Positions 1-64,000 of a DNA stretch of 64,000 nucleotides are shown in pieces. A program made the translations under genes and the position numbers. Under the pieces are notes generated by a model. That model did no database searches, was not told the origin of the DNA, and worked only from the letters and a program-made list of their open reading frames with translations. Each line of letters begins with the position of its first letter. The stretch's first letter is position 1. Origin of the DNA: Mesostigma viride (Eukaryota > Streptophyta > Mesostigmatophyceae > Mesostigmatales > Mesostigmataceae); assembly GCA_009746045.1 (NCBI GenBank), contig RPFO01000225.1, forward strand, positions 979,090 through 1,043,089. The letters are read 5' to 3'.

Positions 1-540
1 GCCCCATGAAAGTCACCAACACACAGATCGGATGTGAGTCGAATCTGAGGACGATATGTCCATGCGCAAGTTGAAAAGCACCTGTATCTGTTCTGGCTCG
101 CTGCTGAATTCAAACTGGCTCAGCTACTAAATAACGTAACGCAGGTGCTTGCAGCTCCAGGCCTGGGTCAGTTTCATATTGCAAACAGAGCCTTGTTGAG
201 CCGGTTTTATCAATGAGTGAGCATGTCCATTCTTCAAGCATTAGGTACTCGACTTGCTGCTCGGGCTAATTAACATGCAGATGTAGCTGCACATGAAAGA
301 CAAGGGTTGTTTGGGGCCAGTTGGTCGGTGTGATTTTATACAGCGTCTAATGCCTCTAATACTAGTATATAAATAAATACGCACGTGACTGCGTCATGGG
401 TGCCATTACAGAGTAAATTGGAACCTTCAACGCCCCGGAGGGATCGGGTGCCCTAGCTGCTCTAGTAAATACATGCCGTTGGTATTACATTTTACAAAGT
501 TGTCTCACTTAACATTTTACACGAAGCAACGAAATCAATT
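1..540. other. No gene seen
   Basis: I see no coding exon, RNA gene or clear repeat in this stretch. It is ordinary mixed-composition DNA that becomes AT-rich towards 360-400 and 530-556, where the tail of the next retroelement begins. Confidence 0.5.
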
Positions 541-2235
541 GATTAATTAATTATTTATACTCGTGCTCTCGTTGCGGAGTCGCGGAGACTTAACCCCGTT
601 GATTAAAACACGTGCTCCCGTTGGGGAGTCACGGAGCACCGAAGTGCTTTTAATCCATGTGTGTGCACAACAGGAGAAAGGGCAGAGACCCCCAGTCTCC
701 TTCATGCCAAAGGCATGCCACAGCTGCATGCGGGCACGCTAGCTAAACGGACACGCTAACGATCCGGCAGTCTGTGGGTGCAATAAGACCCATGTGAGCA
801 CATCATAACAAGGAGCGTGGGCAAGTAATCTGATCGAAGCCAGGACGTAGCATGGCTGTACAAGGACTAAGCTAGGGCTATGGCTGGTTGTGTACCGTGC
901 GTTAGCGGTGCACGTGACTAGGTAAGGCGGCACAACTAGGCAAGCATTCTAAGCATAGCTGCCATGGCGGCAGTGACTACCAATGAAGTCAAGCTAGCCC
1001 TGGCTACTAGCTATTCTAGCCCGCTGGGGGCGTCCACATCTTGTGGTTGATCATCAGGTCCCCGCCCCTCCAGTACACCTTGGGCTTCTGGGGGTCCTGC
1101 TTGTGGCGGAGGTATTCAGGCCACAGGTCACGTCGCTGCTGCTGCTGAGCGGGGGTCAGGTCGTCATCCAGCGTCCAGGTGAGGTCGTGCAACCGCTTGC
1201 GACGAGAGAGGAACCGCTGCTTGTCCTCACGGGAAGGGAAGGTGAGCAGGACTGGTGGGGGAGCCGCCTTGTCCCGTGAGTGGGGAAGGCGGTGGCACCC
1301 ACGCATGCAGTTCTACCTCACCTACTGGCCCATGAGGGTAAGGAGCTGGTCCTTATAAATGCTCGTCGGCAAGGGAGGTTGACGTCTCACCTGGCTTCTG
1401 GGGGAAGCGACGCAGCACCACCCGGCCGCAGTCGCGGCGGGCGCGGTCGGTGGCCTCCCGTAATGTTGAGCCTGGCGGAGGTCTTCCAGCTCCTGGAGCT
1501 TCGTAGCGATGGCGTCGGTGGTGGAGGCGGTCGCTGTCCGCAGCAGGTCCGCATAGGAGAGGGGCGGGAGGTCACCAGCATCCAGCCGGGGTGGCTGGGA
1601 TGCAATGGTGGCCGTCTGCTCCGCTATCTTTGGGACCTGTGAGGCAAGGGCCTCGGTGTGGGCGATGATGGCTTCAAGCTTCTTCATGAGCACGCCGCAC
1701 TTGCCCTCCACCTGGTTGAGGCGAGAGACAAGTGCAGCGTGCGTCTCAGATGCCTGTGCCGCGGTGTGCAGCGCCGTAAACTGGGGTTGGAGCTTGTGGA
1801 CGACCTTGGTTTCCACATTGGAGACCCGGGCCTCCACCGTGTTGAGTGTCGTGTTCTGCGAGGTCAGCTTCTCGGCCAACGGCCAGGTCACGTGCTCCTC
1901 CAGCATATGCTGCATGCTCGGATGTCACCCTTGCAGAGGATCGAGGAAGCCGATGTGGCTGTCGGCTGCGCAGGCTGGGCTGGGGCGCGGATGTTGGCGG
2001 CGATTTTGTCCAGGGGTAGCTGGAAGAAGCTGCACAGGATAGCGAGGCGGTGGTCTCCCCTGTTAAAGAACCTATCCAGGTTCTCGTCGGGGATTGGCCC
2101 TGTGCACCCATGGAGCTTGCGTTCCTGTGCTAAGTAACGCACTATTTCGGCGCATTCTGCTGTGGTAAGCTGCAGCCAGTGCGTAAAAGAAAAGCGGTCG
2201 TAATCGGGTAGCCACTGTCGCCATTTGTGGCCGTG
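541..2235 (-). mobile_element. Degenerate ORF1-type retroelement, subfamily A
   Basis: Read on the minus strand, this element has a broken ORF1 (about 2235 to 1016), a 3' UTR (about 1015 to 612) and an AT-rich tail near 541-560. The 3' UTR and the end of ORF1 match a second copy at 46118-46738, and the 3' end matches 4024-4282. The terminal stem-loop region appears twice (about 560-590 and 612-640), so the 3' end was partly duplicated. The 5' side ends at the tetranucleotide array that starts near 2240, so the 5' part is lost or was replaced by the array. The element is an inactive relic. Confidence 0.7.
1016..2230 (-). pseudogene. L1-ORF1-like protein, subfamily A (frameshifted)
   Basis: Three minus-strand segments in different frames add up to one ORF1-like protein. 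The N-terminal piece (near 2142-1888) contains [11 protein letters not shown]. The middle piece (1915-1322) is a heptad-like helix with LNTVEARVSNVETK, followed by PPLSYADLL. The C-terminal piece (1306-1016) contains PPVLLTFPSREDKQRFL and DDDLTPAQQQQRRDLWPEYL. The C-terminal block resembles the domain of LINE-1 ORF1 proteins that follows the RNA-recognition fold: a DL-T motif, a run of arginines, then KVYWRG and a closing hydrophobic strand. At least two frameshifts separate the pieces, so no intact product is expected. The intact relatives in this window (47246-48595 and 52159-53505) share the middle and C-terminal motifs but belong to another subfamily. Confidence 0.65.
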
Positions 2236-2273
2236 GCATGGTTTCTAGCTTGGGTTCAGGCGAAGCGCTTGGC

Positions 2274-3754
2274 GATGGATGGATGACATGGACAGATGGA
2301 TGGATGGATGGCTGGCTGGATGGACGGACGGACGGATGGGCGGGCGGGCGGGCGGGCGGGCGGCGCGGGCGGGCGGGCGGGCGGGCGGGCGGGCGGGCGG
2401 ACGGGACGGACGGACGGACGGACGGACGGACGGACGGACGGACGGACGGACGGACGGACGGACGGGCGGGCGGGCGGGCGGGCGGGCGGGCGGACGGACG
2501 GACGGACGGACGGACGGACGGACGGACGGACGGACGGACGGACGGACGGACGGACGGACGGACGGACGGACGGACGGACGGACGGACGGACGGACGGACG
2601 GACGGACGGACGGACGGACGGACGGACGGACGGACGGACGGACGGACGGACGGACGGACGGACGGACGGACGGACGGACGGACGGACGGACGGACGGACG
2701 GACGGACGGACGGACGGACGGACGGACGGACGGACGGACGGACGGACGGACGGACGGACGGACGGACGGACGGACGGACGGACGGACGGACGGACGGACG
2801 GACGGACGGACGGACGGACGGACGGACGGACGGACGGACGGACGGACGGACGGACGGACGGACGGACGGACGGACGGACGGACGGACGGACGGACGGACG
2901 GACGGACGGACGGACGGACGGACGGACGGACGGACGGACGGACGGACGGACGGACGGACGGACGGACGGACGGACGAACGGATGGATGGATGGATGGATG
3001 GATGGATGGATGGATGGATGGATGGATGGATGGATGGATGGATGGATGGATGGATGGATGGATGGATGGATGGATGGATGGATGGATGGATGGATGGATG
3101 GATGGATGGATGGATGGATGGATGGATGGATGGATGGATGGATGGATGGATGGATGGATGGATGGATGGATGGATGGATGGATGGATGGATGGATGGATG
3201 GATGGATGGATGGATGGATGGATGGATGGATGGATGGATGGATGGATGGATGGATGGATGGATGGATGGATGGATGGATGGATGGATGGATGGATGGATG
3301 GATGGATGGATGGATGGATGGATGGATGGATGGATGGATGGATGGATGGATGGATGGATGGATGGATGGATGGATGGATGGATGGATGGATGGATGGATG
3401 GATGGATGGATGGATGGATGGATGGATGGATGGATGGATGGATGGATGGATGGATGGATGGATGGATGGATGGATGGATGGATGGATGGATGGATGGATG
3501 GATGGATGGATGGATGGATGGATGGATGGATGGATGGATGGATGGATGGATGGATGGATGGATGGATGGATGGATGGATGGATGGATGGATGGATCCATG
3601 GATGGATGGATGGATGGATGGATGGATGGATGGATGGATGGATGGATGGATGGATGGATGGATGGATGGATGGATGGATGGATGGATGGATGGATGGATG
3701 GATGGATGGATGGATGGATGGATGGATGGATGGATGGATGGATGGATGGATGGA
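2274..3754. repeat. Compound tetranucleotide array (GGGC/GGAC then GGAT)
   Basis: A nearly perfect 4-bp satellite of about 1.5 kb. It opens with mixed GGAT, GGAC and GGGC units (2274-2500), continues as GGAC for about 120 units (to about 2977), then switches at 2975-2981 to GGAT for about 190 units. The only clear flaw in the second half is a ggatccatgg near 3593-3601. Because 4 and 3 share no factor, all six frames stay open, which produces long artefactual [12 protein letters not shown] and DGRT peptides. A small array of the same motifs lies at 19514-19583. Confidence 0.97.
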
Positions 3755-4023
3755 ACACACATTCCTACCGGTCTATTCTAAGTAGATGGGCCGTACTTTA
3801 GCTAAGCCAGCGGTCGCGCCGGCCGGTCCGCGGGCACGCAATTCCCTCTGGAGCAAATACGTTTAATTCTTCCCCGGCCACAGCAGGGGGTCGTTGTAAT
3901 CTATTACTTGGGCCCATTTGGCCTTGTCCTTCATCTTTATGTGCTACACTAGACGAGTGACGGGCTCACACCCGGGCAGCCTCCTGGTTTGTCTGTAATA
4001 TGGAGGCAGCTAGATGGTGCGCA

Positions 4024-4282
4024 CGCAATTAATTAATTAATTAATTAATTAAACTCGTGCTCCCGTTGGGGAGTCACGGAGCACCGAAGTGCTTTTAATC
4101 CCTGTGTGTGCACTACAGGAGAAAGGGCAGAGACCCCCAGTCTCCTTCATGCCAGAGGCATGCCACAGCTGCATTCGCGGGCGCGCTAGCTAAACGGACA
4201 CGCTAACGATCCGGCAGTCTGTGGGTGCAATAAGACCCATGTGAGCATATCATAGCAAGGAGCGTGGGCAAGTAATCTGAAC
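4024..4282 (-). mobile_element. 5'-truncated subfamily A retroelement with 10-bp TSD
   Basis: This 259-bp insertion carries only the 3' end of the subfamily A element. On the minus strand it ends in the CTCCC-CAAC-GGGAG stem-loop (4060-4073), followed by a TTAA-repeat tail (4027-4051). The 10-bp direct repeat atggtgcgca flanks it at 4014-4023 and 4283-4292. The opposite palindrome arm at about 5072-5098 lacks the insertion and so preserves the empty site. These are the marks of target-primed reverse transcription with 5' truncation. Confidence 0.85.
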
Positions 4283-4539
4283 ATGGTGCGCAAGGATAGA
4301 TGCATGGCAAGTAGTGATGAAGGAGACCACCCCCGGCCCAAGCCTGTGGGGGCTCCGCGTGTGACCAAGTATGGCATTAACATAGCGATTCGGGCCGCGG
4401 TGCCCACCGGCACCCCTGTAACTAGGACCTAGATAGCGCTTACACCATCCATTCCATGTTCCCCTCCCACTGAGGACTTATGCTCACGTGACGCAGTCAC
4501 GTGTCTATTAATTAATTAATTAATCGATCTTTATCCGAA

Positions 4540-4640
4540 TCACGGAGAGGCCTATCCCCCTCATGTCCTCAATCAGTTGCTCTTTGAATGTGCGGGCCTT
4601 GCGGCGTCTAGAAGCAACGAAACCATGCATATAGTTTCGA
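4540..4640 (+). pseudogene. Possible LINE C-terminal remnant
   Basis: One frame reads HVLNQLLFECAGLAASR. This resembles the His/Cys-containing tail found after reverse transcriptase in many LINE ORF2 proteins (pattern H-x3-LLF-x-C). It is too short and isolated to be certain. Confidence 0.3.
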
Positions 4641-5639
4641 TTGATCCTGGGCTAGAATTGCACAGGTCGAATAATAATGCATGCCAAGTTTGAGCATGTA
4701 TGCCAATTTTCGTCTTTACTGCCCTGCCATAATATATTCAAGATTGAGGATTAATTCATTAATTAAATAAATGAATAAATAACTAATTAATTAATGAATT
4801 AATGAATTAATGAATAGACACGTGACTAGCTGCGTCACGTGAGCATGAGGCCTCAGTGGGAGGGGAACATGGAATGGATGGTGTAAGCTATCTAGGTCCT
4901 ATGCTGAGTATGCTCACGTGACGCAGTCACGTGTCTATTAATATTAATCTAGGTCCTAGTTACAGGGGTGTGGGCACCGCGGCCCGAATCGCTATGAATG
5001 CCATACGCGGTCACACGCGGAGCCCCCACAGACTTGGGGGTGGTCTCTTTCATCGATCGCTACTTGCCATCTATCCTTGCGTACCACGATCTGCCTCCAT
5101 ATTACAGACAAACCAGGAGGCTGCCCGGGTGTGAGCCCGTCACGTCTAGTGTAGCACATGTCCATGCCGGGTCTATCACGAAAAGTCCACGCGGGTGGCG
5201 CAGCCCTGCCGCGCGCGCGGCCTGGGGCACGCCAGGTGAGGACATATCGCCCAGGCTGGGCGGGCTTGGTGCCAGCTAGTCTATCTGATGTGGCTACCTG
5301 ATCTGTTCTGGCCAGGTGCCCGGCTAGGCCCAGCGCCTGTGCCTAATAATGTGGGAAACATAGGGCAAATCAGCGTACAGCTCCTCATTACTAATGTGCA
5401 AACCAAAGGGGATGTTAAGGGCCTTGCGCAGCATCTTGGTGACGCTGCCCCGAGATTGAGGATGCACCGGCGCGCAACCATGCCCATGGCATGCATGCCC
5501 ATGCTCATGCGATTGCACTGACAAAAAAATTCAGGATCGAATATACACATGCCATACGCCGGCTGCATGATTCCTTGAAGTGACTGATTTAATTTAACTC
5601 GCGACTAAAGAGCTAGTAAAGAAACTACACCTTCGGGCG

Positions 5640-6370
5640 CACTGAGCGCAAATGGTTTTTTTCACCTTTGCGGCGTGCCAAATCAGAATATACGCTTGGC
5701 TGATCTCGATAGTACCGGCTACGCCCCCTTCTCATGCAAGAATGAGGTTCCAGCCGTGTTCAGCCCGTCTCACGTTTCGAGACTGAACAAGTCTCGAGTG
5801 GACACGTGTGTAGTACCCCTACACATGATCTCACATGTGTACACAGATCTCGAATGATTTATCTAGTACCAAATCCGAAAGGCTTGCATCACTCCCCGGA
5901 AAGGAGAACTTTTGCGGATGACTGTAGGTGTAAGTTGGCGATGCACCTTAGGATCCGGAGACGTCCGTCCTATAGTCAGCAAAAGTTGGTGCGAGAGGTC
6001 CCCAGTTCGATTCCGGTCGGATTCATTTGCAGATCGCGTTTTCCGCGGCCCGGGACTGAACGCAAATGGTTTTCACCTTTGCGGCGTGCCAAATCAGAAT
6101 ATACACCTTGGCTACAAAATAATTATGGTTGGGGTCACATTGCAAAAAATATACATACAGGCTTTGCGGATGACTGTAGGTGTAAGTTGGCGATGCCACA
6201 TGTGGTAACCGGAGACGTCCGTCCTATAGTCAGCGAAAGTTGGTGCGAGAGGTCCCTGGAGTTCGATTCCGGTCGGATTCATTTGCAGATCGCGTTTTTC
6301 CGCGTTTTCCGCGGCCCGGCACTGAACGCAAATGGTTTTCACCTTTGCGGAGTGCCTGATCAGAATCTAG
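5640..6370 (+). repeat. Degenerate tandem copies of the 393-bp tRNA-like unit
   Basis: Three diverged copies of the unit described at 48613-49622 lie here in tandem: the second half of a unit (about 5640-5879), a unit start plus R module (5880 to about 6105), then a partial R module (about 6166-6368). Each R module contains the exact box B-like gttcgattcc and the caaaggt/acctttg hairpin, and stops at the same tcagaat end as the younger element. The copies differ by substitutions and small indels. No flanking duplication was found. Confidence 0.75.
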
Positions 6371-6389
6371 GCTTGGCTTCACTCCGTTT

Positions 6390-7235
6390 CCCTTTCAAGA
6401 GGGGAGTGTGGGGGCTGCATTCCTGCGCGCCCTCCCCATGAGCCCTTTGTTCACGCTGGTTCCGGCCCTTTACGCCATCGCCCTCCGCCACCAGCTGTTT
6501 GCCCCGCAACCTCTCATCACGGCGGGTGCATGCGTCCTGCAGCAGCTGCAGGCTATAGCTTGCTCGATCTCGATACTACTGGGACGCACTATATCGGATC
6601 GCGTGCCTGCGTGGCCAGCAGAACCAGAACTGGTTCCTCTATCTCCATACCGCTCTCCTCCGGGTGGTGTGTGCTATATAGTTCGGTCGGTCTTTCCCCA
6701 CTCCACCATCAAGTGCGAGGACACGGATCATTGGGGCCACCCTCTACTCTGGCCCCCATGCAACCACCGCCCCGACATTAATTACCGTGCTTGACTAAGA
6801 TGCATAGAGTTGCCGGCCACCTGCTCATCGATGTCGATCTCCGTGGCTCGCCCGGCGGCCACTCTAGCCGGTCGCCACATCCTCTGGGCGGCTGTGTATG
6901 CCGGCGCTGCAGCCGCTGTGCATGGCTGAGCGCGACAAGTTTGCCTCCTACGGCAATGTAGGCCCCCTCGCCCCACCAGGTCATCCCCTTTGTCCTTCAG
7001 GAGTTCGGGGCCATGGGCCCCAAGACGGCGGAGTTTTTCCACGAGTGCTGCGGCAGCGCCTCGAAGACCGCCTCGGTACCTCGAGCCTGGTCAGACCGCC
7101 CCGTGGTCTGCCCGCACGTGGTCCTCGTATTGGCGGCAGCGCCTGTCACTCGCTCTCACTCGCGCACCGCGTGGCTGATGTGTTATTCCGCCGCCCCCGG
7201 GCCGACTTTGTCGCGACCCATGCGGTCTAGATTCC
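6390..7235 (+). pseudogene. LINE ORF2 C-terminal region, subfamily C (broken)
   Basis: Frame-shifting pieces follow the order seen after the reverse transcriptase domain in many algal LINE proteins: FLRALP with a long helix (6408-6500), DTTGTHYIG (about 6570-6600), HLLIDVDLRGSPGGH (about 6820-6865), ERDKFASYGNV (about 6926-6958), then FVLQEFGAMGPKTAEFF (about 6990-7040). The frame changes several times, so it is dead. A second, inverted copy of the last part lies at 7637-7935. Sequence after 7220 is its 3' UTR. Confidence 0.55.
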
Positions 7236-7440
7236 TCCCAGGCCAGCTGCATGGTGGGCCGGCAGCGATGTTGCTGCTTGTCGTAGTTTTAATTTACAAG
7301 TGATGTAGTTAGTTGTACGTTGTGCAGCTGACATGATCCTTGGATGTCCGTGTCAGATTACTATTAATTTCTTCAGGGTTCTTCTTCTTTTCGGGGTTTT
7401 CCTTATATGTTGCATGCCAATCTTACCTCCGTAATTTATC
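7220..7440 (+). mobile_element. 3' UTR of subfamily C LINE
   Basis: From the tgcggtctaga motif onward this stretch is repeated at about 8030-8300, where the blocks occur in a different order. It includes a pyrimidine-rich stretch ending near ttatatgttgcatgcc and an AT-rich end near 7440. Confidence 0.5.
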
Positions 7441-7636
7441 ATTCTCAATGGCTATATATTTAAAAATATTATTACTTACATCAGAGTAAAGCCACCCACG
7501 TAAAAATAAACAAAGCCAACGCGAACAAGAGATACTGGTCACGACAAAACAACTATACAGCCGGCATGGGACACTCGATCCACACCGCGGAATGAAGTAA
7601 AACAGCCTAATCACCGTGCTGCGCCGCAAAGTCAGC

Positions 7637-7935
7637 TCATGTGCGGCGGAGCAAGATGTCAGCCATAGCCCGGGTAATCGCTACCGAAAGGCGTTGGCGC
7701 CAATACGATGTCCAGGTCCGCGCTGACCAAGGGGCCCGCGGGCCCTCCAGGTCCAGGCGGTCCTCCCGGAGCCGGCAGCACTCCTTAAAGAAGCCGGCGG
7801 CCAGGGTCCCCGTGGCCCCGAACTCCTCCAAGACAAAGGGCACCACACGGTGGTGCCTGACGTCCCCATAGGCCGTGAGCTTGGCCCGCTCAGCCCGATC
7901 CGCCGTGTAGCCCGCCGCCTGGGATGCACCAACCA
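7637..7935 (-). pseudogene. LINE ORF2 C-terminal fragment, subfamily C
   Basis: This minus-strand fragment stays open for about 100 codons with AERAKLTAYGDV, VPFVLEEFGATGTLAAGFF, then SYWRQRLSVAITRAMADILLRR. It matches the plus-strand piece at 6900-7210 but keeps the frame, so it is the better-preserved copy. The pattern K-x2-Y followed by F-V-x-E-x-FGA-x-G and a closing R-L-S-x-A helix is common at the ends of algal LINE ORF2 proteins. No reverse transcriptase core is attached. Confidence 0.55.
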
Positions 7936-8029
7936 CATGGCTAAGAGCCAAGGGCGCGAGCCACAGAATGAATATATAGTAGTATCCGTAATTTATCATT
8001 CTTAATGAATATATTCATTAAATATATAT

Positions 8030-8300
8030 TGTGCAGCTGGCGTGATGCTTGGATGTCCGTATCAGATTACTATTAATTTCTTCAGGGTTATTCTCCCAGT
8101 TATCGGGTTTTTCCTTATGTTGCATGCCCATTTCACCTCCGTAATATATCATTCTCAACGAATATATATAGTTCCGCCGCACCCGGGCCGACTTTGTAGC
8201 GACCCTGCATGCGGTCTAGATCCCTCCCAGGCCTGGTGGGCAGGCAGCGATGTTGCTGCGGGTCGTAGTTTTGTGACGTAGTTAGTTGTACCTTCGAAGA
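8030..8300 (+). mobile_element. Subfamily C LINE 3' UTR, second copy
   Basis: This stretch repeats the tail of 7220-7440 with its blocks in a different order and about 10 percent changes. It starts at tgtgcagctgg and ends near gtagttagttgtacc. It suggests a rearranged or nested copy. Confidence 0.5.
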
Positions 8301-8689
8301 TCGGCTTCCAAACATGGGCACCACGAATGTGGAGTTGATAAATGATGGCTTTATGTTGCTATGTGCCGCTCCCACGGGCAGACGGACAAACCATGGCTTG
8401 TGATAATGAATTCAGCCTTCTCACCGGTTGCCTGCAACGTCAACAAGGGATTACAGGTCAAGATAGCAGTTGGGAGGACGACTTGAGGCATCGCAACTCT
8501 GCTCTTGCGCGCAGCAGCATGCAAGCTTGCCGTGACTTCATGCCTAGCAATCGGTCACATGCAAAATCGTACCAAACGTGATGTCCAACTGAGCCACACC
8601 AAGCCAAGTTGCAGTGGTGAGAGGCACCCATTTGCACCAAAAGCTTAGTGACGTGGCCATGTAGGCCTACGTGATGGGCTCACACCCGC

Positions 8690-8997
8690 CAATCCAATAG
8701 ATTTAGAGTATTTAGTCGTGCTTTGCCCATGCAGAGAGTTACTCTCTGCTGAGATGCCATGCTCCAGCTATAGCCTAGCCATAATCATCTTCCACCCCAT
8801 GTCATGCAGGCCTTCTTTTAGGTATGATCCATCATGGTGGTGTAGGTGCACATTGTGCACCCAGAGTAGGTGGCAGCTTACATCCTCTACCTGCAGGTTG
8901 TAGCCCAGACTGTATTAAAAACCCATAAGCCCCTTCTCAGGGATATGTGTTACATATGCTCCCCAGTCCCTACGGAGCCATGTTCTTCATTAATTAA
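8690..8997 (+). mobile_element. Old subfamily B retroelement 3' end
   Basis: This is a diverged version of the 3' UTR found at 49640-50038, with the same order of motifs (gagagttactctctgc, ccttctcaggg, then a weak stem-loop near 8965-8980) and a short attaattaatt tail at 8989-8999. It lies just beyond the 3' end of RAD51D. Confidence 0.6.
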
Positions 8998-9037
8998 TTT
9001 GCACCAAAACATGAGCAATCGTGCACCAAACAACAGC

Positions 9038-12000
9038 CTATTGTGCACAAGCCTTTGGTCTTGTCCAGCCACGACCGTGCAACGCAGGCAACCTGCATAG
9101 GTCCACACTCCGGAGGATGGATACCACCGCCGGCACCATGCATGCAGCTCCAGACACACCCATAGAGACAAGGAAAACAAGGGCACTTGCCGTAAGGCTG
9201 TGGCGCGTGACCTCGGCGGTGCATGTGCCGGATGCCAGGTCCTTGCTTAGCTGCAGTTGGTGCTGCTGGCCTCGCGCCCATGTGGCGCCCAGCGCGGGTT
9301 TCATGCGACCGTCCTTCTCCACCATCTGATTGGTCACCTGCGCGCCCGACAGCCGCAAGAGTGGGAGGCAGCGCGCACAAGAGCAGAGAGCTTAAACATT
9401 CGTCATTGTAACATTAGCAGAGCTCATGGCAAATTGCAAATCAATATTTGACGATAGCAGTAGTACATGAATTTTGGTAAGGAGTCATGCACCACTCACT
9501 ATGCGCACTAGAACAGGCAAAGTGTGCACAGATGACCATGCATGGCCGCACTCACCCGCACTCATGATGCCGGCCTGACATGGATACCTTACGGTTGCGT
9601 ACATGGGTGGTAGAAAGGGGCGTTCATGATCGTGAATCCACTCGCACATGCCCCTGCACAAGTTTCAGGAAGATCATGCGCCAGGCCATGCTCGGGCAGC
9701 ACCTGGCAGCAGCCCAAGAGCAACACCACACATTGCCAGACATGAACAAGCCACCATCATCTTCGTCTACCATTGCGACCCACCCTGTCAGCTCCAACCA
9801 TGGGCAGCTTATCCTGTGTACCGGAATGCTAGAAGCGGCAGGGAACTGACATGCGGCCAGGTGGTGCAGCATGCCACCACACCAGCATACGACGAGCAGG
9901 CCCTTGCAAAACACTAGGCCAAGCGGAGGGGCGTGCGCGTGCGGGGTCATGCACCAGCACGTGATGCCATAAACTCAGTTGCTTGCAAACACGAGCACAC
10001 AGGGCTTGGGCGCGGGGCCATGCATCCGCATGGAATGGGGGAACCCATACAACCATCACTACCATCACTACACCTTGCTACACAGAGCAGAGGGCGTTCT
10101 CTACACGCGTGCGCGTACCAGCACGGCCAGGCGGTGCCGCTTGGCCATACACGCGTGCGCGTACCAGCACGGCCAGGCGGTGCCGCTTGGCCAGGAACTT
10201 GAGCGCGTGGCCGAGGGCATTCATGAGCGCGAGGCCTGGAGCGGTGACAGGGGGCAGCGGCAAGTATGTGGCCAGGGTCAGGGGGCGGCAGCGTGACCGC
10301 AAGACCCAAGGGACACAGGTGTGGGGGTCGACAGGCCTGGTGAATCCCTGCCAGCAGCGCTCCTGTGTGTTTCCTTGGACGGGCCAGGGCCACCATTTAC
10401 GCAATGTGGTGGGTTCTGTGCTCGAAAGACTGGCATGATGGCGACACGAAAATGTTTAGTGAGTATGCAAAACTTCGGCAACCCTCTCCTACTGCCATCC
10501 ACATACCCCCTCCCTTTGTGCCATCTGCCTCACCTTATGCCTGCAACCCTCTCCTACTGCCATCCGCATCAACCCCCTGCCTTTGTGCCATCTGCCTCAC
10601 CTTATGCCTGCGACCCTCTCCTACTGCCATCCGCCTCACCCCCCCCTGTGCCATCTGCGTCACCTTATACCTGCAAACCTCACCAACCACCATCTGCCTC
10701 ACCTTGTGCGTTGGGCACGCCCAACACGGGCTTGAGCACGGCTGACGCGGAGTCGATGACAAGCAGCGTGGAGAGGTGGACGGGGTTGGCCTGCACCCGC
10801 CGTGTCATGGGGCGGGGATGGGGGGGGGGAGCCGATATGTGAACAAAGCACATGGTACCACGACTCCTATCACATGGTGAAATCAAATATCGCGGATGCT
10901 GCCAATGCAACAGGTCAGTGCAGTACCTTCATGCCCGGTCAAGCGCCCGTGCTTATAAACCGCATGCCGTGCGCACAACTGGCACGCCAATGGAGAGATC
11001 GGGCCCATTACAACAACAAGCCCCGCAGGTGCCAGCAAAGCTTCAAGGGGGGGGGGTTCATGCAGCAACGGGGGCATTGCCAGCAGACGTGGCACGGACG
11101 TGTGCGAACCGCGTCTCCAGGCGCATGAAAGCGCACCAAGTGTCGCGATGCCCCGACAAAAGCTGCCCCCATCATCCGAGGACCGCAGAGGGCGTGCGTT
11201 GTGCTAGCGGCCTCAACGCCTGATAGCGGACACCGAGGCAAACTGCCTTCCCACCCAGGTATCTGCGCCCCATTGCGTGTGTATGGGAGGGAGGGCGGCC
11301 CATGGGTGTGCGGATCCAAAATATCATCTGCCATCAAGGACTTGAAGAGGAGGCATGGGCCGCGTGTCCACACCGTGGCCTGCGTGCCGCACGCCAACCC
11401 GCTGGCTCTGGTGCACGTGCCCACCTGCTCCTGCATCTTCATCGCCAGCCACTCCACCACACCCAGCAGCGAGGGCGCGTCGAACGCGTGCAGCACCGCC
11501 ACGCGCTTAAGGGCATCCGACAAGGCCTCCCGCGGCGCCGCCACCTGAGGGCACATGAGGGGGGGTGGGGGGCGGGGGCAGGGGGCGGGGGGCGGGGGGC
11601 GGGGGGCGGGGGGGGGGGCGGGCAGGGCACGCCATGGTAGAGTGCACACTATTTTTACTGCAGACTTTTGAAGAACTATCAGGCTTTTGCGCCGGCGAAA
11701 ACCTGAAAAGCAAGTAGACATGTCTGGCATGCTTCTAGCAAACGCGTGTACTTGGACGGTCGCAGAAGCCGTGGGCTGCATCCCGTCACTGCAACAGCAA
11801 GGTGCCACACGCCCGCTGCAACCAGACAGTGTGAGGCAGCGACGACATTACTTGCTGTTTCTTGGCATTAGACCTTAAGGTTAGCATTGAAATGCAAGGC
11901 ACTCTATGAACAGGGATAAAAGATAGAACACATTTGTAGCAGTGCATATTTTACAGGCAAAAACTACAGGCGAACTCATCACCTTCCCTCCTTCCTCTTC

Positions 12001-15000
12001 ATAGCTCTCTCGGGACCAGGGGGTCCGAGGGGTAGTGTGTGCCGCAATATTCCCACCAAAGTTACTCAAGCCGATCTGCATGCACGTCACCGCATGTGCA
12101 GCGAGCTTCAGAAACTACTAAACCTAGCCACGGCTCACGAGATTACGATCTCACAAGCTGCTGAATCTAGTGAAACTTGCGAATGCTCCACGAGCTTATA
12201 CAGACAGCAACAGCCGCGTCTGCACGTGCGTGTTAGCCTAGGCCACAGGCAGGCAGGCAGACAACGACCTGCCCATTGGCATCTCCGGCCGCCCATGATG
12301 GCTGCCGGCCACCGTCACCTCCCCCAGGGTTTCCACCCACTGGTGCCTGTGCCAGGTGCCTACAGCGTGTAGAAAAAGACTGGCAACCGTGCCACATAAT
12401 TCAAAAAAACTAGACACCATCCCAATTGGCTTTCATGCACTACCAGCACCACCCATGCACAAGGCACGCACCTGAGGGTCCCTGGCCCGCAGCATGTGCC
12501 GGCACATGAGTGAGAGGCGCTGGGGGCTGAAGGTGCCGCATGTGTCGACGAACACCACACGCGCCGTGTCATGGGACGTCACTGCACTGGCAGCCGCGCT
12601 GAACACCACCTGTCAAGCCGTGGATGATTGTCACGGGGTGTCGGGTACGAGTGAGGCACGGCATCGATGGAGGGCGCGGTCGCTTGTGTGCCGGTACCGA
12701 TGGACACCCACGTGAATGCATGCCATCTAGCACACATGCAGCACACGCATGAATGCCAAGCAGTGTCCCGTGCAGCACGCACAGGATTGAATGTACCTGA
12801 GAGTATCCACGCAGCCGCTTCAACGAGCGTTGCACATGCATCAACCGCACACAGACAAGAACAGGAAGGAACAAGGGGCAGTCACTCGTGGGAAATGGAC
12901 GCGGCCGTCCCCCTGGTGGCCGGGTCGCCACCGCGCCGCCCGCAGATGGGCCAACCGTGATCACGGGGATGACGTGAACGGTGGTAGAAGGCCTGCCATG
13001 AGTGCGCCATACTAGGTGTGCCAATAGGCGTGCCATGAGCAGGCGAGCCAGGGAGAATGGGCACCATCAAATAACCCAACAGGGGCCCACCCTTGGCATC
13101 CCCCAACATCGGATCCCTGGAATCGCCGGTCCGACAGGCCCAAACCAACGGGTAGGCCCCTGGCTTCGCGCTTAACCCTTAGTCCGCTGACCCATTTTTG
13201 GCACTTTCATACCCCTGAAAATAAAAAAATTCATAACTCCCAGGCCACAACTCCAAATACCCCCAGCCAAGATGCTAGGAGTATCTACACTTCAAGGGCT
13301 TTCAGACTATGCATTAATACCTTGGCTCTATCAAAGCATTTGGATGATAGCTCTACTCAAAGTCGGCCAAAAGACGATCCTTTTTTCCCAAGGAAAAGTC
13401 TACCCCCCCCTAGCTTCCCAGGTAGGGTGGGGAATCTCAATACCAACATTGGACAACTTCGTTGGATAGTCCAATGGTGGTTTCCTTGGGTCAGACCACC
13501 CGGATGACCCATTAGACCCATACAAGGTGCTCATTTACGTGTGTGGGTTACGCGCGCGTAAATAGCCATCTATGACATGCAATACAAGAATGCATTATAA
13601 CAAGCTATAAAAGATTGCCAAAGGTGCTGGAATACAAACATGTTGCCTACCTGCATTAACGAAATGACATGCTCCAAAGAAATGCCATAAACTGGTCACT
13701 TTGAGGGCTAATACCGCTCTTTACAGCAGGCATGGAAGCTTGCTGAAAGGTGCACTAATAAGCTCGTCAAATATAATGCATGGGAGACGTATTCCGCTGC
13801 AAAGGACACGCAAACACGTTGCCGTACCCGGCTCGTTCATGTCCTGCCCGGATTCCACTGGCTGGGACCCTCATATCTCACACATACCGTTGCTTTACAG
13901 GCATAGGTCGCCATAGCCGCATCATGCATGCATCCTTTATGATTACCAGGTTGATGCTGCGTTCAAAGATTACCAATAAACGCGTCCGCATTCCCAGCAA
14001 ACGCATCAGCGGACATCCCGTACCAAATGTGGATGCTTGGGCTGGCGCAGACTGCCCGGCCATGAGGATAAAATGGAAATATGATAAGCGATTACTCATC
14101 TGGCACTGAGTACACTGTGTCACGACCAAGAAGGCAGTATTTTTCCACCTGAATTTTCCCAATCCTACCAGTTTGGCCATGCCTGACCTACGAAAATCAC
14201 GCATCATCATTCTGAGCAACATTCTAAACCGTTTCTAGCCGCGAGACGCAAAATCTCCCTGATAACGGCACGTTGGCAGCCATATCTCGTTGCGCGCGCG
14301 CGAGTGAAAATTTCCCGCCAAAGTCACGTGACCCCCTATGATTACAGCCCTATAATTACCAGGCTATGGCGGATATTACCCCCAAACCTATGCATCACCT
14401 TCGTCCCTAAGTGTTCCCGGACCCACCGGACAACTGTCCACCGTCACAAGTGGCGTGGCGCTCTCGGCGCGGCGCGAAATTCGACCGTTAGTCAACCCCC
14501 CCGACAGGTCGGGGGGGTAGCGGACTATGGGTTAAGGATATCAAAGTCATATTTGAGCCCTGGATTGGCTCCCTACCTACAAGGTCGCAGCACTGGTCGG
14601 TCGGACCCATTCTTAAAGGTGAAGCTAGGTGTGTTGAGCGACCGGGCTGCGCTACAAGGCAGAGGCATAGCGCGGTAACTACCAAATCTTTGAAGCGACG
14701 ACGGTCATGTTGGGTCGTACGGGGCACTTTGTACCCTGGTGAGGGGTACACCCATGTACCCTGATTGGCACACGTGAGGAGGGCTCAGACACGCCCCATG
14801 CAGCGCAGCTGCGATGGTGGCACGAGCACAAAGCAGCGCCGGTTGCTGGTCGGTGCATGCTGACATGTTCAGGCCGAATTCCTATGTTTCGTGTCCAGCA
14901 TCGCCCTGGGCACATGGTCCATCCACATGCAGTAGCACCCACCCGCCTACCTGTGTCTTGGCTCCCCACCCACCTACCTGCTCCCCACCCGCCTACCTGC

Positions 15001-18000
15001 GTGTTGGCTCCCCACCCGCCTACCTGCGTGTTGGCTCCCCACCCGCCTACCTGCGTCTTGGCTCCCCACCCGCCTACCTGCGTCTTGGCTCCCCACCCGC
15101 CTACCTGCGTCTTGGCTCCCCACCCGCCTACCTGCGTCTTGGCTCCCCACCCGCCTACCTGCGTCTTGGCTCCCCACCCGCCTACCTGTGTCTTGGCTCC
15201 CCACCCACCTACCTGCGTCTTGGCTCCCCACCCGCCTACCTGCGTCTTGGCTCCCCACCCGCCTACCTGCGTGTTGGCTCCCCACCCGCCTACCTGCGTG
15301 TTGGCTCCCCACCCGCCTACCTGCGTCTTGGCTCCCCACCCGCCTACCTGCGTCTTGGCTCCCCACCCGCCTACCTGTGTCTTGGCTCCCCACCCACCTA
15401 CCTGCGTCTTGGCTCCCCACCCGCCTACCTGTGTCTTGGCTCCCCACCCGCCTACCTGCGTCTTGGCTCCCCACCCGCCTACCTGCGTGTTGGCTCCCCA
15501 CCCGCCTACCTGTGTCTTGGCTCCCCACCCGCCTACCTGCGTCTTGGCTCCCCACCCGCCTACCTGCGTCTTGGCTCCCCACCCGCCTACCTGCGTCTTG
15601 GCTCCCCACCCGCCTACCTGTGTCTTGGCTCCCCACCCGCCTACCTGCGTCTTGGCTCCCCACCCGCCTACCTGTGTCTTGGCTCCCCACCCACCTACCT
15701 GTGTCTTGGCTCCCCACCCGCCTACCTGCTCCCCACCCGCCTACCTGCGTCTTGGCTCCCCACCCACCTACCTGCTCCCCACCCGCCTACCTGCGTCTTG
15801 GCTCCCCACCCGCCTACCTGTGTCTTGGCTCCCCACCCGCCTACCTGCGTCTTGGCTCCCCACCCGCCTACCTGTGTCTTGGCTCCCCACCCACCTACCT
15901 GTGTCTTGGCTCCCCACCCGCCTACCTGCTCCCCACCCGCCTACCTGTGTCTTGGCTCCCCACCCGCCTACCTGCGTCTTGGCTCCCCACCCGCCTACCT
16001 GTGTCTTGGCTCCCCACCCGCCTACCTGCGTCTTGGCTCCCCACCCGCCTACCTGTGTCTTGGCTCCCCACCCGCCTACCTGCGTCTTGGCTCCCCACCC
16101 GCCTACCTACGTCTTGGCTCCCCACCCGCCTACCTGCGTCTTGGCTCCCCACCCGCCTACCTGTGTCTTGGCTCCCCACCCGCCTACCTGCGTCTTGGCT
16201 CCCCACCCGCCTACCTGTGTCTTGGCTCCCCACCCGCCTACCTGCGTCTTGGCTCCCCACCCGCCTACCTGCGTCTTGGCTCCCCACCCGCCTACCTGCG
16301 TCTTGGCTCCCCACCCGCCTACCTGTGTCTTGGCTCCCCACCCGCCTACCTGTGTCTTGGCTCCCCACCCGCCTACCTGCGTCTTGGCTCCCCACCCGCC
16401 TACCTGTGTCTTGGCTCCCCACCCGCCTACCTGCGTCTTGGCTCCCCACCCGCCTACCTGTGTCTTGGCTCCCCACCCACCTACCTGTGTCTTGGCTCCC
16501 CACCCGCCTACCTGCTCCCCACCCGCCTACCTGTGTCTTGGCTCCCCACCCGCCTACCTGCGTCTTGGCTCCCCACCCGCCTACCTGTGTCTTGGCTCCC
16601 CACCCGCCTACCTGCGTCTTGGCTCCCCACCCGCCTACCTGTGTCTTGGCTCCCCACCCGCCTACCTGCGTCTTGGCTCCCCACCCGCCTACCTGCGTCT
16701 TGGCTCCCCACCCGCCTACCTGCGTCTTGGCTCCCCACCCGCCTACCTGTGTCTTGGCTCCCCACCCGCCTACCTGTGTCTTGGCTCCCCACCCGCCTAC
16801 CTGCGTCTTGGCTCCCCACCCGCCTACCTGTGTCTTGGCTCCCCACCCGCCTACCTGCGTCTTGGCTCCCCACCCGCCTACCTGCGTCTTGGCTCCCCAC
16901 CCGCCTACCTGTGTCTTGGCTCCCCACCCGCCTACCTGTGTCTTGGCTCCCCACCCGCCTACCTGTGTCTTGGCTCCCCACCCGCCTACCTGCGTCTTGG
17001 CTCCCCACCCGCCTACCTGCTCCCCACCCGCCTACCTGTGTCTTGGCTCCCCACCCGCCTACCTGCGTCTTGGCTCCCCACCCGCCTACCTGCGTCTTGG
17101 CTCCCCACCCGCCTACCTGCTCCCCACCCGCCTACCTGTGTCTTGGCTCCCCACCCGCCTACCTGTGTCTTGGCTCCCCACCCGCCTACCTGCGTCTTGG
17201 CTCCCCACCCGCCTACCTGTGTCTTGGCTCCCCACCCGCCTACCTGCTCCCCACCCGCCTACCTGTGTCTTGGCTCCCCACCCGCCTACCTGCGTCTTGG
17301 CTCCCCACCCGCCTACCTGCGTCTTGGCTCCCCACCCGCCTACCTGCGTCTTGGCTCCCCACCCGCCTACCTGCGTCTTGGCTCCCCACCCGCCTACCTG
17401 TGTCTTGGCTCCCCACCCGCCTACCTGTGTCTTGGCTCCCCACCCGCCTACCTGCGTCTTGGCTCCCCACCCGCCTACCTGTGTCTTGGCTCCCCACCCG
17501 CCTACCTGTGTCTTGGCTCCCCACCCGCCTACCTGCGTCTTGGCTCCCCACCCGCCTACCTGTGTCTTGGCTGCCCACCCGCCTACCTGCGTCTTGGCTC
17601 CCCACCCGCCTACCTGTGTCTTGGCTCCCCACCCGCCTACCTGCGTCTTGGCTCCCCACCCGCCTACCTGTGTCTTGGCTCCCCACCCGCCTACCTGTGT
17701 CTTGGCTCCCCACCCGCCTACCTGTGTCTTGGCTCCCCACCCGCCTACCTGTGTCTTGGCTCCCCACCCGCCTACCTGCGTCTTGGCTCCCCACCCGCCT
17801 ACCTGTGTCTTGGCTCCCCACCCGCCTACCTGTGTCTTGGCTCCCCACCCACCTACCTGCGTCTTGGCTCCCCACCCGCCTACCTGTGTCTTGGCTCCCC
17901 ACCCACCTACCTGCGTCTTGGCTCCCCACCCGCCTACCTGTGTCTTGGCTCCCCACCCGCCTACCTGCGTCTTGGCTCCCCACCCGCCTACCTGCGTCTT

Positions 18001-20881
18001 GGCTCCCCACCCGCCTACCTGTGTCTTGGCTCCCCACCCGCCTACCTGCGTCTTGGCTCCCCACCCGCCTACCTGTGTCTTGGCTCCCCACCCGCCTACC
18101 TGCGTCTTGGCTCCCCACCCGCCTACCTGTGTCTTGGCTCCCCACCCGCCTACCTGTGTCTTGGCTCCCCACCCGCCTACCTGTGTCTTGGCTCCCCACC
18201 CGCCTACCTGTGTCTTGGCTCCCCACCCACCTACCTGCGTCTTGGCTCCCCACCCGCCTACCTGTGTCTTGGCTCCCCACCCGCCTACCTGCGTCTTGGC
18301 TCCCCACCCGCCTACCTGTGTCTTGGCTCCCCACCCACCTACCTGCGTCTTGGCTCCCCACCCGCCTACCTGTGTCTTGGCTCCCCACCCGCCTACCTGC
18401 GTCTTGGCTCCCCACCCGCCTACCTGTGTCTTGGCTCCCCACCCGCCTACCTGTGTCTTGGCTCCCCACCCGCCTACCTGCGTCTTGGCTCCCCACCCGC
18501 CTACCTGCGTCTTGGCTCCCCACCCGCCTACCTGTGTCTTGGCTCCCCACCCACCTACCTGCGTCTTGGCTCCCCACCCGCCTACCTGTGTCTTGGCTCC
18601 CCACCCGCCTACCTGTGTCTTGGCTCCCCACCCGCCTACCTGCGTCTTGGCTCCCCACCCGCCTACCTGTGTCTTGGCTCCCCACCCGCCTACCTGTGTC
18701 TTGGCTCCCCACCCGCCTACCTGCTCCCCACCCGCCTACCTGCGTCTTGGCTCCCCACCCGCCTACCTGCGTCTTGGCTCCCCACCCGCCTACCTGCGTC
18801 TTGGCTCCCCACCCGCCTACCTGCGTCTTGGCTCCCCACCCGCCTACCTGCGTCTTTGCTCCCCACCCGCCTACCTGCGTCTTGGCTCCCCACCCACCTA
18901 CCTGCGTCTTGCCCACCGCGGATGTGCCGACCAGCTCAGTGACCACCCCCACGCGCAGCCCACCGCGCAGGAGGGCGTCCAGGCTGCGGGGCCATGAGCG
19001 GGGCACGCAAGGGGTGCATGCAAGGGGGCCACGCAAGGGGGGCACGCAAGGAGGACAATGGAGGACACCGCACGGCTGAATGCCAAGTGAGCCACAGGGA
19101 GAGGGGCAGCATATGGCTTGGTGGGGGAAATGGGTATGGGGGACAAGAGAAGCCACCGGCGCGGGGTGAAGATGTAGGGTGCGGCTTCCCACAGGGTCCA
19201 AGAGCGGGTACAGGGGAAATCGCATGGCAGACAGGCACACACACATGTGCCTGCCTGCGCATTCAACAGGATGGGAAGCACTACTCCGAAGAGAAGGCTT
19301 GGAGGTGGGGGCGACCCTTGGAGCCACACAAGCAACCTGCCATCCTGGCGCCAGCAGTCCTTGTACACCACTTAGGCCTGGCCAGAACTAGCCAGGGTTT
19401 GGCCATGCCATAGTATGCAGCACGGTATGGTCTAGACCAGCCCGCCTGATGCTTTCTTGGCGCTGGAATCTCAAGCACCGTGGCAAGCCATGGCTGGCAT
19501 CCGGCAATACACGATGGACGGACGGACGGGTAGACGGACGGACGGACGGACGGACGGACAGGCGGGCAGGCGGGCGGGCGGATGGAGTTACCACGGTGAT
19601 CGTAACTAATAGATTGCATCATGGAAATCAACACACGCACAATGACACCTGACTGGCGGCTTATGTGGGTCCCACATCCCTTACCTGGCACACCCTGTGG
19701 AGACCGCATGCCCCATGCACGCCGCACTGCCTCCTGGCGCATCCGTTAGGGCCCCATCACCGCCGGTGGCAGAAGCGCCCGCGAGCGGCGTGGGCACAAG
19801 CAGCACATAGTTGCTGGTCAGGTAGCGGGAGACAGCATCCAGCATCTGCGCGGGAGGAGAGGGATGCAGGGAGGCATGGGGGAACGCGGCGCCGCGAGCA
19901 GAGAGGAGCGGACAAGAGCCGGCAAATCGGGAGCTCATTGACGCGGCATGCACGCAAAGAGACCACTTAGCAAAACTCCGTCCAACGGTTACAGGAAAAA
20001 AACGTAGGAATATGTAGGATGCCCGGCACCTGTTGATAGGGGACTGGATGGGCACCGCGGGTCCGGCCCCTCATCCCCACATCACTCACACATGGAAGCC
20101 GAGGCAAGCCCACCAGTCCCGCCAGGGTACACAGGTGCCTCTGCGCAGGGAAGTAAACCGTTCCTATTACTTACTGTGGAGTGGATGAGGTATGTTCCTA
20201 GCCATCCGTTGCTGCAACTGTGTGCTTGATTCCCTACCTCCTTCACGGCGGCGGCGCTCTCATGGCCAGGTGCCTGCAGCATGGAGGTATCCCAGAGGAT
20301 GTAGTCCTCCACTGCGGGCATGGGGCACGGTAGGTATGCATAACAAGCATGGGGGAAAATAAAATAAACCAGAATCATGTGTCTTGACAGCATGAGGTGT
20401 CCCACAGGATGTGATGCTCGATTCACTGCAGGCATTACACACGGATACAGACACCACAACACACACAGTGTGAGCATACGGCGATAAGGTCAAGGATTAG
20501 CTTCATGAGGGATAGACATGGCTAAGCTGCACATCTCAGTATGCACAGAGACCTTGGATGCCATTACGCCAACACCATAACGTAGAATGGAATTGCAATT
20601 GCATGATTCGCTTGAACTTAATACGAGTTCAGAACCTTGCTTCAACTTCTCATTAGTAAAAAGGTATATGCACGGCAAAAAACGAATCCTCTGTAACTTG
20701 CGATCGCTGATTTGATTTGGTCAGCAGCAGGACAGTTTTCGGCAGGCGAGAAACCGCAGTGCAGCTGTTTTCTCGCAAGTTCAAGAAGTTTTACACCTCG
20801 TGGGAACTCACCGGTATGCACTCCATGGCGCGCAAGTTGCAGCACTACCTCAGGAGCAAGTCCTGTGGCGGACAAGTTCAT
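9038..20881 (-). CDS. RAD51D: DNA repair recombinase RAD51D
   Basis: RAD51D is a RAD51-paralogue ATPase of the BCDX2 complex, which acts in the nucleus in homologous recombination. Exons on the minus strand: 20881-20812, 20311-20238, 19845-19685, 18983-18902, 12609-12472, 11544-11425, 10790-10703, 10235-10165, and 9337 to 9191 or 9038. All joins keep phase. Landmarks in order: HGVHTVEDYILWD (N-terminal domain), LDALLRGG, Walker A GTSAVGKTQ, RVVFVDTCGTFSPQRL, RVAVLHAFDAPSLLG, Walker B TLLVIDSASAV, ALMNALGHALKFLAKRH, then VTNQMVEKDGRMKPALGATW. These follow plant RAD51D closely and fit RAD51B and XRCC3 less well. The last exon is uncertain. It either reads to the TAG at 9040-9038 (367 residues), or leaves through a GC donor at 9190 into an exon I cannot find (at least 317 residues; the family is about 320-330). 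Confidence 0.9.
10102..10193 (-). repeat. 46-bp perfect tandem duplication over the exon 8 splice donor
   Basis: Copies 10102-10147 and 10148-10193 are identical. Each contains the last 29 bases of RAD51D exon 8 and the first 17 of the intron, including the CTG|GTACGC donor. The upstream donor (after 10165) keeps the frame; using the second would add 46 bases and shift it. Confidence 0.9.
10481..10715 (-). repeat. About 65-bp tandem repeat seeded at the exon 7 splice donor
   Basis: Roughly three and a half units lie in RAD51D intron 7 and run up to the exon 7 border. On the minus strand each contains a version of AAG|GTGAGGCAGATGG, which is the real junction at 10703/10702. Units drift by small changes and the last one is shorter. 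Confidence 0.8.
11552..11630 (+). repeat. Poly-G rich tract in RAD51D intron 5
   Basis: Runs of up to nine G separated by single C or A lie just upstream of exon 6 on the coding strand, where they read as a C-rich pyrimidine tract before the acceptor. The G strand could fold as a quadruplex. Confidence 0.7.
13176..14531. mobile_element. Short piggyBac-like element in RAD51D intron 4
   Basis: A 1,356-bp stretch is bounded by TTAA at both ends (13172-13175 and 14532-14535). Inverted ends begin CCCTTAGTCCGCT on the left and CCCATAGTCCGCT on the right (12 of 13 match). TTAA targets with ends starting CCC are the hallmark of piggyBac transposons. No long transposase frame is present, so it would be a non-autonomous or decayed copy. 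The right end carries a 10-bp perfect hairpin of C7GAC/GTCG7 at 14496-14517. Confidence 0.65.
14940..18902 (-). repeat. 27-bp minisatellite, about 145 copies, in RAD51D intron 4
   Basis: On the minus strand each unit carries AAGACGCAG followed by GTAGGCGGGTGGGGAGCC. The first nine bases equal the last three codons of exon 4 (the Lys-Thr-Gln of Walker A) and the next bases equal the splice donor. Units vary mainly by ACGCAG/ACACAG and GGCGGG/GGTGGG. Nine or so short units lack 8 bp (19-bp units) and shift the reading frame. In frame with exon 4 the array reads VGGWGAKTQ repeats. It fills most of intron 4, whose acceptor lies at 12610. Confidence 0.95.
19514..19583 (+). repeat. Short GGAC/GGGC tetranucleotide array
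   Basis: About 17 units of the same motifs as the large array at 2274-3754, inside RAD51D intron 3. It shows that the motif arises repeatedly in this genome. Confidence 0.9.
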
Positions 20882-21833
20882 ATCGGGCGGGCGAGCTCAT
20901 GCGCTTAAAACTTGCAACATGTCCCGATGGCGCCAAGTGCACAGTATTTTGCTTTGTACAGCAAGAAATTTCAATAATGGGGGAAATGGCCTTTTTAACA
21001 CAAAAGCACTGCAAGTGCGTAATCTGTGGAACTTTGTGTTGGTCTAAGAAGGCCAAGGTACCTTCCAAGGGAAGATTAATGAAATCCCTCTAAGGGAGCA
21101 ACATTCCCCATTCTTCAAGGAAACGCTGTCAGCTGTTCTTCAGGGCCATAACTCCACCCAAATGGCCTTCAGGGACGCAACATTGTGACAATTAAAGCAC
21201 TGGCGCATACGGTAGGTTGAAAATTGAAGGCATTAGCCACCGTTCTGGCGCAAGTTAGGTATTTACCGACGCGAGTTTTTTCAGCTTTTCATTATTATTG
21301 AGGTCACTCACCGCCCTTCATCATTTTCAGGTCTAATACTTGCTTACGGAGTACGTATTGGTCGTACTCTACTTACAGTAGACCGTGCTATTTTTCTTCA
21401 AGTTTGCAGCACACGTGTAATACCGCCAGTGAGTCCGCAACTCCCGCGTATCCAGGAATCTACTTCCCGCGCATTCAACTCATGACGCGCCGCGCCGGTT
21501 CATTATAATCCGTGACGAGAAGTCGAGAACATATTTTTCATTTGAATTTGGTAAATCGCGCCCTTGCAGACGCCAGTTGCAGAAACCCATCATGGCGAGA
21601 GAATGATATCGGTTGCGATGCGTAAATGGGCACTCAACTCGAGCTGATTCACCACGTTCCATCAAACATGGAGCGCTGCAAAAAAAAGTAAAAAGGTGTT
21701 TGGCTCAAGAACCCCCGCCGAATGTTTTATGGTGCAATTAGTTTTGACGCCGTTACATTTGGTCGGTCCGATATATGGCAATAAACCGCCGGCTGGAAGG
21801 TACCTTCTTTAGCATTTTGTAATCGCAACTACC
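20882..21833. promoter_or_regulatory. Shared upstream region of two divergent genes
   Basis: RAD51D starts at 20881 on the minus strand and the coiled-coil gene at 21834 on the plus strand. The 952 bp between them are less GC-rich than the flanking exons and contain no repeat I recognise. A bidirectional promoter is an inference from the layout. I see no convincing TATA box or named element. Confidence 0.4.
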
Positions 21834-24800
21834 ATGAAAGCAACAAGCCTCATCCCAGGTAGTTCTTGGGGAACTAGGGTTAGAGCGCAGTCAGCCGAAG
21901 ACCTTGACCAATTTCTGCAAAGCTGCCGGACGCAATTCAATGCTCTGCATTCTAGCCCTGCATCGAAACCCAAGGTAAAGGAGCTCAGCCCGAGAGACGC
22001 GCAGACCCCTGAGACGCCAACAATGGATACTATGTCCGAACAAGCACTCTCGGCAACGGTGAGTCCCATGCTTTACCCGCCTATTTGAAATTATTGTCCT
22101 CCGTACTTACAGAGACTTGCCAAGGTAGAGACTTGCCAAGGTGCCGTCAGGTCATTGCTTCGAGCAAGGCGTGACCATGGTTTAAACATGCGCATAAATA
22201 ATATGCGTTGGAATTTTATTTTGCAGTTGCCTGAAAATCCAGGCCCTCGCACTGGCGGATCCAGAGAAGCCAGCGAGGACCATCCTGCTGAATCCAAAAG
22301 CCAGACGTCGCCTCTACCACCGCTGCATCCCCAGTCCCATAGCCTGGGCGGGAGCTCTGAGGAAGTCGTTATCCTGCGACGACGTCTGACGTCATGCCAG
22401 GTGCGTGCGATGGAGATAAAAGAGGCTTTAAATATATGATTTACATCGTGGTACAGGATATGCGACTTCCAATGGTTCTACCGTGACCATGCATTTCCGC
22501 ATGATATTCATTCCTCTTGGTGATTGCTTTCAGCTTTCGGCTACAACGACTGGCTCTCCCCCTGAGCTTCAGAACGACCCTATCTGTTTTCGTCAGTAAT
22601 GCAGTTTCCCCGGTATCCGACTTCCGCATTAACCACTTCCTCCTCCCCCCACCCCCCCCACCCCCATGCTTGCTCCTCAGAACGCGTGGGACAAGGACCG
22701 GCAAGAGCTGGCGCAAGTGAAAAAGGAACTGCGGGAGCTGCAGGAGCAAGTGTCACCCGGTGGGCCCTGGCTACAGGCCAGGGCGTCTGTCCAGGATGCA
22801 GAGACTTGCCCTAGTGCGGAGGGCCTAGCCTTTGGTTTCCCAGACCCCGACGCATTGCCCTCCTGTGCTCGCCCACCTTCTGCAGCATCCGGCACCAGCC
22901 CTACGCCCGCCTCCTCCCCCGCAGCCGACGCGGTCATCGTGGCGGGGCTCCTGTCCAAGGTGGATATGGCCAGGGAGGAGGCGGCCTCCCTGCGCTCGCT
23001 GCTGGCGGCCGCAGTTGACAGGGAGAAGCGGCTGATGGACCAGCTGGCCAGCACGCAGGAGGAGGCAGCGGCGCGCAACGCCCAGGTGGCGGCGCTGCAG
23101 GCGGCGATGGAGGCGGCGCACGTGGGGGCGGAACGCTACGCGCAGGTGGGCATGTGCGCGTGCGCTAAATCGCGACATCTTCTCTCCCCCTTGTGCCGGC
23201 ATGGTGGGTGTCTTGCCGGCTTCCCTCGGCGTCTTCTCTCCCCCTTGTGCCGGCATGGTGGGTGTCTTGCCGGCTTCCCGCGACGTCTTCTCTCCCCGTT
23301 GTGCCGGCATGGTGGGTGTCTTGCCGGCTTCCCGCGACACCCCGGTTCTCCCCATGTGTAGCCGCGCGTGCGACCACCGCATCCCATCCCTCCTGTCCCT
23401 TGTGTGCGCCCACCATGAGATTGCGTATGCTGGCCCACCCCTGACCCGTGGCATGTCGGCGTGCATGCATGACCATGGACCACATCACTCACACACGGCA
23501 CACAGGACATGAGCACGCGCCACGCCCGTGAAGTGGATGCATGCAAGCAGCAGGCAGCGGCTGCCGAGGCGGCGTTGGCAGAGGCAACGGACCAGCACCG
23601 GGGCCAGGTGGCGCAGCTGCAGCAGCGCGTGGCGGAGCTGGAGGAGCAGCTGCAGGCCAGCGAGGTGAGGCTAGTACGCGGGTGGGCCGGGCAATGAGGA
23701 ATGCATGAAGGATGTCCCAAATGAAACGCCCGCTCTGCCTCCACAGCTTCAATTTGCGGCACCGCACCCAGGCAGTTTGCACCCGCATGACCTCGCCCAC
23801 CCAGCCTCCACCTCACGGCATCTGCCTCCGCCCATGCCCTTCCTCCCATGATGCCCATCGCTGCCCCTATGCCCCCCCCATGCATCAAGCGTGCAAGCCG
23901 TGCCGCAGTTACCCCTCCGCCCAGGACCTGGTCATGAGGGCAGGCCACGCGCCCCCATGGTATGCCGCCCGGCACTTGTTCTGTGCAGTGCCTGCCCATT
24001 GTGATGGCATGCCAGAGTGGATTGCCCACCTGTGCCCGCGTTTTTTTGTGACCATGCATGCTAGTGCTGCGCTGTCACACATCATGCTCCCCCCCCATGC
24101 ACAGGAGAGCGGTGCCGAACAAAGCCAGCGGGCAGCAGCGGCGCACGTGGAGGTGGAGAGGCTCACGGCGGAGCTGGCCACGTCCCATGGACACCTGTTG
24201 CGTCTGCAGAGCAGCAACGAGGTCATGGAGTCGCACTGCAACCAGGTGGGATGCGCCGTTGGGTAGCGGGCAATCATACTAGGCAGCCAGCCAGAAGCCC
24301 TGCCTTGACGTGAGGCATCCTTTGCGTTTCCTGATCTAGAGCTGGGTAAGGTGACCCCCCGGAAGGCAAGGCCCTTGCGAAGCCTAGCATATGAATCAGC
24401 ACCACGATGGGAAGGGCTAATCACAGCTTTCTGCTAGCACCCTTTAGTTTTGATCGTTGTCCAGTGCACCCACCCCTTCCCTGCCCTTGCTAGTTCCTCA
24501 GCCACTGCCTGCCTCACAACGCACCCATGGGCCATGGCACCTGGGGACGTGACGGCAGCAAACCACCATCCCCTGCAAATCTCTTCCTGCGATCGGGTGC
24601 CAGGGCTTGCTGATGTAATGGTGATCGGGTGCCAGCGCTTGCTAGTGTAATGATGATCGGGTGCCCCTGCGCTGGCGGTGCCCTCTCTACGCGCGCAGGC
24701 GGTGGAGGAGGTGTCGCGTCTGCGAGGGGAGCTGCACGTGCTGTCCGCGCGCCTCAGCAGCCGCGCCAGCAGCACCAAGCAGCTCGAGGTGGGGATGGGC

Positions 24801-27800
24801 GCTGCACACGGGGAGCCACGCAACCATGTAGAGGGCAGATCGATAGCGACCACGTACCGTGCGGGCACCTTGAGTGGCGACAGACGCTGGTATTACGTCG
24901 CATGCACCCTTGCAAGGACAACCAGGAACACGTGGAATGTTGCTGGTCGTTGATGGTAGCCAGGGGAGGTGTTAAACATGCGCTTCGACATGAGAACAAG
25001 GGGGCCAGATCCTGAGACTCAGGTGCGCACGCACCAGAGCTCGGCCTGCTGTTCCCACGCAAGAGAATGGGTCGTGTTTCTGTGTGGGCTGCCAATGTCC
25101 GAGGTGTACGTACCATAACTGTTTGAATGTGCTGTGGTGGTTTGAGATGGATAGCTGGGTGGGTGGCCTGACCTGTGGGTGGGTACAGACAGGTGGATGG
25201 GGGCATCCGTAGGTACATAGTGGGTGGAGATGATGCGATATGCGGGTAAGTGGTGGGGAGTTTGTCGAAATTGCGGGGGGGGAATGAGGGGGCTGCATGC
25301 ACGTCTGCATTAGAGGGTGGGGGCGAGGCAGGCATACCGTTTGATGAATGGGTGGAGAGTTGGATGCATGGCCGGCCGCGCCAGCGGGCAGGCGAGCTAT
25401 GTGTGGCTGCATATCTTAGGGGGTGATGCATGGTCGGTGCATGACAGCGCAGTGTGCACATGTAGGGATGCCCAGCAAGTTCTTTCCGTTGTTAGTGTAA
25501 GTTTGTGATAGGGCACGGAGGCCATGGAGAAGTGCGGAAACCGTCACGGCCCCAGATCATGCTGGCATGCTGGTGAACGGCGCTCCCCCCATCGAATGTT
25601 TTGTGTATCGTTTCCCTACCTGCGCCCCGCCTGCGTCCTGGGAACGACCCGTTGCCCCCGCATGCGCAGCTTCAAGTGCAAGATGCACGCGAGGTGGTGG
25701 AGGAGAACGCGCTGCTGCGGGAGCAGGTGCGCGCGCTGACCCACGAGTGCAGCGACCGCATGGCGCAGGTGGCGGCCATGCAGGCTGCACTCGCCTCGCT
25801 GCTGCGCGCTGTGCAGGAGCAGGCGCCGCCCACACCGCAGAGGCAGGGCGCGGGCGATGCAGCGACGGGAGCCCCGCGCGTCGGTCTAGCAGCCGGCACG
25901 GATCGCGCAGCCAGTGAGGGTGATGTGCTGGCGCCGCGCACGCCGCTGCAGAACGCCACCAACCGCATGCTGGCCCCCGCATCGCCTGCATCCACCATGG
26001 GCTCCGCCACCAAGCCAGCCATGCAGAGGGTGGACGCGCCGACACCGACAGCGAGGCAGGAAGGCGACGGCCCTGGGTCCGATGAGGTGACGTCCAGCGG
26101 CAACAAGGCGGCACCCATGCGGGCCACAACGCCGGCCAAGCTGTCTGCTGCGCGTGTGGACACGGCGGCGGGGCTGCACCCGCGTGAGCTCACGGAAACG
26201 TTGCTGGTGGCGTTTGACCGCATGCGCGCGCAGTGGGCGGAGGCGCTGGGGGAGTCGCGGCGCCAGGTGGCGGAGCTGGAGGCCTCGCTGGTGCGTGCGC
26301 AAGCAGAGCACGCGCGTGCGCTGGCGCGGCAGCAGGAACTGGTGGAGGCGGTGGACGCGCAGCGGTGCGGCGCGGAGCAGGAGACGGGGCGTGCCCAGCG
26401 CCGGCAGGCGGAGGCCGAGGACGCCCTCGCGCAGAGGGAGAGGGAGCTGGCGTGGACGATCGCCAAGGGGGCCAGCGTCATGCATGAGGTGAGCGAGGGT
26501 GGCCAGCGTCATGCATGGGGAGCGCGAGGGGGTGTGCGCTGGTGTTTTTGTAAGTTGTGTGTTTTTGTAAGTTGTGTGGATAGGGGGGGGGCTATCAGTG
26601 GCTGGTGTGATCAGTATGGATTTACATGAGCCTGTGGCGAAGGATGCTGCATGCGGGGCGAGGATTGGGGATGCAGTAATGATGTGTGAGGTGGCGAGGT
26701 TATCCCATGCTACAGGATGCAGAGGCTTCCTTTGATGCCATCTGTCGGGTTCCCAACACATCTTCTTGGCGATCGGAGGACCATCTGACTCTGGCAGCAC
26801 ACGACGGTGTCTCTTCCCCCCTGACCACCCACGGACAGTTGCATGAGTCGCAGCAGGAGAATCAGCGGCTTGCGCGGGCGCTGGAGGAAGCCCAGCAGGT
26901 ATGCTTGTGGCCGCGCGCCACAGATGTGGGCCAGCTTGCAGCACGTCTTTTTCCTTAGCGCTGGAGGGAGGCTTGCTTATCAATGCTTTGAGCGATTTCT
27001 TCTACTAGGAGACGGTTGTCTAGTTGTGCTATGCCATTATGATTGCTCTCAGACTGTTACGTTAGGAATGCCTTTTGCATGGGGACCGCTGGCCAGGCCA
27101 GCCAGGGCATTCCTGTTGGAGTTTGCCCATGGACTTCAATGCGTGCACCTAGGTGCCATGGCTTGCTTGAGGGATGTATGCTCACGCATTGTCGGATGCC
27201 AGTAAACTCTTTTTAGAAGCGGGACCCCCCACGCCACTCACAGACACGCATTAGTTGGCATGACAGTGCCGATAATGTGACACGCCATGCTGCCCTGCTG
27301 TCATCGCCGGCAGTTATGTCCAGAGCCATGGCCACTGGGGAGCGGTGTGGGGAACAGGAGAGGGGAGCGGTGCGAGGGAGCGGTGAGGGGAACAGGAGAG
27401 CAGGAGTTACGGGAACACATCATAACCCGACAGTTTATTATCCTAGTCTTTTTTTTTTTCATGGACGTCTTATGGTATCACACGCATTCTCCCAACACCT
27501 GGCAGGTCGCCGCCGCGGCCACTAGGGAGCAGCAGCAGCTTGACACAATGTCGCGCCACCTGGAAGAACAGGAGCGCGCGCAAGAGGCCTCCCGCAAAGA
27601 GCTGCAGAGGTAAGGAGGCGCACGCCCCACTGCAGCTGTGATGTCAGCGAGTTTGGCACAATTGCGCATTGCCCTCGCGCCAGCGGTTGTCCTGTCTGCA
27701 TGCCATGCTTCACCCACGCCATGAAGCGCCACTTGATTGTAGATGTGGCACAGTACTACTTAGTCCGGCTGCAGCCTTGCAGGCTCTGAAGCAGTGTTTA

Positions 27801-30800
27801 AGGTTTCCGCACCACCAGGTGCTGGCAAACATGAGACCTGTTGGCCTTATGCATGGTGTGGTCGGATGCCGTGGGCTCCTCTGCTCAGCGGTAAGGACAC
27901 GCCGCCTCCAAACGCTGTATGTTGCAGGCACTTTGGGCCATGATCCGTTGTAAGATGTAAAGGTGCATGCCCAGACACGGTGCCCCCACTGCCCTGCCTG
28001 CTAATGCAAGCACCCACACCTTGTCTGGCCCTGCCTGCTGCAGGGTGAGCGCGCGCTACCGCGATGCCTGGGCGCGGCTGTGCCAGTGGAGGGAGGCGTT
28101 TGCGCACGTGGCCATGCCGGCTGCTGGGACATATGGTGATGGCAGCCGGCCGGACGGGGGGCATCGGTCACCACTGGTTGATGACATGGAGCCGCCCATG
28201 TCGCCCGTTGCCAACAATGGCCGTGTGGACAACAGCGACACGCCCGCGGTGCCCTCGGAGGCTGCATCCCCCTCGGTCAGGGAGGAGGGCCTGCTGCTCG
28301 CGTTGCAGGAGAGACAAGTCCTGATGGTGCGTGCTTGTGGGTGGTGCTGGGGCGTTCCTGTCGCTGTTGGGTGTGACTAGAAGCGAGCGAGGCATGACCG
28401 ATGCTCATGTCGCTACCTTCAGGGCACTCAGCGAGGAGAGGCTTTACCTGCCACGAACAAGTCAGTCAACTATATTGCCACTTGAGGAACAAGATGCCTT
28501 CAGGAACACTGGAGGAACAAGATGCCCTGGACACACTGGTCGACTGTGCTTGTGGGGTGGCTGGCGTGTGTGGATTACCCCTGGAAGGCATGTATCTCTC
28601 TTGCGCTCGCGAGTCTCAACGCTACCTCGGGTGCATCCACCCCAGCTGCAACTCGGTCACCCCCCAGCCACACACATTGCTGATTTCTCGTGCTGCGCGC
28701 TATATCTGGGACCATAGAGAGGTTATACACATGAGCCGAGCCCACCTGTGCCTGCCAAGTTTATGGCACTCTAGGTTCCTGGCGAGCTCAACCTGGTTAT
28801 CTGGTTTGCTCACACCCTGCTGCCTTGTTTGGCTCCCACTTGCCTACCTGGGCTCCTGGCCCTCGCTCCGTCTTCTACAGGACCAGCAGCAAGGGCTGAC
28901 GACAGCGCTGGCATCCGCCACAGAAGCCCTGGCCACCCATGCCGAAGACTCAGTGGCCCTCCAAGACCTGCGTGCGGCGCATGCGGACCTGCAGCGCGTA
29001 CACCGAGCGCTGCAAGAGGAGCACGCACAAGCGTGTGAGCAGCTGCGGGCGGTGGCAGAAGAGTTTGGGTCTGCGCGGGAGCTGCTGGCCGCGCAGGAGG
29101 CGGAGGTGGCGGCGCTGCACGAGGCCATGAGGGGCGCGGAGCAAGAGCTGACGACCGCACGGGAGGATGCGGTTGGGCAGGAGGGTTATCTGGGGGCCAA
29201 GCTAGCGGAGCTGGAGGCAGCGCGTGCCAAGCTGGCGGAGGTGACGGCGGACAGGGACAGTGCGGAGAGAGCGCTCACCAGTGCGGCGCGCGAGGGAAGC
29301 CGCCTGCGTGCACTGCTGCAGGAGAATGAGGCAGCACTCGGGCATGAGCTGGCACGTGTGCGCAGAGAGATGTGTGAGGCGGGGGAGAGGGCGGCGCGGG
29401 AGGTGGGCGCGGCAATGGAGGCGGGGGAGGCGGACGTGCGTGGCGTGAGGCAGCAGGTGGAGGAAATGAGGGCCGAGGTGGCAGCCATGGCGGAGGAGCT
29501 GGCCGCTGTGCTTGCAAATGCAGCGGTGGCATCCGCGGCTGCCTCCCAGCGGGGCAGCACCGCTGCTGACCTGGTTGGTACTAATGTGGTGGAGGGGGCA
29601 CCCAACCCGCCACCCACCATCGCATTCGTGCCCACCCCACACCAACTTTTGGATGTGGTGGCCGTGTTGGGGGGCGTCTCGGTGCGCATGGCCGGCCTGC
29701 TGGGCATGTGGTGCGGTCCAGCGGGGGAAACCTCCAGTCCTGTGGGTGACGCCTGCGCTGATGAGGGCAGCGCACAGCTGGCATCCGCAACCTCATCAAT
29801 GGCTCCCCATGCGCAGCTGCTGCCCGATGCGTCCCCGACCAGTGCCACGCTGCTGCAGCCCGATACTGCTGCGGTGATAGTGGCCACCGTGCCATGGGAG
29901 GGCATGGCATGGGAGGATGGGATACGCCAGGTACACGAGTTGGCAGGCACACTGCAGGGGCAGGTGGCGTCGCTGGCCGCCGCGGTAATGAAGGACCGGC
30001 AGGCAGCGCAGGCGCTGGCATCCGAGGCGGAGGCGTTGCGTGCGCAGGCGGTGGAGAGGGAGGCGGTGGCGGCGCGCGATCTGCAGGTGGCCGCCGCACA
30101 GGTGGAGGCGGCGCGGCAAGCGGAGGAGGAGGCGGCGCAGGAGGCGGCGCGGGCGGCCGAAGAACACGCGGACACACTCATGGCACGCGAGCAGCATGTG
30201 AGTGCGGTGGCTGGCAACACGCTCGCGTTGGGGCCGCTGCTGTACATCGATGGGCAGGTGTGGGCATTGGTACTTGTTCAGCGAAGCTGTGACTGGTTTG
30301 CGCTAGTTGGTGGGTTGTGGGTTGTGCGAGGAATGCTCCAAGGACTGATCCACAGGCTGGGGGGATAGGGGAAGATGGCCTGCGCGTGGTATGTGCGTTT
30401 GTCAGCGGACAACTAGCGCGTGTGGCAGCACAGTCGCTTGGACGAACCATCCATGGCAGCCAGGCAGTCACCTGTGTAGCTCTCTTTGAGGTCCTGCCAC
30501 TTGAGCGCACAGGTGGCAGGTGGATGCGCGCGGCACCTGTACTGGCATGCTGGCAGGCAGGCAGGTGGCATGGCCGACAGGTAGGTCATAATGTGGGTAG
30601 GGGCCTGCAACAAGAACAACATCTCATGTTTGCTGCGGGCGTTCTTTCCTCATGGTCACACCTGCTTCTGCTGCGGGCGGCTTGCTGGATCGTCTCATGG
30701 CCACTCGCGCATTCAGCACACGCTGCTGCTCAAGCGCTACGTGGCGTCGCTAGCAGCGGCGCAGGAGCAGGTGCAGGCGCTGCACGCCGCCGCCAGCGAT

Positions 30801-33800
30801 GCGAGCACCCTAGCCGAGCGATCGCGGCAACAGGCCGACGAGACGGCCCAAGAAGCCAAGCGGTGGCAGCAGCAGCTGGCGGCGGTGGAGGCGGAGCTTG
30901 AGGATGTGCGTGGCGAACTGGCGACGTCACAGTCTCACGTGCGCACGTTGGAGGCGCGCCAGCAGCAGCTGTGCGACCAGCGCGAGGAGGAGATGACAGT
31001 GCTGGACGAGACGGTCGTCAGCTGCAAGAGGATGCGCAACCGGGCGGTGCGGCACGTAGCGCTCGCGCGCACGCTGAGGGCGCGCCGCTACCGTGCGCTG
31101 GTGCTGGCCGCCGCCACCCGTGTGGAGAACAAACGGCTGGCTTCGGCGCTGGCTGACAGCCTTGCGCGTGCTGAGGTTGCGGCAGTGGCGGCGGCGCAAG
31201 CGGAGGCGCATGCGATTGCGGCGCAGGAGGAGAAGACAGCTGCGCAGGAGGAGGCGCGCGCACAGGCAGGGGTGGTGGGACAGCTGGCACGCGCTGAAGA
31301 GGACAAGGCGCGGCTGTCGGGCATGCTGGCGGCGGCAGTGCGCGTGAACGAGCAGCTGGAGGGCGAGCTGGCACGCATGCGGGACCAGGGGGCCAAGGAC
31401 AGGTGAGGAGGGAGAGGATATCTGACCACGTGCTGCCGAGAAGATACAATCCTCCCTCGAAAAGTGCTGGGATGCGGCGTGCTGGTGGCTCCAGGCAAGG
31501 GACCCGATCCCCGCTTACCGAGGGATGCGCGCTGCAACCACTCATTTAAAGGCCACCGCGCGCTGTTTGCGGGCGGATCCCTTGGACATGAGGCGTAGTC
31601 AGGAGACGATGGTGGTGCACTGGCCATGGTGCCATGCAGGCTAGAAGCGTGGAGTCCCGTCCCTCAGGACCAACGGTCGCCTTGGTGAAGGCGAGTGTGC
31701 CGCGGCGGCCCAGGCGGGGTGCCCAGCTGGCTGCTTGTCACCGCACTTGCCACCAGTGGTCTAGGGCCTGCACTTGCGATGGCTGGCTCGCTCAGATATG
31801 CACCGCATGGCAGGGCCCCAGATGCCCTGACCCTGCATTGTGCATGCCAGCATGGCTTACGGGACCATGTTGTGTATTGATAATGATGCTGGCTTTGGAG
31901 GATGACCTGGCATGTCGCAACAACCCCTGACCAAATGGCGTGTCTATGGACCCACGCAGCGGAGCAAGTCCCCTCCGCACGCTCTGATTGCTGCGTGTAT
32001 GCTGGCAGACGCATGCCTATCCACTCTGGTGGCAAAACAGGACACGGGGCAGGATGCACCCGACAGGACGGGCGTACTCCGTGCCCATCCCACCGCCCCC
32101 ATGGTGCCCCATCTAAATATATATATATATATAAATCCCAATCTGTGCCTTGCCCACCTGGCCCCCCCCACCCAGGAGTGAGCTTCTTGCTCTGGCGGAG
32201 GACGCAGCCGGCAGCGTGGCCGCACAGCTGAGGGAGGCACGCCGCGTGTGGGCGCACGTGGAGCAAGTGCGGCAGCAGGGGGTTGGGGGGCAAGCGACCG
32301 AGGGCCACCATGCCGGCACGCAAGGCCAGCGCGCACAAGCAGAGGGGGATGAGCACGATGACAGTGAGAGCGAGGACATGGGAGGGGCGTTTGAGGGGTC
32401 CGCACTTGTGGCAGATGACAGCACGGCAACCAGCGCCAGGCCCACTGACGCCAGCACAAGGGAAGACGACACCCATGGTCAGCTTAGCACGACCGCGGCA
32501 GTTGCGTTGATGGCTTCTCCCACGCAGCTGGCACCCTGGCATCCCCTGGCCCCTCCATCCCCTGGCGCCCCCCTCTCATCGCTGTCCATGATCGACGATG
32601 TGATGCGCACGTGGCGCGATGCGTGTGCGCGCAAGGATGTGCAGATTGCCGCGCTGATGGAGGAGTGCACGGGGACCCGCCGCGTGTGCCAGCAGTTGCA
32701 GCAGCAGCTGGTCGCAAGCGAGGGGCGGGAGGGCGCGCTGGCCACCCAGCTGGACGGGGCCAGGGCTCACGCGCAGCAGGCTGAGGCGCGGCTTGCAGAG
32801 GTGTGCGCGCAGCTGGATGCCACCACGGCCGCGCTGGAGCGCGCCAACCGGCAGCTGGAGGAGTGGCAGGGACAGCTGGCGGCCACGCAGGGGGAGCTGG
32901 ACGCGCGCCGCGCGGAGTTGGAGAGGGTGTCATGGGAGGCATCCGCCAGCGCAGAGGAGGCGCGGCGAGTGGAGGCGCTGCTTGCGGGTAAGGCAAACAC
33001 GTCTGTCGTGTATCGACGAGTGGATGTGTGGGAACCCCTTCATGTGCAAAGAAATTGGGACATGTGGCGGGTGTGTGGTGGGGTTAGATGGTTGTGCAAC
33101 AACCCATGTTAGCTGTTTCTTGCGATAAGCCTGGGCATGTCGATGCACACCAGCATGCGGCTACTAGTTGCATGCGCCATCGCGCTCCCTGCCCTGTCCT
33201 GTATTGTGGGTGGATGGCCGTCGAAATGCCACCATGCCCGCCCCAAGTGAGATGCCTTAGAGGGTGCCCCCCCATTGGTCACCAAGGGGAGCAGGGGCCT
33301 GTCCTCGGCTGTGTGTGTTGCACAGTATGGCCCCCCCACACAGCCTGCCATTGTGCGGGGAACCCTTTTGACAGTGGCTGCACTTCTCATCTCCCCTGGT
33401 CTTGTGCAGAGCGGGATGGCGAGCTGGCAGCTGTGCGCGAGCAGCTGCACCGCGCAGACCTACAGCTAGCAGACGCCACCACCCGCCTGGAGGACACTGT
33501 GGGCCAGCTGGCGTCGGCAGTGGCGCGATGCGAGGAGCTGACAGGTGATGTGCTGGCGGCACGCGCGCACGAAGCCGCGCTGGAGGCGGCGCTGGGTGCT
33601 GCCCGGGCCAGCGCTGAGGAGAGGCAGGAGGCGTTGGAGGAGAGTCGGGCGGTAGGCGCACGGCTGCAAGGGGCGCTGGACGCAGCGCATGCCCAGCTGA
33701 CCCAGGTGACGGCAGACAGAGACGACGCGCGCACAGACTGTCTCCACCTGGAAGCACGGCTGGGCGTGGCGGACGGCCTGTGCGAGCAGCTGCGGGGGGA

Positions 33801-36800
33801 GGTGGCGGACGCCAGCGCGCGATGCACGCAGTTGGAGGCGGAGCGCGATGTCTGCGAGGACACCTGTCGACGCCAGCAGCAGCAACTGGCGGATGTCACC
33901 GTGCGATGCGGCGAGATCGAGGAGCAGGCCGCCTCTCTGGCAGCACGGGGAGGACAGCTGGCGCAGGCGCTGGAGGCATCCAACGCGCGCTGCGTACAGC
34001 TGGACCTGCTGCTTGACGCCGCGCAAGAGGAGGGTCGCACGGCGCTCGAGACGGCCCAGGCGGGCGCGCAGCGTGGGGAGGAGCTCGACGGGGAGCTGCG
34101 TGGCGTGCGGCAGGCGCTGGCGCTGGCGTCGTTGCGCGCGGACGCGGCCGAGAGGGCGGAGGTGGACACGTCGGCACGGCTGGTGGAGGTGGAGGCAGCC
34201 GCCAGTAGCGCACGTGCCACCGCCGAGGAGCACGCGCGCTCGCTCTCCTCTATCCAGGTAACGTGCGGAGGATTCCCTGTATCCATGCTAAGTGCGCAGG
34301 AGCTACCTTTTCTTCTGTTAATGGTGGCAGTTCCAGGGGGGGAGAACATGGCTAGCGCGGCTGGACATGAGCCCCCTGGCATGTCCACAGGGGGCAAGTG
34401 CATAGAGGCTGCAGGTCTTCTACCCCCCTCATTGATGGGTGGTAGAGGACAGGGGCAGCGTCGTGACGGTGACCGCAGCCCAGGGGATGGTCGTCCTCAG
34501 ATTCTCTCACCGCACCATCCATGCTTGTTGTCATCGTGCATTGGCCTTTCGTCGTTGGCAGCGGCCGTCCCATGCGTGGACGCTCTTACGATGGGCATTC
34601 TTCCGGCATGTGCTTACGTGTCGTCGTCCTCCCCCCTCTTGCTGCTCGCTTGTTCCCCACTGCCGCTTGTACTCGTGCGCAGGAGGCCTGGAAGCGTTCG
34701 GCGGCAGAACTGGAGGCGGCCGAGGAGAGGGCCGCGGGTTTCGGTGCCGCGCTCACCTCCTGCCTGTCCGCCATGCGTGCGGCCTCTCTGCAGCTGGGGC
34801 AGATCCAGGCAAGGGGCAGTGCCGCACCGGCTGATGCTGATGCCGATGCTGGTGTTGATGACGGCATCGGTGACGGCAGCCAGCGTGAGGGGAGCCAGGG
34901 GGTGCCTGCCATGGCCGCCACACCTGTGCACATGGGCACGGAGCATGCGGGCGGTGGCGCCGTGCCCGCAGGGTTGTGCTGGCCGCGGGACATGGAAGCT
35001 GCTCGCTCGGACGCCACCACGTGCAATGTCGATGGCGTCCGTATCGAGGAGCAACGGCTAGCGGTGGCGGTTGCGGGCGTCGCGGTTTTGCTGGCATCCG
35101 TGCGGTCACAAGCCAACGCGACAGATCAGCAGCTGACCGATGCGGTGCGTGCTGCCCGGTGGCGTGGATGCACTCGCTGTATGTGGGGCGCTTTGCTACA
35201 GGGGTTGCGCTCAAGCCTGCATCTAGCAGGTGTCCATTACAATGACATGCTAGCAAACGCATCGCCCTCACACGTACAATCCATACCTTGCAGCAAAGTC
35301 GTGTTGCGAAGTCCCTTTAGTTTGGTGGGCAGCCGTGGATATGTCTCCTTCCCCCTCCGTGTGCACTGGCCTCCCACCCTGCGCTCACCCCCATGCGTGG
35401 CCATGCATGGCTGGCCGTGATGGATGCCCCACGCTCCCATGCTCCACCAGCTGGCGGCCACATTTGAGAGCAAGGAACTGCTGGCGGCCGCTTCGCAAGC
35501 ACGCGCCCTGCTGGAGCGCCAGCTGGCCGATGCGGTGGACGCCAGGGAGGAGGCCGGGCGCCAGCTGGCAAAGGTGCGAGCGCAGGAACAAGCGGCCATC
35601 GCTGCTGCTGCTGAGGGCAATGCCCAGGTGCATGCCATCCTGCATTGCTTACAAGGGGACGGTGAAGATGTGTCAGCACTTGCACCAGGCATGGGGGATG
35701 ATGTCAGCGAACACGCTGAAGTTGCCCATGACGCCCCAGCACCTGTCGTGTCGCTGGGCGCTGCCTTGGGTGACATCGCTGTCACCGCCCAGGCAGCGCG
35801 GGCGAGGGCCGAGGGGCGCATGGGAGAGCTGGCGCTGCTGCGGGCGTGGGCCAGTGACCATGAGGCCGCCGCAGCGGATGTTGCCGAGTCGCTGCGGGCG
35901 TCGCAGCAAGCACAGGAGGAGACATCAGCGGCCCTGCAGGAGACCGCGTTGCGATGTGCTGCGGCGGAGCAGGACCTGTTTCTGGCATCTGCAAACCTGC
36001 ACCAGGCAAGGGAGGAGCGCCAGGTCGTGGAAGCGCAGCGCGACGAGCTAGCCCAGCAGCTGGCGGCCGTGCGTGATGAGCTGGCACGCACGGCGCAGCA
36101 GGCGGGAGCGGACCAGCAGGAGGTGGCGGCGCTGCAGCAACAGCAGGAACAGCTGGAGGAGGAGGTAGAGGAGCTCATGGCCCAGCTTGAAGGCAGGGCC
36201 GCCGTGTTGGCATCGATGGAGGGGGAACTGGCGAGGGCGCGGGAGGACACTACGGATGCCAGCAACAGGGCGCGGCGACTTGCTGAGGAGCTTGCGTGCG
36301 CGGAGGAGAGGGTCGCATCCCTCGAAGTGCGTATTTGTTGTGGGTGCAACGGGCACACTTCTGTGTGTTTTGGCTGCCCGTACATGCCCTGTTTGTACTG
36401 TGCCACGTCAGCGTGTGTCAGCGTGCGTTTTCCCCATGGCTCCTGTTCCTCCGATGCGCATCGACCCAACTCCACATACACGTCTCATGTCGAATGGCTG
36501 CATCTTGCCTTACCTCATGCCCCCCTGTGTCTGCCTCATGTCGCCCACGTGCCCGGTTCCCCATCCCCCATCCCCCATCCCCCATCCCCCATCCCCCATC
36601 CCCCATCCCCCATCCCCCATCCCCCATCCCCCATCCCCCATCCCCCATCCCCCATCCCCCATCCCCATCCCCCATCCCCATCCCCCATCCCCCATCCCCA
36701 TCCCCCATCCCCCATCCCCCATCCCCCATCCCCCATCCCCCATCCCCCATCCCCATCCCCCATCCCCCATCCCCACCCACCCCCCACCCCCCACCCCCAC

Positions 36801-39800
36801 CCCCCCCCACCCCACCCCCCACCCCACCCCCACCCCCCACCCCCCACCCCACCCCACCCCCCACCCCCACCCCACCCCCCCCCCCACCCCCCCACCCCCC
36901 ACCCCCACCCCCCACCCCCACCCCCCCCCCACCCCCACCCCCCACCCCCCACCCCACCCCCACCCCCACCCCCCACCCCCCACCCCCACCCCCACCCCCA
37001 CCCCCCCCACCCCACCCCCCACCCCACCCCCACCCCCCACCCCCACCCCCCACCCCCACCCCCACCCCCCACCCCCCACCCCCACCCCCACTCCCCAGCC
37101 CCACCCCCATCCCCCATCCCCCATCCCCCATCCCCCATCCCCCATCCCCCATCCCCACCCCCACCCCCCATCCCCCATCCCCATCCCCATCCCCCATCCC
37201 CACCCCCATCCCCCACCCCCCAGGCCCAGCTGCAACACGAGAGAACCGCAGCCAACGCCCAGTCCTCGATGGCCGCAGCACACGCGCAGCGAGTGGCCAC
37301 GCTGGCGGTCACGCTGCGCGCCGCCACTGCCGAGCTGAGGCAGGTGCTGCCTGCCCATGGGGAAGGAATGGCGGGGGGACCCGGGGAAGAAGAGGCGGGC
37401 CTGGGTGTCCCGAGTGAAGGCAGCGAGGAATCGCTCACAATGCCGCGGCTGCTGCCACCACCGGGAGAGGAGGCACCGGTCCTCCCGCTGGCGCGATGGA
37501 CTCACTCCCCCAGCAAGTCCCCATTATCTGGTGGCGTGGTGGAGCACCCACACCCTCTGGTCCTCACGATGGGCAGGGACAGGGACCGTGGCAGCAACAG
37601 CAACGATACCGACAACAGCAACAGCGACGGTGACGCGGCCGTGGGCGCCTCCCTGCTGCGCGTGGTGGCGGAAGTGGTCGCGCGGTCTATCGCGCGTGAG
37701 GCACAGCTGGCGGCCGCCAAGGTGCAGGCACAGGCGACCACCCCCTTGGTGCGTGTGCCCATGTTGGCTATGTGGATATTGTGTGCGTGTGGTGTTGGGG
37801 GGGGGGCATGCGCGGCCCGGCACAATTGACTGCACGGAGTACAAGGGGGGCTACGGGCTCTACGGTGGGTCGGGGGGGAGACCCCCTTGGTAGGACAGCT
37901 GGGTGCCACCGCGAATACTGCGGCCCGCCCCGCCTGCCATCAACCCACCCCGCGAGTACACAACGCATGATGACCGTGCCGCAGGGCCTAGGACACCCAC
38001 GACATGTTGAGGCCCTGCCATGCATGCTCCATCCAGCAGGACCGCAGGTGGCCGGGGAAATCATGCAGCCTGTGCCTCTGCATGCTTAGCTGCCCTATTC
38101 ACGGCTTCGTCACCTTCCGCGGCACAACGTGGTTTGGCCACCAGTATCTGCTGACAGCTGGCACGTGCGGGGCCAAACTGACTGACCGTGCGAGTCCCAC
38201 CCCAAGTACTGGCCCGCCGCCTGATCCATCAGGACAGTTGTACGCTGTGGCTCACAACGGTACTCACTCATCTTTGCTTGCCTTCCCTGCCATTCCTGTG
38301 GCTTGTTCCCCCTTGACACCTGCTTGGCTGCCGGATGAGAGCAGAAAATCTGCGACGGTGCGCTGCTGCCGCAAGGCGGGGGCCGGCTGCGGCTGCTGCC
38401 CGCCGGCGTGGCCACCCCACGCTCCCCTGCACTGCACTGCACCCCAGAGAGAGGGCGGTACGCCTTGGACAAGATGACAGCCGACAGCACCGACGGGGAG
38501 GTTTCCGAGGCAGGCGGCGCGCTGGTGCCTGTCACGGTAGAGGAGGTGGTGGACATGTGGCGGTGCGCGTGCCAGCACAGGGAGGACCTGCTGGCCGCCG
38601 CAACCGCGCGGCTAGAGGAAAGCACCCAGCAGGCGCTGCAGCTGGAGGCAGACGTGGAGGATGCGCGGGCAGCGCTAGAGGCAGCGGCCGCAGAGCACGC
38701 AAATAGGGCGCAAGAGCTTGCGCGGCAAGCCGAGGCGGGGCGGGCGGAGCACGACCAGCAGCTGCGCGCCGCGAGGGCGGCGGTGGTGGCGGCAGAGGCC
38801 AGCGCGGGGGTAGCCGAGGAGCGGCGCCGCACGCTGGAGGCGGCGCTTGCCGAGTCGCAGTCGCGTGCGCGCCAGTTGGGCGAGGACCTGGCGCAGGTGC
38901 GCGCGGCGCTGGCAAGGGAGCAGCGCGCGCGGGAGGCGGCGGCGGCCGCTTGTGGGGACGCGGAGGCGCGGCTGGCGTCCGCAGAGGCCGGCACACGTGC
39001 CGACATGGCAGAGGCAGAAGCGGCGGTAGCTGAGATGCAGACGGTGCTGCTGCGAGCAGAAGAGCAGCGCACACACGCGAAGGCAGAGGTGGCGGTGTTG
39101 CAGGGGGCGCTGGAAGGGGAGCAGCGCAGGGCAGGCGAAGCGATGGCGGCGGCGGCCCGCGCCCAAGCCACGTGCACGGAGGCAATGGAAGAGCTACAGA
39201 GGGCCACCGTGGCGCAGGCAGCAGTGGTGCGGGAGAAAGAAGCAGCCGAGGCGCGCGCGGCGGCGCTGAATGCGGAGCTGGAGGGCGCCACCCTGCTGGG
39301 GGCCAGCCTGAGGGCGGCGTTGCAGGTGGCAGAAGCAGCGGCCAGGGATGCGGCGGTGCGCGAGGCGGCCACCGTGTCCCAGCTGGCGGCGGCGGAGGCA
39401 GCGGCGGGCGAGGTTGCGACGCTGCGATCCGCGTTGGAGCGTGCGGAGGCGCAAGAGAAGGCCGCGCTGAGGAAAGTGCGGGATGTGCAGGTGAGGGCGC
39501 ACGGCAGTGGGTGGGTTGGGGAGAGGGTTGGGGCCTGGAAGCACAAGGAAGGTGCTGGAGGACGCTCGATGCACATGCGCTAGTGCAAGGAGCACTGCCA
39601 AGGGGGGGAGGCTCGCAGATGAGGGCAGCAACTGGGTAGGCAGCAGGAACCGCTGGCTGCTGTCACCGGTGCTTCTGCGCTCCTCATGGCACCCCCTAGC
39701 ATAGATAGCACTGCCAGCGCGTGATGTCGTTGCGGTTCCGATGCATGTCCATGAGGCGCGCCTCCTGTGGGCATGCACGGCCGGCCCCACCCACGCACCC

Positions 39801-42800
39801 ACCCACCAACCCACCCACCCACCCCTTCTGCGATTGCCTTCCCACCATCCTCATGCCCCTTACCCTGTCCCCCTTCCCCCGTCCTCTGTCCCCTGTGCCA
39901 TGTCCTGATTCCTGGCCACCCCCCAGTCGCTGGCCATCCACGAGCGCGAGAAGTGCATCGCCGCGTCCTCGCGCGCCGAGGCGCTCCAGGCCTCCCTATC
40001 GCGCCTCACCGCTGCCGCCGACACGGCCGCCGACACGCTGCGCCACGCGACCGACCGCGCGCTGGGTGGGGGAGGCGGTGGACCCGGCCAGGCCCCGCTG
40101 GCCCTGCCCGCACTCTCATTTGGTGCGGAGGGTGCGGGGGCACTCGTGCGCGACACGAGGCCCGACGTGAAGCTTGCGGCGGTTGCAGCCGTGGCAGAGG
40201 CCTGCTTGGCGGGTCTCCACCACGAGCTGCTGCACAAGCGGGAGGCCGTGAACAGCCTGCAGGCAGAGGTAGGTGGGGTGCAGGGACGGGGCATGAAGCG
40301 GGTGGGGCGGGGTGGGGTGGGGGGATGAGTAGTGGGTTGTTTGGGGATCCTTTGGGCGGTCATTCGTTGGGATGTGGCATTCCTTATCCCGGCAACGTCC
40401 CCCGCTCTGTCATGCGTATGCTGCACCTACGCACCCTCGCTGTGCCCGCACCCTCGCTGTGCCCGCACCCTCGCTGCCCTCACCTTGCCCCTATGTGCGC
40501 GCCCACCCTCACCTTGCCCCTCTGTGCGCGCCCACCCTCATCTTGCCCCTATGTGCGTGCCCACCCTCACCTTGCCCCCGTAAACACTGTCCGCAGGTGG
40601 CAGCGCTCAGCAACCAGTCGGGCGCCGCCTCGCAGCACGCCCACGCGGCCGCGGACAAGCTGGCTATGTCGCTCGAGGAGCTGGCAGGGTGCAGGAAGGA
40701 GGTAAGCGCTGCCAAGCTCCCCACCTCCGTACCCATGCTCTCGTGTCGGATCGACGCCTTGAGTGGTGCACGGTGCAAGTCTCGTGCGGTTTCTGTCATC
40801 ACCATGGGGGCTATGCGACAGATTTTTTCCTTTCCTTTTTGGGCTATACGGCGTTGCATTCTCAGCTCAGCAAGGTAGTCATTGTTGAAATGAGCATAGC
40901 TCACCCATTTTCTACCATCAACACTTTGGCGCATGGCATGGCAATCATGGCATGAACGTGGCCGCAATCCCTTGCCCTGTTTGGTGCCTGAGTTTGCACA
41001 ATGCTGTGCGGAGGCATCAAGTTTCGTTTAAGTGGCCAGCCGGAGCGGCTGCTTAGGTTTTAGTGGGCAAGTGTTCGAAGCGCGTCATTGGTGAATTACT
41101 TGGGGAAGTTGGGTTTCCCCGCGAAACTCCAACCGCACGTTCAGATTTCCAAATCTCAAGTAAAGTTCGGCGGAACTTTCTGAACGGGGGCAGTTGACGA
41201 GCAGCATTCCTCCGGACGAATGAATTGCGTTCCATACTTGCGCAAAATTTCGAAAGGTAGCTTGCGTTCAGCCCTACTAATTTGCGCGGACATTCAGATT
41301 TCCAAATCTCAAGTAAAGTTCGATGGAAATTTCTGAACGGGGGTAGTTGGCGGGCAGCGTTCCTCCGGACGAATGAAATGTGTTCCATACTTGCGCAAGA
41401 TTTCGAAAGGTAGCTTGCGTTCAGCCCTACTAAAATTTGGGCAAAGTGTGGGACTGAAAATTCGTAACGGAAACGTTTTGGTAGTTGCCGTCACTTCATT
41501 TTGCGCAAAGTGTTGGACTGGGAAATTCGTAACGGAAACGTTTTGGTAGTTGCCGTCACTTCATTTTGCGCAAAGTGTTGGACTGAAAATTCGTAACGGA
41601 AATTTTTTGGTAGTTGGCGTCACTTCCTTTCGTTCGACTGAAAATTCGCTGAAATTCGCTGAATTCGCACCGTAGCCTAATTTTTAGTACCTCGAAGTGA
41701 CGGAGCACCTAAAAACTCGCCCACAAGTACACTTGGCAGCGCGCTCACTGGGAAAAATTGTACAGCCGCTCCGGCGGGCCACTTGAACGAATTGTAATGG
41801 TGCTGCCAAACAGCTGGTATTATTATCTTATGATGGGGGCCTTGCTGCTGCGACCCGGTGCACGATGCCTCAATCCTAACCATCCCTTCTGCTTTGTCAC
41901 GCTGTCCCTATGCCTGTGTTTATTCGCACGGTGTTCCCATTGGCCCAGATCGAAGACCTTCGGAGCCGGCTCGGGCGCAAGGAGAGAGAGGTGAGCCCTG
42001 ATCAGGAGAGGAGAGGTAGCCGCCCCTGTCGAAGGGAACCGTGCTACGACACACTGACGCATGCGCATGACGCCTGCTGGTGCTGACGCGTCACCCTTGC
42101 CTCAGTAATATTACGGCCTCTTGGCCATTCTTGAAGACCACAGGCATTCTTCCAAGCTGCATGCGCGTGGGATCTGCGAAATCTTGATGGCGTGCAGGGC
42201 CTAGTCAGCTCTTCATGAGAGAACGCGGGTCCACCGCTCATGCGGGCATCCATTCTCCAGGGTGTTTAGATCCCTGGTTGCTTGCCATCACGCCTTGCCC
42301 AGGCATTGCGCTCTATGCTTTTTGGCTTGCTGTGTGGCAAGCATGTACTGGCCGTGAGCGATGGTCAGCAACCATGTGGAAGCATGGTGGCTTCACAGGA
42401 CCTGACTAAAGCCGTGCCTACTCAGCACCAGCTGTCTGTTGAGCTAACGCCTAAGGCTGACTGCTCCCTCTTCCCCTTACCTCCCCGCAGTGCAAAGAGT
42501 TTGCGCGCATGGTCAAGGCGTGGGAGATGATGCGGGCCAGCAAGGACTCGCAGGTATGCCGCCCCGTGTCGCGCCCCACATGAAACGCGGAGCATGACTG
42601 TCGATCCATGGTGCTGAGTCATCATTCAACGCGCCAGGCAGCCACACTTCATTTGTGCAAGCATGCTTCCTAATCTTTAATGGGTGTTACATCGCTTGCC
42701 AAATTCAGAAATCGGGCGATCTCCGGCAAAACCTGTTGCAGCTGGGCCACGATGCAAGCTTCTCAAAGCCTGATCATTCAGCGCAGTATCCCGTCTCTGT

Positions 42801-43552
42801 AGGCTGGGAGTGGCTTTTATGGGAGTTCCTGTCTTTCGTGAGGTGCAGCCAAAAGGAGGTGGTGCCCCACATCATGGACATGCTGCCAGCTGCGCCGGTT
42901 GTTAAGCGCTCGGCCCCAACCCATGCCTTGCATGTGCTCCGTTTGAACCACAGATCGCTTTCCTCCTGGAGCGGTGCAAGAAATCAGAGGAGACTGTGAT
43001 GGTACGTCGCAGCCCTGCCTCTTGGTTTTGGCCTTAGCAAATATGCGATGCATTGTTGCATTTCCAGAACTTTGTCCCATCCTGCCACTAACTGCAATAA
43101 AGCCTGCAAGCTTCGCAGCCAACGTTTGTCTGCTCATGCTCGTTATGGTGGCTCAACTAGGTTGTTATTAGCATTTTGTTGCGGTGGATCAAATGCAAGT
43201 CTCAACAAGTTTCTCCGTCTCGACAAGTTTGACAGGTGTCACTGAGTTTGTATTGTTGTCATTTCTTGCCCTGTGATGCTGGCATCTTTGTTTGCAGCCC
43301 AAGCTCGGTGCCCCACCGCTGATGCCCCAGGACAACGGCTTCGCGTACGATGCCCTTCAGCAGTCAGCCACAGGCACAGATGGGCATGCCCTGCATGCAG
43401 TCCACACACCACTGCCTGAAAAGCTGTTGCAATCAGCTCTTTCCCCAGCGTCCAGCTCGTCCCAGGCGTCAAGTAGCCTGGCTGGCAAGCGGGTGGCAGG
43501 CCCCGTTGTAATAAGGTCGCAGCCCTTAAAAACTTATACGATATTTGAGTGA
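21834..43552 (+). CDS. Giant coiled-coil protein, about 3,348 residues, 24 exons
   Basis: Exons: 21834-22058, 22227-22400, 22681-23145, 23506-23664, 24105-24245, 24699-24788, 25670-26488, 26839-26898, 27506-27609, 28044-28326, 28881-30197, 30717-31402, 32176-32987, 33410-34257, 34683-35144, 35451-36326, 37224-37748, 38345-39490, 39927-40268, 40597-40701, 41949-41990, 42491-42553, 42954-43001, 43298-43552. Every intron is GT-AG and every join keeps phase. Exons 3-20 encode almost continuous Ala/Glu/Gln/Arg-rich heptads (for example EELRAVAEE-like and LEEEVEELMAQLEG), broken by Ser/Pro/Gly linkers in exons 7, 10, 11, 13, 15 and 17. The N-terminus (RAQSAEDLDQFLQ) and C-terminus (FARMVKAWEMMRASKDSQIA, then LERCKKSEET, ending LKTYTIFE) are less repetitive. 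Such proteins usually act as cytoskeletal, centrosomal or Golgi tethers. I do not recognise the family. Exon 18's acceptor is the weakest call. Confidence 0.82.
23178..23340. repeat. 54-bp tandem repeat, three copies, in coiled-coil intron 3
   Basis: Three units carry gccggcatggtgggtgtctt with a few substitutions. They lie 30 bp inside the intron and do not include the splice site. Confidence 0.85.
36541..37219. repeat. CCCCAT/CCCCAC hexanucleotide-like tract in coiled-coil intron 16
   Basis: About 680 bp of CCCCAT units change near 36775 to CCCCAC and C-run units, then return to CCCCAT after 37105, ending directly at the exon 17 acceptor. The other strand is G4-forming in pattern. The whole intron (36327-37223, 897 bp) is a multiple of three with no in-frame stop, so retaining it would insert about 299 mostly proline- and histidine-rich residues. 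Confidence 0.9.
40436..40580. repeat. Tandem repeat of about 30 bp in coiled-coil intron 19
   Basis: Four or so units resembling gcgcccaccctcaccttgcc precede the exon 20 acceptor and merge with a shorter accctcgctgtgcccgc repeat at the left. Confidence 0.75.
41130..41640. repeat. Two adjoining tandem repeats in coiled-coil intron 20
   Basis: A 153-bp unit occurs twice (about 41137-41440), each with tcagatttccaaatctcaag. It is followed by a 63-66-bp unit occurring three times (about 41440-41640), each with attcgtaacgg. No coding sense was found. The intron runs from 40702 to 41948. Confidence 0.85.
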
Positions 43553-43704
43553 GGTTTATCCTTGGCATCAAGGATGTTCTCAGCTGTATAACTGGGTTGC
43601 CAACAATCCTGTACATTTGACTCGGTTACAGTTGGTTCTTGACTTGGTTACAGCTGGCCTATCTATCCACTTAACTTTGTGTCCTGAATATTTATTTGAA
43701 TACT

Positions 43705-44226
43705 AATTAAAAATTAAATTAAATTAAATTATAACATGCCTCCGTGGGGAGGTCATGTAGCACATATTTCATGATGGATGGGGTGGAGGAAGCCGCGTGA
43801 TCGAACTATCCTAACTCTATCTAGAAAATCCTAACTGCACTACTCATCAAAACGCCTCCTCCGCTTGGGGGGAGGTGGCTTGCCCACAGGGTCGGGCGTG
43901 TGTGCCTTGACAATCTTCTTCCACCGCTCCTTGTCCTGCATGGCAGTCCAAAGACGGGAGAGAGAGTGGATGCGGTGCTCAAACTGGGCTGGGACCACGA
44001 GGTCGTCCAGCAACATCTGAACGTAGTTGGTGACAGGTTTCCCTACCCTTTTGGGAATGTCCTTGGGGCCAGGCCAGGTCAGAATGTGCCGCCCTGGCTG
44101 TCCAAGCCGCTGGGGGCCGGCCAGACCAAGGGTGGTGTCGACCTGGCTGGTGCGTGCAAGGTGTCCTACAAATGCTATTCTACGCTGTCTAATCTCGTCC
44201 GAAACACGAGGCATGCCATGATACAA
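43705..44226 (-). pseudogene. LINE ORF2 C-terminus with 3' UTR and tail
   Basis: The minus strand encodes about 128 residues ending at 43840. EIRQRRIAFVGHLART matches the R-R-x-x-x-x-GH-x-x-R motif that follows reverse transcriptase in many LINE ORF2 proteins, and the protein closes with a basic KRRRRFDE tail. The 3' UTR is short (about 43839-43732) and ends in a stem-loop CCTCC-CCAC-GGAGG (43739-43752) and an AATTT-repeat tail (43710-43731). The reverse transcriptase core is missing, so this is a 5'-truncated copy. Confidence 0.7.
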
Positions 44227-44499
44227 AGAATACTAATTGGGTAGCACTAATACTGCCCCAATGTCAATACAAGCAAGGACACTTGCATTTTGAGTTTGCC
44301 GTTGCATGCATGTCTGTCAGCTGGATACTGATGTCCGTAGAGTTTCATGCAGTGCATCTAGGCAATTATTATTACGAGGTGTTCTAAATTTTGTAGATAA
44401 TAATTCTTCGAGCTTTGTTGCTTGCATGTGCACTCCTTGCTGCGCTACGCAACCGGCCAGCCTCTGCGCTAGCAGCCGCACCGGCTCCCTGCCTCTGCA

Positions 44500-44645
44500 A
44501 GGATGACCTCCAGCTCTGCAGAGGCAAGGATGACCTCCTCGCAGAGCTGGACGAGCATGCATGTGACCTGCATGGCGGCTGGCCGAAAAGCTGACCTCGT
44601 TGACCACATCGCTCAACACGGTGGAGGCCCGGGTCTCCAATATGA
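44500..44645 (+). pseudogene. Fragment of subfamily A ORF1
   Basis: The plus strand around 44580-44645 reads LAEKLTSLTTSLNTVEARVS, nearly the same as the helix of the subfamily A ORF1 at 1830-1915. The flanks are unrelated, so this is an isolated scrap. Confidence 0.6.
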
Positions 44646-44654
44646 GGAAAACAA

Positions 44655-44815
44655 AATTAAAATTAAATTAAATTATAACATGACTCTGTTGGGAGATCAT
44701 GTAGCACATATTCCTTGCTGGAGGGGTGGAGGTGGGCGAACCCGCGTAATCGAACTAACCTATAACTTTCAGCTATCTAGTCTAGAAAATCCTAAGTACA
44801 CTACTCAGCAATTAA
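44655..44815 (-). mobile_element. 5'-truncated tail of the ORF2-type LINE
   Basis: This copy holds the same 3' UTR and AATTT-type tail as 43705-43840, truncated just before the coding part. Its terminal stem is damaged by substitutions. Confidence 0.65.
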
Positions 44816-44835
44816 AACGCCCCTTCCAATTAAAA

Positions 44836-45670
44836 CACCGCAGGCCTCACCGCCCAGGCGGTGAAGGACATTGCCGCGCCAAGCCAGCCCTCGCTGGCCC
44901 GGCTGGCGCTGCTCCTCCCACCCAGACCTGGGCGGACATGCTTAAGCAACACACAGGCCACCTCCACCACCTCCGCCGTTGCAGCACAGCTGACCAGCAG
45001 CAGAAACTCGACCTCCGCAAGGAGGCCGACCTCGCCAAGCGCAGCCATCATCGTCAAGAACTTCGACGTGTGGAGGAAGGTGGGAATTTCGAGAAGCTTG
45101 CACGTGCGTTTGAGAGCAAAATCCTTGATCGCATGGGCCTTCTTGGTGAGATCAAGAGCTGGTCGCCCACCGGGCCTTCCCCGCGCGCGGGGTAAGGCAG
45201 GGGCGCCGGGCCCGCTTCTTCTCATCTTTAATTAAGAGCCCATCGGACAAGATTTCGTTTCTCAGACGCCGCAAGCGGCTCAAGAAGACTGCCTTCACCT
45301 TGGACGACGACTTGACCCTGGCGCAGCAACAACCGGGCGACGGGAGCTATGGCCGACCTACCTCCAGCTCCGGTAGACCGCGGCGGGAAAGCCGGTGTAC
45401 TGGAAGGGGGCGGCCAATGTCTACGTCGGCCACAAGCCCTGGCACGCGACCCCCGCGACCACCGCGGCCCCAGCGACTCCAGACGCCCCAGCTTAGGGGA
45501 ATACAGCAGTAGTAGTGTAGAATAGTTAGACCGTGGCCTTGTACATGCACGCCTATACTACAGGCACTATACCGGCCAGCTGACTCATCAGTGCAATGTT
45601 CATTATTTAGTCATGTACATGTGTGCCCATGATGCGCCACACACCAGATGATGCCTAGCTTTATTTATTT
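44836..45670 (+). pseudogene. Degenerate subfamily B ORF1 and 3' UTR
   Basis: The plus strand begins with AGLTAQAVKDIAA and continues in changing frames through a WADMLKQH stretch, RKEADLAKRSHH, and the DDDLTLAQQQ-like motif near 45305, ending near 45505. It is 5'-truncated and frameshifted compared with 47246-48595. After the stop, a 3' UTR-like block (45510-45670) with gtacatgtgtgccc is repeated at 61313-61420. Confidence 0.65.
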
Positions 45671-45699
45671 AGTTACTGATGCTGTCACTGCCCACGCAG

Positions 45700-46035
45700 G
45701 GAGCTACTCTCTGCTGAGCGGCGCGGCGCGACCCGGACCTATTATGTGACACAACTGCTTGAAGATGCAGGGCTTCTGGGACTATCCGTACTCCGCGCCC
45801 GCATGATTGACAAGGAGAATTAAATGGGCTGCCATCTGCGATAAGCACCTCGATCCCGAGGGGTATGCTCCTGTTTTCTCCCCACGGGCCCCGCGGCCCG
45901 TTGCTAGCCAGGGTAGAAGTCCGCAGGTGGAGGTTATTGGTCCTGCATGAGGATAGCCGCTACACTACCGCCTCGTCCGGCCATTACAGTAGAGGACAGC
46001 TCGGATGAGGATTACATCCCCATCTAGTGCTTAAC
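45700..46035 (+). pseudogene. Unidentified ORF remnant
   Basis: Two frames read like protein: RTYYVTQLLEDAGLLGLSVL (about 45735-45795) and WAAICDKHLDPEGYAPVFSP (about 45828-45885). A third frame ends VEDSSDEDYIPI before TAG near 46025. I do not recognise it. It may be the end of a transposon protein. No such sequence occurs elsewhere in the window. Confidence 0.3.
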
Positions 46036-46117
46036 GGTTGGGGGATGATGCAGACGATATTTGTTTAAACTTTTGTGTAATTATTTTTCTAATGAGATTA
46101 GCATAGTACTCCGTGGC

Positions 46118-46738
46118 ATTAATTAATTAATTAATTAAACTCGTGCTCCCGTTGGGGAGTCACGGAGCACCGAAGTGCTTTTAATCCCTGTGTGTGCACT
46201 ACAGGAGAAAGGGCAGAGACCCCCAGTCTCCTTCATGCCAAAGGCATGCCACAGCTGCAATCGGGCGCGGCTAGCTAAAAGGACAGGCTAACGATCCGGC
46301 AAACTGTGGGTGCAATAAGACCCATGTGAGCATGTCATAGCAAGGAGCGTGGGCAAGTAATCTGAACATAGCCAGGGCGTAGCATGGCTGTACTAGAACT
46401 AGGCTAAGGCTATGGCTGGTTGTGTACCGTGCGTTGGCGGCACGTGACTAGGTTTGTTGGCACAGCTAGGCAAACATTCTAGGCATGGCTGCCTTAGCGA
46501 CAGTGACTCCAATGGTTACAAGCTAGGGCTATTGCTATTCTAGCCCGCTGGGGGCGTCCACATCTTGTGGTTGATCATCAGGTCCCCGCCCCTCCAGTAC
46601 ACCTTGGGCTTCTGGGGGTCCTGCTTATGGCGGAGGTATTCCGGCCACAGGTCGCGTCGCTGCTGTTGCTGAGCGGGGGTTAGGTCGTCATCCAGCGTCC
46701 AGGTGAGGTCGTGCAACCGCTTGCGACGAGACTCCGTG
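46118..46738 (-). mobile_element. 5'-truncated subfamily A retroelement
   Basis: On the minus strand this holds the last 60 or so codons of subfamily A ORF1 (46738-46545, with a DDDLTPAQQQ motif), the 3' UTR, the CTCCC-CAAC-GGGAG stem-loop near 46144-46160 and a TTAA tail (46118-46138). It is very similar to 612-1210, so these two insertions are relatively recent relatives. Confidence 0.8.
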
Positions 46739-46744
46739 GCATGC

Positions 46745-47045
46745 CTTTGCGCATGACACGCAAGTTCTTACTTACTTACTCTGCTGAGAAGCCATGGATG
46801 CCCTAGCTCCTGTATAGCCATGCTGATCTTCCACCCCGCATGACGGGCCCCCTTTGTGCTCTGATAGATCATGCCAGTGGTGCCGGTGCCCTTTGTGCAC
46901 CCAGAGCAGGTAGCAGTTTACATTCCCCCACCACCGGCTGCAGGAAGTATAGCCAAGAGTGTATTATAGGCCATTATTATGCCCCGTCTCAGGGCTATGT
47001 ATATGTGCTACATATACTCCCAACGGAGTTATGTTCCTCACGGGA
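46745..47045 (+). mobile_element. Subfamily B retroelement 3' UTR fragment
   Basis: The block from ttactctgctgagaagcc to the stem-loop at about 47018-47032 matches the 3' UTR at 49770-50035. No tail repeat follows; unrelated sequence begins near 47041. Confidence 0.7.
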
Positions 47046-47245
47046 TCATGTCGCACGTACCCCCAATTGCTGCATGGATGGATGGAAGTTAATGCTCCGT
47101 TGTTGATGCCGGCCACGAGGTAGCCATGGCTGTCGGAGCTCATAACTTTCACGTTTGAGCACCGAATTTAGCCGTGAATATCACTATCGCTTCGTCTTTC
47201 TAGACGCACATGCTGATATAATTTTCCGAATCTAAAACGCAATAT

Positions 47246-48595
47246 ATGGCGAACAAACGCGCCTCGACGCAACGCAGCCTGGCGGCTGCGCTCGGCAATG
47301 AAAATCCGTCTGCAGCTCAGGCTGCAGCTTCGCCTTCAGGTCCGGCAGGCGGCGATGACACTAGTCGTGCACTGGTGGTCGTCCAGCAACCCCCCGGGCT
47401 TAACGCCTCGCCATCTGCATCGCCTGACCCCAAGCGCACCCGCCCAGCCGACGACACAGGAGGGTCTTCACGCCCAGAACCGAGCTTTCGGCCCCGGCCT
47501 TTCAAGGTCGCAGATTACGACTGGGCCACCATTTCTCCGACCGATGCTATGCGCTGCATCTTCTTCGGGGATTACGCTTCGCTTTACGACCTGTGCCTCC
47601 ATCTCCACTCCATCAATCGCCTCCTCTGCCCAGACGGCAGCCGCTGGGCCCACATCTCCCAGCTGGTCGGCTGCGTCCGCCCCCATCTCCAGCACGCCAT
47701 CCTCAACTCCCTTCTCCAGCGCTCTGACGGCGAGATCTGGGCTCCACCCCTTTCCGTCCCCACCCTCCGCTCCATCCTCACGGAAGCCTTTCAGCAGCAC
47801 GTGACCCCCCTTGCTGCCGACATAGCAGCAATCGGCGGCACGCTGACTGCTGAACTTCCTCACATTTCCACCGCCGCCGCCTCCACCTCCACGGCCATTT
47901 CCGCCTCCACTGCCGACATCAAAGCCCAGCTCCTCGACCTCGACCACCGCCTTCAAGCCACCGCCAACGCCCTTGAGAGCTTGCATGACACCGCCGGCCT
48001 CACCGCCCAGGCGGTGAAGGACATCGCCGCCCAGCCGGCTCCTGCTGGCCCGGCCGGCGATGCTCCCTCCACCTGGGCGGACTTGCTTAAGCAGCACACC
48101 ACCTCCACCACCTCCACCATCTCGGCACAACTCAAGCAACAAGCCCTCGACCTTCGCGAGGAAGCCGACATCGCCCGGCGCAGCCACAATGTCATTGTCA
48201 AGCACTTCGACCAGCAGGCAGGTGAGACCTCCACGAGCCTTCTTGAGGCATTTAAGCGCGCCATTCTTGCCCCCATGTTACTCACTGGTGAGCTGGACAT
48301 GTCGGCTGTCCGCCTCCCCCGCGCGCGGGGGAAGGCTGGCCCGGCACCCGTGCTCCTCACCTTTAAGTACATGGCGGACAAGCTGGCGTTCCTTAAATGC
48401 CGCAAGAAGCTCTCGGAGACTCGCTTCACGCTGGACGACGACTTGACCCTGGCCCAGCAACAACGGCGACGCGATCTATGGCCGACCTACCTTCAGCTCC
48501 GGCAGAGCGCAAGGGGGAAGCCGGTATACTGGAGGGGGGCGGTCATCCACGTTGACCACAAGCCCTGGCAGCCCCCTCCTGCCACCTCAGACTAG
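47246..48595 (+). CDS. L1-ORF1-like nucleic-acid-binding protein (intact)
   Basis: 449 residues. Residues 1-65 are Ser/Ala/Pro-rich with a basic PKRTRPAD that could act as a nuclear signal. Residues about 70-190 form a helical domain (GDYASLYDLCLHLH, LRSILTEAFQQHVTP). Residues about 195-305 form a Thr/Ser-rich coiled coil (IKAQLLDLDHRLQATANALE). Residues about 308-440 form an RNA-recognition-like fold (HNVIVKHFD, APVLLTFKYMADKLAFLK) followed by the ORF1 C-terminal domain (DDDLTLAQQQRRRDLWPTYL, KPVYWRGAVIHVD). This order (coiled coil, RRM, C-terminal domain) is that of LINE-1 ORF1p, a trimeric RNA chaperone. That it works for a partner LINE is inference. The start follows a conserved 5' UTR. 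Confidence 0.8.
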   Translation: MANKRASTQRSLAAALGNENPSAAQAAASPSGPAGGDDTSRALVVVQQPPGLNASPSASPDPKRTRPADDTGGSSRPEPSFRPRPFKVADYDWATISPTDAMRCIFFGDYASLYDLCLHLHSINRLLCPDGSRWAHISQLVGCVRPHLQHAILNSLLQRSDGEIWAPPLSVPTLRSILTEAFQQHVTPLAADIAAIGGTLTAELPHISTAAASTSTAISASTADIKAQLLDLDHRLQATANALESLHDTAGLTAQAVKDIAAQPAPAGPAGDAPSTWADLLKQHTTSTTSTISAQLKQQALDLREEADIARRSHNVIVKHFDQQAGETSTSLLEAFKRAILAPMLLTGELDMSAVRLPRARGKAGPAPVLLTFKYMADKLAFLKCRKKLSETRFTLDDDLTLAQQQRRRDLWPTYLQLRQSARGKPVYWRGAVIHVDHKPWQPPPATSD

Positions 48596-48612
48596 GAATA
48601 TATATACCAGTA

Positions 48613-49622
48613 AGGCTTGCATCACTCCCCGGACAGGAGAACTTTTGCGGATGACTGTAGGTGTAAGTTGGCGATGCCATGGTAACCGGAGACGTCCGTC
48701 CTATAGTCAGCAAAATTGGTGCGAGAGGTCCCCAGTTCGATTCCGGTCGGATTCATTTGCAGATCGCGTTTTCCGCGTTTTCCGCGGCCCGGCACTGAAC
48801 GCAAAGGTTTTCACCTTTGCGGAGTGTCTGATCAGAATATACGCTTGGCTGATTTCGATAGTACCGGCTACGCCCCCTTCTAAAGAAGGATTCAGCCGTG
48901 TTCAGCCCGTCTCACGGTGCGAGACTGAACAAGTCTCGCGTGCAGACACGTGTGTAGTACTCCTACACACAGATCTCGAGTGATTTATCTAGTACCAAAT
49001 CCGAAAGGCTTGCATCACTCCCCGGACAGGAGAACTTTTGCGGATGACTGTAGGTGTAAGTTGGCGATGCCATGGTAACCGGAGACGTCCGTCCTATAGT
49101 CAGCAAAATTGGTGCGAGAGGTCCCCAGTTCGATTCCGGTCGGATTCATTTGCAGATCGCGTTTTCCGCGTTTTCCGCGGCCCGGCACTGAACGCAAAGG
49201 TTTTCACCTTTGCGGAGTGTCTGATCAGAATATACGCTTGGCTGATTTCGATAGTACCGGCTACGCCCCCTTCTAAAGAAGGATTCAGCCGTGTTCAGCC
49301 CGTCTCACGGTGCGAGACTGAACAAGTCTCGCGTGCAGACACGTGTGTAGTACTCCTACACACAGATCTCGAGTGATTTATCTAGTACCAAATCCGAAAG
49401 GCTTGCATCACTCCCCGGACAGGAGAACTTTTGCGGATGACTGTAGGTGTAAGTTGGCGATGCCATGGTAACCGGAGACGTCCGTCCTATAGTCAGCAAA
49501 ATTGGTGCGAGAGGTCCCCAGTTCGATTCCGGTCGGATTCATTTGCAGATCGCGTTTTCCGCGTTTTCCGCGGCCCGGCACTGAACGCAAAGGTTTTCAC
49601 CTTTGCGGAGTGTCTGATCAGA
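48613..49622 (+). mobile_element. Terminally redundant 393-bp-unit element with 9-bp TSD
   Basis: Two identical 393-bp units (48613-49005, 49006-49398) and a 224-bp partial unit (49399-49622) form an R-U-R-U-R structure. The direct repeat ataccagta flanks it at 48604-48612 and 49623-49631, and the uninterrupted site is seen in the sister element at 51701-51710. No coding frame is plausible. R contains an exact RNA polymerase III box B core (gttcgattcc) in a tRNA-like context, and a 9-bp hairpin (cgcaaaggt/acctttgcg). U contains an 8-bp perfect hairpin (gtgtgtag/ctacacac) and a two-part hairpin (gttca...gtctc/gagac tgaac). I found no hammerhead core. It could be a dimerised SINE or a circular-RNA-derived element. 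Confidence 0.85.
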
Positions 49623-50065
49623 ATACCAGTAGTGTAGATTAGTAAGGCTTAGCCTAGCATGTGGCCCACGCGCATGTGCGCCCATAATGGCCCCCATGGA
49701 TGATGCCTTCAACATTTAGCCATGCTTTGTCTATAATGGGACCCCCATGGATGTTGCATTAAGAATTTAGCCATGCTATGCCATGCAGAGAGATGCTCTC
49801 TGTCGAGAAGCCATGTCCTAGCTCTTGTATAGCCATGATGATCTTCCTCCCTCACAGGCATGCTCCCCCCTTACCCGGGCATAGCGTGATAGACCATGAG
49901 GGTGCAGGTGCCTTGGTGCACCTAGAGCAGGGGTAGCTTACATTCCCCCCCTTGCATGAAGTAGCCTAGAATGTATTAAAAGCCATATGCCCCTTCTCAG
50001 GGCTATGTGCTACATCTACTCCCAACGGAGTGATGTTGATAATTAATTAATTAATTAATTATGTT

Positions 50066-50277
50066 CCTAATTGATTAATAAAAAGTAAGTAATTAATTCC
50101 GCTTGGGGGAAGGGGGCTTGCCCACAGGGGGCCCGCTGTCGTGTGAGCCTGGACAATCTTCTGCCACCTCTTCAATTGTTCTGCATAGCAGTCCAAAGAA
50201 GAGAGAGGGAGTAAATGCGGTGTTCAAACTGAGCTGGCCGGACCACTGGGTCAGCCAGCAACATCTGGATCATTAAA
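50066..50277 (-). pseudogene. Fragment of the LINE ORF2 C-terminus
   Basis: The minus strand matches 43860-44025 (the region before the basic tail), with indels. It lies between TTAA-rich stretches at 50040-50065 and 50276-50310. Confidence 0.6.
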
Positions 50278-50310
50278 TTAATTAATTAATTAATTAATTA
50301 ATTAATTAAT

Positions 50311-51694
50311 ATGACGAGCAAACGCTCCTCGACGCAACGCAGCCTGGCGGCTGCTCTCCGGGCCATGAAAATACGTCTGCAGCTCCGGCTGCAGCTTCGC
50401 CATCAGGTCCGGCAGGCAGCGGTGACACTAGTCGCGCACTGGTGGTCGCCCCGAACCCTCCCGGCCATCTGCATCGCCTGATTCTAAACGCAGCCGCCCA
50501 GCCGACAAAACAGGAGGGTTTTCGCGCCCCACAGAACCGCCCTTTTGGCCCCAACCTTTCAAGGTCGATGATCACGACTGGACCAACATGTCCCCGAGCG
50601 ATGCTATGCATTGCCTCTTCTACGGGCCGGGACTACGCCTCGCTTTATGAACTGTGCCTCCATCGATCCACGACATCAACCGCCTCATCCACCCCGACCG
50701 GACGGCACCTGGGTCAGCGGACCCAACTTTCTGTTCGGGTGCGCCCGCCCCCAACTCCAACATGTGCATTATCCTCAACTCCCTCCTCATGCGCTCTGAC
50801 GGCGAGATCTGGGCTCCATCCATCTCCGCCCCCACCCTCCGCTCCATCCTTACGGAAGCCTTTCAGCAGCACGTGACCCCCCTTGCTGCTGACGTGGCAG
50901 CAATGGGCGGCACGCTGGCTACTGAGCTTCCTCACCTTTCCACCGACCACCGTCGCCTCCACCTCCACTGCCATTTCCGCCTCCACTGCCGACATATCCA
51001 AGCCCAGCTCCTCGACCTCGACCACCGCCTCCAAGCCACCGCCACCGCCCTTGAGTGCTTGCATGACACCGCCGGCCTCACCGCCCAGGCGGTGAAGGAC
51101 ATCGCTGCCCAGCCGGCATCTGCTGGCCCGGCCAGCGATGCTCCCTCCACCTGGGCGGACTTGCTTAAGCATCATCTAGTACCACCTCCACCACCTCCAC
51201 CATCGCGGCACAGCTCAAGCAACAAGCCTTCGACCTTCGAGAGGAGGCCGACATCACCCAGCGCAGCCACAATGTCATCGTCAAGCACTTCGACCAGCCG
51301 GTAGGTGAGACCTCGACGACTCTTATCACGGCATTTAAGCGCGACATTCTTGCCCCCATGCAACTCACTGGTGAGCTGCGGATGTCAGCTGTCCGCCTCC
51401 CCCGCGCGCGGGGTAAGGCTGGCCCGGCACCCGTGCTCCTCATAATAATGTTAATTTATTAAGTACATGGCGGACAAACTGTCGTTCCTTAAAGGCCGCA
51501 AGAAGCACTCGGGGACTCGCTTCACGCTGGACGATGACTTGACCCTGGCCCAGCAGCAGCGGCGACGCGAGCTATGGCCGACCTACCTTCAGCTCCGGCA
51601 GCGCGCAGCTGGGGGGAAGCCGGTGTACTGGAGGGGGGCGGTCATCCACATTGACCACAAGCCCTGGCATGCCCCTCCTGCCACCTCAGACTAG
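50311..51694 (+). pseudogene. L1-ORF1-like protein, decayed copy
   Basis: About 85 percent like the intact copies by eye. The frame is lost within the first 20 codons, and again near 50640 and 50990. Near 51443 the stretch encoding LLTFKY is replaced by AT-rich bases carrying a stop. The end (51467-51694) is open again and reads LSFLKGRKKHSGTRFTLDDD to the normal TSD stop. It cannot make a full product. Confidence 0.8.
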
Positions 51695-51718
51695 GAATAT
51701 ATACCAGTAGTGTAGATT

Positions 51719-53656
51719 GAATTGAATTGAATTGAATTGTAACATAACTCCGTTGGGAGTATATGTAGCACATAGCCCAGAGAAGGGGCATATGGCCTAT
51801 CATACATTCTAAGCTACTTCCTGCAAGGGTGGGAATGTAAACAACACTTGCTCTAGGTGCACTAGGGCACCTGCACCACCCAGAGTTTCAGGCAACACCC
51901 AGCGAAGGGGAGCCTGTCATAGGTGGGGAAGATCATCATGGCTATACAAGAGCTAGGACATGGCTTCTCTACAGAGAGCATCTCTCTGCATGGCATAGCA
52001 TGGCGAAATTCTTAATGCAACATCCATGGGGGTCCCGTTATAGGCAGGGCTTGGCTAAATCCTGTAGACAACATCCATGGGGGCCATTATGGGCGCACAT
52101 GCGCGTGGGCCACATGCTAGGCTAAGCCTGACTAATCTACACTACTGGTATGAATTCCCTAGTCTGGGGTGGCAGGAGGGGGCTGCCAGGGCTTGTGGTC
52201 AACGTGGATGACCGCCCCCCTCCAGTATACCGGCTTCCCCCCTGCGCTGTGCCGGAGCTGAAGGTAGGCCGGCCATAGCTCGCGTCGCCGCTGTTGCTGG
52301 GCCAGGGTCAAGTCGTCGTCCAGCGTGAAGCGAGTCCTCGAGAGCTTCTTGCGGCATTTAAGGAACGACAGCTTGTCCGCCATGTACTTAAAGGTGAGGA
52401 GCACGGGTGCCGGGCCAGCCTTCCCCCGCGCGCGGGGGAGGCGGACAGCCGACATGTCCAGCTCACCAGTGAGTAGCATGGGGGCAAGAATGTCGCGCTT
52501 AAATGCCTCAAGAAGGGTCGTGGAGGTCTCACCTGCCGGCTGGTCGAAGTGCTTGACGATGACATTGTGGCTGCGCCGGGCGATGTCGGTTTCCTCGCGA
52601 AGGTCGAGGGCTTGTTGCTTGAGTTGTGCCGAGATGGTGGAGGTGGTGGAGGTGGTGTGCTGCTTAAGCAAGTCCGCCCAGGTGGAGGGAGCATCGCCGG
52701 CCGGGCCAGCAGACGCCGGCTGGGCGGCGATGTCCTTCACCGCCTGGGCGGTGAGGCCGGCGGTGTCATGCAAGCTCTCAAGGGCGTTGGCGGTGGCTTG
52801 AAGGCGTTGGTCGAGGTCGAGGAGCTGGGCTTTGATGTCGGCAGTGGAGGCGGAAATGGCAGTGGAGGTGGAGGCGGCAGCGGCGGAAATGTGAGGAAGT
52901 TCAGCAGCCAGCGTGCCACCCATTGCTGCGACGTCAGCAGCAAGGGGGGTCACGTGCTGCTGAAAGGCTTCCGTGAGGATGGAACGGAGGGTGGGGGCGG
53001 AGATGGATGGAGCCCAGATCTCGTCGTCAGAGCGCTCGAGAAGGGAGTTGAGGATGGTGTGCTGGAGCTGGGGGCGGGGGCAGCCAAGCAGGGCGCCGTG
53101 GGTTTGCCAGCGGCAGCCGTTGCTGCCGATGAGGCGACCTTGGTCGTAAAGATGGAGGCACAGGTCGTAAAGCGAGGCGTAGTCCCCGTAGAAGATGCAG
53201 TCCATAGCATCGTAAGGAGACAGGTTGTTCCAGTCGTGATCATCGACCTTGAAAGGGTGGGGCCGAAAGCGCGGTTCCGAGGGGCGGGACCATCCTGTTT
53301 TGTCGGCTGGGCGGGTGCGTTTCGGGTCAGGCGATGCCGATGGCGAGGCATTAAGCCCGGGAGGTTGCTGGGTGGCCACCAGTGCACGACTAGTGTCACC
53401 GCTGTCTACCGGACCTGATGGCGAAGCTGCAGCCGCAGCTGCCGCATTTTCATGGGCGAGCGCATCCGCCAAACTGCGTTGCGTCAAAGGACGTTTGCTC
53501 GTCATATATTGCGTGTTAGATTCGGAAAATTATATCAGCATGTGCGTCTTAGAAAGACGAAGCGATAGTGATATTCACAGCTGAATTTGGGGCTCAAACG
53601 TGAAAGTTATGAGCTCCGCCGTCAGCCATGGCTACCTCGTGGCTCGTGGCTCGTGG
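51719..53656 (-). mobile_element. Complete 1.94-kb ORF1-only retroelement with 11-bp TSD
   Basis: Read on the minus strand: 5' UTR 53656-53506, intact ORF1 53505-52159, 3' UTR 52158-51741, stem-loop ACTCC-CAAC-GGAGT (51747-51760) and a pentanucleotide CAATT tail (51719-51740). The 11-bp repeat tagtgtagatt at 51708-51718 and 53657-53667 is the target-site duplication, lying in the 3' UTR of an older copy of the same family. It has no reverse transcriptase or endonuclease, so it must be mobilised in trans. The intact frame and perfect TSD suggest a recent insertion. Confidence 0.88.
52159..53505 (-). CDS. L1-ORF1-like nucleic-acid-binding protein (intact, second copy)
   Basis: 448 residues, collinear with 47246-48595: Ser/Pro-rich N-terminus with PKRTRPADKTG, a helical domain with NNLSPYDAMDCIFYGDYASL, a Thr/Ser-rich coiled coil, an RRM-like part (HNVIVKHFDQPAGETSTTLL, APVLLTFKYMADKLSFLK) and the closing LDDDLTLAQQQRRRELWPAY. 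Many differences from the first copy are conservative, as expected if the protein has been under selection between insertions; this is inference from reading. The start codon sits directly after the conserved 5' UTR and before TSKRPLTQRS. Confidence 0.8.
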   Translation of the reverse strand: MTSKRPLTQRSLADALAHENAAAAAAASPSGPVDSGDTSRALVATQQPPGLNASPSASPDPKRTRPADKTGWSRPSEPRFRPHPFKVDDHDWNNLSPYDAMDCIFYGDYASLYDLCLHLYDQGRLIGSNGCRWQTHGALLGCPRPQLQHTILNSLLERSDDEIWAPSISAPTLRSILTEAFQQHVTPLAADVAAMGGTLAAELPHISAAAASTSTAISASTADIKAQLLDLDQRLQATANALESLHDTAGLTAQAVKDIAAQPASAGPAGDAPSTWADLLKQHTTSTTSTISAQLKQQALDLREETDIARRSHNVIVKHFDQPAGETSTTLLEAFKRDILAPMLLTGELDMSAVRLPRARGKAGPAPVLLTFKYMADKLSFLKCRKKLSRTRFTLDDDLTLAQQQRRRELWPAYLQLRHSAGGKPVYWRGAVIHVDHKPWQPPPATPD

Positions 53657-54044
53657 CTTCAACTAGTGTAGATTAGTCAGGCTTAGCCTAGCATGTGGCC
53701 CACGCGCATGTGCGCCCATAATGGCCCCCATGGATGATGCCTTCAGCATTTAGCCAAGCCATGCCTATAACGGGACCTCCCATGGATGTTGCATTAAGAA
53801 TTTAGCCATGCTATGCCTATGCAGAGAGACGCTCTCTGTTGAGAAGCCATGCCCTGGCTCTTGTATAGCCATGATGATCCCCCCCATGCCGGGCCCCCCT
53901 TAGTTGGGTTGAGCTCCGAGACAGCATGGTGGGGCAGGTGCCCTTGGTGCACCTAGAGCAAGTGTTGCTTACATTCCACTCTTGCAGGAAGTAGCCCAGA
54001 ATGTATTAAAAGCCATATGCCCCTTCTCCGGGATATTAATTAAT

Positions 54045-54775
54045 TAATTATCAACATCACTCCGTTGGGAGTCAATGTAGCACATATCCCTGAGAAGGGG
54101 CATATGGCTTTAAATACATCCTAGGCTACTTCATGCAAGGGTGGGAATGTAAGCAACACTTGCTCTAGGTGCCGCAAGGGCACCGGCACCACCATGCTGT
54201 CTCAGGTTCAACCCAGCTAAGGGGATCCTGGCACGGGGGAGGAAGATCATCATGGCTATGCAAGGGCTAGGGCATGGCTTCTCGACAGAGAGCATCTCTC
54301 TGCATGGCATAGCATGGCTAAGTTCTTAATGCAACATCCATGGGGGTCCCATTATAGACAAAGCAGGGCTAAATGTTGAAGGCATCATCCATGGGGGCCA
54401 TTATGGGCGCACATGCGCGTGGGCCACATGCTAGGCTAAGCCTTACTAATCTACACTACTGGTATATATATTCCTAGTCTGAGGTGGCAGGAGGGGGCTG
54501 CCAGGGCTTGTGGTCAACGTGGATGACCGCCCCCCTCCAGTATACCGGCTTCCCCCTTGCGCTCTGCCGGAGCTGAAGGTAGGCCGGCCATAGCTCGCGT
54601 CGCCGTTGTTGCTGGGCCAGGGTCAAGTCGTCGTCCAGCGTGAAGCGAGTCTCCGAGAGCTTCTTGCGGCATTTAAGGAACGCCAGCTTGTCCGCCATGT
54701 ACTTAAAGGTGAGGAGCACGGGGGCCGGGCCAGCCTTCCCCCGCGCGCGGGGGAGGCGGACAGCCGACATCCGGG
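54045..54775 (-). mobile_element. 5'-truncated subfamily B retroelement
   Basis: The last 98 codons of ORF1 (54770-54474) remain, starting inside MSAVRLPRARGKAG and keeping LTLAQQQRRRELWPAYLQLR and the normal stop. The 3' UTR follows to the stem-loop near 54057-54071. Its tail abuts the tail of the plus-strand copy at 54034-54050, so two elements meet tail to tail and form a large inverted repeat (about 53668-54034 against 54050-54460). Confidence 0.8.
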
Positions 54776-54814
54776 ATATGTGCTACATGTACTCCCAACG
54801 GAGTCATGTTCCTA

Positions 54815-55400
54815 GGGTGGTCCCACGCGGAATGGGGTAGATTTTTGCAAGAAAAAAACGCTAGTTTCAATCGTCCGAAAAACGGACATTGCGCCGAAAT
54901 TCTTGCCGAAAAATTTGCAGCCGAGCGAATTTTCCGCCGGCCGGAAAGGGTCTCTCTGCAGCTAGACCCTTCGCAAATCGTGCGAAATCGCGCAAAATTT
55001 GCTGAAATTGACCAAAACCAGGCCAAAAAAGTGTAAAATCATGCGAAATCTTGAAAATTTTGCTGAAATTGACCAAAAACTGACCAAAAAAGTGCGAATT
55101 CATGCAAAAAAGTTCGATTGTAAAAAAATTACGACATGTAAAAAATGCGTGAATTCATGCGAAAATTTTCAAAGGGTCTCTCTGCAGTTAGACCCTTCGT
55201 GTAAAATTATGCGAAATCCTGTGAAATCGTGTGAAATTGTGTGAAATTGTGCGAAAATCGTGCGAAAATCACGCGAAATTGTGCAAAATTTTGCGGGCGT
55301 TCTCAAATCGCTAGAAAAAATTTTGAAACAGAAAGTCGAAAACAGCGTTTTTTTCTTGCAAAATGCGCGAAAAACTACCCCATTCGGCGTGGGGCCACCC
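54815..55400. mobile_element. 586-bp inverted-repeat element (MITE-like)
   Basis: The ends match in inverted orientation for about 48 bp (54815-54862 against 55344-55400, with an 8-bp gap). Both begin gggtgg and include gaatggggta and a run of A. The 4-bp direct repeat CCTA flanks the element (54811-54814, 55401-55404). The interior is AT-rich with repeated gcgaaat-type words and two copies of an agggtct...agaccct hairpin (about 54947-54971 and 55165-55190). No coding frame. The superfamily is not evident. Confidence 0.75.
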
Positions 55401-55404
55401 CCTA

Positions 55405-55626
55405 ATTAATTAATATACCAGCTAAAGACTGAACAAAGCCAGTGCTTTTAAACACGGTTAACATTTTCACATCTCTGAATGCCTTGCAAGCATGAATGGC
55501 CCTCAGCCTTCAGGTGTGAACCCTATGCCACAAAAAAAAAAAATGGTGTGCAGCTGTCACGGAACACTCCGGCATAAGCACTTGCAGTGTCCCAACTGAC
55601 AATGCTAGGCTGTAATGTCTTGAGCA
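55405..55626. other. 3' flank of the oxidase gene
   Basis: A TTAA-rich start, a poly-A run of 12 near 55531-55543, then unique sequence. On the minus strand this is the likely 3' UTR of the oxidase. I see no confident poly(A) signal. Confidence 0.4.
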
Positions 55627-57546
55627 CTAATAACCAAAGCCAAGGAGAGACAAAGAGAACACCAAGGCAGCCAAAGCGACGCCAATCTGTGCAAGGGCTC
55701 GGAGGCCCTCTGCGGCACTGCGGGGAGGAGGGGGGCGTGAAACTGGTGGTGGCGACCGTGGTGGCGGTGGTGGCGGCGACGCAGTCCCGGCCGCCTCCAC
55801 GCAGTGGTGGCAGGTGAGGCGGTTATCTGGGTCCATGGCAGTCTTGACTGCCTCGAGGCGCGCGTACTTGTCGCCATAATAGCGCGTCTTCCAGTCGGTC
55901 AGGTCGTAGGCGCTCTCACTAAAGTACGAGTTGGCGCCCAGCGCGTACACCTCGTCCAGGCTGCTTGGCTCGATGATGGTGAACACCAGGTGCAGCAGCG
56001 CGGAGCGGAAGCCAGAGCTAATGGACACGTTGGAGGCGCCCGCGCCCACCGCATCCAGGGACCCCAGGTTACCCGTGATGTCGTTGTAGATCTCGAAGGG
56101 AGAGCAGAAGTCGGTCGTCTTGCAGTTGCCCATGTGGCGCTTGAGCAGCGGTGCGACAGTCCCGTTGGCGATCACCGCGCGGCTCAACATGACCGAGGGA
56201 ACACCGCCGCCATACGCGATTTCTGGCCTGGGCGCGTAGTAGTTAGCGAGCGGGATGATCGGCTCCAGGCCGAGCGTCTTGCCGATCTCCCACCAGTTGG
56301 GGAAGCTCTCCTCCGTGTCCTCCGTGCGGTAGTCCGCGCTGATGTTCCTGAGCCCCTGCCACTTGTCGCGCACGCCCTCCTCGTTGATGCTGCCCTGGAA
56401 GTAGTACTTGGTGACAACGCTCCACCTGGCAGCGCAGGCGCCCTCGTCCTTCACAGGTGTCAGGAAGAAAAGGCCGCCCCACTTGGTGTCGAGCGTCTGC
56501 GCCCACTCCAGGTAGCCGTCCAGGAGCGCGTGCAAAGCGGTCTCGCCCGCGCCACAGTAGGACCCCTCCCACATGGCGGTCACACGGGTGAACCCCCCTG
56601 CAGGGATGTTGTGGACGCGCAGCGTGATAGCCGTCACCACGCCCCACGTGGACCCCCCGCCACCGCGCATGGCCAGCCACAGCTCGCTGCTGGTGCTGTG
56701 CGTCCACTCGGTGCTGTTCGGGCGCTGGCGGTATGTGCCAAGCGCGTTGGCCCGCACACGGTCACCATTGGCAGCAATCAGCTCAATCTCGAGAATGTTG
56801 TCAACGCCAAGGCCACGGGAAGGGGCCATGGGGCCATGGCCGCCACCCAGGGACCAACCCACAACGCCGACGGTCGCTGCCCACCCACTGGACAGGAACC
56901 GGTTCTGCTCGGCCGCTGCCTTGTGCGCCTCCCCGAACACCATGCCCGCGCCCAGCCTCACGCTAGGGCTGCCCAGCCCCTTGGCATCCGTCAGATCGAA
57001 CTCGGCGCCCTTCAAGAAGATGGTCCGAATCAGCAGCCCGTCGTCGCAGCTGTGGCGGTTGAGGAAGTCATGGCCAGTACCGGCCACGCAGACCTTCAGG
57101 TCATGGGCAGTTGCAAATAACACGAGCTCTTGGATGTGCTGCCAAGTCAAGGGGAAGGCAGTAAAGGCGGGTTGCCAGCCTTCATGGGGCGCATTGCGCG
57201 CGGTGACAACGCAGTAGGGGTCAAAGGTACCATCTTCGAAGCACGTGCCCGTCTGTGCTGTCACGTCCTCGGCATAGATTGGTTGAAGACCCGTGCTCTG
57301 GAAGAAGCCCCACATGGGCTGGTTATTCTCTCCATCCAGCGATGCAGGAATTGCTGTGGGATAAGGGTTCCCAGGACCTGCCCACGAAAGAGTACGGTTG
57401 GCTTCTGGGCTAAGCTTGGCACTTAAGGCCGCCAACTGTGCTGCCGTTGGCCAGCACGCCGAGCCGGGCGTGCAAAACCCGTCTGCATGCCCTAGTACAG
57501 AAAGGGCGAGGATTGCCGCAATTGCGGCTATCCAACTCGTCGCCAT
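55627..57546 (-). CDS. Secreted FAD-linked oxidase, berberine-bridge-enzyme-like
   Basis: 639 residues from MATSW; an upstream in-frame Met at 57633 would add 29 residues and bury the signal peptide. Residues 1-22 are a hydrophobic signal peptide. The FAD_binding_4 (PCMH) fold follows, with VAGTGHDF (His159, the usual site of covalent FAD attachment) and ATVGVVGWSLGGGHG. The second flavin link of berberine bridge enzymes, a Cys two residues after the Gly of G-x-C-P-T-V-G, is Ala223 here, so only one covalent bond is expected. The BBE C-terminal domain ends YYGDKYARLEAVKTAMDPDN. A Pro-rich stretch and a hydrophobic end (about 21 residues) suggest a GPI or membrane anchor on the cell surface. 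The family oxidises alcohols, sugars or alkaloids with oxygen; the substrate here is unknown. No introns, unlike the other two genes. Confidence 0.92.
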   Translation of the reverse strand: MATSWIAAIAAILALSVLGHADGFCTPGSACWPTAAQLAALSAKLSPEANRTLSWAGPGNPYPTAIPASLDGENNQPMWGFFQSTGLQPIYAEDVTAQTGTCFEDGTFDPYCVVTARNAPHEGWQPAFTAFPLTWQHIQELVLFATAHDLKVCVAGTGHDFLNRHSCDDGLLIRTIFLKGAEFDLTDAKGLGSPSVRLGAGMVFGEAHKAAAEQNRFLSSGWAATVGVVGWSLGGGHGPMAPSRGLGVDNILEIELIAANGDRVRANALGTYRQRPNSTEWTHSTSSELWLAMRGGGGSTWGVVTAITLRVHNIPAGGFTRVTAMWEGSYCGAGETALHALLDGYLEWAQTLDTKWGGLFFLTPVKDEGACAARWSVVTKYYFQGSINEEGVRDKWQGLRNISADYRTEDTEESFPNWWEIGKTLGLEPIIPLANYYAPRPEIAYGGGVPSVMLSRAVIANGTVAPLLKRHMGNCKTTDFCSPFEIYNDITGNLGSLDAVGAGASNVSISSGFRSALLHLVFTIIEPSSLDEVYALGANSYFSESAYDLTDWKTRYYGDKYARLEAVKTAMDPDNRLTCHHCVEAAGTASPPPPPPRSPPPVSRPPPPRSAAEGLRALAQIGVALAALVFSLSLLGFGY

Positions 57547-58040
57547 AGTCTTGCCTAGTCCGGTCGATGCAATCAGCGGAGACGACAATTTAGGCTGCGG
57601 CGGTCCTCGTCGCGAGGTGAGGCTAATATCCAAATTTTAGTAACAACAAGCGCTCTTATCTCTACCGTGTCGTGCATGGCGTGCCGCCACCGTCGATTGT
57701 GCGTGCTCACCCAAAAGAGGCTTTCGAAGATTTGAGTTTTCAGGTGTGGATTGAGAGAAGTCTCACGTGACCGCTCGCCTATTTAGTAGTATTTACGCAG
57801 TGCACTAGTACCCGTTAGTTGGTAACTGCCACGCTGATGCTGTGTTTATTGGAGATTATTGGCTCGTTACTGCCCACCCACGCGGCCAGGCCTACAGTTC
57901 TGTAGGACGTAGTGTTCTGTACGACGGCCGACGGGTGAACTGCGGTCTGCCCCCGTGCCCCTCCAACAGGTAACTGATAACGGTTGTAGCCAACTAGCCA
58001 TGTAGGCCACGATAACCCTGCGACAACAACAAATCCGGGC
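57547..58040. promoter_or_regulatory. 5' flank of the oxidase gene
   Basis: Unique sequence upstream of the minus-strand start. Nothing I can name as a promoter element. It ends at the first GTT array. Confidence 0.3.
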
Positions 58041-58051
58041 GATATTTTTCA

Positions 58052-58052
58052 G

Positions 58053-58094
<42 letters not shown>

Positions 58095-58397
58095 CCACCG
58101 CGCCACAGGCACTAAGCCGCCCCGCCCACCGCCGGTGGCTTGCGCCACCTTTACCCCAGTCAACCCGTCGCCCCTCGGGTTGGGGACAACGCCTCCACCA
58201 TCCGACGGCCCCAATCCCTCGCGTCGCGTCTATGTGGTTTTTCGGCTACTACTTTGCGGTTTTCGGCTACCACTTTGCGGTTTTTCGGCTACCACTTTGC
58301 GGTTCTCGGGTGTACCTGTCCGTCTGTCCGTCAGATTCACCCATCTGACGGTCGTAAAACGTTGGGAGAGTAAATGGGTGGGAGAGATGAGCATTCC

Positions 58398-58433
<36 letters not shown>

Positions 58434-58435
58434 GT
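58052..58435. repeat. Two TTG triplet arrays and a 22-bp tandem repeat
   Basis: About 14 TTG/GTT triplets (58052-58094) and about 12 (58397-58433) flank a segment with three copies of a unit like ttcggctaccactttgcggt (about 58238-58302). Triplet tails of this kind occur at the 3' ends of some LINEs, but no element body is recognisable between them. Confidence 0.8.
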
Positions 58436-58559
58436 CCCACGCCGCACATGGGCAGCAGAGAATCTATAGTGGCCGAGGGCCGGATATATATAGTATCGGT
58501 GGTACTATCGGGGCACTGGGACATGGACGGTTGCATCATCGGATACCTCTATGAGTGAG

Positions 58560-59440
58560 TTCACAGCAAGATGTATCCTACACAGTACTGTAGCAATCGA
58601 TCGCACGCCAAGTAGCCTCGATGGGACCATATTTTTCAGACTCATTAGTCTGGATGCGCATCCAGACTCACCCAAGCCTATTGGCGCGGTACTCCAAGCA
58701 GTTCCGTAGCCTGCATACAAGGATCGCCTGTCGGCCTGTGGGCCCGCGGGCGCGTAAATTACTGTCTACAGGCCGTAAGTGCAAGACAGCAGACCCCCGG
58801 CAGCCATGGCGGGAGAAACATTCAGGATATTTACGGGGGCGGCATGGACATTCACCTAAACGTAGATTGACGTCTCAATACCTTGTTTCTCAGCACGAAA
58901 GTTAGCGTTAATTTCAATTCGATAGATAAGGCATTTTATCATGGATTTTCTCCAGAGCTTGACAGTGCTTGTCGTGGAAGACTGGCCCAATCCAGTAAAT
59001 CAAGTGTCGGCATTACTATCGATTGTTCCTTTGGACTGCTGCATTTGCCGATTGAGCTATACTTCGAAGAGTGATATTGCCTTGTTATGTTGCCAGGCGG
59101 AGCAAATGTCGCCAGGCGAGTTACCGTCGACTGTGCTCGTCATCACCTTGCAACCGTTGCAAGTACATGCACCTGGCGAGCGGGGTTGCTGGTGTTCTTT
59201 TCTTTCCTGCGAGCTGTCTTGGTTCTTCTGCGTTGTGCATTGTTTCTCGATGCATGTAGGAGCGCGCATATAAGCGGGCTTGCTTTCTTTGGGTCAGGTC
59301 CCGATGGTGCGTTGTCAATCGAGGGAGCCCGTCATAATTATTTTTATTGTTTTTATTTTTTATTTTTAAGCAGGCGTGCTTGTTGGGTATGGTTATTTAC
59401 TTGTGGTTATATACTTCATACTTATGGCTATATACTTTAT
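58560..59440. other. No gene recognised
   Basis: Several short open frames exist but none has a recognisable motif, and they overlap each other on both strands. A T-rich stretch lies near 59337-59370. Confidence 0.4.
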
Positions 59441-59454
59441 AGTATTGTTCGCTG

Positions 59455-60215
59455 CCGAGCAGCCATGGCTGTCATGGCTATCATGGCTGTCATGGCTGTC
59501 GTGGCTGTCATGGCTGTCATGGCTGTCAAGGCTGTCATGGCTGTCATGGCCGTCATGGCCGTCATGGCCGTCATGGCCGTCATGGCCGTCATGGCCGTCA
59601 TGGCCGTCATGGCCGTCATGGCCGTCATGGCCGTCATGGCCGTCATGGCCGTCATGGCCGTCATGGAAGTCATGGAAGTCATGGCCGTCATGGCTGTCGT
59701 GGCTGTCGTGGCTGTCGTGGCTGTCGTGGCTGTCATGGCCGTCATGGCCGTCATGGCCGTCATGGCCTTCATGGCCGTCATGGCCGTCGTGGCCGTCGTG
59801 GCCGTCGTGGCCGTCGTGGCCGTCGTGGCCGTCGTGGCCGTCGTGGCCGTCGTGGCCGTCGTGGCCGTCGTGGCCGTCGTGGCCGTCGTGGCCGTCGTGG
59901 CCGTCGTGGCTGTCGTGGCTGTCGTGGCTGTCGTGGCTGTCGTGGCTGTCGTGGCTGTCGTGGCCGTCATGGCCGTCATGGCTGTCATGGCCGTCATGGC
60001 TGTCATGTCGTGGCTGTCGTGGCTGTCGTGGCTGTCGTGGCTGTCGTGGCTGTCGTGGCTGTCGTGGCTGTCGTGGCTGTCGTGGCTGTCGTGGCTGTCG
60101 TGGAGTGTCATGGCTGTCATGGCTGTCATGGCTGTCATGGCTGTCATGGCTGTCATGGCTGTCATGGCTGTCATGGCTGTCATGGCTGTCATGGCTGTCA
60201 TGGCTGTCATGGCTG
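59455..60215. repeat. 9-bp minisatellite (ATGGCTGTC family), about 84 copies
   Basis: Units are catggctgt, catggccgt, cgtggctgt and cgtggccgt, grouped in blocks of one type: CATGGCC at 59548-59660, CGTGGCC at 59785-59905, CGTGGCT at 59910-60105, CATGGCT at 60110-60210. Rare odd units (tggaagtca, tggccttca, a 4-bp gap near 60007, tggagtgtca near 60103) mark block edges. The long MAVMAV and DSHDGHD frames are artefacts of a period divisible by three. Confidence 0.95.
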
Positions 60216-60698
60216 CCATTGTTGTCGCCGCTATCGTTCCATATGGTCGATATGCGTTCAGTACTGCCTAGGTGTCTTGCATCGCTGACTTTTGTGCCCG
60301 TTTGCATCTCTGGGTTATTAACATAGCTGTATTGCTTGCATTGGTGGCTGTCTGTGATTGTTTGCCTTGTTGGTGCATGTGGTGATGGAACATGGGCCTC
60401 TGTTGAGAGGTCACGCAGCATTGACAGTGCTGTACACAATGTGCGGCAATTTTTGGCAGGTCGCCACCTTTCATCGTCTGAGTGGGCCCCACACGCAATC
60501 AGCCTCAACTAGTTATCTATGTACTAGGAGATTGGGGATGTGATATCGTCTTTGTGGTAAGTGCTCGCGGTGCTTGCTGCATGTGTGCTGGCTAGTGTTG
60601 GCATGTTGCTGGCTTGCTGGCTTTCTGGCTTTCTTGCATGCATCATGTGCATCTCTTGCGTTGTCGATGAGTACGGTGGGCAGACGCTGGCTGCTCAA

Positions 60699-61237
60699 TT
60701 AAAGGAGAGTGATGTCGTTGGCATAAATAAGCTCAGTGAGTAAATTCTGCTTGTTAGTCGGCCCCCCGTCCCCGGGCGCAGCCTGAATCTCGAGGCCTGG
60801 TGCACGGCCAGCAATGCTAGCAAAGCGGGCCCGTGCCTGGCGCACAACATAATTTAATCCACTACAATACAGTAATCCACTACAATAACGAACAGGTACG
60901 GTGATGCAGGACGCAGCCCTGCCAGACGCCGGTCTGCAACTTGGACATGGCGGGGTATTGCCGTGTTGAGCGCGCACTGAGGTGGTCGACCCCTCATACA
61001 GCGAGCGGATGACAGCAATCAGGGGGGTGGGTCGACGCGAGCGCGGGCCAGAACGGCCCAAAGAGCGTCCCAGAGAACAGAGTAAAATGCCTTGATAAAT
61101 GCGACGAAGATTGAGACGGCGGGAAACTCTGTCTCCATATTACAGACAAACCATGGGGCTCCACATGTTAAAGAATATATCCACGAGCCACGAGCCACGA
61201 GGTAGCCATGGCTGACGGCGGCGCTCATAACTTTCAC
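60699..61237 (-). pseudogene. LINE reverse transcriptase fragment, inactive
   Basis: Minus-strand pieces in two or more frames cover reverse transcriptase motifs. FVAFIKAFYSVLWDALWAVL is the motif A region (61150-61090), where F-V-D-F-x-K-AFD-S is expected. LIAVIRSLYEG follows, then a GVWQGCVL equivalent in another frame near 60925, and LTELIYANDITLL is the YADD region (60740-60700). The catalytic Asp residues are replaced (Ala and Tyr in motif A, Asn in YADD) and frames are broken, so it is dead. It is the only reverse transcriptase core visible in the window. Confidence 0.75.
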
Positions 61238-61420
61238 GTTTGAGCACCGAATTTAGCCGTGAATATCACAATCGACGCGTCTTTCTACGACGCACATGCT
61301 GAAATAGATAGACCGTGGCCATGTACATGTACGCCTCCTACAGGCACTATACCAGCTGAGCCACGCGCCTTATTTAGACACGTACATGTGTGCCTATGAT
61401 GTGCCACACCCCAGATGATT
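61183..61420 (+). mobile_element. Joined 5' UTR and 3' UTR scraps of ORF1-type elements
   Basis: 61183-61305 matches the subfamily B 5' UTR (taactttcacgtttgagc and the following 80 bp) and stops before ORF1. 61306-61420 matches the 3' block at 45525-45655. A copy with all of ORF1 deleted, or two fragments joined, would explain this. Confidence 0.6.
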
Positions 61421-61975
61421 AATTAATTAATTAGAAACATAACTCCGTTGGGAGTACATGTAGCACATATCCCTGAGAAGGGGCATATGGCTTTTAATAC
61501 ATTCTGGGCTACTTCCTGCAAGGGTGGGAATGTAAGCTACCCTTGCTCTAGGTGCACCAGGGCACCTGCACCCTCATGATCTTCACACTATGCCCATGCA
61601 GCTAAGGGGGAGTATGTCATGTGGGGGAAGATCATCATGGCTATACAAGAGCTAGGGCATGGCTTCTCGACAGAGAGCATCTCTCTGCGTAGCATTGAAT
61701 TGAATTGAATTGAATTGAATTGAATTGAATTGAATTGTAACATAACTCCGTTGGGAGCGGTATATGTAGCACGTAGCCCTTGAGAGGGGGCATATGGCCT
61801 ATCATACATCCTAAGCTACTTCCTGCAAGGGTCATGGGGATGTAAAGGACCCTTGCTCTAGGTGCACCAAGGCACTTGCATCCCCATGATCTTCAAGCTA
61901 TGCCCAGCGAAGGGGGAGCCTGTCATGGGGGCCGGGGGAAGATCAGCATAGCTATACAAAAGCTAGGGCAAGAAT
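61420..61975 (-). mobile_element. Two tandem 5'-truncated subfamily B tails
   Basis: Copy 1 has a TTAA tail (61420-61433), stem-loop (61440-61454) and 3' UTR to about 61693. Copy 2 has a nine-unit pentanucleotide tail (61694-61738), stem-loop near 61745-61758 and 3' UTR to about 61970. The different tail repeats show that they are separate insertions. Confidence 0.75.
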
Positions 61976-61998
61976 CCGAAGAAGGACATGAGTTACGG

Positions 61999-64000
61999 AC
62001 AATGAATGCCGAGTTGTGCTGCCGCAACTGTAAGAGTAACTACATATCCTTGAGACCCATCGAAATCACCACAGACCGACCATGACGCCACTGTGGCGCA
62101 ACAGTGTTTACTTACGTCATAATCTATATCAACTGTGTGACTCTGCGCTCATGTCCCAGTTACTGGCACACTGGCCAACGACGAACCGGCCCTTTCCCGG
62201 GACTGTTCCCGGGTCAGCAGAACGTTTCTCGTCCACAATGCCAACAACATCCCAACCGGATCAAACCATTGTCAATCTTATCAACCATCGTCATGGCAAC
62301 GACATGCAACCACTCACGGGGGCTGCTCCGGGCTGTTCGAGAAGTTTAACCCCATGAAGACAACAAACTAGTTGTGAGGGAGAGAAACGAGCGAACAACG
62401 ACCACCATGGCCGCTGCGCTGCTCCTAAATACCTCCAAAAATCCCGGCATCCATGCGCTGTCGCATTTGCCAGCAAGCCGCCTGACGTGCAGTTAGACTG
62501 CCAGCAAAATGCAGAGCAAGTCTGTTCGACAACCACGTGCGAGCCAGCACACCGCACACTACGATCTGCGTATCTAGCTTTGTCAGATGGACTGAACATC
62601 ATTCCGTCTGGACAATACAAAAGATTCATAACTGCCAAATGTCACGCACCGGAATATTGCGCAAGCCACCAAGGCTTTGCGCCCCAAAGTCTTGCGCCTG
62701 AACCTAAGTCAGGTCACCTAAGACTGTCACTCTAGAAATTCAGGCCTTTCCGGCGCGGCGCTCCACACCGGCCCAAGGAACAAAGCCTGCGGCCTACTGA
62801 ATCGGAACCAACCAAACGTCGGTAACGATTCCGATTACGGCAACCGCGTAACTTCTTGAGTGCACGGACGTAAATGATCACGGACGTGACAGCTGTCGCG
62901 TTTGCGTGCCATTATATCCTAGCCTATCACTTGGAAGGCATATCCATAGCAATAGAGTACTCTTGTGTGTGATCCACTATATTCCCCCCCACTTTTTAGC
63001 TCGAAAAAATGAAGAGCCAAAAAGTCAAAAAGAGGATCACATAGGGAAAAAAAAATTCCCACGACAGGACCACACATGCTTTTCAAATAGGCTAAGCAAT
63101 AACCTCTTCAGTGCTTTTTCAAGGATAAGCATAACCCTCTTCATGGCTTTTTCAAGGATAAGCCTAATCCTCTTCATAGCTTTTTAAAGGATAAGCTTAA
63201 TCCTCTTCCAAGTGCTTGATTCTGCAAGCAGCTTGGGTATATCTCCGGCTCAGGCTGATCAAATATCTCCGGCTCAGGCTGTCCGAACTGAACCCGCCAA
63301 GGGTTGTTCGCTCGTTTAAATAAAGTGGAAATGATAGGTGTGGTCCTTGACGGCACCACCACCTTCATGACAGGCAGCGCAGCCAGCCGATATTTATATT
63401 ATGAAGATTGCAATAATGCTTTATGATGAAAGCAATGCCCAAACCATTCATTCCATAACATTTGACAAATTACAATGAATGCCGAGTTGTGCTGCCGCAA
63501 CTGTAAGAGTAACTACATATCCTTGAGACCCATCGAAATCACCACAGACCGACCATGACGCCACTGTGGCGCAACAGTGTTTACTTACGTCATAATCTAT
63601 ATCAACTGTGTGACTCTGCGCTCATGTCCCAGTTACTGGCACACTGGCCAACGACGAACCGGCCCTTTCCCGGGACTGTTCCCGGGTCAGCAGAACGTTT
63701 CTCGTCCACAATGCCAACAACATCCCAACCGGATCAAACCATTGTCAATCTTATCAACCATCGTCATGGCAACGACATGCAACCACTCACGGGGGCTGCT
63801 CCGGGCTGTTCGAGAAGTTTAACCCCATGAAGACAACAAACTAGTTGTGAGGGAGAGAAACGAGCGAACAACGACCACCATGGCCGCTGCGCTGCTCCTA
63901 AATACCTCCAAAAATCCCGGCATCCATGCGCTGTCGCATTTGCCAGCAAGCCGCCTGACGTGCAGTTAGACTGCCAGCAAAATGCAGAGCAAGTCTGTTC
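61999..64000. repeat. Long direct repeats, possible LTR pair
   Basis: 61999-62527 and 63472-64000 (window end) read as the same sequence, at least 529 bp, spaced 1,473 bp. The repeat may continue past the window. The left copy lies directly beside a retroelement 3' UTR that breaks off at 61970. The DNA between (62528-63471) has no gag or pol frame. The arrangement fits a terminal-repeat element in miniature, a recombined LTR element or a plain duplication. No primer-binding site or polypurine tract was convincing. Confidence 0.6.
63103..63220. repeat. 33-bp tandem repeat, about 3.5 copies
   Basis: Units contain gctttttcaaggataagc with a few changes and end in a partial unit. They lie between the two long direct repeats. 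A two-copy atctccggctcaggctg repeat follows at about 63241-63282. Confidence 0.85.

Follow-up and report, generated by a model that had tools for sequence, protein, structure and literature searches.

What brings a minisatellite made of splice donors to a position directly behind the ATP-binding exon of a RAD51 paralog, and which of its donors would the spliceosome take? Both questions are raised by a stretch of 64,000 nucleotides from Mesostigma viride (contig RPFO01000225.1, positions 979,090 to 1,043,089), here called the window, to which all positions refer unless stated otherwise. We consider it probable (about 0.75) that the array is a splice-donor minisatellite which stems from the exon 4/intron 4 border of RAD51D, comprises some 150 copies, is tolerated in the intron and leaves the first donor mostly in use. 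This is the likeliest reading of the genomic sequence, on which it rests, and donor use is a prediction within it. The copies would be tolerated because they are located in an intron, and the array is probably near-neutral.

The host gene was identified first of all by its product (Table 1). Exons 1 to 10, all on the minus strand, join into a 1032-nt open frame, and the introns have GT-AG borders except for intron 9 with GC-AG. The product matches the Pfam family Rad51 (PF08423) above the cut-off (8.1e-16) and contains a Rad51-type ATPase core with a Walker A motif, GTSAVGKTQ, which is encoded in exon 4. The three top matches in the PDB are RAD51 homolog 4, i.e. RAD51D (2.3e-28), and the next RAD51 paralog is RAD51C (8e-12). 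Judged by this ranking of matches, without a tree, RAD51D is the RAD51 paralog to which the product is most closely related. Pfam and PDB matches thus bear out the gene assignment made in a preliminary description of this DNA. RAD51D was found at a single locus in the genome, and further matches to the Rad51 family lie on C1424, C1913, C224, C47 and C2011. Thirty matches to chlorophyll a/b-binding proteins in this genome mark the organism as a photosynthetic eukaryote.

Table 1. Positions of RAD51D, its splice-donor array and further junction repeats within the window
Feature	Position	Strand	Characteristics and evidence
RAD51D gene	8351..20881	-	10 exons, 343 aa; gene model, Pfam, PDB match
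Exon 4 of RAD51D	18902..18983	-	Walker A, ends with GKTQ; last 10 bases are the exon part of the array unit
Intron 4 of RAD51D	12610..18901	-	6292 nt, array at its start; gene model
Exon 5 of RAD51D	12472..12609	-	138 nt, both ends phase 0; gene model
Splice-donor minisatellite	14938..18911	-	27-bp units GTAGGCGGGTGGGGAGCCAAGACGCAG for the most part, plus nine of 19 bp; TRF, unit count
46-bp tandem duplication with identical copies, spanning the exon 8 donor and 29 exon bases	10102..10193	-	TRF 2 copies, 100%; alignment score 78
67-bp array, 3.5 copies, from exon 7 donor	10478..10703	-	TRF 87%; alignment score 28, 7 exon bases
Diverged upstream copy of exon 2 acceptor and exon start	20338..20450 (approximate)	-	alignment score 28
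Diverged 31-bp duplication, 2.2 copies, across donor 26488 of neighbouring gene	26466..26532	+	TRF, alignment, exon call

The remainder of the window contains a GGAC tetranucleotide repeat of 359 copies (2318-3754, TRF) and a 393-bp unit present in 2.6 copies at 100% (48612-49625, TRF). Long predicted exons with coiled-coil-like composition form a chain on the plus strand (22681-40701), perhaps a single very large gene; the one exon of this chain that was tested has no Pfam match. A long open frame is present twice, as diverged copies in opposite orientation, at 47514-48287 (plus) and 52467-53306 (minus), the latter without a match in Pfam, and the pair possibly represents a mobile or duplicated gene. 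Small predicted exons recur around 45-55 kb, and a gene with a FAD_binding_4 domain (Pfam, 2.7e-16) occupies 55868-57138 on the minus strand.

TRF describes the array with a period of 27, 149.9 copies and 93% matches. When it is cut at every GTAGG, 138 units of 27 bp, nine units of 19 bp and one 23/31 pair are obtained, the latter being a single unit with a change from CAG to TAG. The copies read CAG/GTAGG on the minus strand (the slash marks the splice border); CAGGTAGG, which matches the exon 4 donor, is counted 149 times and GGTAGG 150 times. The long series of donors noted in the preliminary description is therefore real, while its figure of about 145 was slightly too low. Among the 138 27-mers, variation is confined to five of the 27 columns, mainly to positions -4 (G in 73 units and A in 65) and +6 (C in 125 and T in 13). 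The donor core (-3 to +5) shows no variation, a comparison that has no power to reveal selection on the core since only these five columns vary at all. Exon-like GACGCAG is present in all of the first six units after exon 4, five AACACGCAG units are restricted to the distal part, and the unit types are interspersed. Blocks of up to 12 units are repeated, a length reached in 4 of 500 shuffles. The unit matches 140 times in the window (0 in 100 shuffles), and these account for all of the 140 matches in the 439.9-Mb genome, where none was found elsewhere with up to two mismatches. An introner-like dispersed element was rejected on the grounds of this single locus. On the plus strand, the array is crossed by three open frames (14743-19076) with lengths between 1353 and 1433 aa, which exist only because the unit lacks a stop on that strand. 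One extra CAG/GTAGGC, equal to the array donor in nine bases, is located in intron 4 at 13650 (minus), 1.3 kb past the array, probably by chance.

The composition of the unit points at its source. Exon 4 ends with GGTGGG-CAAGACGCAG and intron 4 starts with GTAGGT-GGGTGGG, while the unit reads GTAGGCGGGTGGG-GAGC-CAAGACGCAG and so consists of 13 intron bases, four extra bases and 10 exon bases. The last partial unit has the same 13 intron bases and is followed by unique intron. From base frequencies, the probability of a chance match over 10 exon bases is about 1e-6. As the unit combines the final 10 bases of exon 4 with the 13 bases that open the intron, the array appears to have grown from the exon-intron border, in support of the tandem duplication of the junction that had been suggested earlier. 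The exon-derived part is one base longer than the nine bases originally given, and the array does not start exactly at the exon border, which was correctly placed at 18902/18901; its homology begins at 18911, 10 bp inside exon 4. We propose that the array began with a tandem duplication of a short piece across this border, for which the probable mechanism is slippage involving the GGTGGG of the Walker A codons and the GGTGGG of the intron. In the simplest case, the first duplication would have spanned the interval between these two copies and added four bases. Further tandem and block duplication would then have expanded the array to about 150 copies, and the repeated blocks indeed suggest that later growth proceeded by block duplication.

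An array of this composition is a member of a kind already known from human ABCA7 and IFI6, that of splice-donor minisatellites: the donor of the adjacent exon forms part of its unit (the 149 CAGGTAGG equal the exon 4 donor), and its start falls at the end of that exon (border 18902/18901, with homology from 18911). The minisatellite of human IFI6 (6-16) is said to have been described by Turri et al. in 1995 as providing several splice donors in one transcript, and reportedly differs from the RAD51D array in copy number, unit and gene. The two are alike as minisatellites with multiple donors, as far as the accessible text on IFI6 goes (PMC4526556), where several splice donors are likewise attributed to the repeat. 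For human ABCA7, the accessible part of the report (PMC5954066) describes a VNTR in intron 18 whose 25-bp unit has the donor GT of exon 18 at its start. The alleles reported there range from about 12 to 427 copies, some 2% of transcripts retain one unit, and exon 19 is skipped in a length-dependent manner. On this basis, the ABCA7 and RAD51D arrays have in common a similar unit size, a position directly behind an exon with whose own donor GT they start, copy numbers that reach hundreds and the vicinity of nucleotide-binding-domain exons. They differ in that one retained 25-bp unit shifts the frame in ABCA7, whereas the first six 27-bp units of RAD51D are in frame, and in that the RAD51D unit includes 10 exon bases while the ABCA7 VNTR is described there as starting with GT. 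Allele lengths and splicing effects have been measured for ABCA7, whereas the RAD51D array is known here from the genome alone. Variable tandem repeats at exon-intron boundaries of human duplicated genes also alter gene structure, but according to the accessible text they form novel introns (PMC2812944), while in RAD51D an intron has been lengthened and its acceptor is situated elsewhere. VNTR6-1 of TERT is comparable as a G-rich intronic minisatellite with many predicted G-quadruplexes and a reported shift in splicing; unlike the RAD51D array it is situated inside intron 6 and away from a splice border, with exon 7 following about 3.5 kb downstream (PMC11830802, accessible part). In yeast, the accessible text of PMC3486850 reports G4-driven instability of GC-rich minisatellites. 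Among the matches listed in the open-licence literature searched, no such array was found in any alga or in RAD51D.

Which donor is likely to be used can be approached by conceptual splicing. An open full frame results from seven of the 150 donor positions, i.e. from the first seven, and the other 143 lead to a stop, which lies inside the array for 87 of them and in a later exon for 56. With donor 1, KTQ is followed by V, and the alignment with human RAD51D has no gap there. If one of donors 2 to 7 were taken, the product would gain between one and six VGGWGAKTQ repeats without loss of frame, just as had been foreseen for later donors, and the anticipated frame shift after a 19-bp unit is found as well, the frame being lost after the first unit of this length and none of the 143 later positions being open. 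Given that only seven donors keep the frame and only donor 1 gives normal RAD51D, we infer that the spliceosome mostly takes the first donor and that the array leaves with the intron. It has to be weighed against this preference that the sequence itself bars none of the copies: compared with 71 called donors, GTAGGT stands at the 66th and GTAGGC at the 76th percentile. Some leakage is predicted by analogy with ABCA7, such that a few per cent of the mRNAs would carry one in-frame VGGWGAKTQ insert; the same analogy predicts length-dependent skipping of exon 5 or reduced expression.

The array might go further and act as a regulator, with its copy number setting the level of productive RAD51D through wrong donors, G-quadruplexes or exon 5 skipping that end in decay or a short isoform. 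The prevalence of donor positions leading to a stop would fit such a role, as would the reduced expression and increased exon skipping that accompany length in ABCA7 (PMC5954066, accessible part). Skipping of exon 5 would leave the RAD51D frame open because both of its ends are in phase 0. A two-layer G4 motif is present in 147 units and the array reaches a G4Hunter score of 1.08, compared to about 0 in two other stretches of RAD51D. In a G4-aware fold of two stretches, 12 of 14 donors are predicted at the start of a two-layer quadruplex; the first donor is as buried there as the others, which counts against the main reading. Still, a three-layer G4 motif is absent from all array units, and the donor core is invariant in a unit with so few variable columns that selection is not visible. 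On balance, we regard regulation by copy number as rather unlikely. Much the same evidence can be read as a generator of isoforms, in which donors 2 to 7 serve the purpose of extending the protein behind Walker A by one to six copies of VGGWGAKTQ, consistent with the full frame kept from these donors and with the exon-like GACGCAG of the first six units past the exon. However, the insert would directly adjoin the ATP-binding loop, the seventh unit breaks the frame, as one would expect without selection to keep it, and in ABCA7 the second donor is reported for about 2% of transcripts (PMC5954066, accessible part), which makes purposeful isoforms very improbable.

Two further explanations are improbable. 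That the copy number was inflated by an assembly artefact is hardly credible, for although it rests on one assembly, the contig spans 1.76 Mb, and copying of one unit would not give interspersed unit types and AACACGCAG units in the distal part only. Equally little probability attaches to intron gain or recursive splicing, in which units acting as acceptor plus donor (AG/GT, present at the border of every full unit) would allow stepwise removal of the array or a new intron by tandem AGGT duplication, a known route of intron gain (PMC3443670, accessible part): the units lack a pyrimidine tract, their acceptors are weak on average (mean 2.9 bits and best 4.7, the median among 70 called acceptors being 7.1), and the acceptor of intron 4 at 12610 is located 2.3 kb past the array, so that the present intron end does not derive from a duplicated copy. 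The weak unit acceptors also favour the splice-donor reading, but the real exon 5 acceptor, with 4.5 bits, is about equal to the best unit acceptor, which tells against it.

The splice-donor minisatellite is not the sole junction repeat in its gene. We found that two more RAD51D donors, those of exons 7 and 8, carry such repeats, and the list in Table 1 includes a duplicated acceptor as well as a duplication in the neighbouring gene. By inspection, three of nine RAD51D donors reside in junction repeats versus two of 88 elsewhere (p 0.005); excluding the main array the ratio is two of eight versus two of 88 (p 0.034), and under the strict coverage rule applied to the 88 it is two of eight with the main array included. 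As both comparisons were made post hoc, they provide weak indications of RAD51D as a hot spot of junction repeats. A 54-bp array of 3.1 copies at 23171-23338 follows donor 23145 of a plus-strand gene at a distance of about 25 bp and does not include it.

A general bias of repeats towards donors was not evident among the 88 called donors outside RAD51D, two of which fall inside tandem repeats as opposed to none of 88 called acceptors, which is about the background rate. Tandem repeats with a period of at least 14 cover 25125 of 244938 sampled bases, or 9964 when only arrays below 1 kb are counted. When exon ends were aligned with the following intron, a score of at least 28 was obtained for six of 95 donors versus 0.15 expected and for one of 94 acceptors versus 0.09, based on the 96 of 183 exons that remained after those scoring below 18 had been dropped and on an exon-calling script partly trained on RAD51D. 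The six donors comprise three from RAD51D, that of the neighbour at 26488, a G-rich one from locus L014 and one at 37204-37350, which was judged to belong to a false exon in a simple repeat.

We also searched the genome for clusters of the donor word CAGGTRRG, occurring three times at a spacing of 16-46 bp. With 3663 matches versus 3840 for the reversed word, there is no genome-wide excess over the latter. Counted by eye among the matches listed for contig C1 up to 12.43 Mb, CAGGTRRG accounts for 18 places, CAGCTRRG for two and the reversed word for one; five places were listed for CTGGTRRG up to 12.36 Mb. Single-word counts outside repeats in the sample were 56, 57, 25 and 28 for the four words compared. 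Among these listed places, the ratio of 18 to two is significant (p 0.0002), and that of 18 to five yields p 0.28 allowing for word frequency. CTGGTRRG does not differ from the donor word in its G-runs, so that the cluster places may be due to G-richness alone.

Sixteen of the 18 places on C1 were fetched with 550-600 bp each, omitting two GGTG-type simple repeats. In 8/16 clusters, a coding stretch with a codon score of at least 14 runs up to the earliest donor word, as it does at 15/59 single CAGGTRRG sites; the excess is not significant (p 0.06, changing to 0.08 with a cut-off of 12 and to 0.26 with one of 8). When the first word of the matched triple is taken instead, the figure is 5/16 (p 0.43). 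TRF detects a tandem array at a coding exon end in five of the 16 (L033, L035, L036, L039 and L044). The array of L035 starts within 3 bp of the exon end and the other four reach into the exon; before the next donor word, 16 exon bases are shared exactly in L036 and 11 in L033, while 13 of 15 agree in L039. L033 encodes polynucleotide phosphorylase (PDB, 1.5e-12) and L039 a Nipped-B-like protein (8e-13); the coding status of L035, L036 and L044 is derived from the codon score only. Junction arrays thus recur in this genome. Given their presence at exon ends of the two identified genes, and in human genes of other function, the special tie to a recombination gene that had been hinted at for the RAD51D array finds no support. 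L029, L030 and L041 are irregular clusters of donor words without a TRF repeat at the exon end, the first two kinase-like by Pfam (L030 below the cut-off). L037 was left out of the count, as an RCC1 exon end is present and the matched triple follows about 390 bp further on. In a different section of C1 (20000-29999, minus), a 46-bp array of 6.6 copies (L011:1141-1444) extends from a coding-looking exon end TTACCAG/GTGCGT with the unit GGACCAG/GTGCGT. L042 (C1:10548650-10549210, plus) contains a 28-bp array with acceptor-like TTCTACTGTTGCAG immediately followed by donor-like GTGAGG in each unit, resembling serial recursive splice sites.

Both the additional junction repeats of RAD51D and the arrays on C1 may be no more than is expected for G-rich donors in a minisatellite-rich genome. 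Extrapolation from five arrays in 16 fetched clusters, located in the first 12.4 Mb of one contig, nevertheless allows the tentative suggestion that the genome carries a whole class of splice-donor minisatellites with 2 to about 150 copies, in which introns of perhaps a hundred or more genes have repeatedly grown by duplication of their borders. If this were true, intron growth and donor choice could be traced as a natural series within one genome.

The RAD51D array itself represents a natural construct, in which about 150 near-identical donors with above-median score stand in series behind one exon. Choice among equal 5' splice sites is otherwise studied with artificial constructs, and a natural case is offered here. 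Together with the smaller cases in the genome (2, 3.5, 5 and 150 copies), it could reveal the way in which introns grow out of their own borders. With it, a type of array familiar from ABCA7 and human disease is extended to a photosynthetic eukaryote.
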